Source of the DNA: an uncultured Desulfovibrionaceae bacterium
Lineage (GTDB): Bacteria; Desulfobacterota; Desulfovibrionia; Desulfovibrionales; Desulfovibrionaceae
Length of the DNA: 64,000 bases
Assembly: GCA_944325195.1 (NCBI GenBank)
Contig: CALUZB010000004.1
Span: 434,001 to 498,000 of the forward strand
Reading direction: 5' to 3'
In this document: positions 1 through 64,000 of the stretch, piece after piece
How the letters are laid out: each line of letters starts with the position of its first letter
How positions within the stretch are numbered: position 1 is the stretch's first letter
Program-made: the position numbers and the translations under genes
The notes under the pieces: model-generated
Told to the model about the DNA's origin: nothing
Databases searched by the model: none
What the model saw: only the letters and a program-made list of their open reading frames with translations

Positions 1-1
1 T

Positions 2-1009
2 GCCTTCCTGCACTCTAAAGAATTGAACGTGGTCCTGGTCTCTTCAGGAGCGGTGGCTGCCGGACGCGCTGTGCTGCGCGAAGAAAGCTCCATTGGCGGA
101 GTGCCTGGCAAACAGGCCGCATCAGCTATCGGACAGAGCCGTTTAATGCACACTTACGATCAATTATTTGATGCACACGGGATAATTTCAGCGCAAATTC
201 TGCTCACCAAAGACGATCTCAGCAACCGGCAGCGCTTTTTAAATGCCAGAAATACCTTTACTCAACTGCTGTCTTGGGGGGTAATTCCGGTAGTTAATGA
301 AAACGATACGGTTGCCGTTCAGGAGCTTTTAAAATTCGGCGATAACGACACATTGGGCAGCCTGTTGCTTAATTTAGTCGAAGCAGATTTGTTCATTAAC
401 CTCACAACTGTGGGAGGAGTACTTTGCGCCAACCCTGAAAAGGTTTCCAACGTAACAATCATGCCTTGCGTTGAAGATGTCCACTCGCTGGATCTTGACG
501 AACTTTGCGGCGGCAAAACCAGCGTCGGCACCGGCGGCATGTACTCTAAACTGCTTTCCGCCAGACGGGCTTCACAGTTGGGCGTGCCTACCCTGATTTT
601 ACCGGGCAAAGAGAAAGACGTACTGATCCGCGCCTTTGAGGGGGAAGAAATGGGCACATGGATTCGCGCCAATGTGCGCGGCATATCCCGACGCAAATTC
701 TGGATGGCATATAATCAAAATGTCTATGGGGAAATCGTTATAGATGAAGGCGCGGCTAAGGCCCTGCGCAGCGGCGGCAAAAGCCTTTTACCTGCGGGGA
801 TAACTTCCGTTGAAGGTGACTTTATGGCCGGCGATCTGGTACGGGTGGTGACAACTCAAGGCGACGCTGTCGGCGTCGGATTATCCAACTACAACGCCAA
901 AGATCTGCAAATGGTCAAGGGAAGAAAACTCACGGAATTAATGGAATCCAACGAGCCGTATTTTGAAGCCATTCACTGCGACAACCTGTTGATTGGAGCC
1001 GTGATTTAA
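2..1009 (+). CDS. proB: glutamate 5-kinase, 5'-truncated by window edge
   Basis: Catalyses ATP-dependent phosphorylation of L-glutamate, the first step of proline synthesis, in the cytosol. The frame is open from base 2, so the true start lies outside the window; about 40 N-terminal residues are missing compared with the usual ~370 aa. Visible family marks are the VSSGAVAAG nucleotide/glutamate-binding loop near the start, the NENDTVAV segment, the FGDND motif and the GTGGM loop. The last ~90 residues look like the RNA-binding-type PUA domain found in the long form of ProB. Downstream is a non-coding stretch rather than proA, so it is not in a visible proBA operon. Confidence 0.95.
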   Translation, partial: AFLHSKELNVVLVSSGAVAAGRAVLREESSIGGVPGKQAASAIGQSRLMHTYDQLFDAHGIISAQILLTKDDLSNRQRFLNARNTFTQLLSWGVIPVVNENDTVAVQELLKFGDNDTLGSLLLNLVEADLFINLTTVGGVLCANPEKVSNVTIMPCVEDVHSLDLDELCGGKTSVGTGGMYSKLLSARRASQLGVPTLILPGKEKDVLIRAFEGEEMGTWIRANVRGISRRKFWMAYNQNVYGEIVIDEGAAKALRSGGKSLLPAGITSVEGDFMAGDLVRVVTTQGDAVGVGLSNYNAKDLQMVKGRKLTELMESNEPYFEAIHCDNLLIGAVI

Positions 1010-1027
1010 CAGCGGTAAGACAGGACG

Positions 1028-1234
1028 CATGTGTTCACGCGCTTAAACAACCCAGCCGGTGGTGTGCCGAACCGCGAGGAAAGGTTTTAGCTTGCACATG
1101 AATGGGAATGAGCTTATATTCTGGGGCGTATGCGCTCGTTTGGGCGCATTCACGTGCACTAATTCAGAATATGGCTTAACAAAACCTATCGGATGTGACC
1201 ACTGAACCCCGCTGCCAAGCCGGGGCGCGCCATG
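1028..1234 (+). ncRNA. candidate structured RNA, family unknown
   Basis: About 200 nt between proB and a small membrane-protein gene, with no credible ORF but dense pairing potential. A possible closing stem joins CATG/CGCGC (1028-1031, 1038-1042) to GCGCG/CATG (1225-1229, 1231-1234). Inside are a hairpin GTGTGC/GCACAT (1062-1067, 1094-1099) with an inner AACC/GGTT, and a long hairpin ATATTCTG/CAGAATAT (1116-1123, 1165-1172) capped by ATGCGC/GCGCAT. An alternative stem pairs AGGTTTT with AAAACCT, and a 3' CCCCG/CGGGG hairpin is also possible. Size and shape would suit a 6S-like RNA or a long leader of the next gene. I could not match either consensus. Confidence 0.35.
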
Positions 1235-1311
1235 ACAATTTACGGCCAGAATTCTTACGCTTGGTTAAAGTTGGCACATATCAAAAAGCCCGACCATGAA
1301 CAGGAGGAAAT

Positions 1312-1503
1312 ATGCCGGCAACTCCCCCACCTCAAAAAACTGCTGAAGAAATTCGGAATCGTCAACCTGGCCTCAGTTCCCGCCTAATGCGCATGGCGAT
1401 TAGTTTTTTGCTGGGAGCTTTAGCCTTTTTAGTGCTTCTAGTTGTTTCAGGCAATAAAACAGTTGGCGAAGTGCTGGAGATGGTTGCCGGATTGTTCCGC
1501 TGA
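1312..1503 (+). CDS. small single-pass membrane protein, unknown
   Basis: A 63-residue ORF with a strong Shine-Dalgarno (AGGAGG, 5 nt before ATG). The N-terminal ~25 residues are polar and proline-rich. Residues ~27-46 form one hydrophobic helix (RMAISFLLGALAFLVLLVV), followed by a short amphipathic tail. It is probably an inner-membrane micropeptide; no family was recognised. It lies 3' of the candidate structured RNA and could be controlled by it. The clear ribosome binding site and the helix argue against a chance ORF. Confidence 0.6.
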   Translation: MPATPPPQKTAEEIRNRQPGLSSRLMRMAISFLLGALAFLVLLVVSGNKTVGEVLEMVAGLFR

Positions 1504-2027
1504 TGTCATTCGGCTTGGCGACGCCTCTATACCGTTTGGTGTATAAGCTGTTATGTCAAGCTGATGAGTCGCAGGCTTAAGACCGTTCATTGCCTTGCGG
1601 CATGTGTCCAAGCAACAGCATGGCCTGTTTGACGCTGTTGCTTACCTTTGAATGATATGCGCCCGGACCATTTCACTGTCACTTAAACATTTTCAGCAGA
1701 CAGAAGAAAGCCGGCCGCATGTAATGTTGCGCCTGAAAGGCATCAAATAGCGTTTTGCTCCGCCTTGAAAGCAGCGTATCCTTTGAAATCAGTTAACCTT
1801 TAAAGCGGATCTGTTATACTCGAGACTATATCACTTAATGCCGGAAAAACCAGGCCTACGATCATTTTGTAGTGCTTGCAGACTACGTTTCATACTCCCG
1901 AGCATTTATCATAAATCAATAATTAATAGCGAAATGTTCTAAGCCGCAAGACATGTTTTGCCGGCCAAAATACCCGGGCAAACGCGCACCCGCCCCTTAT
2001 GCAATAAGAACTTTCTGAACACCTGCT
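1504..2027. other. non-coding region with one strong stem-loop
   Basis: No supported gene. The notable element is a perfect 10-bp stem, AAGCAACAGC (1610-1619) with GCTGTTGCTT (1634-1643), around a 14-nt loop. It lacks a downstream T run, so it is terminator-like at best. The rest is A+T-rich towards the end, and I see no further structure. Confidence 0.4.
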
Positions 2028-2381
2028 CTACGAACTGCGATCCATATAAACAGGAGTTGCCAGAGAGCCGGCGGACAGGGCCTTATTATAACCGCGCTGT
2101 TGACGGGCATTTTGTTTGCCCTGCCTGTACTCTTCTTGCAGAGCTGCATACAATCTTTTGGCTTCTTCAGTCAAACGAGCTTGCAGAGAATGCATTTCAA
2201 TCAATTTCGCCTTGAAGTCTTCCGCTATATCCGCCTGAAAAAAACGCCCCGCCTCACGCACCAAGGCAATCCTTTTTTTAGAGTGAACTTCTGCATCTTC
2301 AATTTCCCCCGCCTGCAGGCAAAGCAATTCTTTACCACCCAGGCGTAAGGCTTCATCCATTTTACGAAGACCCTTGTTCAT
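2028..2381 (-). CDS. small helical coiled-coil protein, possibly FlgN/FliT-like
   Basis: 117 aa, cytosolic, almost entirely charged heptad-like helix (roughly residues 10-90), with no signal peptide and no membrane segment. The start has a good Shine-Dalgarno (GGAAGGTG). The overall pattern, a long amphipathic helix with an LLxLQAGxxEDAE segment and a basic YNKAL tail, resembles small flagellar export chaperones of the FlgN/FliT type, and motor genes lie within the window. The similarity is of shape, not a clear family match, so the function is open. The next gene downstream on the same strand is >3 kb away in coordinate terms from other flagellar genes. Confidence 0.55.
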   Translation of the reverse strand: MNKGLRKMDEALRLGGKELLCLQAGEIEDAEVHSKKRIALVREAGRFFQADIAEDFKAKLIEMHSLQARLTEEAKRLYAALQEEYRQGKQNARQQRGYNKALSAGSLATPVYMDRSS

Positions 2382-2634
2382 AGCTCACCTTCCAAATTAT
2401 ATTTGTTGAGTGAAGATCTGACTTTAAAAATTATCTGAGTAGAATTTGAACAAATCAAAGGTCAGCTTCTGCCCTCAAGCCACAGCTTTAACAGCCCTCT
2501 CACCCCGCCTGATGTTCGCAGCCAAGCAGTTTATTTTTTAAAGTTAAACTGCTCCGAGCTTAAAACCAGGTAAAAGCCGGACGAGTGCGGGTGAACCTGA
2601 CCCTGAATAGCGACTTAAGCGTCAAGAGCCTGTT

Positions 2635-3234
2635 CTAGCCGGGAATATTGCTCTTAATATAGGCAATGGCTTTTTCCCAATTACTCATTACCGGCAGGAA
2701 TTCAAATTCCAACAGGTCTGAAAGCAAAATCCAGTCCTCATTTTCCAGCACTTCGTTCATTTCGCTGAGAAGATCGGAAATAGTTTCCACATTTTGGGCA
2801 AAATCAGGAACTATTTCCTCTACATCAACATATTCATTGCGCAACAAGGCAATCATGCCTAAGAAGTCACGGGTTACATCCAGAAGATCCTGAAACAGCT
2901 CCAGGGCCTCTGAATCATCTGCCCGGCGAAACAATCCGGCAACCTCGCGGGCGCCCTTATTCATAATCTGCGATACTTTCCCAAGCTCTTCAGCAATATT
3001 CTTAGCCATCTGATTTACAGGAACAGATTGGATTTCCAGACTTTTGATCTCACCGGTCTCGATATCTTCAGCCTGATGCGGGTAAATCTCAGAAAATTGC
3101 TCATTATTTACAAAAACATCAGTGATGATCCGCTCCTTCATTTCATCGTCTTCCATCACCTTAATCAAAACTTCCTGTAAGTTCTCAAAGGAACTGAGCT
3201 TAAATTTGGCTTCGCGGCCATCAATAATAATCAT
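2635..3234 (-). CDS. conserved-looking acidic protein, unknown
   Basis: 199 aa, strongly acidic, no signal peptide or membrane helix. I start it at the ATG at 3234 because GAGGAGG sits 6 nt upstream; an upstream in-frame TTG at 3249 lies inside that Shine-Dalgarno. The first ~70 residues look like a beta-grasp-type fold (MIIIDGREAKF opening, alternating strands). The remaining ~130 residues are predicted long helices rich in Leu/Glu/Asp, suggestive of a helical bundle. It shares orientation with the coiled-coil gene at 2028 and may be expressed with it. I do not recognise the family. Confidence 0.6.
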   Translation of the reverse strand: MIIIDGREAKFKLSSFENLQEVLIKVMEDDEMKERIITDVFVNNEQFSEIYPHQAEDIETGEIKSLEIQSVPVNQMAKNIAEELGKVSQIMNKGAREVAGLFRRADDSEALELFQDLLDVTRDFLGMIALLRNEYVDVEEIVPDFAQNVETISDLLSEMNEVLENEDWILLSDLLEFEFLPVMSNWEKAIAYIKSNIPG

Positions 3235-3538
3235 CTTAATCCTCCTCAAACTGGGTATGCCATAAACACACGATATTCTCTCATCAGCCTTACAGGCGGA
3301 AAATTTGACACTCTTGTCAAGGTACTATTTTCATGCAAATTAAGTGCCGTTAATCAAACCAGTAACCGGAACAAGTCCGAATAGTCGCTTATATTGCGGC
3401 ATTTGCCGCCACAAAAATTAAGGCAGCAGAGCCCCCCGGCATCCCAAAAAAAGTCTTGAGCTTATAGTGTTTTACCGATATAAGTATGTAATTGTACTTG
3501 TTTATTAATGAGGTCTAAATATACTATGGAGATGACGC
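3235..3538. other. divergent intergenic region
   Basis: Separates the acidic protein gene (minus) from psd (plus) and must carry both promoters. The last ~80 bases before psd are A+T-rich. No operator or riboswitch was recognised. Confidence 0.3.
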
Positions 3539-4192
3539 ATGCGTAACCCTTCCATTGGTATAGCTAAAGAAGGCGCTTCCTGCCTGATTTTGCTTGCTCT
3601 TGCAACTCTTGCCTCCGCCATGCTCGGCTGTGGGCTTCTTACCGTCATTTTTTTTGTTTCCTTTGCATTCTGTGTTCATTTCTTCCGTGATCCGGAGCGG
3701 ATTACTCCGCGCGACAAAGGGATAGCCGTCAGTCCTGCTGATGGGCGGGTAGTAAGCATTCGTACCGCTCCTGATCCAATAAGCGGAGAGTCCAGACAAT
3801 GTCTGGGAATTTTTATGAATCTCACAAATGTACATGTCAACAGACTCCCTGTAGCAGGAGAAATTACTGATATCCGATATTATCCCGGCAAATTTATCAA
3901 CGCTTCCTGGGATAAGGCTTCTACAGATAATGAACGCTGCGCTTACCAAGTGAAAGACGACGCAGACAACACCTGGACAGTTGTGCAGATTGCAGGGCTG
4001 ATAGCCCGTCGCATAATTTCCTACGTTGACATCGGCGATAAACTCAACGCAGGCCAGCGGCTTGGGCTAATCAAGTTCGGTTCAAGGGTAGATATCTATT
4101 TCCCTGAAGGTTTTGAGCCTACTGTTGGTGTGGGAGACCGGGTTTGGGCCGGAGAAACTATAATCGGAAAAAGTCAGGAAAAAACCGCTTAA
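3539..4192 (+). CDS. psd: phosphatidylserine decarboxylase proenzyme (short type)
   Basis: Converts phosphatidylserine to phosphatidylethanolamine at the inner membrane. 217 aa, the compact class of Psd. Two hydrophobic stretches near residues 15-45 anchor the N terminus. The self-cleavage site that generates the pyruvoyl group is the Gly-Ser of FGSRVDIYFP near residue 180. Upstream hallmarks are FFRDPER, SPADG and the NVHVNR segment. It is followed directly by pssA, which makes its substrate, so the two form a phospholipid operon. Confidence 0.93.
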   Translation: MRNPSIGIAKEGASCLILLALATLASAMLGCGLLTVIFFVSFAFCVHFFRDPERITPRDKGIAVSPADGRVVSIRTAPDPISGESRQCLGIFMNLTNVHVNRLPVAGEITDIRYYPGKFINASWDKASTDNERCAYQVKDDADNTWTVVQIAGLIARRIISYVDIGDKLNAGQRLGLIKFGSRVDIYFPEGFEPTVGVGDRVWAGETIIGKSQEKTA

Positions 4193-4224
4193 CTGCAAGT
4201 ACAAACCTGTTTAAAGTAGTTGAT

Positions 4225-4989
4225 ATGAACAAACTTCCTCCGCATAAGGGTGTATACATTCTGCCGAACCTGATTACCACGGCAAGCTTGTTCTGTGCTT
4301 TTGCAGCCTTGATCTGGATAACCAGGGGCCTGTTTGAGACAGCGGCAATTGCCATTTTCTTTGCGGCCCTTCTGGATGGCCTTGACGGTAAAGTGGCCAG
4401 GCTCACCAACAGCAGTAGTCCTTTTGGGGTTGAATACGACTCTTTGGCTGACTTAGTTGCCTTTGGGGTTACTCCCGCATTTTTGCTCTTTCACTGGCAG
4501 TTAGGGGAATTCGGGCGTTACGGACTGGCAGTATGCTTCATTTTTGTGGCCTGCGGGGCAATGCGCCTGGCTCGTTTTAATATTACCACTACCAGCGGCA
4601 ATAAGAAATTCTTTGTTGGTCTGCCCATCCCTGCAGCCGGCTGCTCCATTGCCGCCCTGGTTCTGTTCATGCCACACCTGCCGGTCAGATTCTATGACTA
4701 CCTGGCTCCTTTCTGCTTTGGGTTAGGGCTGCTCCTTGCTATTCTTATGGTCAGCAGGGTACGCTACTACTCCTTCAAGGATTTCGGAATTGTTAAGGCT
4801 TACCCCTTACGCTCAATGGTCATTGCCTTATTGCTCTTCGTCATCATATTTATAAATCCCAAATTAATGGCATTTCTCATTCTTATGGGTTATGTGCTGG
4901 TGGGGTTGATTTATACCGGCATTCTGCTTTTACGCAGCCGCCGGGTGACCTGTGCCGCCAGTCAGTCTTCCCCTGAAATAGAAAACTGA
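4225..4989 (+). CDS. pssA: CDP-diacylglycerol--serine O-phosphatidyltransferase
   Basis: Makes phosphatidylserine from CDP-diacylglycerol and serine in the inner membrane, feeding psd just upstream. The CDP-alcohol phosphatidyltransferase signature DG-x2-AR-x8-G-x3-D-x3-D is intact at roughly residues 54-75 (DGKVAR ... GVEYDSLAD). About eight hydrophobic helices span the 254-residue product. I use the ATG at 4225, which gives the family-typical N terminus MNKLPPHKGVYILPN. A longer frame starting at 4144 would overlap psd by 49 nt and adds a basic extension without homology cues. Confidence 0.93.
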   Translation: MNKLPPHKGVYILPNLITTASLFCAFAALIWITRGLFETAAIAIFFAALLDGLDGKVARLTNSSSPFGVEYDSLADLVAFGVTPAFLLFHWQLGEFGRYGLAVCFIFVACGAMRLARFNITTTSGNKKFFVGLPIPAAGCSIAALVLFMPHLPVRFYDYLAPFCFGLGLLLAILMVSRVRYYSFKDFGIVKAYPLRSMVIALLLFVIIFINPKLMAFLILMGYVLVGLIYTGILLLRSRRVTCAASQSSPEIEN

Positions 4990-5533
4990 AATTAATGACT
5001 GCTCAAATATTCTTGTCTGTTGCCCTGCTTAAATTAAGCGGATAAAAAACATGAATTACCACCGCCCGCTTTTTATAAGCTCCTTGTATGGAATAATCTC
5101 TCTTAAAGCTGAGACCAGCCATTTCCAGCTTATCTTAGTCAGCGCAAACTTAATGTTGGCGGAATGTGCAGGATAGAGCTACCGTCATTAAGTTATCTAT
5201 CCTGATAAATCAAGACCGTCAAATCTTAACTCAAGAGCACGGCTTTTCAGCTTACTATCCTAGTCCTCTACAACTACGGCTAGTTGAACTTCTGACATTT
5301 TCGCAGTTAATGCGCTAAGTGATGCCGAACATCTCTTTCCAATACAAGCCAATTTCAAGATACGGCTTGATTGGGCCGGATATTGACTTTGAGCTGGGTA
5401 TTGCTCTCGACTTCGGTCACGGGATTGATGTGGACGCGTAAGTCGCACCCAAAACGCTTCAATTCAAGCAAAAATGCCTGTGTGCGGATAATCCGCCCAA
5501 GCAGCTCACGCACTGCAAGGCGAACGGCACGCT
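4990..5533. other. intergenic region with a short protein-like ORF
   Basis: Converges between pssA (plus) and the metallophosphoesterase (minus). Most of it shows nothing. On the minus strand a frame open from about 5567 to a stop at 5355-5357 encodes ~70 residues of ordinary composition (for example ERAVRLAVRELLGRI and LRVHINPVTEVES). It overlaps the 3' end of the metallophosphoesterase gene. The only in-frame candidate start I see is a GTG at 5513 (52 codons). It may be the tail of a decayed gene or a chance frame. Confidence 0.25.
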
Positions 5534-6673
5534 CTAAAGGGGGCGGCGCAAAGTAATTTCTGTTATTTCAGGGGGCACGCCCACTCTGACGGGTAAACCG
5601 GCCCACAACCCTGTCCCGTTGCTGACATAAAGCTGCATGTCTCCGACTTGGTATAATCCGGAGAGGAACCCGTTATTCACCAGCTGGGCAACTACCCGCA
5701 ATCCAATAAACTGACCGCCATGCGTATGCCCTGACAACTGCAGACTGACACCGGCGTCAGCATTTCGGACAGCGTTGCCTGGCTGATGTTCAAGCAAAAT
5801 GATTACCGCTCCTGCCGGCGCACCGGCAAGCGCTTGAGAAATATCCGGCTGAGGCAGACCAAATCCTCCGGCAGCCCTGTCGGTTGTCCCAGCTAAAATA
5901 AGACCCGCCCCATTTCTGGAAATAATCACATGTGCGTTTAGCAGCAAATTCAACTTCAGATCAGCGAATTTCTGTATCCATGCGGCATAATCAGAATAAT
6001 ATTCATGATTTCCAGTAGTGGCGTATATCCCTAAAGGCGCTTCCAACCGGGCCAACGGTTCTACATCCTCTTCCCGGTCGCTCACCACCCCATCTACTAT
6101 ATCTCCCGTAAGCACAATCAAATCCGGCTTCAAGGCATTAGCTTTTGCCACTACCTGTTCAATCCAGTCCCTTCCCAAAAGACTGCTGGCATGAATATCG
6201 GTTAATTGCACAATGCGCAATCCATCAAATTCCTCCGGTAAATTTTCCAAATATATATCCAAACTGACAACCTCAGGCACGCGTACGGCCTGCCATACCC
6301 CCATGGCGGATAAGCTCAGGGCAATGACAACTATCCCATACAAAACAGACCTGCTTTTTAAGAATCCAACCACTGAAATCCCGATGATCGGCCTTAACAG
6401 AAATGTACACAATATTCCAAGATCTTTAAGCAAACAAAGCGCTGCGGCTAAAATAAACGCCCCATAAAGCCAGCCGCAAACCATAATTATCCAGGCCGGT
6501 ACTTCCGGAGAAGCCAGACTTCCGGAAAAAGTTCTAATTATGGCATGATGCTGGGAAACCAGCAATAAAAAGAAAGAAGCCAAAAGTTTGGTTTTGAGCC
6601 CAAGCCCCATCGGCCAGATTAATCTGGCAACAACATAAATACTGATCAGGCCGGAAAATACAAAAATTATCAT
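5534..6673 (-). CDS. membrane-anchored metallophosphoesterase (YkuE/YaeI type)
   Basis: 379 aa. About four to five hydrophobic segments in residues 1-130 precede a calcineurin-like catalytic domain from ~140 on. Metal ligands are seen in the expected order: LTDIH, GDIVDG, GNHEYY, a lone His (LLEHQPG) and SGHTHGGQ. Relatives hydrolyse phosphodiesters such as UDP-sugar lipids or nucleotides at the membrane surface; the substrate here is not deducible. The start has only a weak Shine-Dalgarno. No operon partner is visible. Confidence 0.88.
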   Translation of the reverse strand: MIIFVFSGLISIYVVARLIWPMGLGLKTKLLASFFLLLVSQHHAIIRTFSGSLASPEVPAWIIMVCGWLYGAFILAAALCLLKDLGILCTFLLRPIIGISVVGFLKSRSVLYGIVVIALSLSAMGVWQAVRVPEVVSLDIYLENLPEEFDGLRIVQLTDIHASSLLGRDWIEQVVAKANALKPDLIVLTGDIVDGVVSDREEDVEPLARLEAPLGIYATTGNHEYYSDYAAWIQKFADLKLNLLLNAHVIISRNGAGLILAGTTDRAAGGFGLPQPDISQALAGAPAGAVIILLEHQPGNAVRNADAGVSLQLSGHTHGGQFIGLRVVAQLVNNGFLSGLYQVGDMQLYVSNGTGLWAGLPVRVGVPPEITEITLRRPL

Positions 6674-7165
6674 ATTGGAATTCCATGATTAATCAGACCC
6701 AACTTAGTGCCTACCATCAAGCTGCATGCGCAAATAACAGCTATTAATATCATCCATAGAAGCAAAATTAGACCAATCACCCAGTATTTAACAAAAAACC
6801 GACATTAATGGTAGATACGATTCTACCGGTTAGCTGCCTGAATCTCTAAAAGTGGTGCCAATCCTTGCGCAGATTATCTGAACAGCTTTAAAGAAGCTTC
6901 TCAGCTCCGGTGCAGCAGTGTGCTGGTATGGACAGGACAGGACCAAGGCTATGCGAAATTCAGACTGAGCCGGTAACTACCAGCCTTGTTAACCAGAGGC
7001 TGTAAACTGGCGATTACATGCCGGATTTCAAAAAACACATGGCCATAACCATATGCTTATCGCGCTTCAATATTCAGACAACAATCTCCGCCCCAAAAAG
7101 TGTAAAAGCCGGAACTTAAGTTCCGGCTTAAATTCAGTTAAACAGTATTATATTGTCGCCAACTC
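6674..7165. other. intergenic region between minus-strand genes
   Basis: About 490 bases upstream of the metallophosphoesterase and downstream of hndD. It contains the hnd terminator (7106-7129, listed separately) and presumably the metallophosphoesterase promoter. A short imperfect hairpin (GGTAG/CTACC around 6810-6827) is the only other structure noticed. Confidence 0.3.
7106..7129 (-). terminator. rho-independent terminator of hndACD
   Basis: Perfect palindrome AAGCCGGAAC/TTAAG/TTCCGGCTT (self-complementary 24-mer). Read on the minus strand it lies ~37 nt after the hndD stop and is followed by a T-rich tail (TTTACACTTTTT). Confidence 0.8.
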
Positions 7166-8896
7166 TTATTTATGCCGGGGATGGTAGTGGGTGTGAAGTA
7201 AATGATGGGCCCGTTCGCTTAAAGGCTCACCAAGAAATTCACGGTATAAGGTCTGCACTTCGCTGTTCTGATGCGATTTCCGAAGCGGCAAGTTTTTATC
7301 TTCAATATAAATGCCTTTTATCCGTTCTTTAACTTTGGCGCTACTGCCGTAGGGTTGCCCCGCTCCGCCCACACAGCCGCCCGGACAGGCCATGACTTCA
7401 ATAAAATCAACATCAGTCTTTCCTGCACGCAAATCCTGCATTAAAGCGCGGGCATTGCCCAAACTGTTGACAACAGCCAGTTTAACCGTGCGTCCAGGCA
7501 GCTCCACTTTAGAATATTTTACACCGTGATAACCGCGCAAGTCTTCAAAATCCAGGCTGGGCAGTTCGGCCCCGGTCACAACTTCATAAACCGTACGCAA
7601 AGCCGCTTCCATAACTCCCCCGGACGCTCCGAAAATAACGCCTGCACCAGTAGATTCGCCCATAATCCGATCAAATTCAGCTTCGGGCAAATTATTCATT
7701 TCTATGCCGGCGGCTTTGAGCATTCTGGCCAACTCACGGGTAGTAAGCACAAAGTCAACATCCGGATCGTTGTTCTCTTTCATTTCCGGTCGGGCACGTT
7801 CAAACTTTTTAGCTGTGCACGGCATAATGGATACTACGCGGATTTTTTCTCTGGCAATGCCCAACTTCTCTGCGTAGTAAGTTTTAGCCACAGCTCCAAA
7901 CATTTGTTGTGGAGATTTACAACTGGAAAGATGATCGAGCAGATCGGGAAAGAAGGTTTCCGCAAAATTAATCCAGCCGGGACAACAACTGGTAATCATG
8001 GGAAGTTTGCCGTCATTTTTCAGACGATCTAAAAACTCATGCCCCTCTTCCATGATGGTCAGATCCGCGGCAAAGTCAGTATCGAACACCTTGGAAAAGC
8101 CCAGACGTTTCAAGGCTGCAACCATTTTCCCTGTGCTGATGGAGCCGGCCGGCAAACCAAAGGCTTCTCCCAAAGCCACGCGCACAGCCGGTGCTGTTTG
8201 CACGACAACATGATTTTCAGGATCCGCCAGAATATCAAATATATCATTCACCTGATCATTTTCATAAATGGCGCCCACCGGGCAGACCGATGCACAACGG
8301 CCGCAGAAAGTACAAGTGCCGTCGCCAAGCATGGTATTGTATGGGGTACCAAGAGCATAACTGAGACTGCGGGAAACAGAGTTAATGGCGTGTACCTGCT
8401 GAACTTCCCGACAGGCAGCAATGCAGCGGCCGCATTTGACGCATTTACTCATCTGGCGCACCAGAGTGCCGGAATGCAGCAACGGCTCTTGTGCAGGAAT
8501 ACCTACCTTGAAGACGTGTTTGCGGATCCCGAAGCGCTCAGCAAGGGCCTGCAGTTCACAGGAGCCATTCCGAACACACGACAAACAATCTTTAGGGTGG
8601 TCTGCCAAGATCAATTCCAGTATAGTGCGCCGGATTTGACGTATTCTGGGGTTATCTGTAACTACATTCGCGCCCTCCCAAACTTCATTGGCACATGCAG
8701 CTTTCAGTTTGCGACCGCCGTTGCATTCCACAACACAAAGTCGGCATACAGCACGTCTGCCTAAATCAGGGTGATCGCAAAGAGTGGGAATATTTACGTT
8801 CGCCCGCCGGGCTGCTTCCAGAATTGTGGTTCCGGCCGGAACAGTAACAGCTATCCCGTCGATAGTCAGGTTGACCAGTTCTTTCTGAGTGCTCAT
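7166..8896 (-). CDS. hndD: [FeFe] hydrogenase catalytic subunit, NAD(P)-linked
   Basis: 576 aa, cytosolic, carries the H-cluster that interconverts protons and H2. Domain order: plant-type [2Fe-2S] ferredoxin (Cys 40, 51, 54, 58 region), His-Cys3 cluster (HPKDCLSC...C, ~100-113), two [4Fe-4S] sites (CVKCGRC ~152-162; CTFCGRC ~195-205), then the H-cluster domain with TSCCPGW (302-308), MPCTAKKFE (359-367) and EVMACPGGCVGG. A short small-subunit-like domain closes the protein. Four nt after hndC, third gene of the operon. The domain set is that of the bifurcating or NADP-reducing group A hydrogenases such as Desulfovibrio HndD. Confidence 0.96.
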   Translation of the reverse strand: MSTQKELVNLTIDGIAVTVPAGTTILEAARRANVNIPTLCDHPDLGRRAVCRLCVVECNGGRKLKAACANEVWEGANVVTDNPRIRQIRRTILELILADHPKDCLSCVRNGSCELQALAERFGIRKHVFKVGIPAQEPLLHSGTLVRQMSKCVKCGRCIAACREVQQVHAINSVSRSLSYALGTPYNTMLGDGTCTFCGRCASVCPVGAIYENDQVNDIFDILADPENHVVVQTAPAVRVALGEAFGLPAGSISTGKMVAALKRLGFSKVFDTDFAADLTIMEEGHEFLDRLKNDGKLPMITSCCPGWINFAETFFPDLLDHLSSCKSPQQMFGAVAKTYYAEKLGIAREKIRVVSIMPCTAKKFERARPEMKENNDPDVDFVLTTRELARMLKAAGIEMNNLPEAEFDRIMGESTGAGVIFGASGGVMEAALRTVYEVVTGAELPSLDFEDLRGYHGVKYSKVELPGRTVKLAVVNSLGNARALMQDLRAGKTDVDFIEVMACPGGCVGGAGQPYGSSAKVKERIKGIYIEDKNLPLRKSHQNSEVQTLYREFLGEPLSERAHHLLHTHYHPRHK

Positions 8897-8900
8897 AGCT

Positions 8901-10193
8901 TTAACCTACTGCCAGTTTATAATGTTCAGGCCCATCCACAACATTGGCCTCAAACTCCGACTTAAAATGCTTCCACGCCGTGCTGATTGCCACCGCTGCA
9001 GTCTGCCCCAAGCCACAGAAGGAAGCCGCCGTCATAGTGTCTATAAGACGACGTAAGGTCGCCAAATCTGTGCGTGTGGCTGCTCCGGGAATGAGCAGGC
9101 GATCGAGAATTTTATGAATCTGGCGATTACCCTCACGACACGGCACACATTTTCCGCAGGACTCGTGAATGAAGAATTCATTCACTGCCTTAAGGTATTC
9201 CAGAATAGAAACTGATTCATCCATCACTACCACAGCACCGGACCCGACGCTCAGGCCGGCGGCGCGCAAATCGGTATAACTGTAAACTGTATCCAGTTGA
9301 TCCGGATGCCCGATGGCTCCGCTTTGTCCGCCCAAATGGAAGAATTTCAATTTTTTGCCATCAGCAATTCCACCACCCAGTTCCGGGTCAAAAATAATAT
9401 CGCGCAGGGTGAGTCTGCCCAAGGGAATTTCATAAATGCCCCGCTGCAGGCAATGCCCGGCCAGGCTGATCAGCTTGCTTCCGCCACTATCGGGATGACC
9501 CAGCTCAAGGTAACGTTGTCCGCCCAAAAGCAAAATTTCCGGAATTGCCGCCAGGCTTTCTACATTGTTTACCAGGGTGGGCATCTGGAACAGTCCGACT
9601 TCTGCAAGGTGCGGGGGTTTGATGCGGGGTCTGCCCACTTTGCCTTCCGTTGAGTTGAGCAGTGCGGAGTTTTCACCGCAAATATATGCCCCGGCTCCGG
9701 AAATAATTTCAATCTCCAAACTGTAATTGCTTCCCAAAATATTTTTGCCCAGAAAACCTGCAGACTTGGCTTTATCAATTATGCTCAGTAATTTTTCTTT
9801 CAAATCGCGGTATTCCCCCCGCAAATAAATATAAGCTTTGGGGGAATTGAACACATATCCGGCAATTGCTATACCCTCGAACAAACGAAGGGGCACCTGC
9901 CGCAGCACAAAACGGTCTTTGAATGTGCCCGGCTCGCCCTCGTCAGCATTGCAAACTATATACTTAGGCTCACCTTCAATATGGAGCAGATGTTCCCATT
10001 TGATACCAAGCGGGAACGCCGCCCCGCCGCGTCCAAGCAGCTTGGCGGCTTTAACCTCTTCCACAATCTGTGCAGGCGACATACTCATAGCCTTTTTCAA
10101 CGCTTCAAAGCCGCCGATTTGCTGATAAGCCTTGATATCTTCAGGAGCAACTTCCCCCGCGCCCATAGAAATCAAATTGATTAATTTTGACAT
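8901..10193 (-). CDS. hndC: NuoF-like flavin/NADH-binding hydrogenase subunit
   Basis: 430 aa. FMN/NAD-binding loops GRGGAAFP (~54-61) and NADEGEPGTFKDRF, the GAGAYICGENSALL segment, and the [4Fe-4S] motif SCGKCVPCREGN with a distal Cys in FCGLGQ. It passes electrons between NAD(P)H, ferredoxin-type clusters and HndD. It lacks both the N-terminal ferredoxin-like extension and the C-terminal 2x[4Fe-4S] domain seen in longer HndC/HydB proteins, so it is a minimal NuoF. The start overlaps the 3' end of hndA by 13 nt, indicating translational coupling. Confidence 0.93.
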   Translation of the reverse strand: MSKLINLISMGAGEVAPEDIKAYQQIGGFEALKKAMSMSPAQIVEEVKAAKLLGRGGAAFPLGIKWEHLLHIEGEPKYIVCNADEGEPGTFKDRFVLRQVPLRLFEGIAIAGYVFNSPKAYIYLRGEYRDLKEKLLSIIDKAKSAGFLGKNILGSNYSLEIEIISGAGAYICGENSALLNSTEGKVGRPRIKPPHLAEVGLFQMPTLVNNVESLAAIPEILLLGGQRYLELGHPDSGGSKLISLAGHCLQRGIYEIPLGRLTLRDIIFDPELGGGIADGKKLKFFHLGGQSGAIGHPDQLDTVYSYTDLRAAGLSVGSGAVVVMDESVSILEYLKAVNEFFIHESCGKCVPCREGNRQIHKILDRLLIPGAATRTDLATLRRLIDTMTAASFCGLGQTAAVAISTAWKHFKSEFEANVVDGPEHYKLAVG

Positions 10194-10693
10194 ATAAGCG
10201 GCTCCCTGAGTTCCGGCCTGTTTTCCCGGAAGCTGTTAATTAATTGGGTTAACTTGCTGCGGTTAAGGTTGCCGTAAACATCCTCCCCGATTTTCAGTGA
10301 AGGGCTTACATCGCAAGCGCCGACACAACTGGTATAAGCGATGCCGAACTCACCATCCGGTGTGATTTCGCCAACTCCAATACCAAGCTCTTCTTTACAC
10401 CAGGCAAGCAGTTCATGAGAACGGTTGAACCGACAGGGCGCGCTGTTACATATTTCAATAAGCACTTTCCCTTTAGGTTCGGTACTGAACATAGAGTAAA
10501 AGGTCAGAACCTCATAGACGTGCGAGATCGGCGTTTGCAGCAGTTCAGCAATCTGCCTTGCCCACGGCTCAGCCACATAGTTTTGTCCGGAAGCTTCTTG
10601 CACATCATGCAAAATGGATGTGAGCTGTTGAGGATCATTGTTGTGTTTCTGTACAATTTCGCTGATGAAATTGTCGCCTGATATTTTTTGCAT
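10181..10693 (-). CDS. hndA: NuoE-like [2Fe-2S] hydrogenase subunit
   Basis: 170 aa thioredoxin-fold [2Fe-2S] protein, first gene of the hnd operon. Cluster ligands are the Cys pair in ICNSAPCRFN (~83-88) and the pair in TSCVGACDVSPS (~122-126), spaced as in NuoE. A strong GGGGGAAT Shine-Dalgarno precedes the ATG. Together with hndC and hndD it forms the electron-transfer module of a soluble NAD(P)-dependent hydrogenase. The separate hndB gene of the four-gene Desulfovibrio operon is absent here. Confidence 0.93.
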   Translation of the reverse strand: MQKISGDNFISEIVQKHNNDPQQLTSILHDVQEASGQNYVAEPWARQIAELLQTPISHVYEVLTFYSMFSTEPKGKVLIEICNSAPCRFNRSHELLAWCKEELGIGVGEITPDGEFGIAYTSCVGACDVSPSLKIGEDVYGNLNRSKLTQLINSFRENRPELREPLICQN

Positions 10694-11350
10694 TTATTCC
10701 CCCGCTTTTCACACACCACAGACTATCTGTTAATAAACAGTCTGATGGCTGAACTAGGTAGATTCCATTGTGGAATTTTTCTGGGTATTGAAGACACGCC
10801 GCCAACCAAAATTTTGTTTTTATACACCGCCGGTACCGGAAATGCAATTTATTTATCCAGACTGGGCTCCTGAGGTGCTGAGTTTGAGTTGTTTATTCAA
10901 CTATGAAATATTGCTGTAATTCTTTTGAATAAATATCTGACGTTTGGGCAAGCCGCATAAAATTATACTGGATATTGAATCCTACTCAATTAAGCAGCTA
11001 TAAACGTAATCTTGCTTAAACCGCCTACCAGGTTAGCACCTGAATGTACTTCCTCACCCACAAAAAAAACAGAGGCTCACTGATGCAACCTCTGTTCTCA
11101 AATTTTGCACAAACTGCCACTCTGTTTCAGAGCTTCGCATAAGCCGGCACTGAACCCATTTTATAAATTTGCGGATCACTTGCCTTCTGTTCAATAAATC
11201 GGGTTATCCTATAGCCAGATAAGCAATGCCTACAGACGAAGATAAACTGCCGGGTTGACTTCCGCTAATGAACGTGGGGACCCCGTTCCACACGGGCTGT
11301 TGCCTGCATTTTCATTTGCGGACGAACCGGTTTTATCATCCAAAAAGATG
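10694..11350. other. intergenic region upstream of hndACD
   Basis: Holds the hnd promoter region on its left and the mot operon terminator (11068-11096) near its middle. The segment around 10870-10990 is A+T-rich and the most likely location for the hnd promoter, but no confident -35/-10 pair stands out. Confidence 0.35.
11068..11096 (-). terminator. rho-independent terminator of motA-motB1-motB2
   Basis: AACAGAGG (11068-11075) pairs with CCTCTGTT (11089-11096). On the minus strand the stem runs straight into a run of eight T. Lies ~255 nt beyond the motB2 stop. Confidence 0.85.
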
Positions 11351-12076
11351 TTAGAAAGCGTTAGTGCGGGAAAGCACTTCCGGGCGGAAGAAATTGAATT
11401 CCACCCGTCTGTTCATAGCGCGCTCTTCCTCAGTGTCATTGCTTACCAAGGGCCGCGTATCACCATACGCCACTACCCGCAGTTTCTGAGGCGAAACTTT
11501 GCCGCGTTTGATTAAATACTCTACGCAGGCACTTGCTCTGGCAGAAGACAGTTCCCAATTCGAGGGGTATTGAGGCTGCCCGGTTTCACCAGAGTCAGCA
11601 TGGCCTCTTACCACGAGAAATACATTATACTTCATAATCAGCCCCACCACTGAATCAAGCAGTTTCTTGCCTTGGGGGCTGAGTTCAGATGAATTAGGCT
11701 CAAACATCGCGTCTGCACTTACATGCATCAATGTTCCCAAATCATCTGAAACAACGCCGCTTTGATTTTGAGGAATAGGGTCAGCCATTAAAATCTGCTT
11801 CAGCTCCTTGTTCAGAACAAACTGAGTTTGCTGCGCTTCCGTTATTTCCAGGTTCGCGTCTTCCACATTTTGACCCAAATTCTGTACAGGGCTGCCACCC
11901 TCTTTAAGGCTTGGCCCGCTGGCCTGGTGTTCCCAATATTCCGGTGTAAAATACTCCGCGAGGATCACCTTAGTCTCTTCCGGAGCCATGTTGAGAATCC
12001 ACATCAGCAAGAAAAACGCCATAAGCGCGGTAACGAAGTCCGCATAGGCAACTTTCCATGAACCGCCACCAGCCAT
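11351..12076 (-). CDS. motB2: flagellar stator protein MotB, second copy
   Basis: 241 aa. A short cytoplasmic N terminus leads into one membrane helix containing the proton-binding Asp of YADFVTALMAFFLLMW. A periplasmic plug/linker follows, then an OmpA-like peptidoglycan-binding domain in roughly the last 120 residues (FEPNSSELSP, RGHADSGE, NWELSSARA, NRRVEF). It anchors MotA rings to the wall. The N-terminal ~50 residues are nearly the same as those of motB1, while linker and periplasmic part differ, consistent with duplication then divergence. The upstream gap of 263 nt from motB1 could hold its own promoter. Confidence 0.92.
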   Translation of the reverse strand: MAGGGSWKVAYADFVTALMAFFLLMWILNMAPEETKVILAEYFTPEYWEHQASGPSLKEGGSPVQNLGQNVEDANLEITEAQQTQFVLNKELKQILMADPIPQNQSGVVSDDLGTLMHVSADAMFEPNSSELSPQGKKLLDSVVGLIMKYNVFLVVRGHADSGETGQPQYPSNWELSSARASACVEYLIKRGKVSPQKLRVVAYGDTRPLVSNDTEEERAMNRRVEFNFFRPEVLSRTNAF

Positions 12077-12339
12077 AATTTCCTCTGGTTATTTTGTCCG
12101 GTAACCCGCTTAGAGTCAATCCATACCACAGAACAACTTAAGGCCAACAGTATGATTCCGGATCTTGTTCAGGCAACGTCTGTGCAACAAATTATCTTTG
12201 ACTGCTTTCTAATCGCCTGAGAAAATGTTTTCATGGCATTTCACCGGGAACGCGGCTTCCGACTTGTTCACACAGCAGTCTCAGCGCGTACCAACGCCCA
12301 TTTTGATGTTAGAAGCAATCAACGGAAAAACATTTGAAG

Positions 12340-13053
12340 CTAATACCCTACAGCACTGCCCGACACCTCAGGCCTGTGGAAAAAGAATTCCACCCGTCTG
12401 TTTTTGGCAACTTCAGCCGGCGTGTTACCAGGCACCAAAGGCCGGATATCGCCGTATCCGACAGCTTTAATCAGCGATGGCTTTATCCCGGCAGTATCGA
12501 CAAGGTAACGTGCGCACGCAGTGGCTCTGGCTGTTGATAATTCCCATTTCCCCGGATATTGGTCATTGCCGGTCTCCTGGTAATCTGCATGGCCTCTGAT
12601 CACTGCATATAAATTATATTCGTCAAGAATGTCAGCCACGTCATCCAACACCGCCCCCCCTTCGGGAAGCAGCTCTGCTGAGTTGGGGCGAAACAAAGTA
12701 TCCGCATTTACTTGCAGCAAAATTCCATCTTTATCAGTGGACACTCCCCTGGCTTCCGGCGGAATATGCTGAGCACTGAGTGACTCTCTCAGCTTCTGCG
12801 CTACAGCAAGGTAAGTGCGATCGGTAGTGACCAGGGACTCGAGATTTCGAGCTTTCCCGGTTCTTCCTGAAATATTTCCGCTGCGGGAACCCTGCGCCCC
12901 AGCGGAGACATTTTCCCAATATTCAGGAGTAAAATATTCTGACAACACAGCCTTGGTCTCTTCCGAGGCCATGTTAATGATCCACATCAACAGGAAAAAT
13001 GCCATAAGTGCGGTAACGAAGTCCGCATAGGCAACTTTCCATGAACTACCCAT
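12340..13053 (-). CDS. motB1: flagellar stator protein MotB, first copy
   Basis: 237 aa, same plan as the second copy: membrane helix with YADFVTALMAFFLLMW including the essential Asp, then linker, then OmpA-like domain (FRPNSAELLP, RGHADYQET, KWELSTARA, NRRVEFFF). It follows motA by 43 nt, with a good AAGGAAAA Shine-Dalgarno, so it is the partner most likely cotranslated with MotA. The MotB-type start MGSSWKVAYADF is canonical. Confidence 0.93.
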   Translation of the reverse strand: MGSSWKVAYADFVTALMAFFLLMWIINMASEETKAVLSEYFTPEYWENVSAGAQGSRSGNISGRTGKARNLESLVTTDRTYLAVAQKLRESLSAQHIPPEARGVSTDKDGILLQVNADTLFRPNSAELLPEGGAVLDDVADILDEYNLYAVIRGHADYQETGNDQYPGKWELSTARATACARYLVDTAGIKPSLIKAVGYGDIRPLVPGNTPAEVAKNRRVEFFFHRPEVSGSAVGY

Positions 13054-13096
13054 TATTTTTCCTTAAGAGAATGCAAAAACAAGCTGAAAATTTGGA

Positions 13097-13942
13097 CTAG
13101 CCACGCAACTTTTCTTCCATCTCCAAAAATGTTGGACGAAAAGAATAGGGTATTGCACGACGACCATATTCCAGGGCGATGATGGGAGCAGATCCACGCA
13201 CAGCGGCGCCCACGGCTTCTCTGATCACATTAAAATAAAGCTTCCTTTCCCTGGCCATATTCTCCATTTTAGCTGCCAACGGGCCCACAAAACCGTAACA
13301 AAGAAGGATACCTATAAATGTACCCACCAGAGCCGCAGCCACAGCATGACCCAATTCTTCCGGCGGGGCGTTGATCTTGGCCATGGCCAAAGTAACCCCG
13401 AGCACCGCAGCGACAATACCCATACCGGGAAGCGACTCGGCAGTGCGGCTTAATTCATGGGGAGCGACCATATCTTCTGAATTCATTACCTGAACGTCAG
13501 ACGCCATTAACTTATCAAGCTCGGCCGGGTTACCCGCGGAAAGCAGCACGCGCAAAGTGTCCCCAACAAACAATCCTACGGTTTTATCTTTGGCAATAGT
13601 GGCATAACCTTGGAACAGCGAACTCGATTCAGGATTCTCAATATCCTTTTCAATGCTCACAATGCCTTCCCGATACATTTTATTAAACAGAGAATGAAGC
13701 AGGGCAAGTATTTCAAGGTAATGAGTTTTTCCAATTGATCTACCCAGGATAGTTGCTTTCAAACCTTTAATAGCCAGCTTAAGAGAAAAAGAAGTGCTCG
13801 ACGCGACAAACGAACCAAGAGCCGCCCCTGCAATTATCAAAAACTCCGGCGGCTGCCACACCATTGTGGGAACACCGCCGGCAGAGACATATCCGCCCAT
13901 TACAGCGCCAATTACAACTATAAAACCAATAATTACAAGCAT
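13097..13942 (-). CDS. motA: flagellar stator protein MotA
   Basis: 281 aa inner-membrane protein with four hydrophobic helices (two near the N terminus, two at ~160-215). A large cytoplasmic loop between them carries the charged residues that contact the rotor. The family marks GGVPTMVWQPPEFLIIAGAA and TAESLPGMGIVAAVLGV are present. It is the first gene of the stator cluster and the only MotA visible for two MotB proteins. Start supported by AAGGTAG upstream. Confidence 0.94.
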   Translation of the reverse strand: MLVIIGFIVVIGAVMGGYVSAGGVPTMVWQPPEFLIIAGAALGSFVASSTSFSLKLAIKGLKATILGRSIGKTHYLEILALLHSLFNKMYREGIVSIEKDIENPESSSLFQGYATIAKDKTVGLFVGDTLRVLLSAGNPAELDKLMASDVQVMNSEDMVAPHELSRTAESLPGMGIVAAVLGVTLAMAKINAPPEELGHAVAAALVGTFIGILLCYGFVGPLAAKMENMARERKLYFNVIREAVGAAVRGSAPIIALEYGRRAIPYSFRPTFLEMEEKLRG

Positions 13943-14128
13943 ATACTACCTTAAATAGCCCAAGCATTAATAATTGCTTTAACAGAGACTTGATTATACG
14001 CAGTTGACAGGATTAATCAAGCCATCGCCCTATGATTGAAAATAATCAAGAAAAAAGCAAGTTGCCTCTCTTCAATTACAATCAGCCACCAGCAATAATT
14101 ATCAGCAGTGTTTCAGACAGCTATGCCT

Positions 14129-14710
14129 TCATCTGCGCTCTTCCCAAAAATCGCGAATCGCTTTAATCGTATGAGGCAACTCTTCCGCCATAAATAACGG
14201 ATCGTTAAAATCAGGCTCTTTCAGCATTTCTTCCTCTCCCACGTCTGTGCCGTAAAGGAAAATCGGCAACAGCAATAACCGGTTATCAGGAGAATCAATT
14301 AATTCCTGCCATAACTCCGGGCGCAGAGCCAAGCCGTCCATAAACCCCGAAGCCCAGCCGGTCAGATCAGGCAACTCCGGATCATCCTGGTCTTCAAGTA
14401 AAATAGGCCTGAACTGTAGCGGGTTACGCCTCACACATTGTTCAATTCCTTTATAATGGCGCATAACCTTGTCAGTCACCGCTTTGAGCTCAGATTCATC
14501 TTCAAAGGGACTGACATCTTCATCGCCAGCCGTCCAAACCAAGGGCAACCATTCTTCAGCATCAATCTGCTCTGGAGATAAGGCTATTGCGGCCAGATAA
14601 CCATCCAGCCATGAAAGCCCCGGTATGCCGCCGGCCGGTTCAGCTTTAACCACAAGAAATTCGTTGAGGTCGTCATACTCATCGCTGCTGAGATAATCGG
14701 GAAGACTCAT
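14129..14710 (-). CDS. UPF0149 (YgfB/YecA) family protein
   Basis: 193 aa, acidic, cytosolic. Features of the family are the G-x-SWLDGYLAAIALSP opening block (~28-44), the LPLVW segment and the GWASGFMDGLALRPELW block near 113-129. The C-terminal SEC-C zinc motif of some members is missing. Function in the family is poorly defined. A strong GGAG Shine-Dalgarno lies 5 nt before the ATG. No operon partner. Confidence 0.85.
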   Translation of the reverse strand: MSLPDYLSSDEYDDLNEFLVVKAEPAGGIPGLSWLDGYLAAIALSPEQIDAEEWLPLVWTAGDEDVSPFEDESELKAVTDKVMRHYKGIEQCVRRNPLQFRPILLEDQDDPELPDLTGWASGFMDGLALRPELWQELIDSPDNRLLLLPIFLYGTDVGEEEMLKEPDFNDPLFMAEELPHTIKAIRDFWEERR

Positions 14711-14773
14711 GTTTTCTCCAAATTTTTTAACACATGAACGGAGTTACAAAACACATTCCGACGTTAAAACGAC

Positions 14774-15400
14774 TTATAATTCTTGCAATGCAAGCCTTGC
14801 GCCAAGACCGATTAAAAAAACACCTGTCAGGCCTTGAAGCGCAGCAAAGATACGAGGGTGTTCGCGCAGGCGCTCGCCCACTGTCCCAGCCATAAACGCA
14901 ACAAGCATAAAAACAGCCAAACATATCAGCATAAAAATAATTCCCAGAAAAAGGAGCTGCATGCTTTCATGCCCAAGGGGCGGGCTTACAAACTGGGGCA
15001 AAAAAGCCAGAAAGAACAGAATCACCTTGGGGTTAAGCAAATTTGCCAGAATACTTTGCAAAAATATTTTCTTTAGGTTAGTTTCCAAATTTGCCTTCAG
15101 GGTTAATGTGTGCTTTCTCTGGCGGATCATTTGAATACCGATGTATGCCAGATAAATCGCCCCCAAATATTTAATTATGCTGAAAGCAAGGGGCGAGGCT
15201 TTTACCAGGGCGGCAATCCCCAGCACCAAAATCAGGGTGTGATTAAAGCAGCCCAAAGCAAAGCCCAGGGCGGCAATAATTGCAGCTTTTCTGCCTTGAG
15301 AAATACCTCGGGCAATTACCGTCAGAATATCCGGCCCTGGAGTAAGAGCCAGCAGAGTTGCTGCGAAGACAAATAGTGGTAGTTGAGCCTGATTAAGCAT
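14774..15400 (-). CDS. LysE/RhtB-type amino-acid exporter
   Basis: 208 aa, about six hydrophobic helices. The LysE signature LALTPGPDILTVIARGISQGRKA lies near residues 17-40, and the second conserved area (NPKVILFFLAFLPQFV) near 120. Members export basic or neutral amino acids or homoserine lactones; the substrate is not deducible here. It is separate from the amidinotransferase region by the tRNA-Phe gene but could plausibly handle amino acids produced there. Confidence 0.88.
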   Translation of the reverse strand: MLNQAQLPLFVFAATLLALTPGPDILTVIARGISQGRKAAIIAALGFALGCFNHTLILVLGIAALVKASPLAFSIIKYLGAIYLAYIGIQMIRQRKHTLTLKANLETNLKKIFLQSILANLLNPKVILFFLAFLPQFVSPPLGHESMQLLFLGIIFMLICLAVFMLVAFMAGTVGERLREHPRIFAALQGLTGVFLIGLGARLALQEL

Positions 15401-15531
15401 GGGTGTTTATTTAGCATGTAGCAAACATAAAAGCCAGAGGAACACAAACCTATTATAACTATGATGTAGGCTTCCAATACAGGTTAAAATTTATTACAGG
15501 CACAGGCTCAAAAAAAAATTTAAAAAAAGAC

Positions 15532-15560
15532 TTGCCAAGCGCAGCCATTTTGCCTAAATA
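15532..15560 (+). promoter_or_regulatory. probable sigma70 promoter of tRNA-Phe
   Basis: TTGCCA (15532-15537) and TAAATA (15555-15560) separated by 17 nt, placing a start ~35 nt before the mature tRNA. The A-run just upstream (15510-15528) resembles an UP element. Confidence 0.55.
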
Positions 15561-15603
15561 GACTTTGTTCGCTTGGGGAAACCCAGACGTCAGATCGCTT
15601 GGA

Positions 15604-15679
15604 GCCGAGGTAGCTCAGTTGGTAGAGCAGGGGACTGAAAATCCCCGTGTCGGCAGTTCAATTCTGTCCCTCGGCACCA
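15604..15679 (+). tRNA. tRNA-Phe(GAA)
   Basis: Cloverleaf with acceptor GCCGAGG/CCTCGGC, D-loop AGCTCAGTTGGTAGAG, anticodon arm GGGGA-CTGAAAA-TCCCC (anticodon GAA), T-loop TTCAATT and encoded CCA. An integrase remnant follows ~160 nt downstream, marking this gene as an island attachment target. Confidence 0.96.
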
Positions 15680-15841
15680 TCCTGGAATTATACAGTCCTG
15701 CAAGAGCTGAAAGCCTTGTGGGACTTTTTTATGGCTTTCCATGGCTCTCTATATCATATACATATTTATACTCGTTTTTTGCTGGTAAAAATGCCGGCAA
15801 AAATTTACCGACACTCCAGCGCGGAGATTTTACCAACCAGC

Positions 15842-16048
15842 ATGGGCAAGCTGACCGATACCAAACTCCGGAGCACAATGCCAACGACAAAAATGAGTCT
15901 AATGGCGATTTTATGCTTATCTTGGAGCAAAAGCAAAAAACATGGACTGATTTCCACCTCAGAGGCGGCCAAACGTAAGCGACATGGTCCGTTCCAGATT
16001 CCGCACCCAGCCGTAATCATTCGGAAAAATTCGTCAGAATGGCGATAA
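15842..16048 (+). pseudogene. remnant of P4-type tyrosine integrase
   Basis: Just downstream of tRNA-Phe a frame starting at ATG 15842 gives MGKLTDTKLRSTMPTTK, the standard opening of P4-family phage or island integrases. The homology then continues in another frame (DKNESNGDFMLILEQKQKTW, near 15887-15960) before a stop. A following KRKRHG-like stretch in the first frame fits the next block of the same domain. So at least one frameshift and loss of the entire catalytic domain have occurred. It is the N-terminal stub of an integrase that once used this tRNA. Identification rests on motif recognition only. Confidence 0.65.
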
Positions 16049-16295
16049 AGTAACCCCGCCGCCACATGAGTGGGAATGTTCTAAGCCCAGGCACAAAAAC
16101 GGATTAATAGCTACAACATACAGCAATTGTGGAGTAACCAGAAAACAAAAAGATACCCATGATTTAAACTGTAAGAAGCAATAAATACCGCCGATTAACC
16201 GTGGAAAAAATTTATACTTCCCCTCAGGCTTCCAAGTAATGCTTGACCAGCTTTTCTCCCACAGGGTAGAGCAAAAATTAGTACAGGAGGTGGAT

Positions 16296-17195
16296 ATGGA
16301 GTTGCGCGTTCTGCGTTATTTCTTAGCGGTGGCCAGAGAAGGGAGCATGACCGGGGCAGCAAATTTTCTGCATGTGACCCAACCAACCCTTTCCAGACAA
16401 ATCAAGGACCTTGAAGATGAACTGGGGACAAAACTTTTTGCCCGCCACAGCCGCAGCGTCACACTGACGTCTGCCGGAATGCGCCTGCGTAAACGCGCAG
16501 AAGAAATTCTGGAGATGATTGAAAAAACCGAAGCCGAGTTTGCGGTTAAGGAAGAAAGCATCGGCGGCGACATATATATCGGCAGCGGAGAAACCCGGGT
16601 CATGCGACATCTTGCCGAAATTATTCATGATATCCGGAAAGATTACCCGGATATCCATATTCATCTTTACAGCGGTAACTCTGAAGATGTGACTGAACGG
16701 CTGGATAAAGGCTTACTGGATTTCGGCATCCTGATCCAGCCGGCCGATCTGTCAAAATATGATTACGTCAATCTGCCGGAAAAGGACGTTTGGGGAGTGT
16801 TTACACGCAAAGACAGCCACTTGGCCGCAAAGCAGACAATCACCAGGCTGGACCTGCTGGGCGAACCTCTGATTCTCTCACGGCAGGCTATTCGGCGCAC
16901 CTCTGCGAAAAATGAATTCATCGACTGGTTTAAGAACGACTTTGAACGATTAAATGTAATCGCAACCTTCAACCTTGTGTATAACGCATCTGTTATGGCC
17001 GAAAAAGGAATTGGACACGTTGTCAGCATCAGCGGACTGGCTGATATATCAGAAAACAGCACTCTTTGTTTCAGACTGTTGGAACCCCGCCTGGAAACAA
17101 GGCTGAATATCGTCTGGAAAAAACATCAGGTCTTTTCTCCAGCCGCTAACGTCTTTCTCCGGAAAATTCAAGAAAGCTTTGGCAACATCGCTTGA
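16296..17195 (+). CDS. LysR-family transcriptional regulator
   Basis: 299 aa. N-terminal winged HTH (MELRVLRYFLAVAREGSMTG ... QPTLSRQIKDLEDELG, residues 1-60) followed by a LysR-type effector domain (~90-295). Start taken at 16296 because AGGAGG lies 5 nt upstream; the longer frame from 16239 has no ribosome site. It precedes, on the same strand, the gene for a secreted alpha/beta hydrolase. This pairing recurs in other bacteria for this HTH subtype, so the hydrolase is a likely target. The inducer is unknown. Confidence 0.92.
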   Translation: MELRVLRYFLAVAREGSMTGAANFLHVTQPTLSRQIKDLEDELGTKLFARHSRSVTLTSAGMRLRKRAEEILEMIEKTEAEFAVKEESIGGDIYIGSGETRVMRHLAEIIHDIRKDYPDIHIHLYSGNSEDVTERLDKGLLDFGILIQPADLSKYDYVNLPEKDVWGVFTRKDSHLAAKQTITRLDLLGEPLILSRQAIRRTSAKNEFIDWFKNDFERLNVIATFNLVYNASVMAEKGIGHVVSISGLADISENSTLCFRLLEPRLETRLNIVWKKHQVFSPAANVFLRKIQESFGNIA

Positions 17196-17365
17196 GGCCC
17201 CCTTTCTGTTTAATCAAATCCGGCTTTCACTCTGGCACATGCTTTTTACGAATATCATGCCATTTTATATAAGTATTTGCTATGTAGTGTTGCTTTACTT
17301 ATATTGAATTATCCTTGGTAATTTCAACGCCTCAACTTCTAACCGGAAAGCAACAGGGAATTTAC

Positions 17366-18445
17366 ATGAGCATAAGCATGAGCAGAAAATTGGCGATGGG
17401 AGCCCTTCTGGGCATGATGATTCTGGCCAGCGATGCAATAGCGGCCAACAACACTACGAAAAACGAAATAAAGGACAGTAAAATAATGAGCCTGGAACAG
17501 AGTTGGGACAAAACGTTCCCCCAAAGCAATAAAGTTGACCATAAAAAAGTGACTTTCACCAATCGTTACGGCATTACCCTGGCCGGCGACCTTTACGTTC
17601 CCAAAAATTCCAAAGGAAAATTAGCGGCGATTGCTGTAAGCGGACCTTTCGGTGCAGTTAAAGAGCAGGCCTCGGGTTTATACGCCCAGACAATGGCCGA
17701 ACGCGGGTTCCTGACCCTTGCTTTTGACCCCTCATATACGGGAGAAAGCAGTGGTGAACCGCGCCATGTGGCCTCGCCCGACATCAATACCGAGGATTTC
17801 AGTGCAGCCGTAGATTTTCTGACCACTTTGGATAATGTGGACACAAATCGGATCGGCATCATCGGGATCTGCGGATTCGGCGGCATGGGGATTAATGCGG
17901 CGGCCATGGATACCCGCATCAAGGCCACAGTGGCTGTAACCATGTACGATATGAGCCGAGTAAACGCCAACGGTTATTTTGATGCCATGGATGCCGACGC
18001 CCGCTATGCAGCCCGCGTCCAATTGAACGAGCAGCGCACCAGAGATGCGCAATCCGGCAGCATTGCTCCTTCACAAAATGGCTTACCTACCAAGCTTACA
18101 GGCGATGAACCGCAGTTCGTAAAGGATTACTTCGACTATTACAAGACCAAGCGTGGTTTTCATAAACGCTCCATAAACTCCAACGGCGCTTGGAACGCCA
18201 CCTCGCCGCTTTCCTTCATGACCATGCCTATCCTGACGTATGCGGGCGAAATCCGCAATGCCGTTCTGATTATCCACGGCGAAAAAGCTCACTCCCGCTA
18301 CTTCAGCGAGGACGCATTCAAAAAACTCACAGGTGATAACAAAGAATTGATGATTATTCCCAATGCCAGCCATGTAGATCTGTATGATAACCTGGCCGTC
18401 ATTCCTTTTGATAAAATCGAAACTTTTTTCCACACTAACCTATAA
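17366..18445 (+). CDS. secreted alpha/beta hydrolase (YcjY/dienelactone-hydrolase-like)
   Basis: 359 aa with an N-terminal signal peptide (basic MSRK, hydrophobic core, ASDAIA cleavage region ~24). The hydrolase fold begins near residue 60. The nucleophile elbow reads GICGFGGMG, so the nucleophile is Cys rather than Ser, as in dienelactone hydrolases. Asp and His partners are likely in the HGEKAHSR and NASHVDLYD regions. The segment after the elbow (VTMYDMSRV) is typical of the YcjY-like family. It probably acts in the periplasm; the substrate is unknown. Start chosen at 17366 for its AGGGA site; a longer frame begins at 17315. Confidence 0.85.
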   Translation: MSISMSRKLAMGALLGMMILASDAIAANNTTKNEIKDSKIMSLEQSWDKTFPQSNKVDHKKVTFTNRYGITLAGDLYVPKNSKGKLAAIAVSGPFGAVKEQASGLYAQTMAERGFLTLAFDPSYTGESSGEPRHVASPDINTEDFSAAVDFLTTLDNVDTNRIGIIGICGFGGMGINAAAMDTRIKATVAVTMYDMSRVNANGYFDAMDADARYAARVQLNEQRTRDAQSGSIAPSQNGLPTKLTGDEPQFVKDYFDYYKTKRGFHKRSINSNGAWNATSPLSFMTMPILTYAGEIRNAVLIIHGEKAHSRYFSEDAFKKLTGDNKELMIIPNASHVDLYDNLAVIPFDKIETFFHTNL

Positions 18446-18465
18446 ACGGTAAGGGAAAAGACCGG

Positions 18466-18501
18466 GAAAGCGCCCGATTAGGAGGCAATTCGGGCGCTTT
18501 C
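18466..18501 (+). terminator. terminator after the alpha/beta hydrolase gene
   Basis: GAAAGCGCCCGA (18466-18477) pairs perfectly with TCGGGCGCTTTC (18490-18501). The tail is only modestly T-rich. Lies 20 nt past the hydrolase stop and between converging genes. Confidence 0.75.
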
Positions 18502-18614
18502 TCATTATGGTTGAAGTTACTGTAATCTTACAGCCATGCTCTGGCCGATTTCTTTGCCTTCACATGAAGCCGACTCAGACAGAACCCCAAAACATCTGGC
18601 CTTCTATGTGGTTA

Positions 18615-19769
18615 TCAATACCCGGCAACCTGATTGGGGAAGTAGTCCTCACAACCGCCCTCACGGTAAATATCCAAGGTGGTGCAGTGCAAGGCGCCGC
18701 CCAATGGGATTACTTTGTCGTAGGGAATAGGATCAACTTCAATCCCCATACTGTCGATCTGGTCGCAAAGAGGCTTTTCGCTGGCCAAGGCGAAGATTGT
18801 TTTGGGATCAAAGTTAAGCACATTCATTGATACCCATGAAGTCTGCCCGTAAGCTGCCAGCAGATAACACTTGTTTTGATAAACAGCTACAGGCCCCACC
18901 GCAGGAATCATTTCCCAATCATTGATTTTTACCAGTTCCCAGAATTCCGGCGTAATGATCATCCAATCGGGATTGTAAAGCATACGGCCCGGGCCGAGAA
19001 TATTGAAATTGCCGTCGATGTGCCAAGGCAAAGTGTTGTTATCTACCTGAACATGGTGCAGGCGCAGACCTTGGCTCTTATAAAAACGCCTCAACCATTC
19101 CACACCGCTTCTGTTACTTACAGTTGATATCTGGTGAAATACGTCTTTACCGAAACGATAAACATCAGCGGCATCCCAAAGCGGCTCTTTTTCAGTAAGC
19201 TGGAACTCACCGCGGCGGGAGCGGGCCAGTTTTTCTTCATCACTCCAGACATTGTTGTAGTTATACCAGAAATCTTTTACATAAGACTCGTCAGTAAGGC
19301 GCGGTTTGGGCGCAGACATCCAAAGCATGTCCGGGTCTTCCTGATAGAACTTCTCCCAAAAACCACGGAGATTAAGATATTCATACCAACGGGAGCGGCG
19401 CACAGTGGTAGCCTCAATAACCATATTGCCGTGTACCAGAGTCACATCGCGCACATTGTTGACGCCATGGCAATTAAGCTGAGTCCAATCCGGGGTGGAC
19501 ACCGGCTTGTTCAGCATGAACGGTTCAATGTTGATACGTTCTACTTTAGCGCCCCGCTTCTCCATGCGCTTTTGAAAGTAATCCATCTGCTCGTTCGCCT
19601 GATCAATCATTTCCTGAGGGAAGGGTCCATATTGAGGAAGAGGATAAGCGCCGGGCAGGTCATATTCCCATGCCGGTTCAGGCGCAGGAATATTGGTTCC
19701 TTCCGGCCGCCCCATAATTACATGCTTCAGCGGATCCCATTCATTCCAACTATTAATGATTTTAGCCAT
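18615..19769 (-). CDS. glycine amidinotransferase-like enzyme, copy 1
   Basis: 384 aa, cytosolic pentein-fold enzyme of the L-arginine:glycine/inosamine amidinotransferase family. By alignment to human GATM, the catalytic set is present: Asp199 (WDAAD), His250 (PWHIDG) and Cys362 (GGALHCTTLD). Known members move the amidino group of arginine to an amine and release ornithine. Divergent from a TolB-like/TPR regulator gene across a 408-bp gap. It has two paralogues in this window (25019-26200 and 56304-57450), all ending in an EDYFPNQ motif. The acceptor is unknown; glycine should not be assumed. Start has a TTTTTCCTCC-complement Shine-Dalgarno. Confidence 0.88.
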   Translation of the reverse strand: MAKIINSWNEWDPLKHVIMGRPEGTNIPAPEPAWEYDLPGAYPLPQYGPFPQEMIDQANEQMDYFQKRMEKRGAKVERINIEPFMLNKPVSTPDWTQLNCHGVNNVRDVTLVHGNMVIEATTVRRSRWYEYLNLRGFWEKFYQEDPDMLWMSAPKPRLTDESYVKDFWYNYNNVWSDEEKLARSRRGEFQLTEKEPLWDAADVYRFGKDVFHQISTVSNRSGVEWLRRFYKSQGLRLHHVQVDNNTLPWHIDGNFNILGPGRMLYNPDWMIITPEFWELVKINDWEMIPAVGPVAVYQNKCYLLAAYGQTSWVSMNVLNFDPKTIFALASEKPLCDQIDSMGIEVDPIPYDKVIPLGGALHCTTLDIYREGGCEDYFPNQVAGY

Positions 19770-20177
19770 TTTTTCCTCCAGTCGGGCAGGTTCAGCCCAT
19801 TGCGTTTAAACTTCCCGAAAAATACGGGATTTCATGTCTGCAATTTAACCGGAATTTTCAGCCGGGGTAGTAAGTTACTGTTGGGGATACAGGTTAGGAA
19901 TGGGCGGGTAATTTACTGTAAAATTTGTATCGAGGCTTACCTTTACAGTTAAAAGGCCTTATACTATCTTCATCAGAAGTTTATTTGTGGTTTTAATCAC
20001 CTTGTAAAGATGAAAAGAAATTAACAAGCCGACAAAACAGATGAAATCGTTCTCCATAACTCCTCACTAAAGGCGAGGGACGATCCGTATGCTCCCTGCC
20101 TGCCAACGACAGAATCCATATGCGGCTAGACTGATTGAGGGTTGAAACATAAAAATTTATGAATAGGCACCCTTAAC
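19770..20177. promoter_or_regulatory. divergent control region of amidinotransferase 1 and its regulator
   Basis: 408 bp without a gene. Two related A+T-rich palindromic sites, TTTACTGTAAA (19912-19922) and TTTACAGTTAAA (19942-19953), are spaced 30 bp apart, about three helical turns. They could be operators. The same half-sites occur upstream of the symporter gene (24711-24717, 24757-24763). Confidence 0.35.
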
Positions 20178-21821
20178 ATGATTGAATCCCCCCAGAACCA
20201 CCCGACACCCGAGCAGATACGAGCTCAGCTTGCATGTATGCTGGACAGTGAAGATTTTGCTGTTCCTGAAAGGCTCAAGGCTTTTCTCTCATTTGTTGTG
20301 CAGGAAACGCTCGCCGGAAATGCAGCCAACATTAAAGCCTACACTATAGCGATAACCGCTTTCGGCAGACGGCATGATTTTGACCCGCAGCTTGACCCGA
20401 TTGTCAGAATTGAAGCGGGTAAATTGCGGAAGGCTCTGGAGTTGTACTTTTATACCCACCCTGAAGATGAGGTCGTAATTTTGATCCCCAAAGGCACATA
20501 TGTGCCGGTTTTCAGTTATGCCAAGCGCCATAGTGAACAGCCGAATCCGCCCTCGGCACAAACTCTCACCCCTCCATTAAGGGAGATGCAATTCAATACC
20601 AACGCGGCCCGCCCCGATGCTGCTTTGGAACGGGAGGAAAGGCCGACTTTAATGCTGCTTCCTTTCAGTATGCAGGGAGAAAATAAAGAATTAGCTGATT
20701 TCCTGGAGGGTTTGAATGATACCTTGTTCGCCCAAACCCAAGACAATGAACTTGTTCATGTTATGGAAATGCCTCAACGCGGGCTGAATATCAATCATAT
20801 AGATGTGGTCAGATTTGCCAAGGAGCAGGGCGTGCGTTTTGTGTTGCATGGTCAGGCTCAATCCAGTGCAAATCAAATCCGGTTATATGTTGCTTTGACC
20901 GATACCCAAAAAGGCTTCAGAATCTGGACTGAAAAATATGACTGCCAGTTTTATCCGGACACTTCCCTGAACCTGCAGGATCAAATCGCCCGAAATATTT
21001 TAATAACCATTTTGGATAGCGTAGGGGTCATTACCCGCACACTGGTCCAGGAGACAAGCTATTTACCACCCGATGAACTGGGAGTATTTGAATCGACTCT
21101 CCGGTATATGGAATGGGTTACATCGCTAGACAGGGACAATTACACCAAGGCGAAATACGCCCTGGAGTTGAATATGGTCAAAGATCCGCACAATCCGATC
21201 ATTCTTTCCCAATTGTCCGATATCTATTCTTCTGATTATCAATTTGCGTTCAATCAAATTGACAACAACCTGGATAGGGCACTTGAGCTGGCCAAACAGG
21301 CGTTGATGACTGACCCGAATTGCCACATGGCGAAACTGGCAAAAGGCCTGTACTTATATCTGGTCAGAGACAAGCAGCAATTGGAGCTTCTGCTCAAGGA
21401 TTTCCTCTGCCGGGGCAACGTCAAACCATATGCTCAAGGCTTTGTCGCTTTTCTTCTCGGCATGGCTGTGGATCTTACAGAGGGGAAAAAGCTTGCTGAA
21501 AGCGCAATAGGGCTTAATCCTTATCAACCCGGCTGCTACAATGTAGTGCCGTTCATATATCACTTCGTGAACAGAGACTACGATGAGGCATTGCACTACG
21601 CGCACCGGCTCAATATCCCTTCCTGCATCTGGGAATCAATGATTATGACCGCCGCCTATACAGCCACCGGGAACACATCTGAAGCGACCAGAGCATTAAA
21701 ACGCCTGCTTACCCTGGAACCGGACTTTAATCTTAAAAGAAAACAACTGTTGTATGGATTATTTTTCGACGATAAGAAAGCATCGCTGATTGACGATGCC
21801 CTGAAAAAGGCTGGATTATGA
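20178..21821 (+). CDS. TolB-like/TPR regulator-like protein, copy 1
   Basis: 547 aa, no signal peptide or membrane helix. Residues ~10-115 form a conserved block (IRAQLACMLDSEDF ... FLSFVV ... IKAYTIAI ... FDPQLDPIVRIEAGKLRKALE ... IPKGTYVPVF). This block is known from otherwise uncharacterised proteins that join it to TolB-N-like and TPR regions; a DNA-binding role is plausible but unproven. A TolB N-terminal-like alpha/beta domain follows (~155-290), then helical TPR-like repeats to the end. Divergent from amidinotransferase 1, with a paralogue at 26387 in the same arrangement. Probably a sensor or regulator of the neighbouring enzyme. Confidence 0.7.
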   Translation: MIESPQNHPTPEQIRAQLACMLDSEDFAVPERLKAFLSFVVQETLAGNAANIKAYTIAITAFGRRHDFDPQLDPIVRIEAGKLRKALELYFYTHPEDEVVILIPKGTYVPVFSYAKRHSEQPNPPSAQTLTPPLREMQFNTNAARPDAALEREERPTLMLLPFSMQGENKELADFLEGLNDTLFAQTQDNELVHVMEMPQRGLNINHIDVVRFAKEQGVRFVLHGQAQSSANQIRLYVALTDTQKGFRIWTEKYDCQFYPDTSLNLQDQIARNILITILDSVGVITRTLVQETSYLPPDELGVFESTLRYMEWVTSLDRDNYTKAKYALELNMVKDPHNPIILSQLSDIYSSDYQFAFNQIDNNLDRALELAKQALMTDPNCHMAKLAKGLYLYLVRDKQQLELLLKDFLCRGNVKPYAQGFVAFLLGMAVDLTEGKKLAESAIGLNPYQPGCYNVVPFIYHFVNRDYDEALHYAHRLNIPSCIWESMIMTAAYTATGNTSEATRALKRLLTLEPDFNLKRKQLLYGLFFDDKKASLIDDALKKAGL

Positions 21822-21845
21822 GAGGTACCGCGTACAGTACCTCTC
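21820..21845 (+). terminator. stem-loop at the 3' end of regulator 1
   Basis: GAGAGGTAC (21820-21828) and GTACCTCTC (21837-21845), perfect 9 bp, overlapping the stop codon. No T tract, so termination is uncertain. Confidence 0.45.
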
Positions 21846-21870
21846 AAGTACAACATTTAAAGCTCCGAAT

Positions 21871-21904
21871 AAAGCCGCCCTGCAATCGTTTGGCAGAGCG
21901 GTTT
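21871..21904 (-). terminator. probable terminator of the EamA transporter gene
   Basis: AAAGCCGCCCTGC (21871-21883) with GCAGAGCGGTTT (21893-21904), near-perfect. On the minus strand the stem ends in CTTTATT. Lies 31 nt beyond the EamA stop. Confidence 0.6.
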
Positions 21905-21934
21905 AAAATGCTTCGGAAGGTAAAAAACCACGTT

Positions 21935-22888
21935 TTACTTCTGGAAACGCTGGCTTAAAATTACCGCGCCCAGAACCAGAGCGCAGGCAACCCATTGCAG
22001 GGGCAACATGCTTTCGCCCAACAGCAACATACTTAAAATTATCCCAAAAATCGGAATAAGGTTCAGAAACGATGAAAAGCGCGGCACAGGGATACGCGCC
22101 AGGGCATAAGCGGAACAACCCTGCGCGCCGACAGTTATGCAGATGCCCAGATATAAAACCGCAATAAAAGGCTCCCAGGCAAACCGGCTCGGCAGCTCAA
22201 CTGCATCCAAACCAAGCATGGGCAAAAAAATGGCGCTGGCAATCAAACTCTGGAACCAAAGTACCAAAGGGACAGGATAACGCCCACGTAAAAAACGTAA
22301 AATCACTACAAACCCGGCCCCGCCACACAACGAGCACACTTCAAAAATATTGCCCAGCACAGGATTTGGAGCAGACTCACTGACTCCGCCCGCTGCGGTG
22401 AGTAAAACCACTCCCCCCATAGCTGCAAGAAAACAAAGCAAAACCCCGGGAGTGGTCTTTTCCTTAAGAATCAGCCAGCCGGCCATCGTGCTGATAAGCG
22501 GATTCAATGCCCAAACCATACTGGCCTGAGAGGCGGAGGTATATTTCAAAGCCATTGCTTCAAAGGCGAAAAAGGTCACAGGATCGCACAAGCTGAGTAA
22601 AACCAGCAAGCCAAGATCTCGTCTGGAATAAATTTTGATAGGACAGAATGCAACTAAAATAAAAGGGGTCAACACTAAAGCGGCAAGCAGCATGCGCATA
22701 CAGACCAGAAACAGCGGGTGATATTCAGTTACCGCTATTTTCCCAACCGCCATGCCGCTGCCCCACAGCACGCAGCCTACTATCATTACTATAACAGCAA
22801 GCCTGGTTCCCTGCTCAGGACTGCCCGGAGCAGTTTGCACTGCTGCCCCCGGCAAAGCTGATGCTTCTTCTGAATAATTATTGTCCAT
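21935..22888 (-). CDS. EamA/DMT-family transporter
   Basis: 317 aa with about ten hydrophobic helices arranged as two EamA repeats (first from ~30, second from ~170). These proteins export or import small metabolites, often amino acids or their derivatives. I start it at 22888 (AGGAAG site); the longer frame from 22975 adds 29 residues without a ribosome site. It lies between the two amidinotransferase modules and 34-120 nt from the symporter gene on the same strand. It is a candidate exporter of a guanidino product or of ornithine, by context only. Confidence 0.85.
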   Translation of the reverse strand: MDNNYSEEASALPGAAVQTAPGSPEQGTRLAVIVMIVGCVLWGSGMAVGKIAVTEYHPLFLVCMRMLLAALVLTPFILVAFCPIKIYSRRDLGLLVLLSLCDPVTFFAFEAMALKYTSASQASMVWALNPLISTMAGWLILKEKTTPGVLLCFLAAMGGVVLLTAAGGVSESAPNPVLGNIFEVCSLCGGAGFVVILRFLRGRYPVPLVLWFQSLIASAIFLPMLGLDAVELPSRFAWEPFIAVLYLGICITVGAQGCSAYALARIPVPRFSSFLNLIPIFGIILSMLLLGESMLPLQWVACALVLGAVILSQRFQK

Positions 22889-23010
22889 AAATTCTTCCTT
22901 GAGTGATTTTTGAGCAATCTGTTCAATGGCGGGGGGAGATCGCTCTGCCGCCCCGCCTATCAATGTTCCTTGCACACTGCCGGATTAACGCAACCTTCTA
23001 CTATTCAGTA

Positions 23011-24536
23011 TCAGCCATGATTGGGAAGCGGCAGAGGCGGACAACTCTTTTGGGTAACTGCAGAAACCGCAACCGTTACAATCAAACAGATAAGTGGTGC
23101 TCCAAGAGTGAAATAATACCAATGCTCAGGGTACGCCAACGCCTGCAAGGTAAAGCTTCCGCCATCGACAGCTCCGCCGATCACCCGGAATGCCATTCCG
23201 GCAATCATCCCACATACGGCTCCGGTGCTGTTCGCTTTTTTCCAGAACAGGCCAAGAGTGACCGTGATGGACAGAGCCGCCAGCAGCAGGTCAAAGCCCA
23301 GGGCACACAACTCCATGGCATCAGGAAAGCTGATGGCAATCACCGTTCCGATAACCCCGATAATCAACACAACAATCCGGGTTACAAGCACCTGTTCCTT
23401 TTCACTTGCAGCGGGCTTGAAAATATCCCGGTAAATATTCATGGAAACAACTCCGGCGAGAGCCAGTGAAGCTGTGGCGGCCGCGGACATCACCGCAGAC
23501 ATGCCCGCCCCCAAAAAGAGAATGAGCAGGGGCAGCGGCAGAATGGTTTTACTCATCACCGGCAAAATCAGTTCAGGATCGCCGGCTATACCCGCAGCCT
23601 CATTGCCCAGCAGGTGAGGATCGTCAATCATGCCGTTGCCCACCATGATCACCCCGCACAAAGCGGCGATGGTTACCAACACTACAAAAATGAAAAACAC
23701 CGCCGCGGCACAGAAGGCCGAGGCCCGGGCTGTATTGGCGGTTTTGGCGGAAAAGGCGCGCTGCATCAGGTCTGGGCTGGCCACATTGCCCAGGGTCATG
23801 ACCGCAAGAGCCGCCAACCAGGCGATCCAGTGTACGCCGGGAGTGCCTTCAGCCGGGAAAATCCTAATCAGTTCCGGATCATAGCTCGCACAGAACGCTT
23901 CCCAGCCCCCTACAGCGCTGACGGCAAACGGCACCAGCGCCAGAAGACCGGCTAGAGTGATGGCCACCTGGATAATATCGGTAAAACATACGGCAAACAG
24001 CCCACCAAGCACAGTGTAGGAACAGATGACCACCATGCCCACAATAATGGAAGTCATAAGCTCCCAGCCGATCAGGGCATTAACAATTTTTCCGAATACC
24101 AGGATTTGCACGGAAACCCAGAGAATAAAGATAAAGGACATAAGAAGCGTGGCAGTAATGCCGGCTTTGCGCCCGAAACGGGTATAGAAAAAGTCCCCCA
24201 ATGAAATGAACTTACAGCGCCACATTCTGGCAAGATAGAAGCTGCCCGCAATAAGCAGACAGAGGAAGCCCCCCCCACGGTAATGAAGGCACCACCGCTC
24301 AGATAGGTATCGTCCCAGATACCGACTGAGTAAATCCGGCCGGGAACGGCAATGAGCAAAGCCCCACCGATAAAACAGGCCATCAGCGTGGCTGAGTTGA
24401 AAAACAAACCGAAACTGCGACCCGCAACCAGGTAATCTTCTGAAGTTTTAATTCTGTTTTTCACCAAATACCCCACGAGGATCATACACCCCATGTAAGC
24501 CGCTAACCCTAAGCCGTACAATAAATTTTGACTCAT
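23011..24536 (-). pseudogene. sodium:solute symporter interrupted at a G8 tract
   Basis: SSS-family transporter split in two frames. The first ~86 codons (MSQNLLYGLGLAAYMGCMIL ... DDTYLSGGAFITVG) run into a C8 tract at 24269-24276 (G8 on the coding strand). The remaining ~415 codons continue in another frame (GFLCLLIAGSFYLARMWR ...). One added G, or loss of two, restores a ~505-residue protein with the usual ~13 helices. It may be a phase-variable gene, a real inactivation or a sequence error. Neighbours suggest uptake of an amino acid, guanidino compound or osmolyte. Confidence 0.8.
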
Positions 24537-25018
24537 GCTTAACTCCCTTTTTATGCAGATTCCTGCTCAGAGCCCACACTTGAAGCAAACACCGCCGTCC
24601 GGCGAACTTCATTCAGCTGCGCGATCACCGGATCCGCAGATTAGATTTGATTGAAGAACTCCCAAGCTCGACAGGAGCAGGAGTGCCCAAAACCCCAAGG
24701 TTAGGGAATTTTTACAGAGAAATTATAGTTTTAAAGAGGTATATTGCCGTATATAACTGTAAAAGATGCCGAATATATTTTTGAGGTTATCCGGACACTG
24801 CATCTCTTCCAGAAAAACACCACATCCCCTTATTTCCCGGTCTTTTTCCTCAAACCTGGCTCACCAGTTAGGTTTATTGCCCCGGCAGATGAGTCGCAAA
24901 GTCATGCGCCTGGGCGTGGGCAAAGTAATGATTCACTTACAAACCCTTGTTGGGGAATGCCTGCATGACAGCTTCGCCGCCAGTCAAGCAAGCATTCCCA
25001 ACGTATTGTTCTTAAGGC
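24537..25018. other. promoter region of the symporter gene
   Basis: About 480 bp between symporter and amidinotransferase 2, both on the minus strand. TTTACAG (24711-24717) and CTGTAAA (24757-24763) form half-sites matching those upstream of amidinotransferase 1. Otherwise no ORF with a ribosome site was seen. Confidence 0.35.
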
Positions 25019-26200
25019 TTATTGATTGGGGAAATAATCTTCCAACGTGCTTTCACGATAGATGTCCAAGGTGGTACAATGCAGTTCGCCGCCGAAAGGC
25101 GCTACCTGATCATAAGGTACCGGCACTACCTCGATGCCCATCTTGTCAAGCTGTTCCATATAGGCTGTTTCATGAGCTTCCACGCAAATCGTGTTGGGTC
25201 CCAGCGAAAGGGTGTTCATACTGAGCAGACTGGTGCCGTGCAGCCCGCCGGCGGAGGTGCAGATCAGAGACAACGGATGATTATATACATGCGTCGGACC
25301 GGCATCCACAACAATTTCCCAGTCGTTTTTCTTAAACAGATCGATGATGTTTTCGCTTAAGATCGGACAATTACGGTTGGTTATCAGCAGGCCGGGGCGC
25401 ACCATGGTGAACTGCCCGTCAATGTGCCAGGGCTTGAAGTTGCCTTCCGAGCCGCCGATGCGATGATCGAACAGCACAGGGTGAACACGAATGCCCTTTT
25501 CCGCATAGTGTCGGGTTACCCAGTCCACGCCGGCCCGGTTGCATACAGCGCTGATATGCCAGAACAAATCCTTGCCGGCACGGGCACAGTCGGCCCCATC
25601 CCAAAGCGGCTCTTCTTCGGTGAGTTGAAAATTCCAGTCCAGAACGCTCTGTTCCTTCTCCTCTTTAGTCCAGACATGCTCGCTGATATAATCCCAATTG
25701 CGCACATAGCTTTTTTCAGTAAGACGCGGCTTGGGAGCAGCGGCCCAAAGGAATTCGGGATCTTCTCTGAAGTAGCGCTGGAACAGGGGACGCAGGTTGA
25801 GATACTCATACCAACGGGAGCGGTGGCAACCGGCAGTTTCAATGATTTCATTGCCGACTACCAGGAATACGTCGCGCGGACAGGCAATACCGCGCATGTT
25901 CAGTTGGGTCCAGTCAGGGGTGGACACAGGGATAGGCTGCATCATCACCGGATGCACATCCACCCGGTCAACCACAATACCGCGTTTTTCCAACATCTTC
26001 ACAAAGGCGGTCATCTGCTCATCAGCTTTTTCCACCATTTCTTCCGGGAACATGCCCCAGGTGCCCAGCGGGAATCCACCTTTAGGGGCGGGGTATTGCC
26101 AGTTGGGCTCCGGTGCGGGGAGCTGGGTGCCCTGAACCCGACCCACAATTGTACGCTTGAGAGGTGACCATTCATCCCAGGAATTGACTATCTTAGACAT
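25019..26200 (-). CDS. glycine amidinotransferase-like enzyme, copy 2
   Basis: 393 aa, paralogue of the enzyme at 18615. Catalytic residues are conserved as Asp201 (WDGAD), His259 (PWHIDG) and Cys375 (GGELHCTTLD), so it should be active. I start at ATG 26200, which has AGGAGTG 5 nt upstream and gives MSKIVNSWDEW, matching the other copies. A longer frame to 26311 lacks a ribosome site. An insertion of a few residues before His (~247-255) distinguishes it from copy 1, so acceptor preference may differ. Divergent from the second TolB-like/TPR regulator. Confidence 0.88.
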   Translation of the reverse strand: MSKIVNSWDEWSPLKRTIVGRVQGTQLPAPEPNWQYPAPKGGFPLGTWGMFPEEMVEKADEQMTAFVKMLEKRGIVVDRVDVHPVMMQPIPVSTPDWTQLNMRGIACPRDVFLVVGNEIIETAGCHRSRWYEYLNLRPLFQRYFREDPEFLWAAAPKPRLTEKSYVRNWDYISEHVWTKEEKEQSVLDWNFQLTEEEPLWDGADCARAGKDLFWHISAVCNRAGVDWVTRHYAEKGIRVHPVLFDHRIGGSEGNFKPWHIDGQFTMVRPGLLITNRNCPILSENIIDLFKKNDWEIVVDAGPTHVYNHPLSLICTSAGGLHGTSLLSMNTLSLGPNTICVEAHETAYMEQLDKMGIEVVPVPYDQVAPFGGELHCTTLDIYRESTLEDYFPNQ

Positions 26201-26386
26201 CTTGCACTCCTTAACATTGAGGTTGAATACGCCTGATAAATTGATTAACTTGAATTCAGGCCGGGACCACTCCGATTGAGTGCAATATTGCCGTTCTTTT
26301 GCGTTGAACAAGAGTGTTTAACGGTATGATACAACTTCTACAGCAGAAATACTCTTATACTCGTATTCCTGGCTACGGGGGAAAAG

Positions 26387-27982
26387 ATGGTGGGACGAAA
26401 CAAATCACCGGGCAATCTTCCTGAGAATATCTCACCGGAAGAAATCAGGGCACAACTGGAAGATATCCTTAAAAGCAAAGACTTTGTGGCTTCGCAAAGA
26501 CTTATGGACTTTCTGTCGTATGTGGTAGAACAGAGCCTGCAGGGCAACGGCGAAACCATTAAGGCATACAATATCGCTGTTGATGTTTTCGGGATGGGCA
26601 CAGAATTCGATCCCCTGATCAACCCGCTTGTGCGCACGGAAGCAGTCAGGCTGCGCAGCAAGCTTGAACATTATTACCTGTGCAATCCTACAGCCGCTAT
26701 CCAGATCAACATTCCAAAAGGCGGCTATGTCCCTATTTTCACCCGCCCTGCCGAAACGAGAGAAACCGTTCTTAAGGACGGGAACACGCTGGAGTTGCAT
26801 ACAATCATTCTTGTCTGCCCTTTTGAAAACATCAACTCAACTAGAGAGGGTGACAGCTTCAATTCCGGTTTAGTTAATGAAATCACCAACTTTCTTGCCA
26901 AATTCAGAAACCTGACGGTGATCGTGCAGGAGCCGGCTCATGACGCTGAATACCATGCCGGTACAGAGGCATCGTGCAATCCGTCGGCACGGTTTATCCT
27001 GAAAGGCAGTTTGCAGACGCACAAAAAGAAATTCAAACTATGGGTTCAGCTTATAGATTCTCAAAATAACAGGAAAATATGGGCGGAAAGCTTTAACGGC
27101 GATTTCAGACATGATGCCTTTGAAGCGCAGGAAATTATTGCTGAAAAAATCGTATATCAGATTGCAGCAAACTTCGGCATCATGGAGCAGATCTTGTTGA
27201 AGGAAGCTGACCATAGACGAATGCCCGGTCTTAAAAAAGCCCTGCTGCTTTATCATTGCTGGCTGAACAGACTTTTCGTCAGTGATTTTAAACAGGCGCT
27301 TATCGCATTGCAACAGACCCTGCAGAATGAGGGAGAGAACCCTTCCGTGCTTGGCATGTTGGCTGATTTGTATGCGACAAACTACCAACTCGGTTATGGA
27401 ATTGTTAAAAATGCCCTGGATCCGTCTTTACAAATGGCTATCAAGGCGGCCAATCTTGATCCGGAATGCCAGGTTGCCCACCGGGCCTTAGCATTCAACT
27501 ATTTTCTGAGGGGAGACAAAGCCAGGTTCTTAATCTTCGCTAAGCGCACTCTGGAAATCAACCCCATAAGCAGCGGTGCAATAACTAACCTGGCGTCGTG
27601 GTACGGCATGTTGGGATATTGGGATGAATGCCTGGAATTGAGCAAACGGGTGTTCCGGCTCAACCCCGCCTCACCCGGCTGGTGCCATGCAGCGTTGGCT
27701 TTCTACCATTATTACCGCGAAGATTATGAAAAGGCTTTGCTGATTGCCCAAAAAATCAATATGCCACAAATGTTCTGGGACCCTTTATTCAGGCTGATCG
27801 CCGCCGCACAGTTACGTAAAGTTGACGAATGCAAAGAAGCTTACTCCGGTTTGACTGAATTGTTCCCCAACTTTGAAAAAGATAAAAAACTGCTTATTTC
27901 CCGCTCAATTCCCAATCCGGAATATGCGGGCATTGTCAATAAAGGTCTGGATGTATATAAGTCTCTGATGGAGCATACCTGA
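26387..27982 (+). CDS. TolB-like/TPR regulator-like protein, copy 2
   Basis: 531 aa, same three-part plan as the protein at 20178. An N-terminal block (~17-115: IRAQLEDILKSKDF ... FLSYVV ... IKAYNIAV ... FDPLINPLVRTEAVRLRSKLE ... IPKGGYVPIF) is followed by a TolB-N-like domain (~140-275) and C-terminal TPR-like helices. No membrane anchor. GGGGGAAAAG precedes the ATG. Divergent from amidinotransferase 2 across 186 bp, repeating the copy 1 arrangement. The repeat of gene order implies duplication of the enzyme-regulator pair as a unit. Confidence 0.7.
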   Translation: MVGRNKSPGNLPENISPEEIRAQLEDILKSKDFVASQRLMDFLSYVVEQSLQGNGETIKAYNIAVDVFGMGTEFDPLINPLVRTEAVRLRSKLEHYYLCNPTAAIQINIPKGGYVPIFTRPAETRETVLKDGNTLELHTIILVCPFENINSTREGDSFNSGLVNEITNFLAKFRNLTVIVQEPAHDAEYHAGTEASCNPSARFILKGSLQTHKKKFKLWVQLIDSQNNRKIWAESFNGDFRHDAFEAQEIIAEKIVYQIAANFGIMEQILLKEADHRRMPGLKKALLLYHCWLNRLFVSDFKQALIALQQTLQNEGENPSVLGMLADLYATNYQLGYGIVKNALDPSLQMAIKAANLDPECQVAHRALAFNYFLRGDKARFLIFAKRTLEINPISSGAITNLASWYGMLGYWDECLELSKRVFRLNPASPGWCHAALAFYHYYREDYEKALLIAQKINMPQMFWDPLFRLIAAAQLRKVDECKEAYSGLTELFPNFEKDKKLLISRSIPNPEYAGIVNKGLDVYKSLMEHT

Positions 27983-28127
27983 AACAAGCAAACGCCATTC
28001 ACCCTCAGGTAATGCGTAAACTTGACTTTCAGTATTTTCAAGAATATTTGCAGCTATGCAATCTCCCGCATACCGAAGAAATCTTCCTTGCATACTTGCA
28101 TTGTTGCCATATTCCAGAGAGGTGCCG

Positions 28128-29378
28128 ATGTTTTTTCGTATGGATCAACTGTTGCTCAGTTTTTCATTAGGTCTGGATTTTGTAGAGGGCGAAATTTTCG
28201 GGGCCACCACAAACCACGGCAAGCGTGTTGCTGTTTTAACTGCTGCAATGGGACAACTTGCAGGCTGGAATGACGACCAAGTTATTACTGCGGCGGCCTG
28301 TGCTCTTCTCCACGACAACGCGCTCAGCGAAGCCTCAATCGAGAGGGTGCCCGGAGCAAAAGTAACCGCTGCCGCCTTGGCCGCACATTGCACAGAGGGA
28401 GAGAAGAACGCAGCGCATTTACCGTTTCCTTCAGAAATGAAAGACATTATCCTGTACCACCACGAATACATGGATGGGTCCGGCCCGTTTGGCATGAATG
28501 CGGAAAACACACCCCTTGGGGCACAGTTCATTGCCATTGCAGATAACCTGGATATCAGATATAAAATCCAAAGTCAGCCGGCATCGGCTTTATCACAACT
28601 ACGGGAAGAGATAAAACGGAAAAGAGGGGTCTATTACACAGCCGACGCAGCCGATGCTCTGCTGGAAATCTTAGATGAAAACCTGCTTATTTCTCTTACG
28701 GACGAACGGATAGGCCAATCTTATGCCCAGGCTATTCCCCAATGGAAGGTGGAGATCCAGACTGAGGCAATGATGGGCATAGCCGAAGTGGCGGCTCGAA
28801 TTATTGACTATAAATCCAAGTTCACGGCAAAACACTCCACACAGATAGCCAATCGTGCTTTCTGGATGTGCCGGTTTTACGGATTTGACCCGCAAACCTG
28901 TACTAAGGTATATCTGGCCGCAGCCCTGCATGATCTCGGCAAACTGATGACGCCGACAGCTATTCTCGAAAAACCCGGCAGACTCACTGATGAAGAGTTT
29001 GAAATAATCAAACAGCACGTTCACTGGAGCTACATCATGCTTAAAGATGTGGAAGGCCTTGCTGAAATATGCCGCTGGGCTGTATCACATCACCGCAAGT
29101 TGACCGGCAGTGGCTATCCTGACCTTCCGGCAGAATATCTGGAACTGGATTTTGTCAGCCGACTGCTGACCTGTATCGACATCTATCAGGCCGTGCGGGA
29201 AACACGCCCGTATCATCCGGGACGTTCTCATTCTGAAACCATGCGCATCCTGTGGGATATGGCAAACAGAGGCGAAATTGATAAACAAATCACACAAGAT
29301 CTGGACAGTGAAATGGCGCGTTTCCCAGATGGCGACGGAGATGTTCCCAATCCGGCGGAACAAGACGCGTTTATCTGA
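28128..29378 (+). CDS. tandem HD-GYP-type phosphohydrolase
   Basis: 416 aa, soluble. The first half has HD-type marks (LLHDNA and HHEYMDGSGPFG, so GPF in place of GYP). The second half is a complete HD-GYP-like domain: HSTQIANRAF, ALHDLGK, HVHWSY and HHRKLTGSGYP. Such domains hydrolyse cyclic di-GMP or related dinucleotides. No receiver or membrane domain is attached, so regulation is unclear. Start at 28128 for the GAGAGG site; an upstream frame from 28056 lacks one. Lies 146 nt after regulator 2 on the same strand. Confidence 0.85.
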   Translation: MFFRMDQLLLSFSLGLDFVEGEIFGATTNHGKRVAVLTAAMGQLAGWNDDQVITAAACALLHDNALSEASIERVPGAKVTAAALAAHCTEGEKNAAHLPFPSEMKDIILYHHEYMDGSGPFGMNAENTPLGAQFIAIADNLDIRYKIQSQPASALSQLREEIKRKRGVYYTADAADALLEILDENLLISLTDERIGQSYAQAIPQWKVEIQTEAMMGIAEVAARIIDYKSKFTAKHSTQIANRAFWMCRFYGFDPQTCTKVYLAAALHDLGKLMTPTAILEKPGRLTDEEFEIIKQHVHWSYIMLKDVEGLAEICRWAVSHHRKLTGSGYPDLPAEYLELDFVSRLLTCIDIYQAVRETRPYHPGRSHSETMRILWDMANRGEIDKQITQDLDSEMARFPDGDGDVPNPAEQDAFI

Positions 29379-29598
29379 CTGATAAATCCGCTCACCCACT
29401 AAAAGCCAGAGCCGGGAGCGCAAAGCAACGCCCCCCAGACTGTCCGGAACAACAGAGGTTCCCGAGAAGTTAATTGGCTTGAATTCATGTGGTTGTGAAC
29501 TGACCAAACCGGCGCAGGACAGAATAGGTTTGAAGGGCTGGATATAATGACAGTCGAGGCGTGAACTGGACTTGATAAATATTCGAGCTGAATAAGTC

Positions 29599-32493
29599 CT
29601 AAATCAGCTCCCAACGAATTACAAACAAGTCTTCCTCTTCCGCTTCCACAGACAGCCGCGCTTCTGTTTCATCCAGCAAGGCGTCTTTCTGGCGTTCCAC
29701 CTCCCTGACTGCCTGGTCATATTCATGCCAAAGCTCATCGCGCTTTTGCTGCAGGTTGAGCACTTCCTTCTGTAAACGCACTTTATCCTGCAGGTTGCCG
29801 GAAAAGCGGGAAATACGTTTCAACTCCTTAATTTCCTCATCTGTTTCACTTAAGGCCAGTTTCAAACTGGAACGAGCATCTTCCACCCAATGGTCAAGCT
29901 TTTCCATCTCTTCCTCAAAGTAGCGGCTGTTGCGAGCTTCCTGATCCTTCAGAATTTTGGTCTGCATCTCCTCAAAGAACGGTTTAAACACAGCTGAGGA
30001 AAGCTGGGAAAATTCATATGAGGCGCAAACATTGGCACCAAGATCAAACAACCGTTTTATCTGCTCCGGATCTAAAAGTACGCCCTGATCGGTCTGGCCT
30101 GCAAACAGGAGATGATCTTCCACATCCAGAGAGACGGTTGAAAAGCGTCTCACCGCCAAAAAACCGCTTTGCCCCCTAAGCGCCGCTAAAATACTGATGT
30201 TTTTCCCTGACGCTGTTAAGTTGAATTGGAGATGCGCCACCCCTAAAGAAAGAGCCCGGCACTGCTCAATCAGCTTTTGGGCAAGAGGGTGCTGGGAGTG
30301 GTAGTGGTGAGCGTCGTTAACAGGCTTAAGCGTGTAAATCCCGGCTGGAATGGACTTATCAAAGGGTGTAAGCAGATTAAAATTGAGGGCTGCATCATCG
30401 AAAAAGGCCGTGCCAAGGGGCAATGCATACTTGGTAAGTTCCCATAAAAGCACTTCGAGTCGATGCAAAGACTGGGTGGCTTCCGCTTTATATACCTGTA
30501 GTTTTTCCGCCACTTCCGAGTCGAAATTCGCAAGCAGTTTTTGTTTGGCTTGATACAATCCCTCTTCAATTTCCTCCGACAGTGAAGCCTGCAACTCATC
30601 GAAAGAGGCTTCTATTTCCTCTGTAGTGCGGCAACTTTGATAAATTTCTGCAATCCGCCGTTCAAAATCAACGCCGGACTCAATACTACCCAGCACCTCG
30701 TCACTTGCTCCAAATACACCGTCAAACAATTGAAACTTTTCAGACAGTATCTCAAACACACGCTGGTCGGCCGCGTTATTCCGGTTGAGAAAGTTGACCA
30801 CCACCACGTCGTGCTTTTGCCCATAACGATGACAGCGCCCGATGCGCTGCTCGATGCGTTGCGGGTTCCAAGGCAGGTCATAATTGATGACCAGAGAGCA
30901 GAACTGCAGGTTTATGCCCTCGGAAGCGGCTTCCGTGGCTATCATGATGTTGGCCTGATCTCGAAACTCCTCTACCAATGCGGCACGCATATCTACATCT
31001 TTACTGCCGGTAATTCTGTCACTGCCTTTATGCCGTTCAAGCCATCGACGGTATATTCCCTTGGCCCGCTTATCGTCGTTTGTGCCGTTGAATAACAGGG
31101 TTTGCCCTGCATAACCGTTTTCTATAAGCAATTCATAAAGATAGGCTTGGGTGCGTCTTGATTCAGTGAAAATAACAGCTTTAGGGTTGCCGCCAAGGTT
31201 TACAATCATTTTCAGGCCGGTGCGCAGGGCTTGCAACAAAGCGGAGCCTTTAGCGTTCTTCTGAATGCCCTCAGCCATGGTAAGCATACGCTGCAACAGA
31301 TAACGTTCTTCCCGAATAGCCTCTTCGTCTTCCGGCATATGCCTGCTCAAGCCCGGGGTACCGTAAGTTGCAACTTCTTCCTCCGCAAAATCTCCGCCGA
31401 CCTCAAAGTCATTACAAATCTTCTCTGCGTATACGTCCGGCTTGGCTGCTTCATTCCACTCAGACCATTCCGAATAGTTATGCAAAATAAAGTCTAAACG
31501 GTCGAGCATGGTGCGTAAAGCCCCCGCAATTGCATAGGAAGAGGAGGCCAGCAATTTGCGAAGCACTAAAATAACCAGATGGTTAGGTCCGTTTGATAAT
31601 GCCCAGATTTTATTGCGCTGCAAATAGTCACTCATTATCTGATAAAGTTCTTGCTCGGCCTGGCTCAGGGTAAAATCCTGGGTATATGCGCGACGGTCGG
31701 TATACCGTACGTATTCCAATACCTGGCGGCGCAAGGTGCGCTTACATAAAGGAGCCAGCCGTTCTTTCAGTTCGGCAAGGGCTTTTTTGCTTGGTCTTGA
31801 GTATTTTGTCCGGAAACTTTTGATATCACTGAAAACATGCTCATCAATAAAGCTTACCAACCCATAAAGCTCAAGCAAAGTATTTTGAATAGGAGTTGCG
31901 GTAAGCAGCAGCTTAGGAGCATGGGAGAGCGCGCGCTTCAAGTCTTTTGCAGTGCTTTTGCCGGATTTATACACATTGCGCAGGCGGTGGGCTTCGTCAA
32001 TTACTGCCAAATCCCAGTCCACCTGCCTCAACAAGTCGGCATATTTTCTGGCAAATGTATAAGAAGTAATAACTATGATTTCAGATTTAAACGGGTTTGA
32101 ATGCCCCGCCTTTTGCAGAGTATCAAACAGTTTGCGTTCAAGAATTACCGACGGCAGCGCAAACTTTTCCCAAAGTTCCTGATTCCACTGCGTGCGCAAT
32201 GAAGCCGGAACAACGATTAAAATAGTACGCTTGCGCTCGGCCCACTTTTGAGCAAGCACTATCCCCGCTTCAATGGTCTTACCCAAACCGACTTCATCAG
32301 CCAGGATAGCCCCCCGCGATAAAGGAGAATGAAAAGCGAACAAAGCCGCGTCAATTTGATGCGGGTTCAAATCCACCTTTGAACCCATGAGCGCGGGCAT
32401 AAGCCCTTTCATATCGCAGGTGGGATAACGCCTGGAAAGCTCCACTGCATATAACTTGGCGTGGTACGAAGTATATCCGTAAATCTGATCCAT
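29599..32493 (-). CDS. SNF2-family DEAD/DEAH-box helicase
   Basis: 964 aa. Helicase domain 1 (~45-230) has DEVGLGKTIEAG (Walker A), the DEAH box in VIDEAHRLRN and LTATPIQN. Helicase domain 2 has FTESRRTQAYLYELL, TEAASEGINLQF and QRIGRCHRYGQ (~555-590). The last ~350 residues contain long charged coiled coil (~850-940). Relatives act on protein-DNA or RNA polymerase complexes (RapA-like) or serve in phage-defence operons. Here it is alone, without a methyltransferase, nuclease or other defence partner, so a defence role is not supported by context. Confidence 0.9.
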   Translation of the reverse strand: MDQIYGYTSYHAKLYAVELSRRYPTCDMKGLMPALMGSKVDLNPHQIDAALFAFHSPLSRGAILADEVGLGKTIEAGIVLAQKWAERKRTILIVVPASLRTQWNQELWEKFALPSVILERKLFDTLQKAGHSNPFKSEIIVITSYTFARKYADLLRQVDWDLAVIDEAHRLRNVYKSGKSTAKDLKRALSHAPKLLLTATPIQNTLLELYGLVSFIDEHVFSDIKSFRTKYSRPSKKALAELKERLAPLCKRTLRRQVLEYVRYTDRRAYTQDFTLSQAEQELYQIMSDYLQRNKIWALSNGPNHLVILVLRKLLASSSYAIAGALRTMLDRLDFILHNYSEWSEWNEAAKPDVYAEKICNDFEVGGDFAEEEVATYGTPGLSRHMPEDEEAIREERYLLQRMLTMAEGIQKNAKGSALLQALRTGLKMIVNLGGNPKAVIFTESRRTQAYLYELLIENGYAGQTLLFNGTNDDKRAKGIYRRWLERHKGSDRITGSKDVDMRAALVEEFRDQANIMIATEAASEGINLQFCSLVINYDLPWNPQRIEQRIGRCHRYGQKHDVVVVNFLNRNNAADQRVFEILSEKFQLFDGVFGASDEVLGSIESGVDFERRIAEIYQSCRTTEEIEASFDELQASLSEEIEEGLYQAKQKLLANFDSEVAEKLQVYKAEATQSLHRLEVLLWELTKYALPLGTAFFDDAALNFNLLTPFDKSIPAGIYTLKPVNDAHHYHSQHPLAQKLIEQCRALSLGVAHLQFNLTASGKNISILAALRGQSGFLAVRRFSTVSLDVEDHLLFAGQTDQGVLLDPEQIKRLFDLGANVCASYEFSQLSSAVFKPFFEEMQTKILKDQEARNSRYFEEEMEKLDHWVEDARSSLKLALSETDEEIKELKRISRFSGNLQDKVRLQKEVLNLQQKRDELWHEYDQAVREVERQKDALLDETEARLSVEAEEEDLFVIRWELI

Positions 32494-33101
32494 ATGCCCC
32501 GAGAATAGCTTATTCTGTCTTTAGACAATAAATAATTACATTACGGAAAAGATAATGGCAAGAATGAAGCCTTAATTTTGGAAGAAATTTATCCATTCAT
32601 CTGTATAATGAACAGACAACCTGCTTGAAGCGTATATAGTTAACAAATCAATATATATAATTCTATACTCACTGCACGGAAATCTGTAGCAAGACACGAT
32701 TTCTAAGCCGTGCCCCCTGCTGAGCGTGTTTGAAGCAACGGGTAGTGTTTTGCCAAATCTGAAGAGGCTCTTGCGGTAAAAATATTGCTGCTCAACCCGG
32801 AATTTAAGATATCATGTTGCCTATATCCGGCCAGATACTGCAATACGGCCATATCGCCCCTGGTTCCGCAGACCGGCCTTATTTTACACAAAAATAGATA
32901 TCTTGTTCCAAGCAATGTCACCCTTTCGCTGAACCATCCGTTAAAAGCATGTTTCCTTCAAAGTTGCACTCACTCTGGTGAATGAACAGGCGCCTGCACA
33001 GGACGTCCTAGCCGCAATGCACCCGGACTGTTTTGATGAACCGCTCTTGTTGTCGTTTATTTCCCGTGCTATGCACAAAATGATTTCGCATGGGAGAAGA
33101 G
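32494..33101. other. intergenic region
   Basis: About 600 bp between divergent genes. The segment 32520-32690 is very A+T-rich and probably holds the helicase promoter. No structured element or convincing ORF was seen. Confidence 0.3.
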
Positions 33102-34739
33102 ATGACTTGCTGTAAATCGACCATATTTCGTTTTATACTTACATTTATTCTATTGGGCGGATTAATTCCGGCCGGTTGCGTCAAGGAAACATACGCCCCG
33201 CTGCCTGAGCAATCCACTGGAGCCGGTCTGGAGTTGCTTCTCCTGCACACAAATGATACCCATTCCCATATTGCCGGCATTGACGAATACGGCAACGCCG
33301 GCTTTGATCCGTTCCGGAGTCGGGGCGGGTTTGGGCGCATTGCGTCGGCCATTGTAAAAGCCAAGTCGGAAAATGATAACGTAATTGCCCTTGATGCAGG
33401 AGACCAGTTTCAAGGAACCCTGTTTTACAGCGTAAACAAGTGGCCTATGCTGGCGGAACTGGATAAAAAAATGCCCTGGCAGGCCATGACCCTCGGCAAT
33501 CACGAGTTTGACGAGGGCTGCCTTGAGCTTTCCGAATTTCTGAAACAGGTCAGATTCCCGGTGCTGGCCGCCAACCTTAATCCGGAAAAAGGCTGCCCCC
33601 TTCTGCACAGCGCTGTCAGACCATATCTGATTGCCGATATACGCGGTGTTCCTGTAGGCATTGTAGGCATAGCCAATGATCAGGTGGCGGAACTGTCCGG
33701 TGCCTGCCCTTATACCCGGTTCGATGAGCCGGCCGCAGCTCTGGCCAAAGCGGTGAATGAGCTGGAAACTAAAGGGGTCAGGCATATCATTGCCCTCACT
33801 CATATCGGTCTGCCGGCCGATCGCGAGCTGGCCCGCGCTGTGGAAGGGGTGGATATCATTGTCGGCGGCCATACCCACACATATCTTGGGCCGAAATCCG
33901 AAGAGGGCAACTACCCCATTGTGGAACGCTCCCCCAGCGGGAACCCGGTGCTGGTGGTAACCGCCAAACGCGCCGCTGAATATATCGGCGAACTGAAGGT
34001 AAATTTTGATCAAAACGGCGTTCCCATCAATTGGGCGGGAGAAACTGTTGAACTGGGTACAGAAATTCCAGTGGACGCCGCTGTTGCAGATTTGGTTGAA
34101 AAGTACAAAGCAAGCCTGGATGCATTTCGTAAAGACGTAGTGGGTCGCCAGAACATCTCCCTGCCCGATGGAATGGACGCTTGCCGTTCCGGTGAATGCC
34201 TCAGTGGTATGTTCATCGCCGACGCCATGCTTGAATTTGCCCGTCCTTATGGAGCGGTTGCAGCCCTGCTCAACAGTGGCGGCATTCGGGCGGCCTTGCC
34301 CAAAGGGGAGTTGACCCGCGGCGACTTATTAAGCGTACAGCCATTCGGCAATATGCTGGTGGTGCGTGAACTGACCGGAAAGCAACTGCTGGCAGCCCTG
34401 GAGCACGGTGTTTCGCAAACCGGCGGCAAGGGCCCCCGCCTGCTTCAGGTAGCCGGTTTACGCTATGAAGTGGATCCCACCCGTCCGACAGGCCACCGGG
34501 TGCTTAAAGTGGAGATGCTGGACGCGCGGGGCAGGGCGACTTCATTGAATCCTGAAGCCCGCTATGGAGCCATACTTCCCGACTATCTGGTCGGAGGCGG
34601 AGATGGCTACGCAATGCTGAAGCACAGTAAGGCAATGCCGTCTCCGGAGCCCATAGATATTGACGTGTTTGAGCGCTACATTCGAGCCCATACGCCCTTG
34701 CTTCGCCCTGTAACCGGGCGAATTGTCTATGTGAATTAG
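33102..34739 (+). CDS. exported 5'-nucleotidase (UshA-like), probable lipoprotein
   Basis: 545 aa. An N-terminal export signal ends at a Cys (LIPAGC, near residue 26); the residue at -3 is Pro, so lipidation is likely but not textbook. The metallophosphatase domain shows LLHTNDTHSH, LDAGDQFQGT, TLGNHEFDEG and GGHTHTYLGP. The C-terminal 5'-nucleotidase domain has LLNSGGIRAALPKGE and the substrate stacking region (DYLVGGGDGY). It releases phosphate from nucleotides in the periplasm. Start at 33102 because GGGAGAAG precedes it; an in-frame ATG at 33090 has no site. Confidence 0.9.
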   Translation: MTCCKSTIFRFILTFILLGGLIPAGCVKETYAPLPEQSTGAGLELLLLHTNDTHSHIAGIDEYGNAGFDPFRSRGGFGRIASAIVKAKSENDNVIALDAGDQFQGTLFYSVNKWPMLAELDKKMPWQAMTLGNHEFDEGCLELSEFLKQVRFPVLAANLNPEKGCPLLHSAVRPYLIADIRGVPVGIVGIANDQVAELSGACPYTRFDEPAAALAKAVNELETKGVRHIIALTHIGLPADRELARAVEGVDIIVGGHTHTYLGPKSEEGNYPIVERSPSGNPVLVVTAKRAAEYIGELKVNFDQNGVPINWAGETVELGTEIPVDAAVADLVEKYKASLDAFRKDVVGRQNISLPDGMDACRSGECLSGMFIADAMLEFARPYGAVAALLNSGGIRAALPKGELTRGDLLSVQPFGNMLVVRELTGKQLLAALEHGVSQTGGKGPRLLQVAGLRYEVDPTRPTGHRVLKVEMLDARGRATSLNPEARYGAILPDYLVGGGDGYAMLKHSKAMPSPEPIDIDVFERYIRAHTPLLRPVTGRIVYVN

Positions 34740-34785
34740 TGTTTCCACACATATCCCCATTAAGCTTGATTATGGAGTGAAAATC

Positions 34786-35430
34786 ATGAATCTGATTGCA
34801 ATTAACGGAAGTCCGCGCACAGGCTGGAACACCGCCCGGCTGTTGGAGAAAGTGGTTGAAGGAGCTCAGGCGGCAGGTGCTGAAGCGAAATTAATTCATC
34901 TGCGCGATTTAAGATTCACAGGTTGCATAAGCTGCTTTGCCTGCAAGCGCATTGGCGGTCCAAGCTATGGACGGTGCGCGGTGCGCGATGATCTCAAAGC
35001 GGTGCTCGATTTGTGCCACAAGGCCGACTCCCTGGTGCTGGGCACTCCTTTTTATTTCAGCGCGGAAAGCGCATTCATGCGTGCATTTATGGAGCGTTTG
35101 TGGTTCCAGTACTATTTATACAGCAAGCTGAAAAAGCCGTTGTCCCCTGCGAAAAAATCCACGGCTCTGGTCTATACCATGAACGTGCCCGAAGCCGTAA
35201 TGGAAGAGTATGGAAAAACGGCTGTTGTCAAACGCGCCCAACAGATAATGCGTTTCCTGTTCGGCAGTTGTGAGGTGCTGCTTTCCTGCGACACCTTGCA
35301 ATTTGACGACTATTCGCTTTACGACACTGATTTGTTTGACGTACCGGCCAAACAGAAACGGCACAAGGAAGTTTTCCCGGAAGAGCTGAAAGCGGCCTTC
35401 AACTTGGGAATGAGGCTGGTTGCCGGCTGA
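34786..35430 (+). CDS. flavodoxin-like NAD(P)H-dependent FMN reductase
   Basis: 214 aa flavodoxin fold. The FMN phosphate loop is NGSPRTGWNTARLLE at the N terminus, and GTPFYFSAESAFMRAFMER is the second flavin loop. A Cys cluster, GCISCFACKRIGG ... GRCAVRDD, at ~43-68 resembles iron-sulfur flavoproteins but is not a full cluster motif of that family. ATG at 34786 has GGAG 8 nt upstream; a GTG at 34777 is possible. Cytosolic oxidoreductase; partner unknown. Confidence 0.82.
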   Translation: MNLIAINGSPRTGWNTARLLEKVVEGAQAAGAEAKLIHLRDLRFTGCISCFACKRIGGPSYGRCAVRDDLKAVLDLCHKADSLVLGTPFYFSAESAFMRAFMERLWFQYYLYSKLKKPLSPAKKSTALVYTMNVPEAVMEEYGKTAVVKRAQQIMRFLFGSCEVLLSCDTLQFDDYSLYDTDLFDVPAKQKRHKEVFPEELKAAFNLGMRLVAG

Positions 35431-35468
35431 CAGAGAATTCGATGCGCAATGCCCTCGCGGGGCGGAAG

Positions 35469-36287
35469 TCAAGTCCGTGAGATGCACGCATTCAGGATTG
35501 GCAGACTTTGCTCGATTTTCCCCCAGTTGAACAACTCCAGCAGCAATACTGGACATTCTTTTCGGTCATGTCTCAATACCTTTTTAAGCGTATCTGTTTG
35601 CGTTGGGCTTAAGCTGTTCAACGGGGCGTGGCCGTTCAACCTGGGGCCGGGCGCATTGATATGCCAGATCCCGGCTTGTGCCGAGTATTGCAAAATTGTG
35701 CTTTCTGCTTGAGTGGCATACCCCATATAGACATGGGCGAAATCATAGCACAGTCCAAACCCAAGCGTAGCAGATGTCTGCATCAAACAGTCAAGCTCGC
35801 TCCCGGGTTGGTTTTCAAGCAAAATACGCTTGGGCTCCAAACCATGCCCGGCCCATAATTCGGCAAAGCATTCCAGGCAATCAGGATTAAACCGGCTCGA
35901 TGGCGTTGCTGCAGGTGGATGCAGCACAACGGCCGCCGGATTGAGGAAATCACATTTGCGCACAAGCTTTACACAGATATCAACGCTTTCCGCTACTTCC
36001 AGAGGGGTGGGGGCCGACTTGAGGCTGAAGGGCAAATCCAACGGCAAATGCAGATGCCAGGTACAAGGCAGTTCTGCCAGTTTTCCGGGCAAATCGTCAC
36101 GCCCATATTCAAGGCAGGCTTTACTTTCAAAAAAACAGAGGCTGATTTCCGGAGCTGCTTCGCAGGGAAAAGTCAGGGTGTTACTTTCCCTCAACCGTTC
36201 CCATTGCGCACAGAGATAAACCGCATTGTCGGTAATGCCGCCCTGTCTGACCCAAGAAGGAAAAGCCAACCTGTATTTACCGTCCAT
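35469..36287 (-). CDS. TIM-barrel protein, probable cobamide-remodelling phosphodiesterase
   Basis: 272 aa, xylose-isomerase/AP-endonuclease-2-like barrel. Motifs: LAFPSWV at the N terminus, CFFES (~52), WHLHLPLDLP (~77), VVLHPPAATP (~121), ILLENQPGS (~155), LCYDFAHVYMG (~180), WHINAP (~206) and LLLELFN (~250). Together they suit metal-binding barrel ends. The pattern agrees with my recollection of CbiR, which removes the lower nucleotide loop of cobamides for remodelling. I hold this as probable. A cobalamin riboswitch in this window shows that cobamides are sensed by the cell. Good AGG Shine-Dalgarno. Confidence 0.6.
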   Translation of the reverse strand: MDGKYRLAFPSWVRQGGITDNAVYLCAQWERLRESNTLTFPCEAAPEISLCFFESKACLEYGRDDLPGKLAELPCTWHLHLPLDLPFSLKSAPTPLEVAESVDICVKLVRKCDFLNPAAVVLHPPAATPSSRFNPDCLECFAELWAGHGLEPKRILLENQPGSELDCLMQTSATLGFGLCYDFAHVYMGYATQAESTILQYSAQAGIWHINAPGPRLNGHAPLNSLSPTQTDTLKKVLRHDRKECPVLLLELFNWGKIEQSLPILNACISRT

Positions 36288-36342
36288 TTAAAACCTGCTA
36301 ACATTAAAAAAAATAATCAAGTTTAAATAATATAGGTGATCT

Positions 36343-37425
36343 ATGCAAAATGCACAATTCAAAGCACGCCGGGACAGAGCCCGCGAGCTGATGTTGCAAA
36401 ATGGAATGGCTGCCCTGCTCATAGGACTGCCAGCTAACCGTTATTACTTGTCCGGATTCGAACTGCATGACCCCCAACCCAATGAAAGCTCCGGTTATCT
36501 GGCGATTCTTGAAAACGGCGAGGATATGCTGTTTACCGACGCGCGCTATCTGGAAGCAGCCAAACGGCTGTGGAAAGACAGCAACATTCACATATATAGA
36601 ACGCTCAGCGCCGCCCCGGGAGAAATCAATCAGAGAATTAAGGAACGGGCCGGGAAATCGGCCAAAGTCGGATTTGAATCCAGGTTAATGAGTGTGGCTT
36701 TTCACCGCGAATTCTGCCCCGGCCTGGATCTGGTTGCTGCAGATGGGTTGGTGGAGAAACTGAGGCTGATTAAGGATGCGGCGGAAATTGAGTTGATGCG
36801 CAAATCAGCACAGCTCAATCATCAACTGATGAACCATGTGCCGTCTTTACTGAAGCCGGGACGTACAGAAGCCCAGATTGCCTGGGAAATTGAGCAATTC
36901 TTCCGGAATAACGGCGCTTCAGGCAATGCGTTTGAGCCCATTGTGGCTGTAGGGCCGAATGCGGCTCTTCCCCATGCCATTCCCGGGAACAGCCAAATTG
37001 TGCAGGAGTGCTCCGTACTGGTTGATGTGGGAGCACGCCTGGCGGACTATAATTCCGATCAGACCCGTAGTTTCTGGGTGGGAGAACACCCGGCCAGATA
37101 TTTTACCGTTGCCCTGGAACAAATTCAGGAGGCGCAACGCCGCAGCATTGCAGCAATCAAGCCTGGGGCTATCTGCGCTGATGTGTACCACGCCGCCTAT
37201 AACTATCTCGCTGATTGCGGAGTGGCTGAACACTTCACCCACGGCCTTGGGCATGGGGTTGGGCTGGAAACACATGAAGCGCCTTCCCTGTCGCCGCGCA
37301 ATCCTCAACCGCTTGCACCGGGTATGATTGTTACTGTTGAACCCGGCCTGTATTACCCGGAATGGGGCGGCGTACGCTGGGAATATATGGTTCTTGTTAC
37401 CGAAAACGGCTGTGAGATTCTTTAA
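36343..37425 (+). CDS. M24-family aminopeptidase (Xaa-Pro type)
   Basis: 360 aa. Creatinase-like N-terminal domain (~1-125) and pita-bread catalytic domain. All five metal ligands are recognisable: Asp in LVDVGARL, Asp in YNSDQTRSFW, His in THGLGHGVG, Glu in TVEPGLYYPE and Glu in VRWEYMV. Cleaves N-terminal Xaa-Pro bonds of peptides in the cytosol. It overlaps the next gene by one base (TAATG), indicating translational coupling. Confidence 0.92.
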   Translation: MQNAQFKARRDRARELMLQNGMAALLIGLPANRYYLSGFELHDPQPNESSGYLAILENGEDMLFTDARYLEAAKRLWKDSNIHIYRTLSAAPGEINQRIKERAGKSAKVGFESRLMSVAFHREFCPGLDLVAADGLVEKLRLIKDAAEIELMRKSAQLNHQLMNHVPSLLKPGRTEAQIAWEIEQFFRNNGASGNAFEPIVAVGPNAALPHAIPGNSQIVQECSVLVDVGARLADYNSDQTRSFWVGEHPARYFTVALEQIQEAQRRSIAAIKPGAICADVYHAAYNYLADCGVAEHFTHGLGHGVGLETHEAPSLSPRNPQPLAPGMIVTVEPGLYYPEWGGVRWEYMVLVTENGCEIL

Positions 37426-37799
37426 TGGAAAACGCTTGTGAACTACGGCTGGTCGCTCCTAAAAAACAGCGCCGCTATCGAGGCGAAATTCTGCCCGCGC
37501 CTGAACGTTCAACCCGCCTGTATGTACAGATTGCTCCGCGTGATGTGGGCATGTTCAAATTTTTGCTGGAAGCAGAGGACAACCTCGGCTACATGAGTGT
37601 GGTTGACCGCTGGCAGGCTACTTTAAAAGTGGTGTTCAGCCCGCACCAGAAAAAAGCAATGAAGCTATGGCTCAAGGCCGCGGCTCAAACCCTACGGTTC
37701 CGGGAAATCTGGTTAACAGACAAAGAATGCCCCAAAAGAGAAAACCAGAAACTGAATTCTCTTGAATTGAAGCTGATTGTCAGGGACAAGCACGATTAA
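37425..37799 (+). CDS. DUF4911-family protein
   Basis: 124 aa, basic, soluble. The recognisable block is LYVQIAPRDVGMFKFLLEAEDNLGYMSVVDR near residues 31-62, matching the DUF4911 pattern of a small alpha/beta domain often found beside cell-envelope or peptidase genes in sulfate reducers. Coupled to the M24 peptidase gene by a TAATG junction. Function unknown. Confidence 0.75.
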   Translation: MENACELRLVAPKKQRRYRGEILPAPERSTRLYVQIAPRDVGMFKFLLEAEDNLGYMSVVDRWQATLKVVFSPHQKKAMKLWLKAAAQTLRFREIWLTDKECPKRENQKLNSLELKLIVRDKHD

Positions 37800-38403
37800 A
37801 GCAAATCAACTTTCAAAGTAATTTGCTTCGGCGGCTGCGCGGACAGACGCATGCGCCATAAATGAGTAAAAAACTGCGGTTTTTCTACGAAAAGCAAGCA
37901 GCGTGATGATTGCAGCGTAGAGTTAATTCTGAAAATACTCTGGATTGAATACTTGGCAATGAGCACGCGCTAACGGTCGGTGGACCACCCACCGACCGTT
38001 TTCTCGTTTTAGGAGAGTTGCGCAAAATCAGGAAGGTACTAATTATATAGCAAGGCCCGTGCCAATACCTTATTCTCAAAAATCACTAATGTTTTCAATA
38101 TGTTATACAAATATAAATTTTGATTTGAGTTTAAAAAATTTAACTGCTCGGGGTTTACGGTATGGATTACAGATAGCCCGGATAATTTATTGTACCGGGT
38201 ACATTTCTGTAAAATCTACTCCCGCAATGCTTTTAAGCCATACTAGTTTCAAAGTGCAATTTTTTAATCAGAATTTAGGGGCGGTAAATTAAAAATGAAA
38301 ATTTTTGTACTGCTCCTTAAGAACAAATTGAAATATTATAAGTTCTAATCATCGCGCTGCATGCGCAACTCAGAGCAGTTCCTTTCAAAGTTAATTTGCC
38401 ATA
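37800..38403. other. A+T-rich intergenic region
   Basis: Converges between DUF4911 (plus) and nrdG (minus). Contains the terminator at 37972-38000. From 38040 to 38400 it is strongly A+T-rich with no ORF that has a ribosome site. A KpnI-like palindrome GTACCGGGTAC lies near 38190. Confidence 0.35.
37972..38000 (+). terminator. terminator after the M24 peptidase/DUF4911 operon
   Basis: AACGGTCGGTGG (37972-37983) and CCACCGACCGTT (37989-38000), perfect 12-bp stem with a 5-nt loop, followed by TTCTCGTTTT. Confidence 0.88.
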
Positions 38404-39093
38404 TTATCTAATTCTGCAGTCACTCAGATGGTGCATAACCAGCTCTTTGAGCCTGGATAAATCAGGCGAAGAAAAACTCTGAGCGTAATTCGGCTTCAAG
38501 GCGTTTTCCCAATTCACCGCCTGCAGCCAAAGGGGAACCCCGGGAGCATACTCGGCAATGAGGCAAGCCAACTCCACAATACTTTGTTCATTAATAAACG
38601 GAGCGGCACAAGTAGTGCGAAACTCTGCAGGAATACCGCCTTGCCCGACTATTCGCATGCTTGTAATCAACTCCTCTGTGTATTGTTTTCCGTTTTCACT
38701 GAACACGCCATACCCAGGCAAAGACGTTTTCAAATCCATGGCGATATAATCAAGTAAGCTATCGTTAAGTAATGCCTCCAGCATTTGCGGATTTGTGCCG
38801 TTGGTGTCCAGTTTTAAGGAAAAACCCAGCTCTTTGACCCTTTTTGCAAATTCAGGCAAATCGCTATGAATGGTTGGCTCACCGCCGGAAATTACCACAC
38901 CTTGCAACTGGCATTTCCTTTTTTCCAAAAATGTAAATAACGCCTCAATGTCCACATTGTCTGTTCCCGGGCTCAGGAGAGCGGGATTGTGGCAATACGG
39001 GCAACACAAATTGCACCCCCTGGTGAATATGACCGCCGCTATTTTGCCGGGAAAATCAATGAATGAGTTTTTTTGAATTCCACCGATAATCAA
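38404..39093 (-). CDS. nrdG: anaerobic ribonucleotide reductase activating enzyme
   Basis: 229 aa radical-SAM enzyme that generates the glycyl radical in NrdD. The cluster motif is CNLCCPYC (C-x3-C-x2-C, ~27-34), with GGEP at ~70 for SAM binding. The start is a TTG preceded by AGGA at suitable distance, giving MIIGGIQKNSFIDFPG, the usual family opening. Lies 112 nt downstream of nrdD on the same strand, so it is presumably under the same riboswitch. Confidence 0.93.
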   Translation of the reverse strand: MIIGGIQKNSFIDFPGKIAAVIFTRGCNLCCPYCHNPALLSPGTDNVDIEALFTFLEKRKCQLQGVVISGGEPTIHSDLPEFAKRVKELGFSLKLDTNGTNPQMLEALLNDSLLDYIAMDLKTSLPGYGVFSENGKQYTEELITSMRIVGQGGIPAEFRTTCAAPFINEQSIVELACLIAEYAPGVPLWLQAVNWENALKPNYAQSFSSPDLSRLKELVMHHLSDCRIR

Positions 39094-39205
39094 TGCTTAA
39101 TTCCTGGTCAGGCTTATACAGGCGCTTATGATAACCATAAGAAGTCAGTAAACCGTTCCAGGCAAGGGGCATAGCTGCGCCCCCTGCCTGGTTTAACGTG
39201 TGCAA

Positions 39206-41347
39206 TCAGGCCACATTTTCCGTATGTCTCGGGCTCTCGCTTTCTTCAAGCGCGGAGGGGACCCGATAAGTTTTACGCATGGAATACTCGCATTGCTTGC
39301 CGTCATTCCAACGTTGCACCGGGCGCAAGTAACCCACTACCCGCGAATAAACCTCTGTTTTGGTCCCGCAATGCGGACACTCGTACACTTCCCCTTTGAG
39401 ATAGCCATGTTCCGGGCATACGCTGAAGGTTGGGGTAAGGGTGAAATAAGGCAACTTATATCCGGCTGTTATCCGGCGGACCAGATTCGCCACAACTTTG
39501 GTGTCGTTGATTTCCTCACCTATGAAGCCGTGTAATACCGTACCACCGGTATAACTTGCCTGAAGATCATCTTGCAGGTCCAGCACCTCAAAAATGTCAT
39601 CTGAAAAATTAACGGGCAGATGAGTCGAATTGGTGTAAAACGGTGCTTTGCCTTTCGCCACCAGGGCATTATTGGCAAAATTGATGCCGGGATAACGTTT
39701 TTGGTCAAGGCGCGCCAAGCGGTACGATGTGCCCTCGGCGGGCGTGGCTTCCAGATTGTAAAAGTCGCCTGTTTCTTCCTGGAACTTGGCAAGCAGAGAA
39801 CGGATATATTCCAACACGCGCAGGGAGAAATCACGCCCTTCCGGAGTAGCAATGCCTTTGCCGAAAAGGTTCAGGCAGCATTCATTCATGCCAACCAGGC
39901 CAATGGTTGAAAAATGGTTGGTCCAGAATTTTCCGGTGCGCGCCTTCACATCCCGCAGATAAAAGGTAGTGTAAGGGTAAAGTCCGCCTTCCGTAAACTG
40001 TTCGAGCACTTTACGCTTGATCACCAGACTGTCTTTGGCTAAATTTACCAGACTGTCCAAACGCGCGAAAAATTCTTCCTCATTTGCCGCCACATGCCCC
40101 ATACGGGGAAGATTGAGCGTTACCACGCCTATGGAACCAGTAAGCGGGTTCGCCCCGAACAGGCCGCCGCCCCGCTTTCTCAGCTCCCGGTTGTCCAGGC
40201 GCAAACGACAGCACATGGAACGGGCATCTTCCGGGTTCATGTCGGAATTTACAAAATTGGAAAAATAGGGAATGCCGTAACGGCCGGTCATTTTCCAGAT
40301 TGCTTCAAAACGGGGACTGTTCCAATCAAAATCTTTGGTTATATTGTAAGTGGGAATGGGGAAAGTGAATACTCTGCCTTTATTATCCCCTTCCATCATC
40401 ACTTCTGCAAACGCCTGGTTCAAGACATCCATTTCCGCCTGGTAGTCGCCGTAGGTTGTATCCTGCAGTTTGCCCCCGATGATCACCGGCTCATTTTTCA
40501 AGCCGGCAGGCACGTCCATATCCATGGTGATATTGGTAAACGGGGTCTGGAAACCTACCCGGGTAGGGATATTGATGTTAAACACGAACTCTTGCAAAGC
40601 CTGCTTGACTTCCTGTCTGCTTAAGTGGTCGTGCCGGATAAACGGAGCGAGCAGGGTATCGAAACTGGAAACCGCCTGAGCGCCGGCAGCCTCACCTTGT
40701 AAGGTGTAGAAGAAGTTCACCAACTGCCCTAAAGCCGAACGAAAATGTTTGGGCGGAGCGCTTTCGATGTTGCCGGCCAAACCTTTAAATCCTTCGCGCA
40801 ACAAATCCTGTAAATCCCAACCCACACAATATACTGAAAGCAGATTAAGGTCGTGCAGATGAAAATCGCCGCTGCGGTGGGCGTCTCGGATTTGCGGGGT
40901 GTAAATGCGGTTCAGCCAGTACTCGCTGGTCACATCGGAAGCGATGTGGTGGTTCAGGCCCTGAAGAGAGAAGCCCATATTCGAATTTTCACGCACCCGC
41001 CAGTCCAGCTTCTCCAGATAACCATCCATCAAATCAATATTTGCTTTAGATGAAATCTGCCGGATCTGGGCATGTTGTTCGCGGTAAAGGATATAAGCCT
41101 TGGCTGTTGCCAGAAAAGGAGAATCAAGCAATACCTCTTCCACTACATCCTGAATAAATTCCACATCGGGCAAGGGCCCCATTTGCATGGCCCGGGCCAA
41201 AGAAAGTACCCGCATGGTTAAACGGCGGGCCTCCTTTTCGGAAAATTCGCCGGTAGCTTCGCCGGCTTTACGAATGGCGTTGACTATTTTGCTGGAATCG
41301 AAAGGAACAACGCGGTTATCGCGTTTTCTGATTTTGTCGAAGAACAT
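39206..41347 (-). CDS. nrdD: class III anaerobic ribonucleoside-triphosphate reductase
   Basis: 713 aa. An N-terminal ATP-cone (~5-95, VVPFDSSKIVNAIRKA) precedes the ten-stranded barrel. The C-terminal zinc site is CPEHGY ... CPHCG (~655-672) and the glycyl radical lies in RVVGYLRPVQRWN near residue 684. Makes deoxyribonucleotides without oxygen or B12. AGGAG lies 5 nt before the ATG. A cobalamin riboswitch in the leader implies that it is repressed when B12 is plentiful, so a B12-dependent class II enzyme probably exists elsewhere. Confidence 0.95.
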   Translation of the reverse strand: MFFDKIRKRDNRVVPFDSSKIVNAIRKAGEATGEFSEKEARRLTMRVLSLARAMQMGPLPDVEFIQDVVEEVLLDSPFLATAKAYILYREQHAQIRQISSKANIDLMDGYLEKLDWRVRENSNMGFSLQGLNHHIASDVTSEYWLNRIYTPQIRDAHRSGDFHLHDLNLLSVYCVGWDLQDLLREGFKGLAGNIESAPPKHFRSALGQLVNFFYTLQGEAAGAQAVSSFDTLLAPFIRHDHLSRQEVKQALQEFVFNINIPTRVGFQTPFTNITMDMDVPAGLKNEPVIIGGKLQDTTYGDYQAEMDVLNQAFAEVMMEGDNKGRVFTFPIPTYNITKDFDWNSPRFEAIWKMTGRYGIPYFSNFVNSDMNPEDARSMCCRLRLDNRELRKRGGGLFGANPLTGSIGVVTLNLPRMGHVAANEEEFFARLDSLVNLAKDSLVIKRKVLEQFTEGGLYPYTTFYLRDVKARTGKFWTNHFSTIGLVGMNECCLNLFGKGIATPEGRDFSLRVLEYIRSLLAKFQEETGDFYNLEATPAEGTSYRLARLDQKRYPGINFANNALVAKGKAPFYTNSTHLPVNFSDDIFEVLDLQDDLQASYTGGTVLHGFIGEEINDTKVVANLVRRITAGYKLPYFTLTPTFSVCPEHGYLKGEVYECPHCGTKTEVYSRVVGYLRPVQRWNDGKQCEYSMRKTYRVPSALEESESPRHTENVA

Positions 41348-42123
41348 TGGAACTCCTGAAAAGGGGCGGTATGGTTGTTTTGCGGAAAATACGCAAAAGA
41401 AGAACGGCAGAGATGCACGCGCAATAAAGCCCCGTTACGCGGCAGCCTGTGAACCTGGATTGGCGCTGACTGAAACCACAAGAGCGGTTCAACGCGCAAA
41501 TCACCGCATGAGGCAGGTCTTCCGGCTGGCCTGGATACAAGTATGTATCCCTTGCCCCCCTTCCCGGATATCTCCAGTGGTTTATGGGGCATTCCCGGCG
41601 TGGTAACCGGGGGCTTCACGGCGGCGGGTCCGCTCCTGATTTACACAGGATTCCCTATTATCCTTAAACCATGCGTTCAACCTGTAAAATCCGGGTTGAC
41701 GCATAATCAAGGCACCTCATGTGCGCAATTTAAAAGGATACAGCTCTCCAGTCAATGCTGTCTGAAGAAAATGGGGGGGGATCGATTTCCGACAAATCCT
41801 CTAAATTTTTTTTAAAGCTTTCCCTCAGCTTTCCGGAGTCCGTTGTTTGCCAAGGCTTATTTGCTGATAACTAATATCAATATTAAAAATTTCTCTTAAA
41901 AAAGAATTTCGGGCATTTTTGGAATCAACTAATTATTTTAACTAACACCCGCTTTACCTCGAAATCGTCCTTTTTAGGCGAAATTTTGATTTCGTATGTA
42001 ATTTCCAGATGATAAGTCAGGTTCCAGTGCTTTCGCAGCCCAAATAACTGCTGAACACCGAACTATTGACTATCCGGCTGAGCAAAGTTAATTTTACCAA
42101 TCAACAATCAAGAGGAAGAGCAA
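41348..42123. other. divergent region between nrdD and lysA
   Basis: Contains the nrdD leader with its riboswitch (41500-41690) and, from 41700 to 42123, A+T-rich sequence with the promoters of both genes. A hairpin TTTTGCG/CGCAAAA on the minus strand near 41372-41392 lies ~30 nt before the nrdD start and may be part of the expression platform. A G8 tract lies at about 41773-41780. Confidence 0.45.
41500..41690 (-). promoter_or_regulatory. cobalamin (AdoCbl) riboswitch upstream of nrdD
   Basis: Read on the minus strand the aptamer has P1 CGCATG/CATGCG (41670-41675 with 41505-41510), AATAGGGAATCC, the GTGTAAATCAGGAGCGGACCCGCC core split around GCGGACCCGCC, CCGTGA, and the 3' B12 box AGCCGGAAGACCTGCC (about 41512-41527). 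These match the consensus order of the cobalamin riboswitch. It lies ~150 nt upstream of the nrdD start and would lower nrdDG expression when adenosylcobalamin is bound. Confidence 0.92.
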
Positions 42124-43395
42124 ATGAAACTGAATACTCTGCGTTCCACCTATACAGATGGTCTTGAATTTTTCGGCAAACTTTCCCCCTATGAACTTGC
42201 GGCGAAATATGGCACTCCGCTTTATATATATAATGAAAAAATACTGCGAGAGCGTTGCCGGGATCTGCTGGCTTTATCGGACCACCCCGGCTTTGCAGTG
42301 AACTACTCCGTTAAAGCCAATGCCAATCTGGCCCTTTTGCGGATAATCCGCTCCGAAGGCCTGATTGCGGACTCCATGTCCCCGGGTGAAGTTTATATCG
42401 CCATGCAAGCCGGATTTTCCGCTGATCAGATACTTTATGTCTGCAACAACGTATCCGGGGAAGAAATGCGCTATCCGCTGGAACGCGGCATACTGGTAAG
42501 CGTCGATTCTCTGCGCCAGCTTGAGGAGCTGGGCAAGGTAAATCGTGGCGGCAAAGCGGTAGTCAGATTTAACCCGGGCATTGGGGCCGGGCACCACAAA
42601 AAGGTAATTACCGCCGGGGCGGAAACAAAATTCGGCATCGGCGCCGGCGATATCCCGGAAATGCAGGATATCCTTGCCCGCTACGAGATGAAACTTGCCG
42701 GCGTTAACCAGCATATCGGCTCGCTGTTTCTTGACCCGCAAGGATATCTGGACGCGGTTGACGTTCTGCTTGACCTTGCCCGCGCATTCCTGCCGGATCT
42801 TGAACTTATTGATTTTGGCGGTGGATTCGGCATTCCTTATCAGAAGTACGCGGGGCAGGCCCGGCTGGATTTGACCGGCATGGCCAGGGAATTCGACGCG
42901 CGCATCAAGGCGTTCTCCCGGGAGACCGGGTATCGAGGACGCTTCCTGATTGAGCCGGGGCGCTATATCTCCGCTGAATGCGGCTTACTGCTCGGAGCCG
43001 TGCACAATACCAAAAATAATGGGAATATCCGATTTGTGGGAACGGATCTCGGGTTCAACACGCTTATGCGCCCGGTGCTTTACGGCTCTTTCCATGACAT
43101 TGAAATCTACCGCGAAGGGGCAGGCCCGGATAATAATCTGATGCCGCAAACACTGGTGGGCAATATCTGCGAATCCGGCGATATCCTGGCTAAAGACCGG
43201 GAGCTGCCGGAAATGCAGGTAGGGGATTTAGTTGCCGCTCTGGACGCCGGTGCATACGGCTATGTGATGAGTTCATCTTACAACCAGCGTCTGCGCCCGG
43301 CCGAAGTACTGATTGACGAAAAAGGCGACGATATTCTGATTCGCCGTCGCGAAACGTTGGAAGATCTGCTCCACCTCACCCCAATCAATATCTGA
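42124..43395 (+). CDS. lysA: diaminopimelate decarboxylase
   Basis: 423 aa PLP enzyme, last step of lysine synthesis. PLP lysine in NYSVKANANL (~60), HIGS (~197), the phosphate loop GGGFGIPY (~237), EPGRYIS, CESGD (~345) and DAGAYGY (~375) are all in place. Length is typical. A strong AGAGGAAGAG site precedes the ATG. Monocistronic, with its own terminator. Confidence 0.95.
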   Translation: MKLNTLRSTYTDGLEFFGKLSPYELAAKYGTPLYIYNEKILRERCRDLLALSDHPGFAVNYSVKANANLALLRIIRSEGLIADSMSPGEVYIAMQAGFSADQILYVCNNVSGEEMRYPLERGILVSVDSLRQLEELGKVNRGGKAVVRFNPGIGAGHHKKVITAGAETKFGIGAGDIPEMQDILARYEMKLAGVNQHIGSLFLDPQGYLDAVDVLLDLARAFLPDLELIDFGGGFGIPYQKYAGQARLDLTGMAREFDARIKAFSRETGYRGRFLIEPGRYISAECGLLLGAVHNTKNNGNIRFVGTDLGFNTLMRPVLYGSFHDIEIYREGAGPDNNLMPQTLVGNICESGDILAKDRELPEMQVGDLVAALDAGAYGYVMSSSYNQRLRPAEVLIDEKGDDILIRRRETLEDLLHLTPINI

Positions 43396-43406
43396 TGCGT
43401 GATTGC

Positions 43407-43443
43407 AAAGGGGGACCGAAAGTTACATTTCCGGCCCCCCTTT
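43407..43443 (+). terminator. lysA terminator
   Basis: AAAGGGGGACCG pairs with CGGCCCCCCTTT (one bulge) and is followed by CTTATAA. Lies 12 nt after the lysA stop. Confidence 0.8.
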
Positions 43444-43905
43444 CTTATAAAGCTTTTCGGTAGTCTTTATATCGCGCCAGACTCTGCCTGACCTCAGAAG
43501 CCATTCATAAATGACTTCTGGCTGGAACAGCTCAGCTGCTTTTTAGTATCACGCTTCTCCTTCACAAAGACCTTATCCCGACCAGTGCGATAAGGCATGG
43601 AGTATGTCATGCCGTTATAGCCTTGGCTTGTAATTATAGATTGAGCTTATAAGCCTGCTGTCGTTGCAATTCACTTTATCTAAACGATTACACACGAGTT
43701 ATACTTTGGATCAGTTAAGCTTGAGTCGCTATTGCGGTATGATCAATTCTATAATTTGCTTAATCCCCTTTACACTTTAGCGCAAATTGTTATTGTACTG
43801 GCTGGGAATGCAAGATTAATCCCTTTAAGCTAACGCAAAGGGTACAACAGAGCGGGAAAGCTTGTTGAAACAACTTCTTTTCCGTATTACTGAAATCTCT
43901 TATCT
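43444..43905. other. intergenic region with several small hairpins
   Basis: No gene. Hairpins are CAGAAG/CTTCTG with inner CATT/AATG (43495-43520), CAGC/GCTG running into CTTTTT (~43530-43545), and CCTTATC/GATAAGG (~43570-43595). They may be a second termination zone or remnants. The right half is A+T-rich and should contain the MATE gene promoter. Confidence 0.3.
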
Positions 43906-45306
43906 ATGGCTAATACTAACGGTATCGGCGGCTTCTCATACCGCTCTCTTCTGGCATTGACCTGGCCCCAATTCATGATGATGCTCCTACAAATGCTCAT
44001 TGGGTTCACTGATGTGTATGTGGCCGGACGCATCGGCTCCAGTGTACAGGCAGCAATGGGGATGGTGCTGGAATGCTTCTTCATGATGATCATCATTGCC
44101 AGCACCACTTCGAATGGAATGCTGGCCACAGTCGGGCAGTCAGTAGGGGCCCAAAAGTATGTGCGCGCCCAACGTTACGCCGGTATGGGCATAATGATTG
44201 CCATAGCCGTCTGCTTTCTGTTAATATTTTCGGTTTACTTTAACCGGAATTTGATTCTGAATTTGATCAAAGTGCCGGAAGAAATTCAGCCGGTGGGCAT
44301 TTACTTTCTAAACGTCATTCTGCTGACCTTACCTTCCCACTATATGCTGGTGCTTTCCGGCGCAATTTTCCGTGCTTACGGCAAAGTCTGGATTCCCCTT
44401 TGTGCCATTGCCATTGCCTTTGTAATCAACGTATTTTGTGATTTCGGGTTTGGCCTGGGTTACTTCGGGCTGCCCGCATTCGGCTATAAAGGTATTGCCT
44501 GGGCAACTTTTTTCTCCGTATCTGCCGCTGCTGTTTTTAATGTAATCGTGCTGATCAAGCTGGGTCTGATAAGCCGCAAGTCGCTTGTGGGCTGGCGTTG
44601 GATTAAAAAAGGCGCGCCCTATCTGATTAAAATCAGCATCCCTACCTTCATTATGCAAGTATTTTGGAACATGGGCTACATTGTTTTATATATGGTAACC
44701 GCAACCTTGCCCTCAGACAGTATTAACGCGGTTGCCGGCCTGACCACCGGCCTGAATATTGAAGGCATTCTGTATATGCCTGGAGCCGCTTTCAGTATGA
44801 CCGCCGCAATAGTTGTGGGAAATTTGCTGGGCGCGCGCAAAGTGACAGAGGCCAGAAAAGCAGTTGCCCGTATTTTGAAAGTGGGTACAATTTTAATGTG
44901 CTGCGTGGCCTTAGGTTTATGGTTCTTAGCCCCTTTAATTTCGGCCAAGGTCGCATCAGATCAATATGTGGCGGCTCACGCCCTCACCTATCTGCGCTTC
45001 AATATTTGCTCTACCCCATTCACGATGTTCAGTATCATTCTCAACGGTTGTATGGTCGGGGCAGGAGCCACACGCTATAATCTTATTGCCAATACCGGAA
45101 GCACCTGGCTGGTGCGTTTGCCTATTGCCTATCTGTTCGGACATGTACTTTGGCAAACTTCTACCGGAGTGTTCATGTCCATGCTGATTTCACAGGTTTT
45201 TCTTTCTTCAACCTTGTTTTATGTGTTTAAATACAAAGACTGGCCGAGATTCGCCATGATCAAGGCTGAAGCGCGGACCAAAACAGGGCACGCGAATGTC
45301 GGGTAA
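43906..45306 (+). CDS. MATE-family multidrug efflux pump
   Basis: 466 aa with ~12 hydrophobic helices in two six-helix halves. N-terminal marks WPQFMMMLLQMLIGFTDVYVAGRIG and the SQxxGAQ-like QSVGAQKY are typical of MATE/NorM proteins, which export cationic drugs or metabolites with Na+ or H+ exchange. The ribosome site before ATG 43906 is weak. The DUF2156 gene follows 49 nt downstream and may be cotranscribed. Confidence 0.92.
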   Translation: MANTNGIGGFSYRSLLALTWPQFMMMLLQMLIGFTDVYVAGRIGSSVQAAMGMVLECFFMMIIIASTTSNGMLATVGQSVGAQKYVRAQRYAGMGIMIAIAVCFLLIFSVYFNRNLILNLIKVPEEIQPVGIYFLNVILLTLPSHYMLVLSGAIFRAYGKVWIPLCAIAIAFVINVFCDFGFGLGYFGLPAFGYKGIAWATFFSVSAAAVFNVIVLIKLGLISRKSLVGWRWIKKGAPYLIKISIPTFIMQVFWNMGYIVLYMVTATLPSDSINAVAGLTTGLNIEGILYMPGAAFSMTAAIVVGNLLGARKVTEARKAVARILKVGTILMCCVALGLWFLAPLISAKVASDQYVAAHALTYLRFNICSTPFTMFSIILNGCMVGAGATRYNLIANTGSTWLVRLPIAYLFGHVLWQTSTGVFMSMLISQVFLSSTLFYVFKYKDWPRFAMIKAEARTKTGHANVG

Positions 45307-45355
45307 AGCCACCTGCAATCAGCTCGATAACAATTAACCAATGCTGGAGTTTACC

Positions 45356-46252
45356 ATGGAACTTAATTTTGCTCCCATCACTCTCCCGGAAAAACCCGGC
45401 GACAACGGACACCGTTATCTTGATCTGCTCGCCAAAACTCCTTCACTGGCTTCAGATTATTCTCTGTCCAATATCTGGGGCTGGTGTGAACATTATGGAC
45501 TGGAATGGGCTTTTTGTGAAAAAGACTTAGCCTGGATACGCCAGACTAAACCATATACCCGCTACTGGGCGCCGGTGGGGGACTGGTATTCAATCCCGTG
45601 GTCTGACTGCTGCCTTGAGCCCGGCACGGAAATTACACGGGTACCGGAAGAACTTGCAGGTATCTGGCAGAAGGCAAGGCCGGACCGGATTGAGCTTAAA
45701 GAAGAACGGGGAGCCTGGGACTATGTGTATCTGGTCGAAGAGTTGGCCACACTCAAGGGCAATCGTTTTCATAAGAAAAAAAACCACTACAACCAATTCC
45801 TCAAGCTGTACAACTGGGAATACAAAAGTATGCAGGCTTCCGATATTGAAGCTGTGCTGGATATGCAGGAAGAGTGGGTGAAATGGCAGGAAGATCCTTC
45901 TGCCAGTCTGACGGCTGAGAATAAAGCCATTGAGCGGGTGCTGTGCAACTGGGAAAAGCTGCCGAACCTGATCGGCGGCCTGATTTTGATTGACGGCAAA
46001 CTGAAAGCCTACACTGTGGGCGAACCTCTGTCACCGCGCGGCAATGATATGGTGGTCATTCATTTTGAAAAGGCCTGCACGGAATACCGGGGGCTTTACC
46101 AAGCCATAAACGCCATGTTCTTACAAAATGACGCGAGCCGTTTCAAATATGTCAATCGCGAGCAGGATCTGGATGACCCCGGGCTGCGCAAAGCCAAAGA
46201 AAGCTATAACCCGGTTGACTATGTTAAGAAACAGATTGTTTACTTCAAGTAG
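45356..46252 (+). CDS. DUF2156 (GNAT-fold, lysyl-phosphatidylglycerol-synthase-like) protein
   Basis: 298 aa, soluble. Two tandem GNAT-like halves are suggested. Landmarks are DYSLSNIWGW near the N terminus, KGNRFHKKKNHYNQFLK at ~133-150 and the closing NREQDLDDPGLRKAKESYNPV, all typical of DUF2156. The fold resembles the aminoacyl-transferring domain of MprF but without its membrane part, so the substrate is uncertain. Start at 45356 because GGAG lies 6 nt upstream; a frame from 45341 is less likely. Confidence 0.85.
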   Translation: MELNFAPITLPEKPGDNGHRYLDLLAKTPSLASDYSLSNIWGWCEHYGLEWAFCEKDLAWIRQTKPYTRYWAPVGDWYSIPWSDCCLEPGTEITRVPEELAGIWQKARPDRIELKEERGAWDYVYLVEELATLKGNRFHKKKNHYNQFLKLYNWEYKSMQASDIEAVLDMQEEWVKWQEDPSASLTAENKAIERVLCNWEKLPNLIGGLILIDGKLKAYTVGEPLSPRGNDMVVIHFEKACTEYRGLYQAINAMFLQNDASRFKYVNREQDLDDPGLRKAKESYNPVDYVKKQIVYFK

Positions 46253-46643
46253 CGAAAATAGCTGAATTATTTCCGACAACCACTCTATTTTCCGACGGCG
46301 GGAACCAAGCGATGTCCTTTCACCGGCGATGCGAACAATGCTTCGCATCGCCGGCATACAGCCTCAATAGCAAAAGCTCACTTCTTTGATGCAACTAAAG
46401 ACTCAATCTTTAAGTTAAATGCGGTTCCCCTTACCCATAGCATCTAAACTACTGTATATCGCTATTGAAAAATAAATGCCGGCCTCAAACCACGACAAAG
46501 GGTGACCTTCAGACTTAGGGGGCAGCAGTCCCGCGCGATTGGAACGCCATATACGGGTTGAATGCTCTTCAATTAAACTAAAAAGGCCGGAATAATCCGG
46601 CCTTTTATCATTATGCACAGGTTCGGCTGCTTGGCCAAGGACT
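46253..46643. other. convergent intergenic region with two strong hairpins
   Basis: Holds a perfect 13-bp hairpin CCGGCGATGCGAA/TTCGCATCGCCGG (46323-46335 and 46342-46354) without a T tract, and the groEL terminator at 46581-46606. No ORF with a ribosome site. The first hairpin may end the MATE-DUF2156 transcript or act as a boundary or processing element. Confidence 0.5.
46581..46606 (-). terminator. groESL terminator (possibly bidirectional)
   Basis: AAAAGGCCGGA (46581-46591), ATAA loop, TCCGGCCTTTT (46596-46606). On the minus strand it is followed by TTTTTAG. Lies 38 nt beyond the groEL stop. Confidence 0.88.
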
Positions 46644-48317
<1,674 letters not shown>

Positions 48318-48329
48318 TTAGAAATTTAT

Positions 48330-48617
48330 TTATTTGGATACGGTGGCGAGAATATTGTCTTCGCTCATAATCACCAGGTCTTCATCGCCGGGAACGTCGT
48401 TTCCAACATATTTGGTGAACAGAACGATATCGCCAACCTTCACATTCATCGGAACCAGCTTGCCTTCTTCACTGATACGGCCGGGCCCTACAGCAACTAC
48501 TTCGCCGAGAACAGGCTTTTCTTTCGCGGTATCGGGGATAAAGATCCCGCCGGCGGTCTTTTCTTCAATTTCAAGACGCTTAACCAGAACGCGGTCGCTA
48601 AGTGGTTGAATATTCAT
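48330..48617 (-). CDS. groES: co-chaperonin GroES
   Basis: 95 aa heptameric lid of GroEL. Starts at 48617 with [14 protein letters not shown]; a longer frame to 48656 adds 13 residues with no homology. The mobile loop is [18 protein letters not shown] (~17-34). A GGAGG lies ~11 nt upstream, somewhat distant. Confidence 0.96.
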
Positions 48618-48656
48618 GTTTTTATAACCCTCCAAAATGTATTTTAAATTTTGCAT

Positions 48657-48683
48657 TTAGCACTCTCTGCCCTGTAGTGCTAA
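48657..48683 (-). promoter_or_regulatory. CIRCE operator of groESL
   Basis: TTAGCACTC-N9-TAGTGCTAA, the inverted repeat bound by HrcA, with one mismatch (T for G at the inner edge of one arm). It lies 40 nt upstream of the groES start, where it would block transcription or act in the leader, giving HrcA-dependent heat-shock control. Confidence 0.9.
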
Positions 48684-48943
48684 AAGCGGTGCTGAACCTG
48701 AAGCTGTTTTCAGAATGATTGCCCAAACGGCGTTGCCTGAAATTTCATTTACGGACAAACACCACTGAAAAAAGCAGACGCACAAGCGTCGGAATGGAAG
48801 CAATATAATAATCTTTGCTGGTTTGGGAAGAGGTAACCTGAAATTTTTTTTAAGGAAGCAGCCGGAAATCCTACCCACCCCGTTTGTCTGTATTTTGCCC
48901 GGCTGTTGCAGAGAGCAAAAAGCAGGCGTTAGCCCGACATGAT

Positions 48944-49960
48944 CTACACCAGAGGCATTACTCCCTCACCCGGATTGTCCCGATAAGGTTCAGATGTTTC
49001 AGGCAATGCTTTAAACGTGCTGAGCATTTTGTCGAAATAAGCAATGGTCTTTTTCAGTCCTTCTGCCAAAGGGACGGCCGGACTCCAGTTCAATTCTTTC
49101 CGGGCAAGATCAATATTCGGCTTGCGACGGCAAGGGTCATCGTGCGGCAACGGCTTATAAACTATCTGCGAGGCCGCCCCGGTAAGCTCAATGACTTTCT
49201 CAGCCAATTCCCGGATCGTAAATTCTCCCGGATTTCCCATATTTATCGGTCCGATAACGTGGTCAGGCGAGTTCATCAGTCGGTATATACCCTCAATCAG
49301 ATCTGTCACATAGCAAAAAGATCTGGTCTGTTCGCCACTACCGAATATAGTAATCGGCTTGTTCAGCAGGGCCTGAACTATAAAGTTGGAAACAACCCGC
49401 CCATCATTAGGGTGCATGCGCGGGCCATAGGTGTTGAAGATGCGTGCGACTTTAATGCGCAGTTTGTGCTGACGATGATAATCAAAAAACAGGGTTTCGG
49501 CTGCACGTTTGCCCTCATCATAGCACGAGCGTATTCCTATCGGGTTGACATTCCCCCAGTAATCTTCAGTCTGGGGATGAATTTCCGGATCTCCATAAAC
49601 TTCCGATGTAGAGGCCTGAAAGATCTTAGCGTGCAACCGCTTGGCCAGGCCAAGCATATTAATGGCCCCATGCACAGAAGTTTTCAGGGTCTGCACCGGA
49701 TCGCGCTGATAGTGGACAGGAGAGGCCGGGCAAGCCAGATTATAAATCTCGTCCACCTCCACAACCAAGGGAAAGGTAATGTCGTGGCGCAACAATTCAA
49801 ATCGCTTATGCCCCAAAAGGTGTTCGATGTTGCTGCGGGTGCTGCAATAAAAATTATCTACGCACAGCACCTCTGCTCCTTCATTGAGCAGGCGTTCACA
49901 AAGGTGCGAGCCAAGAAAACCTGAACCGCCGGTGACCAATATCCGTTTAGATAAGAACAT
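48944..49960 (-). CDS. UDP-glucuronate decarboxylase (UXS-type)
   Basis: 338 aa extended-SDR enzyme that forms UDP-xylose from UDP-glucuronate for surface polysaccharide. NAD loop [10 protein letters not shown] (residues ~11-20), active-site Y-x3-K in [11 protein letters not shown] (~148), the ST in QASTSEVYG (~117) and the signature [10 protein letters not shown] are all present. ATG 49960 has GAGGGG upstream; a TTG at 49966 is less likely. The long plus-strand frame over this gene is a shadow. Confidence 0.9.
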
Positions 49961-50162
49961 GTTCAATCCCCTCAGCCAACCTTTTAAAGCACATTGACAT
50001 CAACTAAGTCCGGAATGTCAATAACCTGCCGACTACATAAATAATATATGCACTTTCCGTGCCCGGCTGTTTTGGATCGAGATATGGACAACTAGCCAAA
50101 ATAGAGAATGCCTGCTAGAGTGTGTCGGCAGAATTATAAATCAGTCAATTTAAGGGTATCAA

Positions 50163-50585
50163 ATGAAAATATACATTGCCGCCAGTTTCAGGCACCAGCA
50201 CGCCGTGGAAATGCTTACGGAACGTTTAGAAGACATGGGGATAGAAGTTCTTTCCTGGTTACGGGAAGGTCGTCCTGATGAAGCATTCCTGTCAAAACTC
50301 GAACTTGAAAACTTTATCCGCTCACAGGAAGGCGAACGGGTGTTCAGGTTCTGTGCAGGTTCTGCCACTACAGCGGATTTGTTGATATATTTAGGACCGT
50401 CCGGCTGCGACGCCTGGGCTGAAGTCGGAGCCGCTTATGGTTCCGGTGTACCGGTAATGGGCCTGCTTGCCAAATCTGAAGAAGTGGGTTTGATGCGGCA
50501 CATGATTCAAAGCTGGTCCACTTCTGTTTCCGATCTGCTCAAACGGGTAAAGGCCTTTCAAGACGGCCTGCCACAGGGGTTGTAA
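50163..50585 (+). CDS. nucleoside 2-deoxyribosyltransferase-like protein
   Basis: 140 aa small Rossmann-like protein. Features of the family are the KIYIAASFRH opening strand and loop, the LLIYLGPSGCDAWAEVGAAYGSGVPVMGL stretch (~72-100) with its Asp/Glu residues, and the compact length. The true substrate is unknown. Its stop overlaps the start of the glycosyltransferase gene (TAATG), so it belongs to the polysaccharide operon. Confidence 0.75.
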   Translation: MKIYIAASFRHQHAVEMLTERLEDMGIEVLSWLREGRPDEAFLSKLELENFIRSQEGERVFRFCAGSATTADLLIYLGPSGCDAWAEVGAAYGSGVPVMGLLAKSEEVGLMRHMIQSWSTSVSDLLKRVKAFQDGLPQGL

Positions 50586-51817
50586 TGCTTCTGGCCATGG
50601 TTACCTACACACATAACGACTCTGTTCTTCTGAACGAGTTGCTGGCGAGCCTTAAACGTTGGAGCATTTTACCTGCACATATCTTTATAATTGACGACGC
50701 CTCAAGTCCGGCTTATGCCTTGCCTGTACATTTACAGCCCTCTTTCGGTGACAGCGCTGCTCTCGAAGCGAAAAAAACAACTGGTGCCGAACAGAATTTA
50801 CCCGGTCTTGATATCATCCGGCCGGTCCGGCATTTAGGACCGGCGCAAGCCAAAAGTTTCGGTATCGGCCTCGCCTTTGACGCCGGGGCAGATGTGGTTC
50901 TGTCTATTGATTGTGATGTGCGTTTGCCGAAACATTGGCTGAAAGAGTCTTTGCAGATGCTCGATCAGCCCCGGGTGGGGTTGATTGGCTCAGATCCGGA
51001 GCATGGCCTTGCAGGCGACGTCCTGTCCGACTATCTGCGGGAATATGAACATGTGCAGCGCGGCATTGCGGAAACTCGTTTTCTGGGCGCGGGAGTCTGG
51101 TTGCTGCGCCATGACGTGTGGCGTGAAGCAGACGGCCTGAGCGGGCATGATCAATATACTCACGAGGATCTTTACTTCAGCAGATTGTTGAACGAAAAAG
51201 GTTATCTGCTGATAGCACATAACGATCCCCCTGCAACTCAGGTCCGGCGGTTAAAGGCCAGCACCCACTTCAACCGGCAATTGCGCTATTTGGGATTTGC
51301 CGTTCTGGCCGTGGCGAAAAACAAAGGAATTGAAAACGCGCTCGCCCTGATTGCCGAACAAGCCTCAACCCGTCTGAAACGAGCTGAAGAGCTCAATAAA
51401 CCGGCCTATGCCTACCTTGAGTTGCTGTGGCTCGCTTCCTTGCTTATTTACCTGGCTGCCAGAGGCGTTATGGGGAACCCCGCGCTTGCCTGTCCAGCGG
51501 TTACAGGTGAAATCAGAAACATATTGGCAGGATTACCCGACACATTTAAGTTGCTGGCAAGCGACCTTGAAGCAATGCATCTGGTCGATAACGGCTTTCA
51601 AAGCACTGCCCCGGCAAACAATGACAGCAAGGGACAAACGCCCGATACGCCTGGCGTTGAAGCGGCAAAAACAACGCATGACTTATTGGCGGTGTTGACC
51701 GAGCACCCACGACTGCTCTCCGGACTGGAGGCCGGCGAAGCGGCGGCGATCAGGCACGAAAATTCGATTTTTGTTTATTCAAAACATTATTTGGAAGATT
51801 GCAGCAGAACGACATAA
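50585..51817 (+). CDS. family 2 glycosyltransferase
   Basis: 410 aa, GT-A fold. The N-terminal ~250 residues have the nucleotide-sugar binding IIDDASS, the metal-binding SIDCDVRLP (DxD-type) and HEDLYFSRLL. The C-terminal third is helical with a possible hydrophobic patch (~275-300). Probably adds a sugar to a lipid-linked or surface glycan, together with the downstream WbaP-like enzyme. Confidence 0.85.
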   Translation: MLLAMVTYTHNDSVLLNELLASLKRWSILPAHIFIIDDASSPAYALPVHLQPSFGDSAALEAKKTTGAEQNLPGLDIIRPVRHLGPAQAKSFGIGLAFDAGADVVLSIDCDVRLPKHWLKESLQMLDQPRVGLIGSDPEHGLAGDVLSDYLREYEHVQRGIAETRFLGAGVWLLRHDVWREADGLSGHDQYTHEDLYFSRLLNEKGYLLIAHNDPPATQVRRLKASTHFNRQLRYLGFAVLAVAKNKGIENALALIAEQASTRLKRAEELNKPAYAYLELLWLASLLIYLAARGVMGNPALACPAVTGEIRNILAGLPDTFKLLASDLEAMHLVDNGFQSTAPANNDSKGQTPDTPGVEAAKTTHDLLAVLTEHPRLLSGLEAGEAAAIRHENSIFVYSKHYLEDCSRTT

Positions 51818-51861
51818 TTGCTATGTTGATTGGAAACTGACAACAAGTAAAGTTGAACCTT

Positions 51862-53319
51862 ATGCAAGCCTCTATTGTAAAAACCACTCTGTTCACTATT
51901 ATAGCCGACCTGAGCATGTTGACCTTCATTATGGCCTTTTGTCTGGGGGTACGCAGCTTGTTCGGAGCGGGGATCAACTTTGAATTGTATATTGAAATTT
52001 TCACATATTTGCTTCTGGCTGTTCCTATCTACGCGGTGTTCGGCCTTTACCCGCCTATCCTGGCTTACGCAGCCGATGCTGTACGTCGTTTGTCTTTGGG
52101 GACCACAACCTTGTTCTTCATTATTTTCACTATGACCTTTTTTCTTAAGTCAGGTGAATATTACTCGCGGATTGCCCTCTGCACGGCATGGCTGGCCTCA
52201 CTGTTGACCATGCCGGTTTGGCGCGGCATGGTCAAACGATATTTCTCCCGCTATGCCTGGTGGGGCAACGACCTGATTTTATGCGGGAGCAGGGAGTGGC
52301 TTACAAATGCAATTTCACACCTTTACCACAACAGCAGCATTGGGCTGAAACCATGTGGAGTAGTGATTTTAAGTGACAAAGAAACCTTTGAAGCTGAGCC
52401 GGATCTGCTTTTTGAGGTTGAGCTCGGGGCCGATGGGAATGGTCAGACAAAAAAATCCATTTCTCTTCCCATTCTCAAGCTTGAAAACATACCGGACTAT
52501 GCCCAGGCCTTCAGGTCGCCTTATGCGTTAATAGACCTGAAGTCATTGTCCAACGCGGATACAGCCTACATGGCTGAACTTGCCTGCCATTTCAAAAAAA
52601 CCTTCTTTGTTTTCCCTTTTTTGAACAATTTGAACTGCTGGACCGGACTGACCGATTTAGGCGGGCACTTCGTTCTGGAAACCAGACAAAAACTGCTGGA
52701 TATCAGGCGTCAATATATCAAACGCTTTATTGACCTGCTCTTAACGATTTTCGGAGCAGTACTGTTCGTGCCGTTAGCTCTGGTACTTGCCGCTTGTATA
52801 AAACTGGAAGACGGGGGGCCGGTGTTTTTTTCCCATGCCCGTATCGGCAAAGGGGGTAGAAGGATAAGGGTGCTCAAATTCCGGACAATGGTTCCGAACG
52901 CCGAGGAAGTGCTTAAAGAAAAACTGGCCAAAGACCCGGAACTGGCTCGGGAATGGGCGCATAACCATAAATTAAAAAACGATCCCCGGATTACAAAACT
53001 CGGTAAATGGCTGCGGAAAAGCAGTTTGGACGAGCTCCCCCAGGTATGGAATGTACTGAAAGGCGAACTCAGCTTTGTGGGTCCGCGCCCCATAGTGGAT
53101 GCAGAAATAGAGAAATACGGCGAAGCCGGTTTCGAGCTGTATAAGCGTGTGCTTCCCGGACTTACAGGTTATTGGCAAATTTCAGGGCGCAGCAATACCA
53201 CTTATGAACAACGGGTAAACTTAGACAGCTTTTATATTCGCAACTGGTCAGTCTGGCAGGACATATATATCATTGCATGCACCCCAAGAGCTTTACTGCG
53301 CACCGGTGACGCATATTAA
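51862..53319 (+). CDS. polyprenyl-phosphate sugar-1-phosphate transferase (WbaP-like)
   Basis: 485 aa. Four hydrophobic helices in residues 1-125, a variable cytoplasmic region, a fifth re-entrant helix (~290-315), then the catalytic domain with RIGKGGRRIRVLKFRTM, DPRITKLGKWLRKSSLDELPQ and GPRPI plus GLTGYWQISGRS. It begins lipid-linked glycan assembly by transferring hexose-1-phosphate to undecaprenyl phosphate. Start is ATG 51862; a TTG nine bases upstream is possible. The sugar is not predictable with confidence. Confidence 0.9.
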   Translation: MQASIVKTTLFTIIADLSMLTFIMAFCLGVRSLFGAGINFELYIEIFTYLLLAVPIYAVFGLYPPILAYAADAVRRLSLGTTTLFFIIFTMTFFLKSGEYYSRIALCTAWLASLLTMPVWRGMVKRYFSRYAWWGNDLILCGSREWLTNAISHLYHNSSIGLKPCGVVILSDKETFEAEPDLLFEVELGADGNGQTKKSISLPILKLENIPDYAQAFRSPYALIDLKSLSNADTAYMAELACHFKKTFFVFPFLNNLNCWTGLTDLGGHFVLETRQKLLDIRRQYIKRFIDLLLTIFGAVLFVPLALVLAACIKLEDGGPVFFSHARIGKGGRRIRVLKFRTMVPNAEEVLKEKLAKDPELAREWAHNHKLKNDPRITKLGKWLRKSSLDELPQVWNVLKGELSFVGPRPIVDAEIEKYGEAGFELYKRVLPGLTGYWQISGRSNTTYEQRVNLDSFYIRNWSVWQDIYIIACTPRALLRTGDAY

Positions 53320-53474
53320 AATACAGTAAATTCCGAGCTATACGCGGTTGTACCGCACAGCCTGCAGACTTGTCTTTTTGTTTGTTTTGGTTAAATACAT
53401 ATTTCACCGCAGTCAAAGCAGTGTAAGCCAGCTAGGCTTCATGCGGCGAAAATAGATATCTGGAGGCATTCATT

Positions 53475-54230
53475 ATGGGTCTGTTAAGTTTGCTTGCCCC
53501 ACTGAAAGGGGGAGTTGTTTGTTTTACAGGAGCCGGCGGCAAAACATCGTTGATGTATCGTTTGGCGGAAGAAATTGAACGTTCCGGTGCATCTGCAATT
53601 TGCACAACAACGGAAAAGCTGCTTCCGCCGCCTCCCGGTTATTATACCGTGGTTGAAGACGAAGTCAGCAATATTGAGCGGCCGACTAATATTCCTTTTG
53701 TAATCGCAGGGCGTAGAGATCCGGGCAACTCGCGTTGCTATGTGGGGTACTCACCTGAGGAAATTGACATTCTGGCAAACAGGGGCCAAGCAGACTGGCT
53801 GCTTGTGGAGATGGGCCCCAGCCAAGGACGCTACGCAATGGCTCCGACTGCCGGACAAATCAAATATCCGACTTCCACTGATTTGGTAATCGGAATGGTA
53901 GGTCTTTCTATTATCAATCAATTTCTTGATGATGTATGGGTGAAAGGAGTGGATGAATTCGCCCGACTGAGCGGCCTTGAAAAGAACATGCGGATCACTG
54001 AAGAAGCCCTGGCTAAAGTAGCCACCGATCCCAACGGAATATTCAGAGACGTGCCTGCAAACGTACGGCGCCTGCTTTTCCTCAATCACGCAGATACTTC
54101 CGCAACCCGCGCTTCCGGTCAGGCAATTGCCGACTTGGTTGTACGCGGCTGTGACCAGGACCATATTGAGGGTGTGTGCATCGGTGCAGCGTTATCAGGC
54201 GATGCTGTAGTATACGAATATCATAAGTAG
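53475..54230 (+). CDS. yqeC: selenium-dependent hydroxylase cofactor protein YqeC
   Basis: 251 aa. P-loop-like FTGAGGKTSLMYRLAEE (~17-34), CTTTEKLLPPP and the VEMGPSQGR segment match YqeC, which is implicated in maturation of selenium-containing molybdenum hydroxylases. GGAGG lies 8 nt upstream of the ATG. No molybdopterin or selenium partner gene is adjacent, so it is isolated here. Confidence 0.82.
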   Translation: MGLLSLLAPLKGGVVCFTGAGGKTSLMYRLAEEIERSGASAICTTTEKLLPPPPGYYTVVEDEVSNIERPTNIPFVIAGRRDPGNSRCYVGYSPEEIDILANRGQADWLLVEMGPSQGRYAMAPTAGQIKYPTSTDLVIGMVGLSIINQFLDDVWVKGVDEFARLSGLEKNMRITEEALAKVATDPNGIFRDVPANVRRLLFLNHADTSATRASGQAIADLVVRGCDQDHIEGVCIGAALSGDAVVYEYHK

Positions 54231-54758
54231 CAGAGTATTCAGGGGGGAAAAACATGGGCTTTTTCCCAACCGGGCTGGCTGTGTTCAGTTAAATTCTTTC
54301 AAACGCCAATTCTTAGGGGGTTGGCATGATGGCCGACCCCCTGCCCCGTTAAATACCGGATTTTCTTAAGAGCATTGAGCTTGAAGTTCAAATGTTTAGG
54401 CGAATATGAGCAAAACCTGTCAGTACGGATGCCCGCCCGTATTCAGGTCAGCCGGGATTTGCTGCCGGCCGCGCCTGGAACACAGAGATGCCCGTCCGCC
54501 GCAGCTTGGAAGAACATCAAATGAAACTTGCGCCTTTAAAGCCAATCTGAGCTAAGCCTTTTACATTTTTATGGTATCTTGTTATTCTGAACTTATGGAT
54601 TATAACGGTTCAGCATCGTAGCAGCCAGTGCCGGACTCAAGCTGAAAGAAAATGCCGGCTCAAAGCTGAAAAAACAAAGATGTCCTTGTGGTTCGACTCC
54701 TGCTCTGGCGTCTTTTATAATTAACAGAGTCTATACTGCCATAAAGGAGCACATATAA
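54231..54758. other. intergenic region with stem-loops
   Basis: Hairpins GGGAAAAA/TTTTTCCC (54245-54267) and AGGGGGTTGGC/GCCGACCCCCT (54315-54342) follow yqeC and probably end its transcript. A short T-arm-like string (GGTTCGACTCC, ~54688-54700) recalls the 3' end of a tRNA but has no cloverleaf around it. Confidence 0.4.
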
Positions 54759-55250
54759 ATGATTGCAAAAGAAGGTGATACTGTATTAGTACATTATACC
54801 GGAAAACTTGACAACGGAGAAGAATTTGACTCCTCACGCGGCCTTGAACCGTTGGAATTTACTATTGGTACAGGCACAGTTATTCCCGGTTTTGAAAAGG
54901 CCGTGACTGGTCTTGCAAAAGGCAACAGCATTACTGTGCGTATCGATGCGGTTGACGCATATGGTGAACACAGCGACGAATTGCTTATTGCAGTCCCCAA
55001 GTCTGATTTGCCGGACGATATAACCCCCGAGCAAGGTTTGCAGCTCATGCTTTATACTGATCAAGGGCCTATGGAAGTGGAGATAAGCGACATTAAAGAA
55101 GATGAAGTCATCCTTGACGCTAATCACCCTTTAGCCGGTGAGGCCCTGACTTTTGAAATTGAACTGGTGGATATCCTGGACGGCCCCACAGAGAGAAACG
55201 CTTGCACAGAAGGCGATTGTGGCTCCTGCGGCTGTGGCTGTTGCGATTGA
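54759..55250 (+). CDS. slyD: FKBP-type prolyl isomerase SlyD
   Basis: 163 aa. FKBP core (VLVHYTGKLDNGEEFDSS; IPGFEKAVTGLAKG) with the inserted IF chaperone flap (~68-125) and a Cys-rich metal-binding tail (CTEGDCGSCGCGCCD). Assists folding and, in relatives, delivers nickel for [NiFe] hydrogenase maturation. The tail is Cys-rich rather than His-rich. AAGGAG lies upstream of the ATG. Confidence 0.93.
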   Translation: MIAKEGDTVLVHYTGKLDNGEEFDSSRGLEPLEFTIGTGTVIPGFEKAVTGLAKGNSITVRIDAVDAYGEHSDELLIAVPKSDLPDDITPEQGLQLMLYTDQGPMEVEISDIKEDEVILDANHPLAGEALTFEIELVDILDGPTERNACTEGDCGSCGCGCCD

Positions 55251-55339
55251 TGCCTGAAACCGAACCGAACGCACATATAAGTGAAAATCTACATACTGTG
55301 GGACATATATTTGCAAACCGGCACAGGCTAGCGCAATGT

Positions 55340-56014
55340 TCAGATTGAAGCAAATCCCCCGTTATATAATAGCCTAGTGTATTTTGCGGTTCGCCGGGCG
55401 CACTCCAGATAGTGATCCCGGTGGGCCGTTTCTACTGCAACCGGATCTTTTGTTTTTATTGCTTCATATATTTTAAGGTGCCTGTCGAAAAGATTATCTG
55501 CACAGAACGTGTCTTCCCAAAAGGGTAAGAAAAAATGGTGGACAAATTTAGCCTGGTTTTTTCTGGCGAATGAAACTAAAAACTGATTGTCACATGTTGA
55601 AATCAGCAGATCGTGAAACTTAAAATCCAATTCACTCAGCCTGTTCAGATCAAGCGGTTGCTTTTGAAACTCAGCCATTTTATCCAGAACTGCCTCTATT
55701 TTTAAGAAATCATTTTTGGTGAATAAAGGCAGAGACGTACCGACAATATAGCCTTCCATCACGCCGCAGATGGCATAGTCTGCCAAAATCTCCTCGACAG
55801 AGGGTTTTATTACTGAGGCCCCTTTATTATCTTCAAAATGCAGCAACCCATCCCTGCTCAAAACTAGCAAAGCTTCCCGAATGGGAATATGGGAAAAACC
55901 GATTTCCGCTGCTATATACTCCTCTTTAACACGTTCTCCCGCTTTTAGCTCTCCAGCCAGAATTTTTGTTTTGATAAAATCAATGACTTGCTGCCGGTAT
56001 GTTCCCCTACGCAT
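55340..56014 (-). CDS. GntR/FCD-family transcriptional regulator
   Basis: 224 aa. Winged HTH at ~5-70 (VIDFIKTKILAGELKAGERVKEEYIAAEIGFSHIPIREALLVL, split here only for recognition) followed by an FCD-type ligand domain with metal-binding His/Asp residues (DFKFHDLLI, HLKIYEAI, HRDHYLEC). ATG at 56014 is preferred over a GTG at 56029 because GGGGGA lies 8 nt upstream. Divergent from amidinotransferase 3 across ~290 A+T-rich bases, so it is a likely regulator of that gene and the antiporter. Confidence 0.87.
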   Translation of the reverse strand: MRRGTYRQQVIDFIKTKILAGELKAGERVKEEYIAAEIGFSHIPIREALLVLSRDGLLHFEDNKGASVIKPSVEEILADYAICGVMEGYIVGTSLPLFTKNDFLKIEAVLDKMAEFQKQPLDLNRLSELDFKFHDLLISTCDNQFLVSFARKNQAKFVHHFFLPFWEDTFCADNLFDRHLKIYEAIKTKDPVAVETAHRDHYLECARRTAKYTRLLYNGGFASI

Positions 56015-56303
56015 AGCGTTATCCCCCACACCTGCTTACCTGCATTCCCGCTTTGGTCATCCAGCTATTTCTTTTAATCTTCAGGTTAAATGTACTTAAT
56101 TACTAGTTCAATCTTATTAACTAATAACTCAATAAATTCTTAGTGTAAACTACATACCATATAATCATACACAATTTATATATAAAACTATGCAGATTAT
56201 ACATCTGAAACAAATAGATTTCAGATGAAAAAATGCTATTGTTAAGCTGAATCGACTAATAAATATATTTTTTTCATCACAGTTAAATCCAAGGAGTAAA
56301 AAT

Positions 56304-57450
56304 ATGGCTAGAATCGTTAACAGCTGGAATGAGTGGGATCCTTTGAAGAGAGTGATACTGGGCAGCCCCGTGGGAACCTGCAACCCCAAACCGGATCTTT
56401 CATGGAATAACACTACGAAAACATATCCTGACTATTTTGGCCCTCTTCCCCAGGAAATGCAGGATATTGCTGTGGATGAGATGAATGCGTTTCAGAATGC
56501 AATGGAAAAGAGAGGAATTAAGGTTGATCGGCCGAAGGTTATCAATACCTTACAGCGTACCTCCACTCCTGACTGGGAATGTGAATTCATGAGGGGCTGC
56601 CAACCGCCCAGAGACGTCTTTTTGTGTGTCGGGAATGTTATTCTGGAATCGCCGATGGCACTGCGCTCTCGCTGGTATGAATATCTTCATTTCCGGGACA
56701 TTCTGGAAGAGTATTTCCGTGAAGACCCGGATTTCATGTGGATCTCAGCGCCCCGCCCCAGACTGTCGGATGCCTCTTTCAAACAGGGTTTTTGGGAAAG
56801 TTTCTATAATATCTGGACTGAGGAGGACAAGCAGCAGCGCGCTTTAGCCCAGAACTGGCATTTGACCGAAAAAGAACCACTGTTTGACGCCGCAGATGGT
56901 TTGCGATTCGGAAAAGATATTTTCTGGCAGCCTTCCGTCGTAACCAACAAATCCGGTTTTGACTGGATAACCCGCTATCTCCGCAGCCTAGGATTCAGGG
57001 TGCATGAGGCCCGTTTCCAAGAAAAAAGGCGGAATGCCCTGGCATCTGGACGGCTTACTCATGCCGTTGCGCCCCGGCTTATGTATGTATTGCCCCGATG
57101 ACCCGTTCCTGGTTCCGAATATGGCGGAATTATTCAGAATCAATAGTTGGGAGTTAGTGCCCGCCGCCAGACCCGTATATGATGTCAACATCACCATTGG
57201 GGCGCTGGGGGAACGCCACGGTCCAAGCTGGCTTTCCGCCAATACGCTTTCTTTAGACCCGAAGACAATCTGCGTTGAATTTAACGAAACCGGCTACATG
57301 GAACAGCTTAACAGTTTAGGTTTTGAAGTCATTCCCCTGCATTATGCTTCCACCTTGGCTTTTGGCGGTTCGTTCCATTGCTCCACGGTTGATGTGCATC
57401 GTGAAGGCGTCTGTGAAGACTACTTCCCCAACCAGATTCCCGGCTATTAA
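56304..57450 (+). pseudogene. glycine amidinotransferase-like enzyme, copy 3, frameshifted
   Basis: Two overlapping frames together encode a 381-residue paralogue of the enzymes at 18615 and 25019. The first frame runs to 57101. The second carries on from an A6 tract at 57022-57027; dropping one A joins EARFQEK to GGMPWHLDG. The joined protein keeps Asp195 (FDAAD), His247 (PWHLDG) and Cys359 (GGSFHCSTVD). The break falls just before the catalytic His, so the unshifted product cannot work. It may be a pseudogene, a slippage-dependent gene or a sequence error. AAGGAG lies upstream of the start. Confidence 0.85.
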
Positions 57451-57611
57451 ACAAGTTGGAAGGGAATCCATGTCCGAATTGCGACATTTTACGCGATTGA
57501 GAACATTGCTTGGCGGGGAAAACCCGTCAGGCAATAATCTCACGTGTATTGTAAAGCGTTATTCAACGCCTGAGTGTTTTATCTAAAAGGAATTATTTTG
57601 AAAGGTGAGTT

Positions 57612-59039
57612 ATGGATAAAACTCCTTCTAAAAAAGTGGTATTACCGCTTTATATGTTGGTTTGTCTGGTGGTTAGCAGCGTAATCGGCGGGGGGATATA
57701 CGCCTTGCCCCAAAATATGGCCTTGGTCTCCGGAGGGGCCGGAATGCTCATATCATGGCTCATCACCGGTGTCGGGATGACCTTTCTGGCGGTTACGTTT
57801 CTCAAGCTGAGCGTTCGCAGGCCCGACGTCGATACCGGAATGTACGGCTACGTTCAAATGGCGTTCGGAGACTACCCCGCGTTTTTCACCCTGTGGGGAC
57901 TGTGGAATCTCTACTGGATAGCCAACGCCGGCCTGATAGTGCTGATTTTCAGTGCTCTTGGAGAATTACCCGGTATGGAGATGTTCAAGGACGGCCTCAC
58001 CACGGAGGCGATTATCGGCGAGGTGATCGTGGCCTTTCTCCTGGCGGCGCTCTTTGAGGCCGGGTTCAAGACGGCGGCCATATTCAACGCCGTGATGACC
58101 GTGATTAAAATTCTGCCTCTGCTCCTGTTCGCGATTTTCGCCGCTCTGGCATTTCAGGCGGACACCTTCAGTTTTGAATTCTACGGCAGTGTGGAGCTTG
58201 GCTCCACGCTGGATCAGGTAACAAACTGCATGCTTTACACCGCCTGGCTCTACACGGGATTTGACGCGGCAATCACCTTCGGCTCGCGGGGAGAAAGCCC
58301 CCGTGAAAGCGGAAAGGCTACGGTTATCGGATTCATTCTAATCACGGCAATTTATATCGCGACCTGCGTTCTCGCCTTCGGTGTGGTGCCCAGGGACGAG
58401 CTGGCCCGGATGAGCAATCCATCCATGGCGGGAATTATGCGGGCGGCAGCGGGGCCGTGGGCAAGCAATTTCATCAATATCGCGATGATAATTTCGGTAT
58501 TTGGCTGCCTGTTTGCATGCACCATGACAATGTCCGAATACCTATATAATATGGGGCGCGGCGACAGGCCTACCGGACCGCGCGTTTTTTCAAAACTAAG
58601 CTCCCGCGCCGTACCCTCGGCGTCTCTGTGGCTGGCAACTGTGCTTACCGCTGCGATTCTGATATATTCGGGCGTTACCGGAGCGGGATATAACGAACTT
58701 ATTCTGCTGTGTACGTCCTTGGCGCTTATCCCTTATTTTCTTTCTTCCCTGGCAGCCGTTAAAGACAGCATGGCGGACGGGAAGATTCTGCCGGGCTGGT
58801 TCTGTATCGCGACTGTGGCGGCCATATACTCGCTGTGGCTGATTTATGCCGGGGGGCTCAAATATCTGCTGTTGTCGGCCATTCCTTACAGTGTCGGCAT
58901 CTTCTTCTTCGCATACTCACGCAAGGAGCGGGGTTTGAAAGTATTCATGAATAAAAAGGAAGCGCTTGTCGCCTGCCTGATTATCGCCGCGGCCGTATTC
59001 GCCGGGTGCCAGATGGCTGCCGGCAGACTGACCTTATAG
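57612..59039 (+). CDS. APC-family basic amino acid antiporter (ArcD-like)
   Basis: 475 aa with ~12-13 hydrophobic helices. The opening LVVSSVIGGGIYALPQNMA and the TGFDAAITFGSRG block match arginine/ornithine or lysine antiporters of the APA branch. AAAGGTG precedes the ATG. It lies 161 nt after amidinotransferase 3 on the same strand. An arginine-in/ornithine-out exchange would match the substrate and by-product of an amidinotransferase. Parts of the gene (about 57900-58200) are visibly richer in G+C third positions than the neighbours, hinting at separate acquisition. Confidence 0.85.
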   Translation: MDKTPSKKVVLPLYMLVCLVVSSVIGGGIYALPQNMALVSGGAGMLISWLITGVGMTFLAVTFLKLSVRRPDVDTGMYGYVQMAFGDYPAFFTLWGLWNLYWIANAGLIVLIFSALGELPGMEMFKDGLTTEAIIGEVIVAFLLAALFEAGFKTAAIFNAVMTVIKILPLLLFAIFAALAFQADTFSFEFYGSVELGSTLDQVTNCMLYTAWLYTGFDAAITFGSRGESPRESGKATVIGFILITAIYIATCVLAFGVVPRDELARMSNPSMAGIMRAAAGPWASNFINIAMIISVFGCLFACTMTMSEYLYNMGRGDRPTGPRVFSKLSSRAVPSASLWLATVLTAAILIYSGVTGAGYNELILLCTSLALIPYFLSSLAAVKDSMADGKILPGWFCIATVAAIYSLWLIYAGGLKYLLLSAIPYSVGIFFFAYSRKERGLKVFMNKKEALVACLIIAAAVFAGCQMAAGRLTL

Positions 59040-59169
59040 ACAGGAGAATTGGGGCGACAACGGCAATGCTGAGAAGGAAGTCAACCGGCCGCGATATCTG
59101 GAAATTATTGCTTCAAAACAGATTTAACTTGACAAACTGAGCACTTGCATTTAAAAGAACAATTCATGT

Positions 59170-59244
59170 TGGGCTGTCGTTCAATTGGCAGGACTGCGGA
59201 TTCTGGCTCCGCCAATCTAGGTTCAAATCCTGGCAGCCCAGCCA
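59170..59244 (+). tRNA. tRNA-Gln(CTG)
   Basis: Acceptor TGGGCTG/CAGCCCA, anticodon arm GCGGA-TTCTGGC-TCCGC (anticodon CTG), T-loop TTCAAAT, encoded CCA. First of a Gln-Glu pair. Confidence 0.93.
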
Positions 59245-59300
59245 TGATTTTTCTGATATTCGGGCGAATTTCCCTGGCAAATAATCTACCCGACAACAGC

Positions 59301-59377
59301 GACCCCATCGTCTAGTCGGCCCAGGACACCAGTCTTTCACATTGGTAACAGGGGTTCAAATCCCCTTGGGGTCGCCA
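59301..59377 (+). tRNA. tRNA-Glu(TTC)
   Basis: Acceptor GACCCCA/TGGGGTC, anticodon arm CCAGT-CTTTCAC-ATTGG (anticodon TTC), T-arm GGGGTTCAAATCCCC, encoded CCA. Begins 56 nt after tRNA-Gln, probably the same transcript. Confidence 0.94.
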
Positions 59378-59388
59378 ACCTGAAAAAT

Positions 59389-59423
59389 AAAGAGCGCCAA
59401 GGTGCATAACCTTGGCGCTCTTT
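59389..59423 (+). terminator. terminator of the tRNA-Gln/tRNA-Glu transcript
   Basis: AAAGAGCGCCAAGGT (59389-59403) and ACCTTGGCGCTCTTT (59409-59423), perfect 15 bp with a 5-nt loop, followed by ATTTTTCTTT. Confidence 0.93.
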
Positions 59424-59592
59424 ATTTTTCTTTCAGTACGTTTCCCAAAGTCCAACTCACGCCACTTGCAGCCAAAAATTTTGTAGGCATATCTGCAGGT
59501 AGAAATATGGCACGATATTTTTACTCCCTACATGAATAATCATGTGGGAAATAAATTTCGACAATATGTTAGATAAAATTAGGAGTAAAATA

Positions 59593-59823
59593 ATGGCGAT
59601 ATATAGCAATGATAAATACTTGAAAAAATCTAATAGCAATGCTTTTGACTATATCTATTCTCCTGGTGAAGAAGTGCCCTATTCGGGAATATACATCTGT
59701 GAGAACTGTAAGAAAGAGGTGGCCTGTAATGAAGGCGATCCCCTTCCTCCACAAAACAAACACCAACATAACACACTGAATCCAATCGGCTGGAAGCTAA
59801 TTGTTGCTACAGAGAGTCGATAG
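59593..59823 (+). CDS. small zinc-ribbon-like protein, unknown
   Basis: 76 aa. Starts at ATG 59593 with AGGAG 7 nt upstream; the longer frame to 59542 has no site. The core SPGEEVPYSGIYICENCKKEVAC carries a CxxC and a later single Cys, and the segment EGDPLPPQNKHQH follows. This resembles small YjzC-like proteins whose role is unknown. The region is A+T-rich and lies between tRNA genes and transposon debris, so it may be mobile cargo. Confidence 0.55.
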   Translation: MAIYSNDKYLKKSNSNAFDYIYSPGEEVPYSGIYICENCKKEVACNEGDPLPPQNKHQHNTLNPIGWKLIVATESR

Positions 59824-60039
59824 GTTCAGTATGTATTCGTAGTGGGGACACTTTTTCGTTACTGTGGTGCCCCACAGTAACGGAGCTATTTCTACTACTT
59901 GCTCAGAAACAGTGACAAGCTTAGAAGCCTCTATGTTCTTAGACATAAAATTGAGTACATTGAGAACATCCTTATCAATTTCTAGTGCTAGAGTTGTTGT
60001 ACCTTCAAGGTGACTGTAAGAAGTAAAAGTGGTGGTCAT
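59797..60039 (-). CDS. small ORF beside the transposase remnant, unknown
   Basis: 80 aa. A very strong Shine-Dalgarno (AAGGAGGGATATA) precedes ATG at 60039, only ~21 nt after the transposase stop. The first ~50 residues look protein-like (LEIDKDVLNVLNFMSKNIEASKLVTVSEQVVE). The C-terminal ~25 residues read through an inverted repeat (59857-59882), so the gene may be truncated. It could be a passenger gene of the element or a remnant of the target locus. Confidence 0.4.
   Translation of the reverse strand: MTTTFTSYSHLEGTTTLALEIDKDVLNVLNFMSKNIEASKLVTVSEQVVEIAPLLWGTTVTKKCPHYEYILNLSTLCSNN
59857..59882. repeat. perfect inverted repeat
   Basis: CGTTACTGTGG (59857-59867), TGCC loop, CCACAGTAACG (59872-59882). 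A hairpin or a palindromic site at the left flank of the transposase remnant. No matching copy was seen on the right flank. Confidence 0.7.
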
Positions 60040-60060
60040 TATATCCCTCCTTATTTATAT

Positions 60061-60992
60061 CTAATAGTGTAAAACACACTGCCTAACCAGTATCCTGAAG
60101 GCTTCATTTTCATCACGATGATTCTGCCTGAAACAGAATTCATTCACATACATCTGCAAGTATTTCACAGATACGTGGTGATAGATGCCGTAGATTCCAC
60201 GCTTTAGTAATGCCCAGAAACTCTCAATCCCATTGGTGTGAACGCCATTGCCGGCGGAGAATTGACCGATGGAATGATTCACGGTAAACCGAATGAACTT
60301 CTTGTCATTGGTTTTATTCAGAAAATTGTAACCTCTGAAATCATCCGTCATAACCACAGTTCCCTCTCAACACACTTTCTCAAGTATTTTGAAGAGTTGC
60401 TTTCCAGTCAACCTCTGCCCTGCTTGATTGGGCAGTGCTACTCGTGCGTATACTTTACTTAAGCTTCTTTCTTTGATTCCGACGACAGGGGTTTTAGATG
60501 TTCCTCTCTCTCGCTTATTCGGGGTTTGGGGATTCTGGTCGTCATCGTCCTTCTTACTCTTTCTCCGAGGCTTGCCGCCTACATAAGTTTCATCAATTTC
60601 AACGATGGCTTCAAAGAGTTCCCTGTCTTGTTCGTTGCTCATAGCCTGACGAATCTTGTGCATCATACGCCAGGCAGTCTTGTAAGTGACCCCAATTTCT
60701 CGTTTCAACTTTAGAGCAGAGATTCTTTCTTGGCATTGAGAAATAGGTGGATGGCGTAAAACCATTTCCGCAAATCATTATCTGACTTCTCGAATATGGT
60801 GCCCTTGGAAATGGAAAAAGTGTTCTTACATGCGGAGCAGTTGAACACTTTTGGCTTGTCGGCACGGTTCAAGTGGTTGATTACCGAACCACAATGAGGG
60901 CAATGTACGGTTTCTCCATACCGTACCTTGATGAAATAATTGATGATTGATTTTTCATCTGGAAAATTCTGTAAGAAATCAAGGAATGTCAT
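60061..60992 (-). pseudogene. IS1595-family transposase, degenerate
   Basis: The N-terminal part (start 60992) has the zinc ribbon CPHCGSVINHL ... CSACKNTFSISKGTIFE. Near 60724 a one-base loss shifts the frame, where AAGAAAGAATC would need an extra G to give AKKGISALKLK. The DDE part follows with EIDETYVGG, and an in-frame TGA (60367-60369) interrupts it before MTDDFRGY and NGIESFWALLKRGIYGIYHH. All blocks of the family are present but two lesions make it inactive. Terminal inverted repeats were not identified with confidence. Confidence 0.88.
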
Positions 60993-61322
60993 ACAATCGT
61001 CCTGTTTTTAGGACTAGATTATATGGTAATGGTAAGAGCTTCTTGAAGGTGGAAACGGAAGAAGTTATTTAGAAAAGCCCTTAGAGGGTGAAAAGCATGT
61101 GAGGGGATGATTCCGTTAATATTTTTAGCGTCAAATTTAAACAAGCCAAACCGAAAGGTTTGACTTGTTGGTTTGTATTCCCATGTTACTCCAGGCAACT
61201 TTGCTTGTCTTGTGCTATTGATCATTAGCATATCGCTAACCACCCAGTCCACACACCATCAACCAAAAACCGGGGTTAATCCAGCATTTCTTTACTTGGA
61301 CTAACCCCGGCTAACTGTTTTT
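60993..61322. other. spacer between transposase remnant and tRNA-Leu
   Basis: Contains a hairpin ACAAG..AAACC/GGTTT..CTTGT (61141-61168) and the tRNA-Leu terminator (61270-61310). A minus-strand frame at 61019-61252 has no ribosome site and reads through the hairpin, so I do not call it a gene. Confidence 0.4.
61270..61310 (-). terminator. tRNA-Leu terminator
   Basis: CCGGGGTTA (61270-61278) with TAACCCCGG (61302-61310), extended by TCCA/TGGA. On the minus strand the stem is followed by TTTTTGG. Lies 13 nt beyond the tRNA 3' end. Confidence 0.85.
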
Positions 61323-61412
61323 TGGTGCCCGGGGCGGGACTTGAACCCGCACGACCGTGTTAGGGTCCAGGGATTTTAAGTCCCTTGCGTATGCCTGTTT
61401 CGCCACCCGGGC
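61323..61412 (-). tRNA. tRNA-Leu(TAA)
   Basis: Minus-strand class II tRNA, 90 nt. Acceptor GCCCGGG/CCCGGGC, anticodon arm GGGA-CTTAAAA-TCCC (anticodon TAA), long variable arm GGACCCTAACACGGTC, T-arm GCGGGTTCAAGTCCCGC, encoded CCA. Confidence 0.95.
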
Positions 61413-61532
61413 AGATAATTTCTGGGTATATATTATCGGGAACAAAAATGCAATCCGCTTTATAGATTCCTGATGACTTTACATTATCTGAAAATACTAA
61501 TAGAATTTAAATTGATTACTAAAGGGTAACTC

Positions 61533-62615
61533 ATGGATTTGCTGGAAAAACTGACCAATGACATTAAAGTAGGCATTCTTAGGGTTTTCAAGGAAAACTC
61601 TCTGACTACTTATGCCACGGCCTTTGCAATCATAAGTATCGGCACACTTCTGCTCATTGCCCTGCGCTTCGCAGCGTTTAAAACCATCAGCCGCCCCTTC
61701 ATTTCCAATAATCCCCGTATCAAGTTCAAGCTTTTACAGCGTTGCCTGAGACGCGGTTTCACCTTCCTACACATATTCCCGTTTTACTGGGGCATTAACA
61801 TCTTAAAAATGTCGCAAGAGCTGCACCGCATACTTGAAGTAAGCTTCTACATCATTTTCCTGGTGTTGGGTGTGCGCCTGGCTTCAGCCATTATTGCTTT
61901 TGCCATTGACTTTACTTTCAGACGCAATAACAGTCGGGTAACGCCCTCTTCAGGAAAGGCGCTTCTCCCCATTGCCAATATCATGTTGTGGGCCATTGCC
62001 CTGACCTTCTTTTTAGACAACCTCGGCTTCAAAGTCTCCACAATCATTGCCGGGCTTGGAATAATGGGCGTTGCCGTAGGTTTGGCCGGGCAAGCCATTC
62101 TGGCCGACTTCTTCTCATACCTCGTTATTTTAATCGACAAACCTTTTCAGATCGGCGACTACATCACAATCAACTCCATAGGATTAAGCGGCACAATCGA
62201 GCATGTCGGATTAAAGACAACCCATATCCGGGCTCTTTCCGGCGAAGAGATTATTTGCAGTAATTCAGAGTTGACCAGGGGTTTTCTCTCCAATTTTCAC
62301 GATATTCAGCAAAGACGAGTCCGTTTGCTTTTTCCCCTGCCTTTTAACCTGACTCCAGCTAAAATCGAAGAGATCTCAGCTAAAATTAAGGAAATAGTCG
62401 AAGCAGACAAAGATTGCGTATTCGGAAGAGCTGTATTGCTTGATTTCGGGCCTTGGTCCATGAATTATGAGCTGGTTTATAATGTAAAGTCAGCAGACGT
62501 CGTCCAGGCGTTGGCCGTTCAGCATAAAATCAATTTACAAATACTGAACTATTTCGAAGAGCAGAAAATTACTCTGGTTACCAGCCCGGCAAGCAATCCC
62601 GGGCTGATCTCATAA
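61533..62615 (+). CDS. MscS-family mechanosensitive channel
   Basis: 360 aa inner-membrane channel that releases solutes on osmotic downshift. About four hydrophobic helices precede the pore helix (LGFKVSTIIAGLGIMGVAVGL and AGQAILADFFS, ~172-205). The beta domain follows with KPFQIGDYITI and GTIEHVGLKTTHIRALSGE, then the cytoplasmic alpha/beta domain. AAAGGGT lies upstream of the ATG. Monocistronic. Confidence 0.93.
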   Translation: MDLLEKLTNDIKVGILRVFKENSLTTYATAFAIISIGTLLLIALRFAAFKTISRPFISNNPRIKFKLLQRCLRRGFTFLHIFPFYWGINILKMSQELHRILEVSFYIIFLVLGVRLASAIIAFAIDFTFRRNNSRVTPSSGKALLPIANIMLWAIALTFFLDNLGFKVSTIIAGLGIMGVAVGLAGQAILADFFSYLVILIDKPFQIGDYITINSIGLSGTIEHVGLKTTHIRALSGEEIICSNSELTRGFLSNFHDIQQRRVRLLFPLPFNLTPAKIEEISAKIKEIVEADKDCVFGRAVLLDFGPWSMNYELVYNVKSADVVQALAVQHKINLQILNYFEEQKITLVTSPASNPGLIS

Positions 62616-62790
62616 ATTACCACACATGACCTGCCTCTATGTCGGCACAAGCAACCTTACGCCACATTTCACCTTCTGTGAGTTCACTTTACCAAACTGT
62701 CTGACAACATAACCTGCAACCCACACTTCCGGGACAACCAGGGGAAAAGGCCGGACCATAATGCTTCATGCTGATTTGACTGAAACAGCA

Positions 62791-62829
62791 AGCAAGGCCG
62801 TTTGCTCTGTGCAAAACGACCCTGCTTGA
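62791..62829 (-). terminator. possible trpB-side stem-loop
   Basis: CAAGCAAGGCCGTTT and AAAACGACCCTGCTTG can pair with small bulges, about 16 nt beyond the trpB stop. No clear T run, so termination is tentative. Confidence 0.4.
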
Positions 62830-62844
62830 TCACGCTTATATTCT

Positions 62845-63999
62845 TCACCCAAACGTCGGTTCATGTAAAAGCCGGGAAATCTGTTCCACATCCTTGTCAC
62901 CGCGTCCGGACAGGCAAACCAGCACACTGGCTTCCCGGGGCATTTCCGCCGCCAGCTTCATTGCTTGGGCCAACGCATGAGAGGACTCTAAAGCAGGTAT
63001 AATTCCTTCTGTACGACTTAAAGTCAGAAAAGCGTCTATTGCTTCCTGGTCACTGGCAAGCAGATAGTCCGCTCGCCCCAGCGCCTTAAGGCTGGCGTGC
63101 TCCGGGCCTACGCCGGGGTAATCAAGCCCGGCTGAAATGGAATATACCGGGGCGACATTACCATGCTCATCTTGCAGAATAAGGCTGCGGTAGCCATGCA
63201 ATACTCCCGGCTTGCCAAAGGTAACAGTCGCCGCGTGTTCACCCAGCTTCAACCCTTTGCCGCTCGGTTCAACTCCAACCAGGCGCACAGATTCATCCTT
63301 TATAAAACCGGAAAATATGCCGATGGCATTGGAGCCGCCCCCCACACAGGCCACTATGCAATCCGGCAACTTGCCGGTCATTTCCAACATCTGCTCACGG
63401 GCTTCTTTGCCAATCACAGATTGAAATGCGCGTACCATCATCGGATAAGGATGCGGGCCTACGGCTGAACCAAGCACATAAAAGGTATTGCCTTTTTGAT
63501 CAATCCAATCTTCAATGGCTACATCCACAGCTTCCTTAAGGGTACGCTGCCCCCGAGTAACGCTTACTACCCTAGCCCCCATCATCTCCATGCGGAATAC
63601 GTTTAATGCCTGGCGCCGGGTATCTTCTTCCCCCATGTACACCACACATTCCATTCCCAGCAAGGCGGCTACAGCCGCAGTTGCCACTCCATGCTGTCCA
63701 GCCCCAGTTTCCGCTATCACTCGTTTTTTACCCATGCGTTTGGCAAGCAGAGCCTGCCCTAAGGCATTATTGACCTTATGCGCTCCAAGGTGGTTCAGAT
63801 CTTCCCGTTTCAGATAGATCTGCGCTCCGCCTATCTGGTCGGACAGGTTGCAGCAATGAAACAGCGGCGTTTTACGTCCGGAATAATTCTGGAGCAAATC
63901 GTTCAGTTCCGTTACAAAAGATGGATCTGCGCTATAATGCTGAAAAGCCTCGTTCAGCTCTTCCAGAATAGGGATTGCCGCTTCCGGCACGTACCGTCC
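62845..63999 (-). CDS. trpB: tryptophan synthase beta chain, 5'-truncated by window edge
   Basis: PLP enzyme joining indole and serine. The frame continues past the window edge ([10 protein letters not shown] reading from 63999), so ~15 N-terminal residues are missing. PLP lysine in [25 protein letters not shown], the GGGSNAIG phosphate loop and the catalytic Glu in that ETGAGQH block are present. Usual length otherwise (~385 visible residues). No trpA follows; the next gene downstream is on the other strand, so trpB ends its transcript here. Confidence 0.96.
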
Positions 64000-64000
64000 G

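What the first reader, a model, noticed from the sequence alone, without database searches (positions are those of the whole stretch)
18615..27982. Duplicated amidinotransferase-regulator module flanking two transporters
Two glycine-amidinotransferase-like enzymes (18615-19769, 25019-26200) each sit divergent from a paralogous TolB-like/TPR regulator (20178-21821, 26387-27982). An EamA transporter and an SSS symporter lie between the two pairs. Gene order and orientation repeat exactly, so the pair was duplicated as a unit. Family knowledge: such enzymes transfer the amidino group of arginine to an amine and release ornithine, making compounds such as guanidinoacetate or toxin precursors. Inference: this is a dedicated guanidino-compound system with import and export. 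I know of no described system with this regulator.
Basis: partly seen in the sequence, partly recalled or inferred. Interest (0 to 1): 0.85.

Follow-up and report, generated by a model that had tools for sequence, protein, structure and literature searches.

The report
Gut bacterium's many amidinotransferase cassettes
A small-genome gut bacterium carries about sixteen related enzymes that move the amidino group of arginine-like compounds, most paired with their own regulator and transporter, which looks like a toolkit for using many guanidino compounds such as creatine, although no activity has been tested.

Summary
The 2.48 Mb Desulfovibrionaceae genome carries 16 genes of this amidinotransferase (AT) family (15 intact, one broken) plus two contig-end scraps, and 13 copies of the regulator; 12 of 13 lie within 3.5 kb of an AT. 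Both families occur in 2 of 59 related genomes searched: the two members of this genus. The two window pairs are not copies of each other: AT1 groups with Chloroflexota and Desulfobacterales enzymes, AT2 with a genus-only clade. AT and regulator trees still agree in four subfamilies. By order and strand, both transporters belong to the AT2 operon. Elsewhere, relatives sit in arginine-deiminase operons (ADI-OTC-CK-AT-EamA, 5 of 5 loci of two actinomycete families) or beside a cyclic-2,3-DPG-synthetase-like P-loop protein (10 of 77 loci). The genome has that protein, carbamate kinase and OTC on one contig but no recognisable ADI. Best reading: parallel import modules exchanging amidino groups with the ornithine/arginine pool, probably catabolic. 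Direction, substrates and DNA binding are untested.

The parts
18615..19769 (-). AT1, amidinotransferase of the AGAT family; subfamily shared with Chloroflexota and Desulfobacterales, then Aminicenantes and Acidobacteriota
19770..20177 (.). divergent intergenic region AT1/REG1; holds the palindrome TTTACTGTAAA (19912) and, 30 bases on, a one-mismatch copy
20178..21821 (+). REG1, paralogous regulator without a transmembrane segment (unclassified N-terminal domain, weak TPR C-terminus)
21935..22975 (-). EamA (DMT) transporter, third gene of the putative AT2 operon
23011..24536 (-). SSS sodium:solute symporter, second gene of the putative AT2 operon, in two overlapping frames (broken or mis-assembled)
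25019..26200 (-). AT2, amidinotransferase of a genus-only subfamily; 94% identical to the enzyme of the second species (L108)
26387..27982 (+). REG2, paralogous regulator; 57% identical to the regulator beside the 94%-identical AT of the second species; AlphaFold model's best PDB match is the CadC periplasmic domain
56304..57450 (+). third AT copy of the window, broken over two frames
57612..59039 (+). APC permease next to the broken AT, resembling arginine-ornithine antiporters (383 bits, cut-off 591) and basic amino acid/polyamine antiporters (384 bits, cut-off 409); both below cut-off

Best explanation
Each module is a separately regulated guanidino-compound utilisation locus. A dedicated importer (mostly an SSS symporter, sometimes MFS or APC) brings in one guanidino compound. 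The amidinotransferase, by a conserved Cys-His-Asp mechanism, moves its amidino group between that compound and the ornithine/arginine pool, and in several modules an EamA carrier removes the product amine. One shared core (OTC, carbamate kinase and a cyclic-2,3-DPG-synthetase-like P-loop protein, on one contig) would then draw energy or nitrogen from arginine/citrulline and return ornithine as the reusable amidino acceptor. A CadC-like one-component regulator, usually divergent from the operon, would sense the compound. Shown: family membership, conserved catalytic residues, copy number, pairing, genus restriction among the relatives searched, tree agreement, genomic link to OTC/CK/ADI/DPGS-like genes. 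Inferred: substrates, direction, transport direction, operon structure, DNA binding, the step that takes arginine to citrulline without ADI, and that the core serves all the modules.
For: 16 AT genes in 15 loci of a 2.48 Mb genome and 13 regulators, 12 of 13 within 3.5 kb of an AT. The five residues aligned with human AGAT D170, D254, H303, D305, C407 are invariant in 15 of 15 intact copies. An inner-membrane transporter lies in the gene set of 12 of the 15 AT loci; a porin follows the AT of a 13th; window AT1 and L017 have none. A creatininase over its curated cut-off (274 against 235 bits) lies two genes after one AT. An ArcD-like permease, below cut-off, follows the broken AT. In 5 of 5 Actinomycetaceae/Dermatophilaceae loci the AT follows ADI-OTC-CK and precedes an EamA gene. 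A DPGS-like gene lies within 4 kb of the AT in 10 of 77 loci outside the genus, five of them with OTC and/or CK as well; none of the 77 has both DPGS-like and ADI. G000 has CK, DPGS-like, argB and OTC on contig C17, and its DPGS-like protein groups with four AT-linked ones to the exclusion of 32 others (SH-aLRT 100). A regulator relative in Azospirillum brasilense lies 1.8 kb from arcD-ADI on the opposite strand, one small ORF between. A published proteome lists ArcA, ArcB, ArcC and an AT at consecutive loci 01647-01650, each more than 8-fold higher in urinary-catheter biofilm than in vitro (PMC6314084, passages read).
Against: No activity or substrate is known. ADI is not found in either genome of the genus (no PF02274 match over cut-off), so arginine to citrulline is unexplained. 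G001, 91% complete, shows no carbamate kinase, and whether it has the DPGS-like protein was not searched beyond its 16 fetched AT regions, which hold neither. The core is not linked to the modules in G000, and its CK does not group with the AT-linked CKs. G336 has a DPGS-like gene about 8 kb from an AT that falls outside the AT-linked clade. EamA carriers commonly export (recalled), and prokaryotic ATs are said mainly to serve antibiotic and toxin production (PMC2242806, passages), so the reverse direction is possible. 62 of 77 loci outside the genus show neither DPGS-like nor ADI within 4 kb, though several end near the AT. No creatininase was found in the 16 fetched AT regions of the second species.
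Confidence: 0.5

Rival explanations
1. Biosynthetic direction: the ATs use arginine to guanidinylate imported or internal amines, release ornithine, and EamA exports the guanidino product (osmolyte, signal, detoxified amine or natural product).
For: AGAT, SxtG, HsvA and StrB1 are the closest solved relatives (their biosynthetic roles recalled). EamA commonly exports (recalled); an ArcD-like permease beside one AT could exchange arginine for ornithine; a lone regulator is divergent from a PotABCD-like polyamine transporter.
Against: No NRPS or PKS domain among the neighbours of the modules that I scanned (not every neighbour was scanned); one 2,202-aa neighbour is a GH94-type glycan enzyme. Recurrent partners in other phyla are OTC, CK and ADI. 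A creatininase acts on a ready-made guanidino ring (recalled).
Confidence: 0.25
2. Some of these proteins, above all the AT1 subfamily, act as hydrolases in the slot of arginine deiminase (arginine or another guanidino compound to ureido product, or to ornithine plus urea), and 'transferase' is only the family name.
For: AT1-type genes lie with DPGS-like and CK genes (L031 also OTC) in three Chloroflexota MAGs with no ADI match (L025, L026, L031); a fourth, L029, has no ADI match either but none of these genes in its 9 kb. G000 lacks ADI too. The wider guanidino-modifying superfamily holds both hydrolases and transferases (recalled).
Against: In actinomycetes AT and ADI stand side by side, so AT does not replace ADI there. 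Sequence similarity is to transferases; ADI-profile matches of the ATs stay below cut-off in G000 and G001. 30 Desulfobacterota genomes with the DPGS-like protein show no full-length ADI match (7 of 30 short matches) and nearly all lack ATs of this family, so an ADI-less setting does not need AT.
Confidence: 0.15
3. The expansion is mainly selfish or decaying: modules spread by transfer and duplication with few still in use.
For: One AT, one SSS and one regulator are broken in G000, one AT is broken in G001; contig ends cut further copies.
Against: 15 of 16 ATs are intact with all five catalytic-site residues, and eight AT pairs between the two species are kept with end branches of 0.00-0.07 while paralogs are 43-71% identical to AT1.
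Confidence: 0.1

Closest known systems
L-arginine:glycine amidinotransferase (AGAT/GATM) and SxtG, HsvA, StrB1 (PDB 1jdx, 6u1r, 5wpi, 1bwd)
   Same: Homologous over nearly the whole length; catalytic Cys, His and three Asp conserved in 15 of 15.
   Different: Human M302 beside the catalytic His is Trp in 13 of 15, Ile and Thr in the other two; N300 is not conserved; the loop before it is longer in most paralogs, so the second substrate may well not be glycine. No Pfam family matches at E 0.001 for either window AT, and no NCBIfam family.
Arginine deiminase (arc) operon ADI-OTC-CK-ArcD
   Same: OTC and CK are present in G000; in two actinomycete families the AT is a further gene of this operon.
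   Different: This genus has no recognisable ADI; G000 has a DPGS-like P-loop protein next to CK; ATs are many and unlinked to the core.
CadC/HilA type one-component regulators
   Same: Best fold match of the REG2 model is the CadC periplasmic domain (3ly7, E 5e-6); weak HilA match, 20 bits against a cut-off of 589.
   Different: No transmembrane helix seen; N-terminal domain not in Pfam, only 1 of 12 gives a weak Trans_reg_C hit (E 0.054).
Rhizobial/Azospirillum TPR proteins annotated 'adenylate cyclase' or 'tetratricopeptide repeat protein'
   Same: 27-31% identity over 86-96% of REG2 in the 12 rows listed, of 544 plasmid records with a match.
   Different: Not beside ATs in the two annotated regions read; one is opposite arcD-ADI (a third region had no annotation).
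Polysaccharide utilisation loci of Bacteroidetes (recalled, as an analogy)
   Same: Many parallel substrate loci, each with importer, enzyme and sensor.
   Different: Different proteins and chemistry throughout.

Membership tests
AGAT-type amidinotransferases | Full-length homology to solved amidinotransferases | tested here: met
   E 4e-84 to 1jdx with the 15-row profile, profile positions 5-387 of 390
AGAT-type amidinotransferases | Catalytic Asp254, His303, Cys407 and guanidinium-binding Asp170, Asp305 (roles recalled) | tested here: met
   Invariant in 15 of 15
AGAT-type amidinotransferases | Glycine-side residues N300 and M302 of the human enzyme (roles recalled) | tested here: not met
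   M302 is W in 13, I and T in one each; N300 variable. SxtG has Leu at M302 in the alignment, so this bears on the substrate, not on the family
AGAT-type amidinotransferases | Amidino transfer with arginine/ornithine as partner | not testable with these tools
   needs purified enzyme
Arginine deiminase operon | Arginine deiminase | tested here: not met
   PF02274: no match over cut-off in G000 or G001; the same search rings in 3 of 14 control genomes
Arginine deiminase operon | OTC and carbamate kinase | tested here: met
   G000 contig C17, over curated cut-offs; G001 shows one OTC and no carbamate kinase
CadC-type regulators | OmpR-like winged-helix DNA-binding domain | tested here: inconclusive
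   1 of 12 weak Trans_reg_C hit; no PDB match of note; model confidence low there
CadC-type regulators | Single transmembrane segment | tested here: not met
   highest 19-residue Kyte-Doolittle mean 1.65 among 19 regulators
CadC-type regulators | TolB-like plus TPR-like sensor fold | tested here: inconclusive
   3ly7 is the top PDB match with probability 1.00, but rmsd 17.7 and TM 0.43; most other top matches are TPR proteins
Direct duplication of one window pair from the other | AT1/AT2 and REG1/REG2 are each other's nearest relatives | tested here: not met

The most novel reading that the evidence does not exclude
An ornithine-carried 'amidino harvesting' metabolism: about sixteen amidinotransferases of different specificity strip amidino groups from host and dietary guanidino compounds (creatine from creatinine, guanidinoacetate, taurocyamine, guanidinobutyrate and the like), load them on ornithine, and a shared OTC/carbamate kinase core with a DPGS-like P-loop protein standing in for arginine deiminase turns the amidino carbon into ATP, ammonia and CO2 while ornithine is recycled.
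Probability: 0.25. Interest if true: 0.85.

Novelty: new variant of a known kind. Interest (0 to 1): 0.64.

Why it matters
Amidinotransferases are mostly known as single biosynthetic enzymes (recalled; PMC2242806 says so for prokaryotes, passages). A gut lineage with some sixteen, most with their own sensor and importer, suggests that guanidino compounds, which matter in kidney disease, creatine supplementation and ruminant nutrition, are a nutrient with a specialised consumer. It also gives a ready panel of paralogs for learning how this fold chooses its second substrate, and points to an uncharacterised P-loop family tied to carbamate kinase in genomes without a recognisable arginine deiminase.

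Tried and rejected
Direct duplication of the window pair: rejected by the trees. Toxin-precursor pathway: no supporting neighbour seen among those scanned. Carbamate kinase as a tracker of the ATs: its tree does not group the AT-linked copies. Regulator motif: no 7- to 9-mer beyond shuffles. One spaced palindrome, TTTACNGTAAA, has 6 exact sites in 419 kb of distinct fetched sequence of the two species (one search counts 438 kb with overlaps): four in the 20 intergenic regions (5.9 kb), one upstream of a further AT (L112) and one inside the broken regulator of L020. It was picked after the fact from thousands of dyads (shuffle best 3, observed 4) and touches 4 of 20 regions, so it is a lead only. 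Regulator N-terminal domain: no PDB or Pfam family. DPGS-like protein with carbamate kinase in print: no paper for those two terms. Paper searches; from titles and abstract starts, none listed describes such an expansion, but only open-licence papers are held. PMC2242806, PMC10215027 and PMC6314084: passages only.

Selections before counts: AT tree used 15 of 19 G000 matches (the two halves of the broken copy and two contig-end scraps left out), 11 of 17 G001 matches, 26 of 77 loci outside the genus and 3 of G336's ATs. REG tree used 12 of 13 G000 and 7 of 12 G001 regulators. For tandem ATs one was paired with the regulator. DPGS tree used 37 sequences, four of the ten AT-linked ones outside the genus among them; 8 of 40 regions gave no DPGS ORF by my caller, reason not examined. 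The 80 loci are the best of 326 ranked by likeness to AT1, so the sample outside the genus is biased towards AT1.
Full report
Observation. AT1 and AT2 are amidinotransferases by homology to human AGAT, SxtG, HsvA and StrB1, with the catalytic Cys, His and Asp residues invariant in 15 of 15 intact paralogs. No Pfam or NCBIfam model matches the two window ATs at E 0.001. EamA and SSS are clear, but the SSS is split over two frames.

Genome-wide picture. A search of the window's own genome gave 19 matches to AT1, which resolve into 15 intact genes, one broken gene (two matches, window 56304-57450) and two scraps at contig ends. The 16 genes form 15 loci, one being a tandem pair. The regulator has 13 copies, one of them broken in two. 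At 3.5 kb, 12 of 13 regulators lie near an AT and 13 of 16 ATs near a regulator; at 1 kb, 7 of 13. The exceptions are informative: the lone regulator, sister to REG1 (95/93), is divergent from a PotABCD-like polyamine transporter (PotA over its cut-off, PotB and PotD below); one AT without it has a PAS-LuxR regulator and an SSS in its own gene run, one is followed by a porin, and the broken one by an ArcD-like permease.

Module layout in G000. Most are REG divergent from a run of AT with transporter, in the direction of reading: AT-SSS-EamA (window AT2), AT-SSS (L009), SSS-AT-AT (L010), SSS-EamA-AT (L013), SSS-AT-EamA-EamA (L014), SSS-EamA-AT-REG in one direction (L015), AT-EamA-creatininase (L016), AT alone (window AT1, L017), MFS-AT and AT-MFS (L018), SSS-AT (L020, regulator broken). 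The corresponding AT2 run in the second species has the same order AT-SSS-EamA (L108). Several gaps are a few hundred bases, so co-transcription is inferred, not shown.

Host and spread. Three loci found by name belong to 'Desulfovibrionaceae bacterium isolate RGIG1962', goat caecum, and are identical to contigs of G001, the congener. AT profile: 2 of 59 relatives, the genus itself; regulator domain: the same 2 of 59. In 395 genomes of the phylum, 12 have any AT-profile match, six of them strong and near full length, G000 included; one other genome (G336) has three; at most four candidates per genome were scored in that search, so its count may be low. Relatives of the regulator are in 544 plasmid records, mostly of rhizobia. 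That both parts were acquired and then multiplied in this genus is inferred from this.

History. In the AT tree AT1 with L009 and L111 joins Chloroflexota and Desulfobacterales enzymes (98), AT2 lies in a genus-only clade of ten (100), and two further ATs (L019, L020) join the SAR11/actinomycete side (100). So there were at least two, probably three, AT lineages. The regulator tree shows four groups matching the AT groups, with L018a and L018b discordant and long-branched. Distance matrices correlate over 18 pairs (r 0.57, permutation p 5e-5, the floor of the test), but the second species' pairs carry much of this: within G000 alone r is 0.34, p 0.048, 11 pairs. The regulators change far faster: AT2 and its counterpart in L108 are 94% identical, their regulators 57%.

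Pathway context. The 80 loci were the best of 326 confirmed; three are of RGIG1962, leaving 77 outside the genus. Loci of 5 of 5 Actinomycetaceae/Dermatophilaceae have ADI, OTC, CK, AT and EamA together, in that order; 10 of 77 have a DPGS-like gene within 4 kb; none has both; 37 of 41 SAR11 loci have EamA and 12 a creatinase/M24-family gene nearby; 62 of 77 have neither ADI nor DPGS-like. L031 (Chloroflexota) shows OTC, DPGS-like, AT, SSS, CK in a row with OTC inverted; L024 (Desulfobacterales) agmatinase, sigma-54 regulator, OTC, CK, DPGS-like, AT. G000 has CK, DPGS-like, argB and OTC on contig C17. In 395 genomes of the phylum the DPGS-like protein is in 75, and in none of the 16 other family members listed; in 40 fetched regions CK is present in 22, an ornithine cyclodeaminase family in 12 and a class III aminotransferase family in 12, the last two named from one representative each. 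Seven of 30 such genomes had short PF02274 matches in open frames of 254-405 aa, including two of G336's ATs; none looked like a full arginine deiminase, which is my reading of the coverage. Of seven AT-bearing genomes outside the genus, four (Chloroflexota) had no match and three had some, one of them strong (G455, 143 bits).

Regulator. The REG2 model (4 sequences, mean pLDDT 73, N-terminal part weak) has the CadC periplasmic domain as top PDB match, with large rmsd, but no transmembrane segment is seen in 19 regulators. DNA binding is inferred.

Direction. I favour catabolism because of CK, ADI and OTC neighbours, creatininase, importers, and the published urinary-biofilm proteome where ArcA-ArcB-ArcC-AT are all up more than 8-fold; its authors proposed a polyketide pathway instead (PMC6314084, passages). 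The biosynthetic direction remains open.

Changes at checking. Mended against the calls: 16 genes in 15 loci; eight, not seven, kept AT pairs between the species; three, not four, Chloroflexota loci with DPGS-like and CK but no ADI; the CadC sensor fold moved to inconclusive. Two checks were added: a long neighbour is a glycan enzyme, not a synthase of natural products, and the second species' fetched AT regions hold no creatininase.

Noticed in passing
window 41493-41688 (-): Cobalamin riboswitch, 74.7 bits against a gathering score of 31.5.
   Followed up: no
window 29599-32493 (-): 964-aa ORF that looks by eye like a SNF2/HepA-type helicase, beside a protein with two HD-domain stretches (28056-29378).
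   Followed up: no
L122:6117-7463: Cyclic-2,3-DPG-synthetase-like protein with no NCBIfam family; its relatives neighbour carbamate kinase in many Desulfobacterota; function unknown, possibly tied to ornithine/citrulline catabolism.
   Followed up: partly
L066, L080, L087, L090, L102: Actinomycete arc operons that carry an amidinotransferase and an EamA carrier after carbamate kinase.
   Followed up: partly
SAR11 loci, e.g. L055, L058: Amidinotransferase beside EamA (37 of 41) and, in 12 of 41, a creatinase/M24-family gene: possible guanidino-compound use in the open ocean.
   Followed up: partly
window 26387-27982 against L108:6626-8239: Regulators diverge far faster (57% identity) than the enzymes they flank (94%) between the two species.
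   Followed up: no
L020:12392-18997: ORF of at least 2,202 aa after one AT with GH94 supersandwich and glucoamylase-like domains.
   Followed up: no

Follow-up and report, generated by a model that had tools for sequence, protein, structure and literature searches.

The amidinotransferase (AMT) copy 3, with the regulator and the antiporter beside it, most likely forms an accessory cassette that is specific to the species and belongs to an expanded AMT family. The window, the whole 64,000-nucleotide stretch of DNA analysed, holds three members of this family. The expansion is genus-specific and comprises about 17 different copies. We assign a probability of roughly 0.5 to the reading that copy 3 is an accessory cassette in a family whose members each handle a different gut guanidino compound, usually with their own transporter and regulator. 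A sequence-only reading had proposed arginine import and ornithine export for all three window copies. That account was attractive but is unsupported, and the analysis below corrects it.

Content and integrity of the copy-3 cassette

The GntR regulator, amidinotransferase-like gene and antiporter described from the sequence alone are all present at the locus as judged by Pfam, TIGR00905 and the open reading frames (ORFs), and their assignment to the amidinotransferase family and the antiporter superfamily was borne out. The GntR/FCD regulator is transcribed divergently from copy 3 and has a low GC content (42.6%). Within the window genome (G000), copy 3 is the only AMT with an adjacent GntR gene and the only one with an antiporter directly behind it. 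No homologue of the regulator was found in any AMT locus retrieved. Scans for promoters and terminators gave no excess over shuffled sequences. At 60061-60992 of the window, 1 kb from the cassette, are fragments that by eye resemble a broken IS1595-type transposase.

Table 1. Features of the three AMT loci in the window
Feature	Position	Strand	Remarks
AMT copy 1, intact, 384 aa	18615-19769	-	Related to Dehalococcoidia and Desulfobacterales operon copies
TPR-type regulator divergent from copy 1	20178-21821	+	Homology to copy 2 regulator
EamA/DMT transporter, copy 2 group	21935-22975	-	
SSS sodium symporter of copy 2	23011-24536	-	Frameshifted
AMT copy 2, intact, 393 aa	25019-26200	-	
TPR-type regulator of copy 2	26387-27982	+	
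FKBP-type gene	54759-55250		Flanks cassette 3
Whole copy-3 cassette, 3.9 kb	55263-59127		Between FKBP-type gene and tRNA-Gln/tRNA-Glu pair
GntR/FCD-family regulator	55340-56029	-	Pfam PF00392 GntR 2e-13, PF07729 FCD 1e-13
AGAT-superfamily AMT copy 3	56304-57450	+	Two ORFs, frameshift between
AMT copy 3, 5' part, 265 aa ORF	56304-57101	+	Asp170 and Asp254 equivalents
AMT copy 3, 3' part, +1 frame	57004-57450	+	Coding from ~57028; His303, Asp305 and Cys407 equivalents
A6 run, site of frame switch in copy 3	57022-57027	+	Parts join in-frame only across the run
APC-superfamily antiporter, 475 residues, TIGR00905-type	57612-59039	+	Basic amino acid/polyamine antiporter superfamily
tRNA-Gln	59170-59244		Flanks cassette 3

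In the sister species (G001, the only other genome of the genus), a gap of 197 bp separates the FKBP-type gene (contig C53, 8038-7520) from the same tRNA pair (7322-7073). Cassette 3 is missing at the syntenic site, and the AMT-antiporter pair, whose lack in relatives had been named beforehand as counting against the arginine proposal, is lacking there. The cassette was therefore either gained in one lineage or lost in the other. No duplication or insertion repeats bounding it were found.

Copy 3 is not one ORF. Its first ORF stops at 57101 and the last third of the gene is in the +1 frame, the switch occurring in the A6 run of GAAAAAAGG. The codons equivalent to Asp170 (56613) and Asp254 (56886) lie in the first frame, and those equivalent to His303 (57043), Asp305 (57049) and Cys407 (57379) in the second. 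As assembled, copy 3 gives no full enzyme unless the ribosome or the polymerase slips at the A6 run, and, barring a sequencing error at the frameshift, it is probably inactive. Two forms of ribosomal slippage were set aside. For programmed -1 frameshifting, the slippery AAAAAAG lies in the wrong phase. A +1 slip could occur at AAA-AGG (AGG is used 3.9 times per 1000 codons) but is without support. When copy 3 is read across the shift, it differs at 4/69 positions that are invariant in the other 15 copies. Intact paralogues, tested at the same 69 positions, show 0-5 departures, so copy 3 is either recently broken or only apparently broken.

Other cassette genes are broken at homopolymers as well, namely the SSS symporter of copy 2 at a C8 run (24269-24276, + strand) and a regulator in locus L041 at an A7 run. 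An aldo/keto-reductase-like gene outside the cassettes (L037) likewise appears split by eye. These cases make an assembly error possible for copy 3. The sister-species orthologue of the copy 2 symporter is unbroken across the available part, and the C8 break may possibly reflect phase variation or sequencing error. In the sister species, one AMT copy (L015, contig C276) has an in-frame stop at codon 131.

An expanded amidinotransferase family

Copy 1 matched the human AGAT structure (PDB 1jdw) at 1.5e-50 over residues 5-377, and homology to AGAT extends to copy 3 through its two halves, which are 48% (1-243) and 43% (244-384) identical to copy 1. The matches of copy 1 to human AGAT structures at 1e-50, together with these identities, exclude a chance resemblance. 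Pfam and NCBIfam gave no AMT match at the thresholds used, so the AMT identity rests on the PDB sequence search.

The sequence-only reading counted copy 3 as the third paralogue of three. The 2.48-Mb window genome, searched with copy 1, instead yielded 15 intact paralogues, together with the two pieces of copy 3 and two fragments at contig edges, and the sister species has ~17 matches. The AMT family was found in 0/37 further genomes from the same bacterial family and order, and in 5/394 other genomes sampled from the phylum, with 1 to 3 matches each when at most four candidates per genome were scored. Ten copies of the window genome have an orthologue in the sister species at ≥90% (rounded). 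dN/dS was 0.008-0.024 in 6/8 ortholog pairs tested, dS being saturated in the other 2, and the shared copies are under strong purifying selection. Copy 3 has no orthologue in the sister species, where its best match is 56%. Its nearest paralogue is also only 56% identical, and in the AMT tree it occupies a separate, deep sub-clade as sister to C3_23k (100/99), a copy with an adjoining regulator and no transporter beside it. The three window copies are therefore not recent duplicates. In the same tree 14/16 copies form one clade with enzymes of Dehalococcoidia, Desulfobacterales, Acidobacteriota and Aminicenantes (100/100), and the remaining two, C4_285k and C21_48k, group with enzymes of the AGAT type from Actinomyces and Pelagibacteraceae.

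The expectation that these enzymes go with dedicated transport held up. For at least 11/16 full-length copies in the window genome, the gene group includes a transporter, and Dehalococcoidia repeatedly show an AMT paired with a sodium symporter. A single antiporter logic for the window copies was not supported, since copy 2 is accompanied by an SSS symporter and an EamA transporter and copy 1 has no adjacent transporter, as is also the case for C3_23k and C3_97k. Besides copy 2, SSS symporters accompany AMTs at six loci (L031, L032, L034, L035, L036 and L041) and EamA transporters at four (L034, L035, L036 and L038). Two AMT-adjacent MFS genes are present in L037, and a YkvI-like protein, recognized by eye and without a Pfam match, adjoins the AMT of L040. 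A creatininase-family gene occurs with an AMT in two unrelated lineages, at L038 (9043-9786) in the window genome and at L049 (1727-2506). TPR-type regulators of ~530-600 aa, without a Pfam match in the one member tested, are found at 13 loci of the window genome, 12/13 of them beside an AMT.

In bacteria, amidinotransferases have mainly been described as single genes of biosynthesis, and SxtG, HsvA and StrB1 are single genes in biosynthetic clusters. These three enzymes (PDB 6u1r, 5wpi and 1bwd) belong to the same superfamily as the AMTs of the window genome. There, in contrast, the genes are present in many copies alongside transporters, and a biosynthetic cluster is lacking. Literature searches on amidinotransferases in connection with Desulfovibrionaceae, and on transamidination as a catabolic route in the gut, returned nothing relevant.

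Substrate pocket and antiporter

The catalytic triad of AGAT consists of Asp254, His303 and Cys407 (PMC3684758). Asp170, Asp254, His303, Asp305 and Cys407 are kept in all full-length copies. The sequence-only reading described the Asp, His and Cys as directly seen in all three window copies; the residues are indeed present, although those of copy 3 can be read only across the frameshift. The expanded clade differs from AGAT/GATM in its pocket. R322, S354 and S355 lie on the arginine carboxylate side of the AGAT structure. C4_285k, C21_48k and the actinomycete enzymes linked to arginine deiminase (ADI) keep all three. The other 14 copies, 3 in the window and 11 elsewhere, have lost the set. In most of these, 5-10 extra residues precede the S354 region, which makes the alignment there uncertain. 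The three window copies also have W at position 302 (PWHID, where AGAT has PMHID). SxtG is an arginine-using enzyme and likewise lacks R322 in the alignment, so we did not take loss of R322 alone as proof against arginine. The pocket changes are suggestive evidence against arginine as the donor, and the loss of the arginine-side residues in 14 copies would count against ornithine as the obvious acceptor too.

The window antiporter resembles ArcD in its membership of the TIGR00905 superfamily, its length and its TM1 GGG motif. Its scores are below the cut-offs, at 384 against 409 for TIGR00905 and 383 bits against the equivalog cut-off of 591 for TIGR03810, the arginine-ornithine antiporter. 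The closest sequence found is a Pseudomonas aeruginosa antiporter adjoining ddaH (L165, 42.5% over 99%). It too is located beside a guanidino-modifying enzyme, but the partner is a dimethylargininase and not an AMT. Phylogenetic placement, proposed earlier as a check on the arginine account, went against it. In a tree of 23 sequences the window antiporter lies outside the arcA-linked clades, in a clade with the ddaH-linked P. aeruginosa protein and a second AMT-linked antiporter of the genus (99/99), which is located ~4 kb from an AMT pair in L032; the window branch is long and its exact sister is unsure. A constraint grouping the window antiporter with the ArcD proteins of Shinella and Staphylococcus, whose genes adjoin arcA, was rejected (p-AU 0.0003).

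In AdiC, W293 provides arginine stacking and E208 provides proton coupling. The window antiporter has Cys (58518) and Asp (58263) at these positions, whereas both residues are kept in all other antiporters compared, the ddaH-linked one included. The two substitutions point to a changed substrate or mechanism, and not to arginine/ornithine exchange. No relative of the antiporter was found at 1e-75 among 394 other genomes of the phylum. Its GC3 (66%) is above that of all 27 background genes (42.7-62.2%), which is no more than suggestive of a foreign origin.

Proposed guanidino catabolism and alternative readings

Gene neighbourhoods outside the genus connect AMTs with carbamoyl phosphate metabolism. 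Three Dehalococcoidia loci (L045, L046 and L051) have the order COG2403-like GTPase, AMT, SSS symporter and carbamate kinase, with an ArcB-type carbamoyltransferase as well in L051, and a Desulfobacterales locus (L044) contains carbamoyltransferase, carbamate kinase, GTPase and AMT. The COG2403 label and some of the neighbour names were assigned by eye. Among 87 outside AMT loci, the GTPase was found in 10, carbamate kinase in 9 and ADI in 5; the GTPase and ADI were together in 0/10 GTPase loci. Five actinomycete loci combine AMT, ADI, ornithine carbamoyltransferase (OTC) and carbamate kinase.

In the window genome, carbamate kinase and the COG2403-like GTPase are side by side on contig C17 (L154, 4825-12142). 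Genes for a putative lipoprotein and an argB-like kinase come next, and an ArcB-type carbamoyltransferase follows at a distance of 4 kb. This OTC is 55-65% identical to arcB and AMT-linked enzymes versus 37% to the anabolic enzyme of two relatives. Among 39 relatives, only the window genome exceeded the carbamate kinase cut-off. Carbamate kinase was not found in the sister species, whose assembly is fragmented and 91% complete. No ADI was detected in either genome at E 0.001, and the arginine deiminase pathway of the window genome is thus incomplete, with OTC and carbamate kinase present on C17.

A catabolic model is the best-supported reading of these gene neighbourhoods. A guanidino compound would be imported by the cassette transporter, and the active-site Cys would take its amidino group in a ping-pong reaction, as in AGAT, and pass it to an amine. 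The group would end as carbamoyl phosphate and ATP via carbamoyltransferase and carbamate kinase. Diverse plug-in cassettes could in this way feed a shared route ending in the catabolic OTC and carbamate kinase, and the antiporter of cassette 3 may take up the guanidino substrate while releasing the product that is left once the amidino group has been removed. We suggest more tentatively that the genus lives partly on guanidino compounds, with ~17 AMTs, most of them with an importer and a TPR-type regulator, feeding the COG2403-like GTPase, the ArcB-type carbamoyltransferase and carbamate kinase and yielding ATP without ADI by an undescribed route. The creatininase-family gene beside a G000 AMT and the ddaH-linked placement of the antiporter count in favour of guanidino compounds. 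The lack of ADI in both genomes counts against the catabolic model, since the guanidino-to-ureido step is missing, as does the carbamate kinase not found in the sister species. The copies without an adjacent transporter count against a transporter for each member, and EamA proteins are often exporters, which counts against the import reading.

Actinomycetes offer a comparison. In Actinobaculum massiliense, AGAT was abundant on urinary catheters together with ArcA, ArcB and ArcC, and a polyketide was suspected by the authors (PMC6314084). Use of a guanidino compound would be an alternative reading, and the expression of AGAT with ArcABC would then be an independent case for the catabolic model. 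The Actinomyces/Actinobaculum clusters (L100, L107) resemble the compared loci in having the AMT beside carbamate kinase and a catabolic OTC. They differ in including ADI and in having one AMT per locus, versus a family of 17 here, and the AGAT-type enzyme of L100 and L107 keeps R322, S354 and S355, unlike the expanded clade.

Two other accounts of the family were weighed, and we consider both unlikely. If the AMTs were arginine-dependent enzymes that make guanidino products from amines and are fed by an ArcD-like arginine/ornithine antiporter, the AGAT-superfamily fold with its catalytic set, the TIGR00905 membership of the antiporter, and the two copies with an intact arginine-side set and actinomycete AGAT-type relatives would be expected, and the SxtG case softens the residue argument. 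This account is opposed by the altered pockets of the three window copies, by the antiporter's scores, clade and key residues, and by the presence of one such antiporter against 15 other copies with different transporters or none. Alternatively, the expanded clade could consist of deiminases or hydrolases of substituted guanidines within the same Cys superfamily, whose ureido products would yield ATP via the ArcB-type carbamoyltransferase and carbamate kinase. Such an activity would explain the missing ADI. It agrees with the occurrence of OTC and carbamate kinase without ADI in the window genome and in the Dehalococcoidia and Desulfobacterales AMT loci, with the separation of ADI from the COG2403-like gene, and with the loss of arginine/ornithine-side residues, but the closest solved relatives are all amidinotransferases, and the clade retains Asp305 along with the overall AGAT framework.

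Copy 3 taken by itself raises a serious possibility that is compatible with any of these family-level readings, namely that it is a decaying pseudogene beside a neofunctionalised or decaying antiporter and has no present function. The frameshift, the cassette's absence from the sister species, the long branch and lost invariant residues of the antiporter, and the homopolymer frameshifts in other cassette genes all agree with decay. Against it, the changes at otherwise invariant positions are within the intact-paralogue range, the antiporter and regulator ORFs are intact, and a one-base sequencing error at the A6 run would look identical.

Guanidino compounds in the gut are important to the nitrogen and creatine balance of the host. 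A genus-level AMT expansion with dedicated transporters and carbamate kinase links would suggest that a gut route for creatine, guanidinoacetate or similar compounds has been overlooked, and the family provides ready natural variants for learning what determines substrate choice. AMT homologues are also present on contigs catalogued as viral, with 40% (L124) and 26-28% (L125-L130) identity to copy 1.
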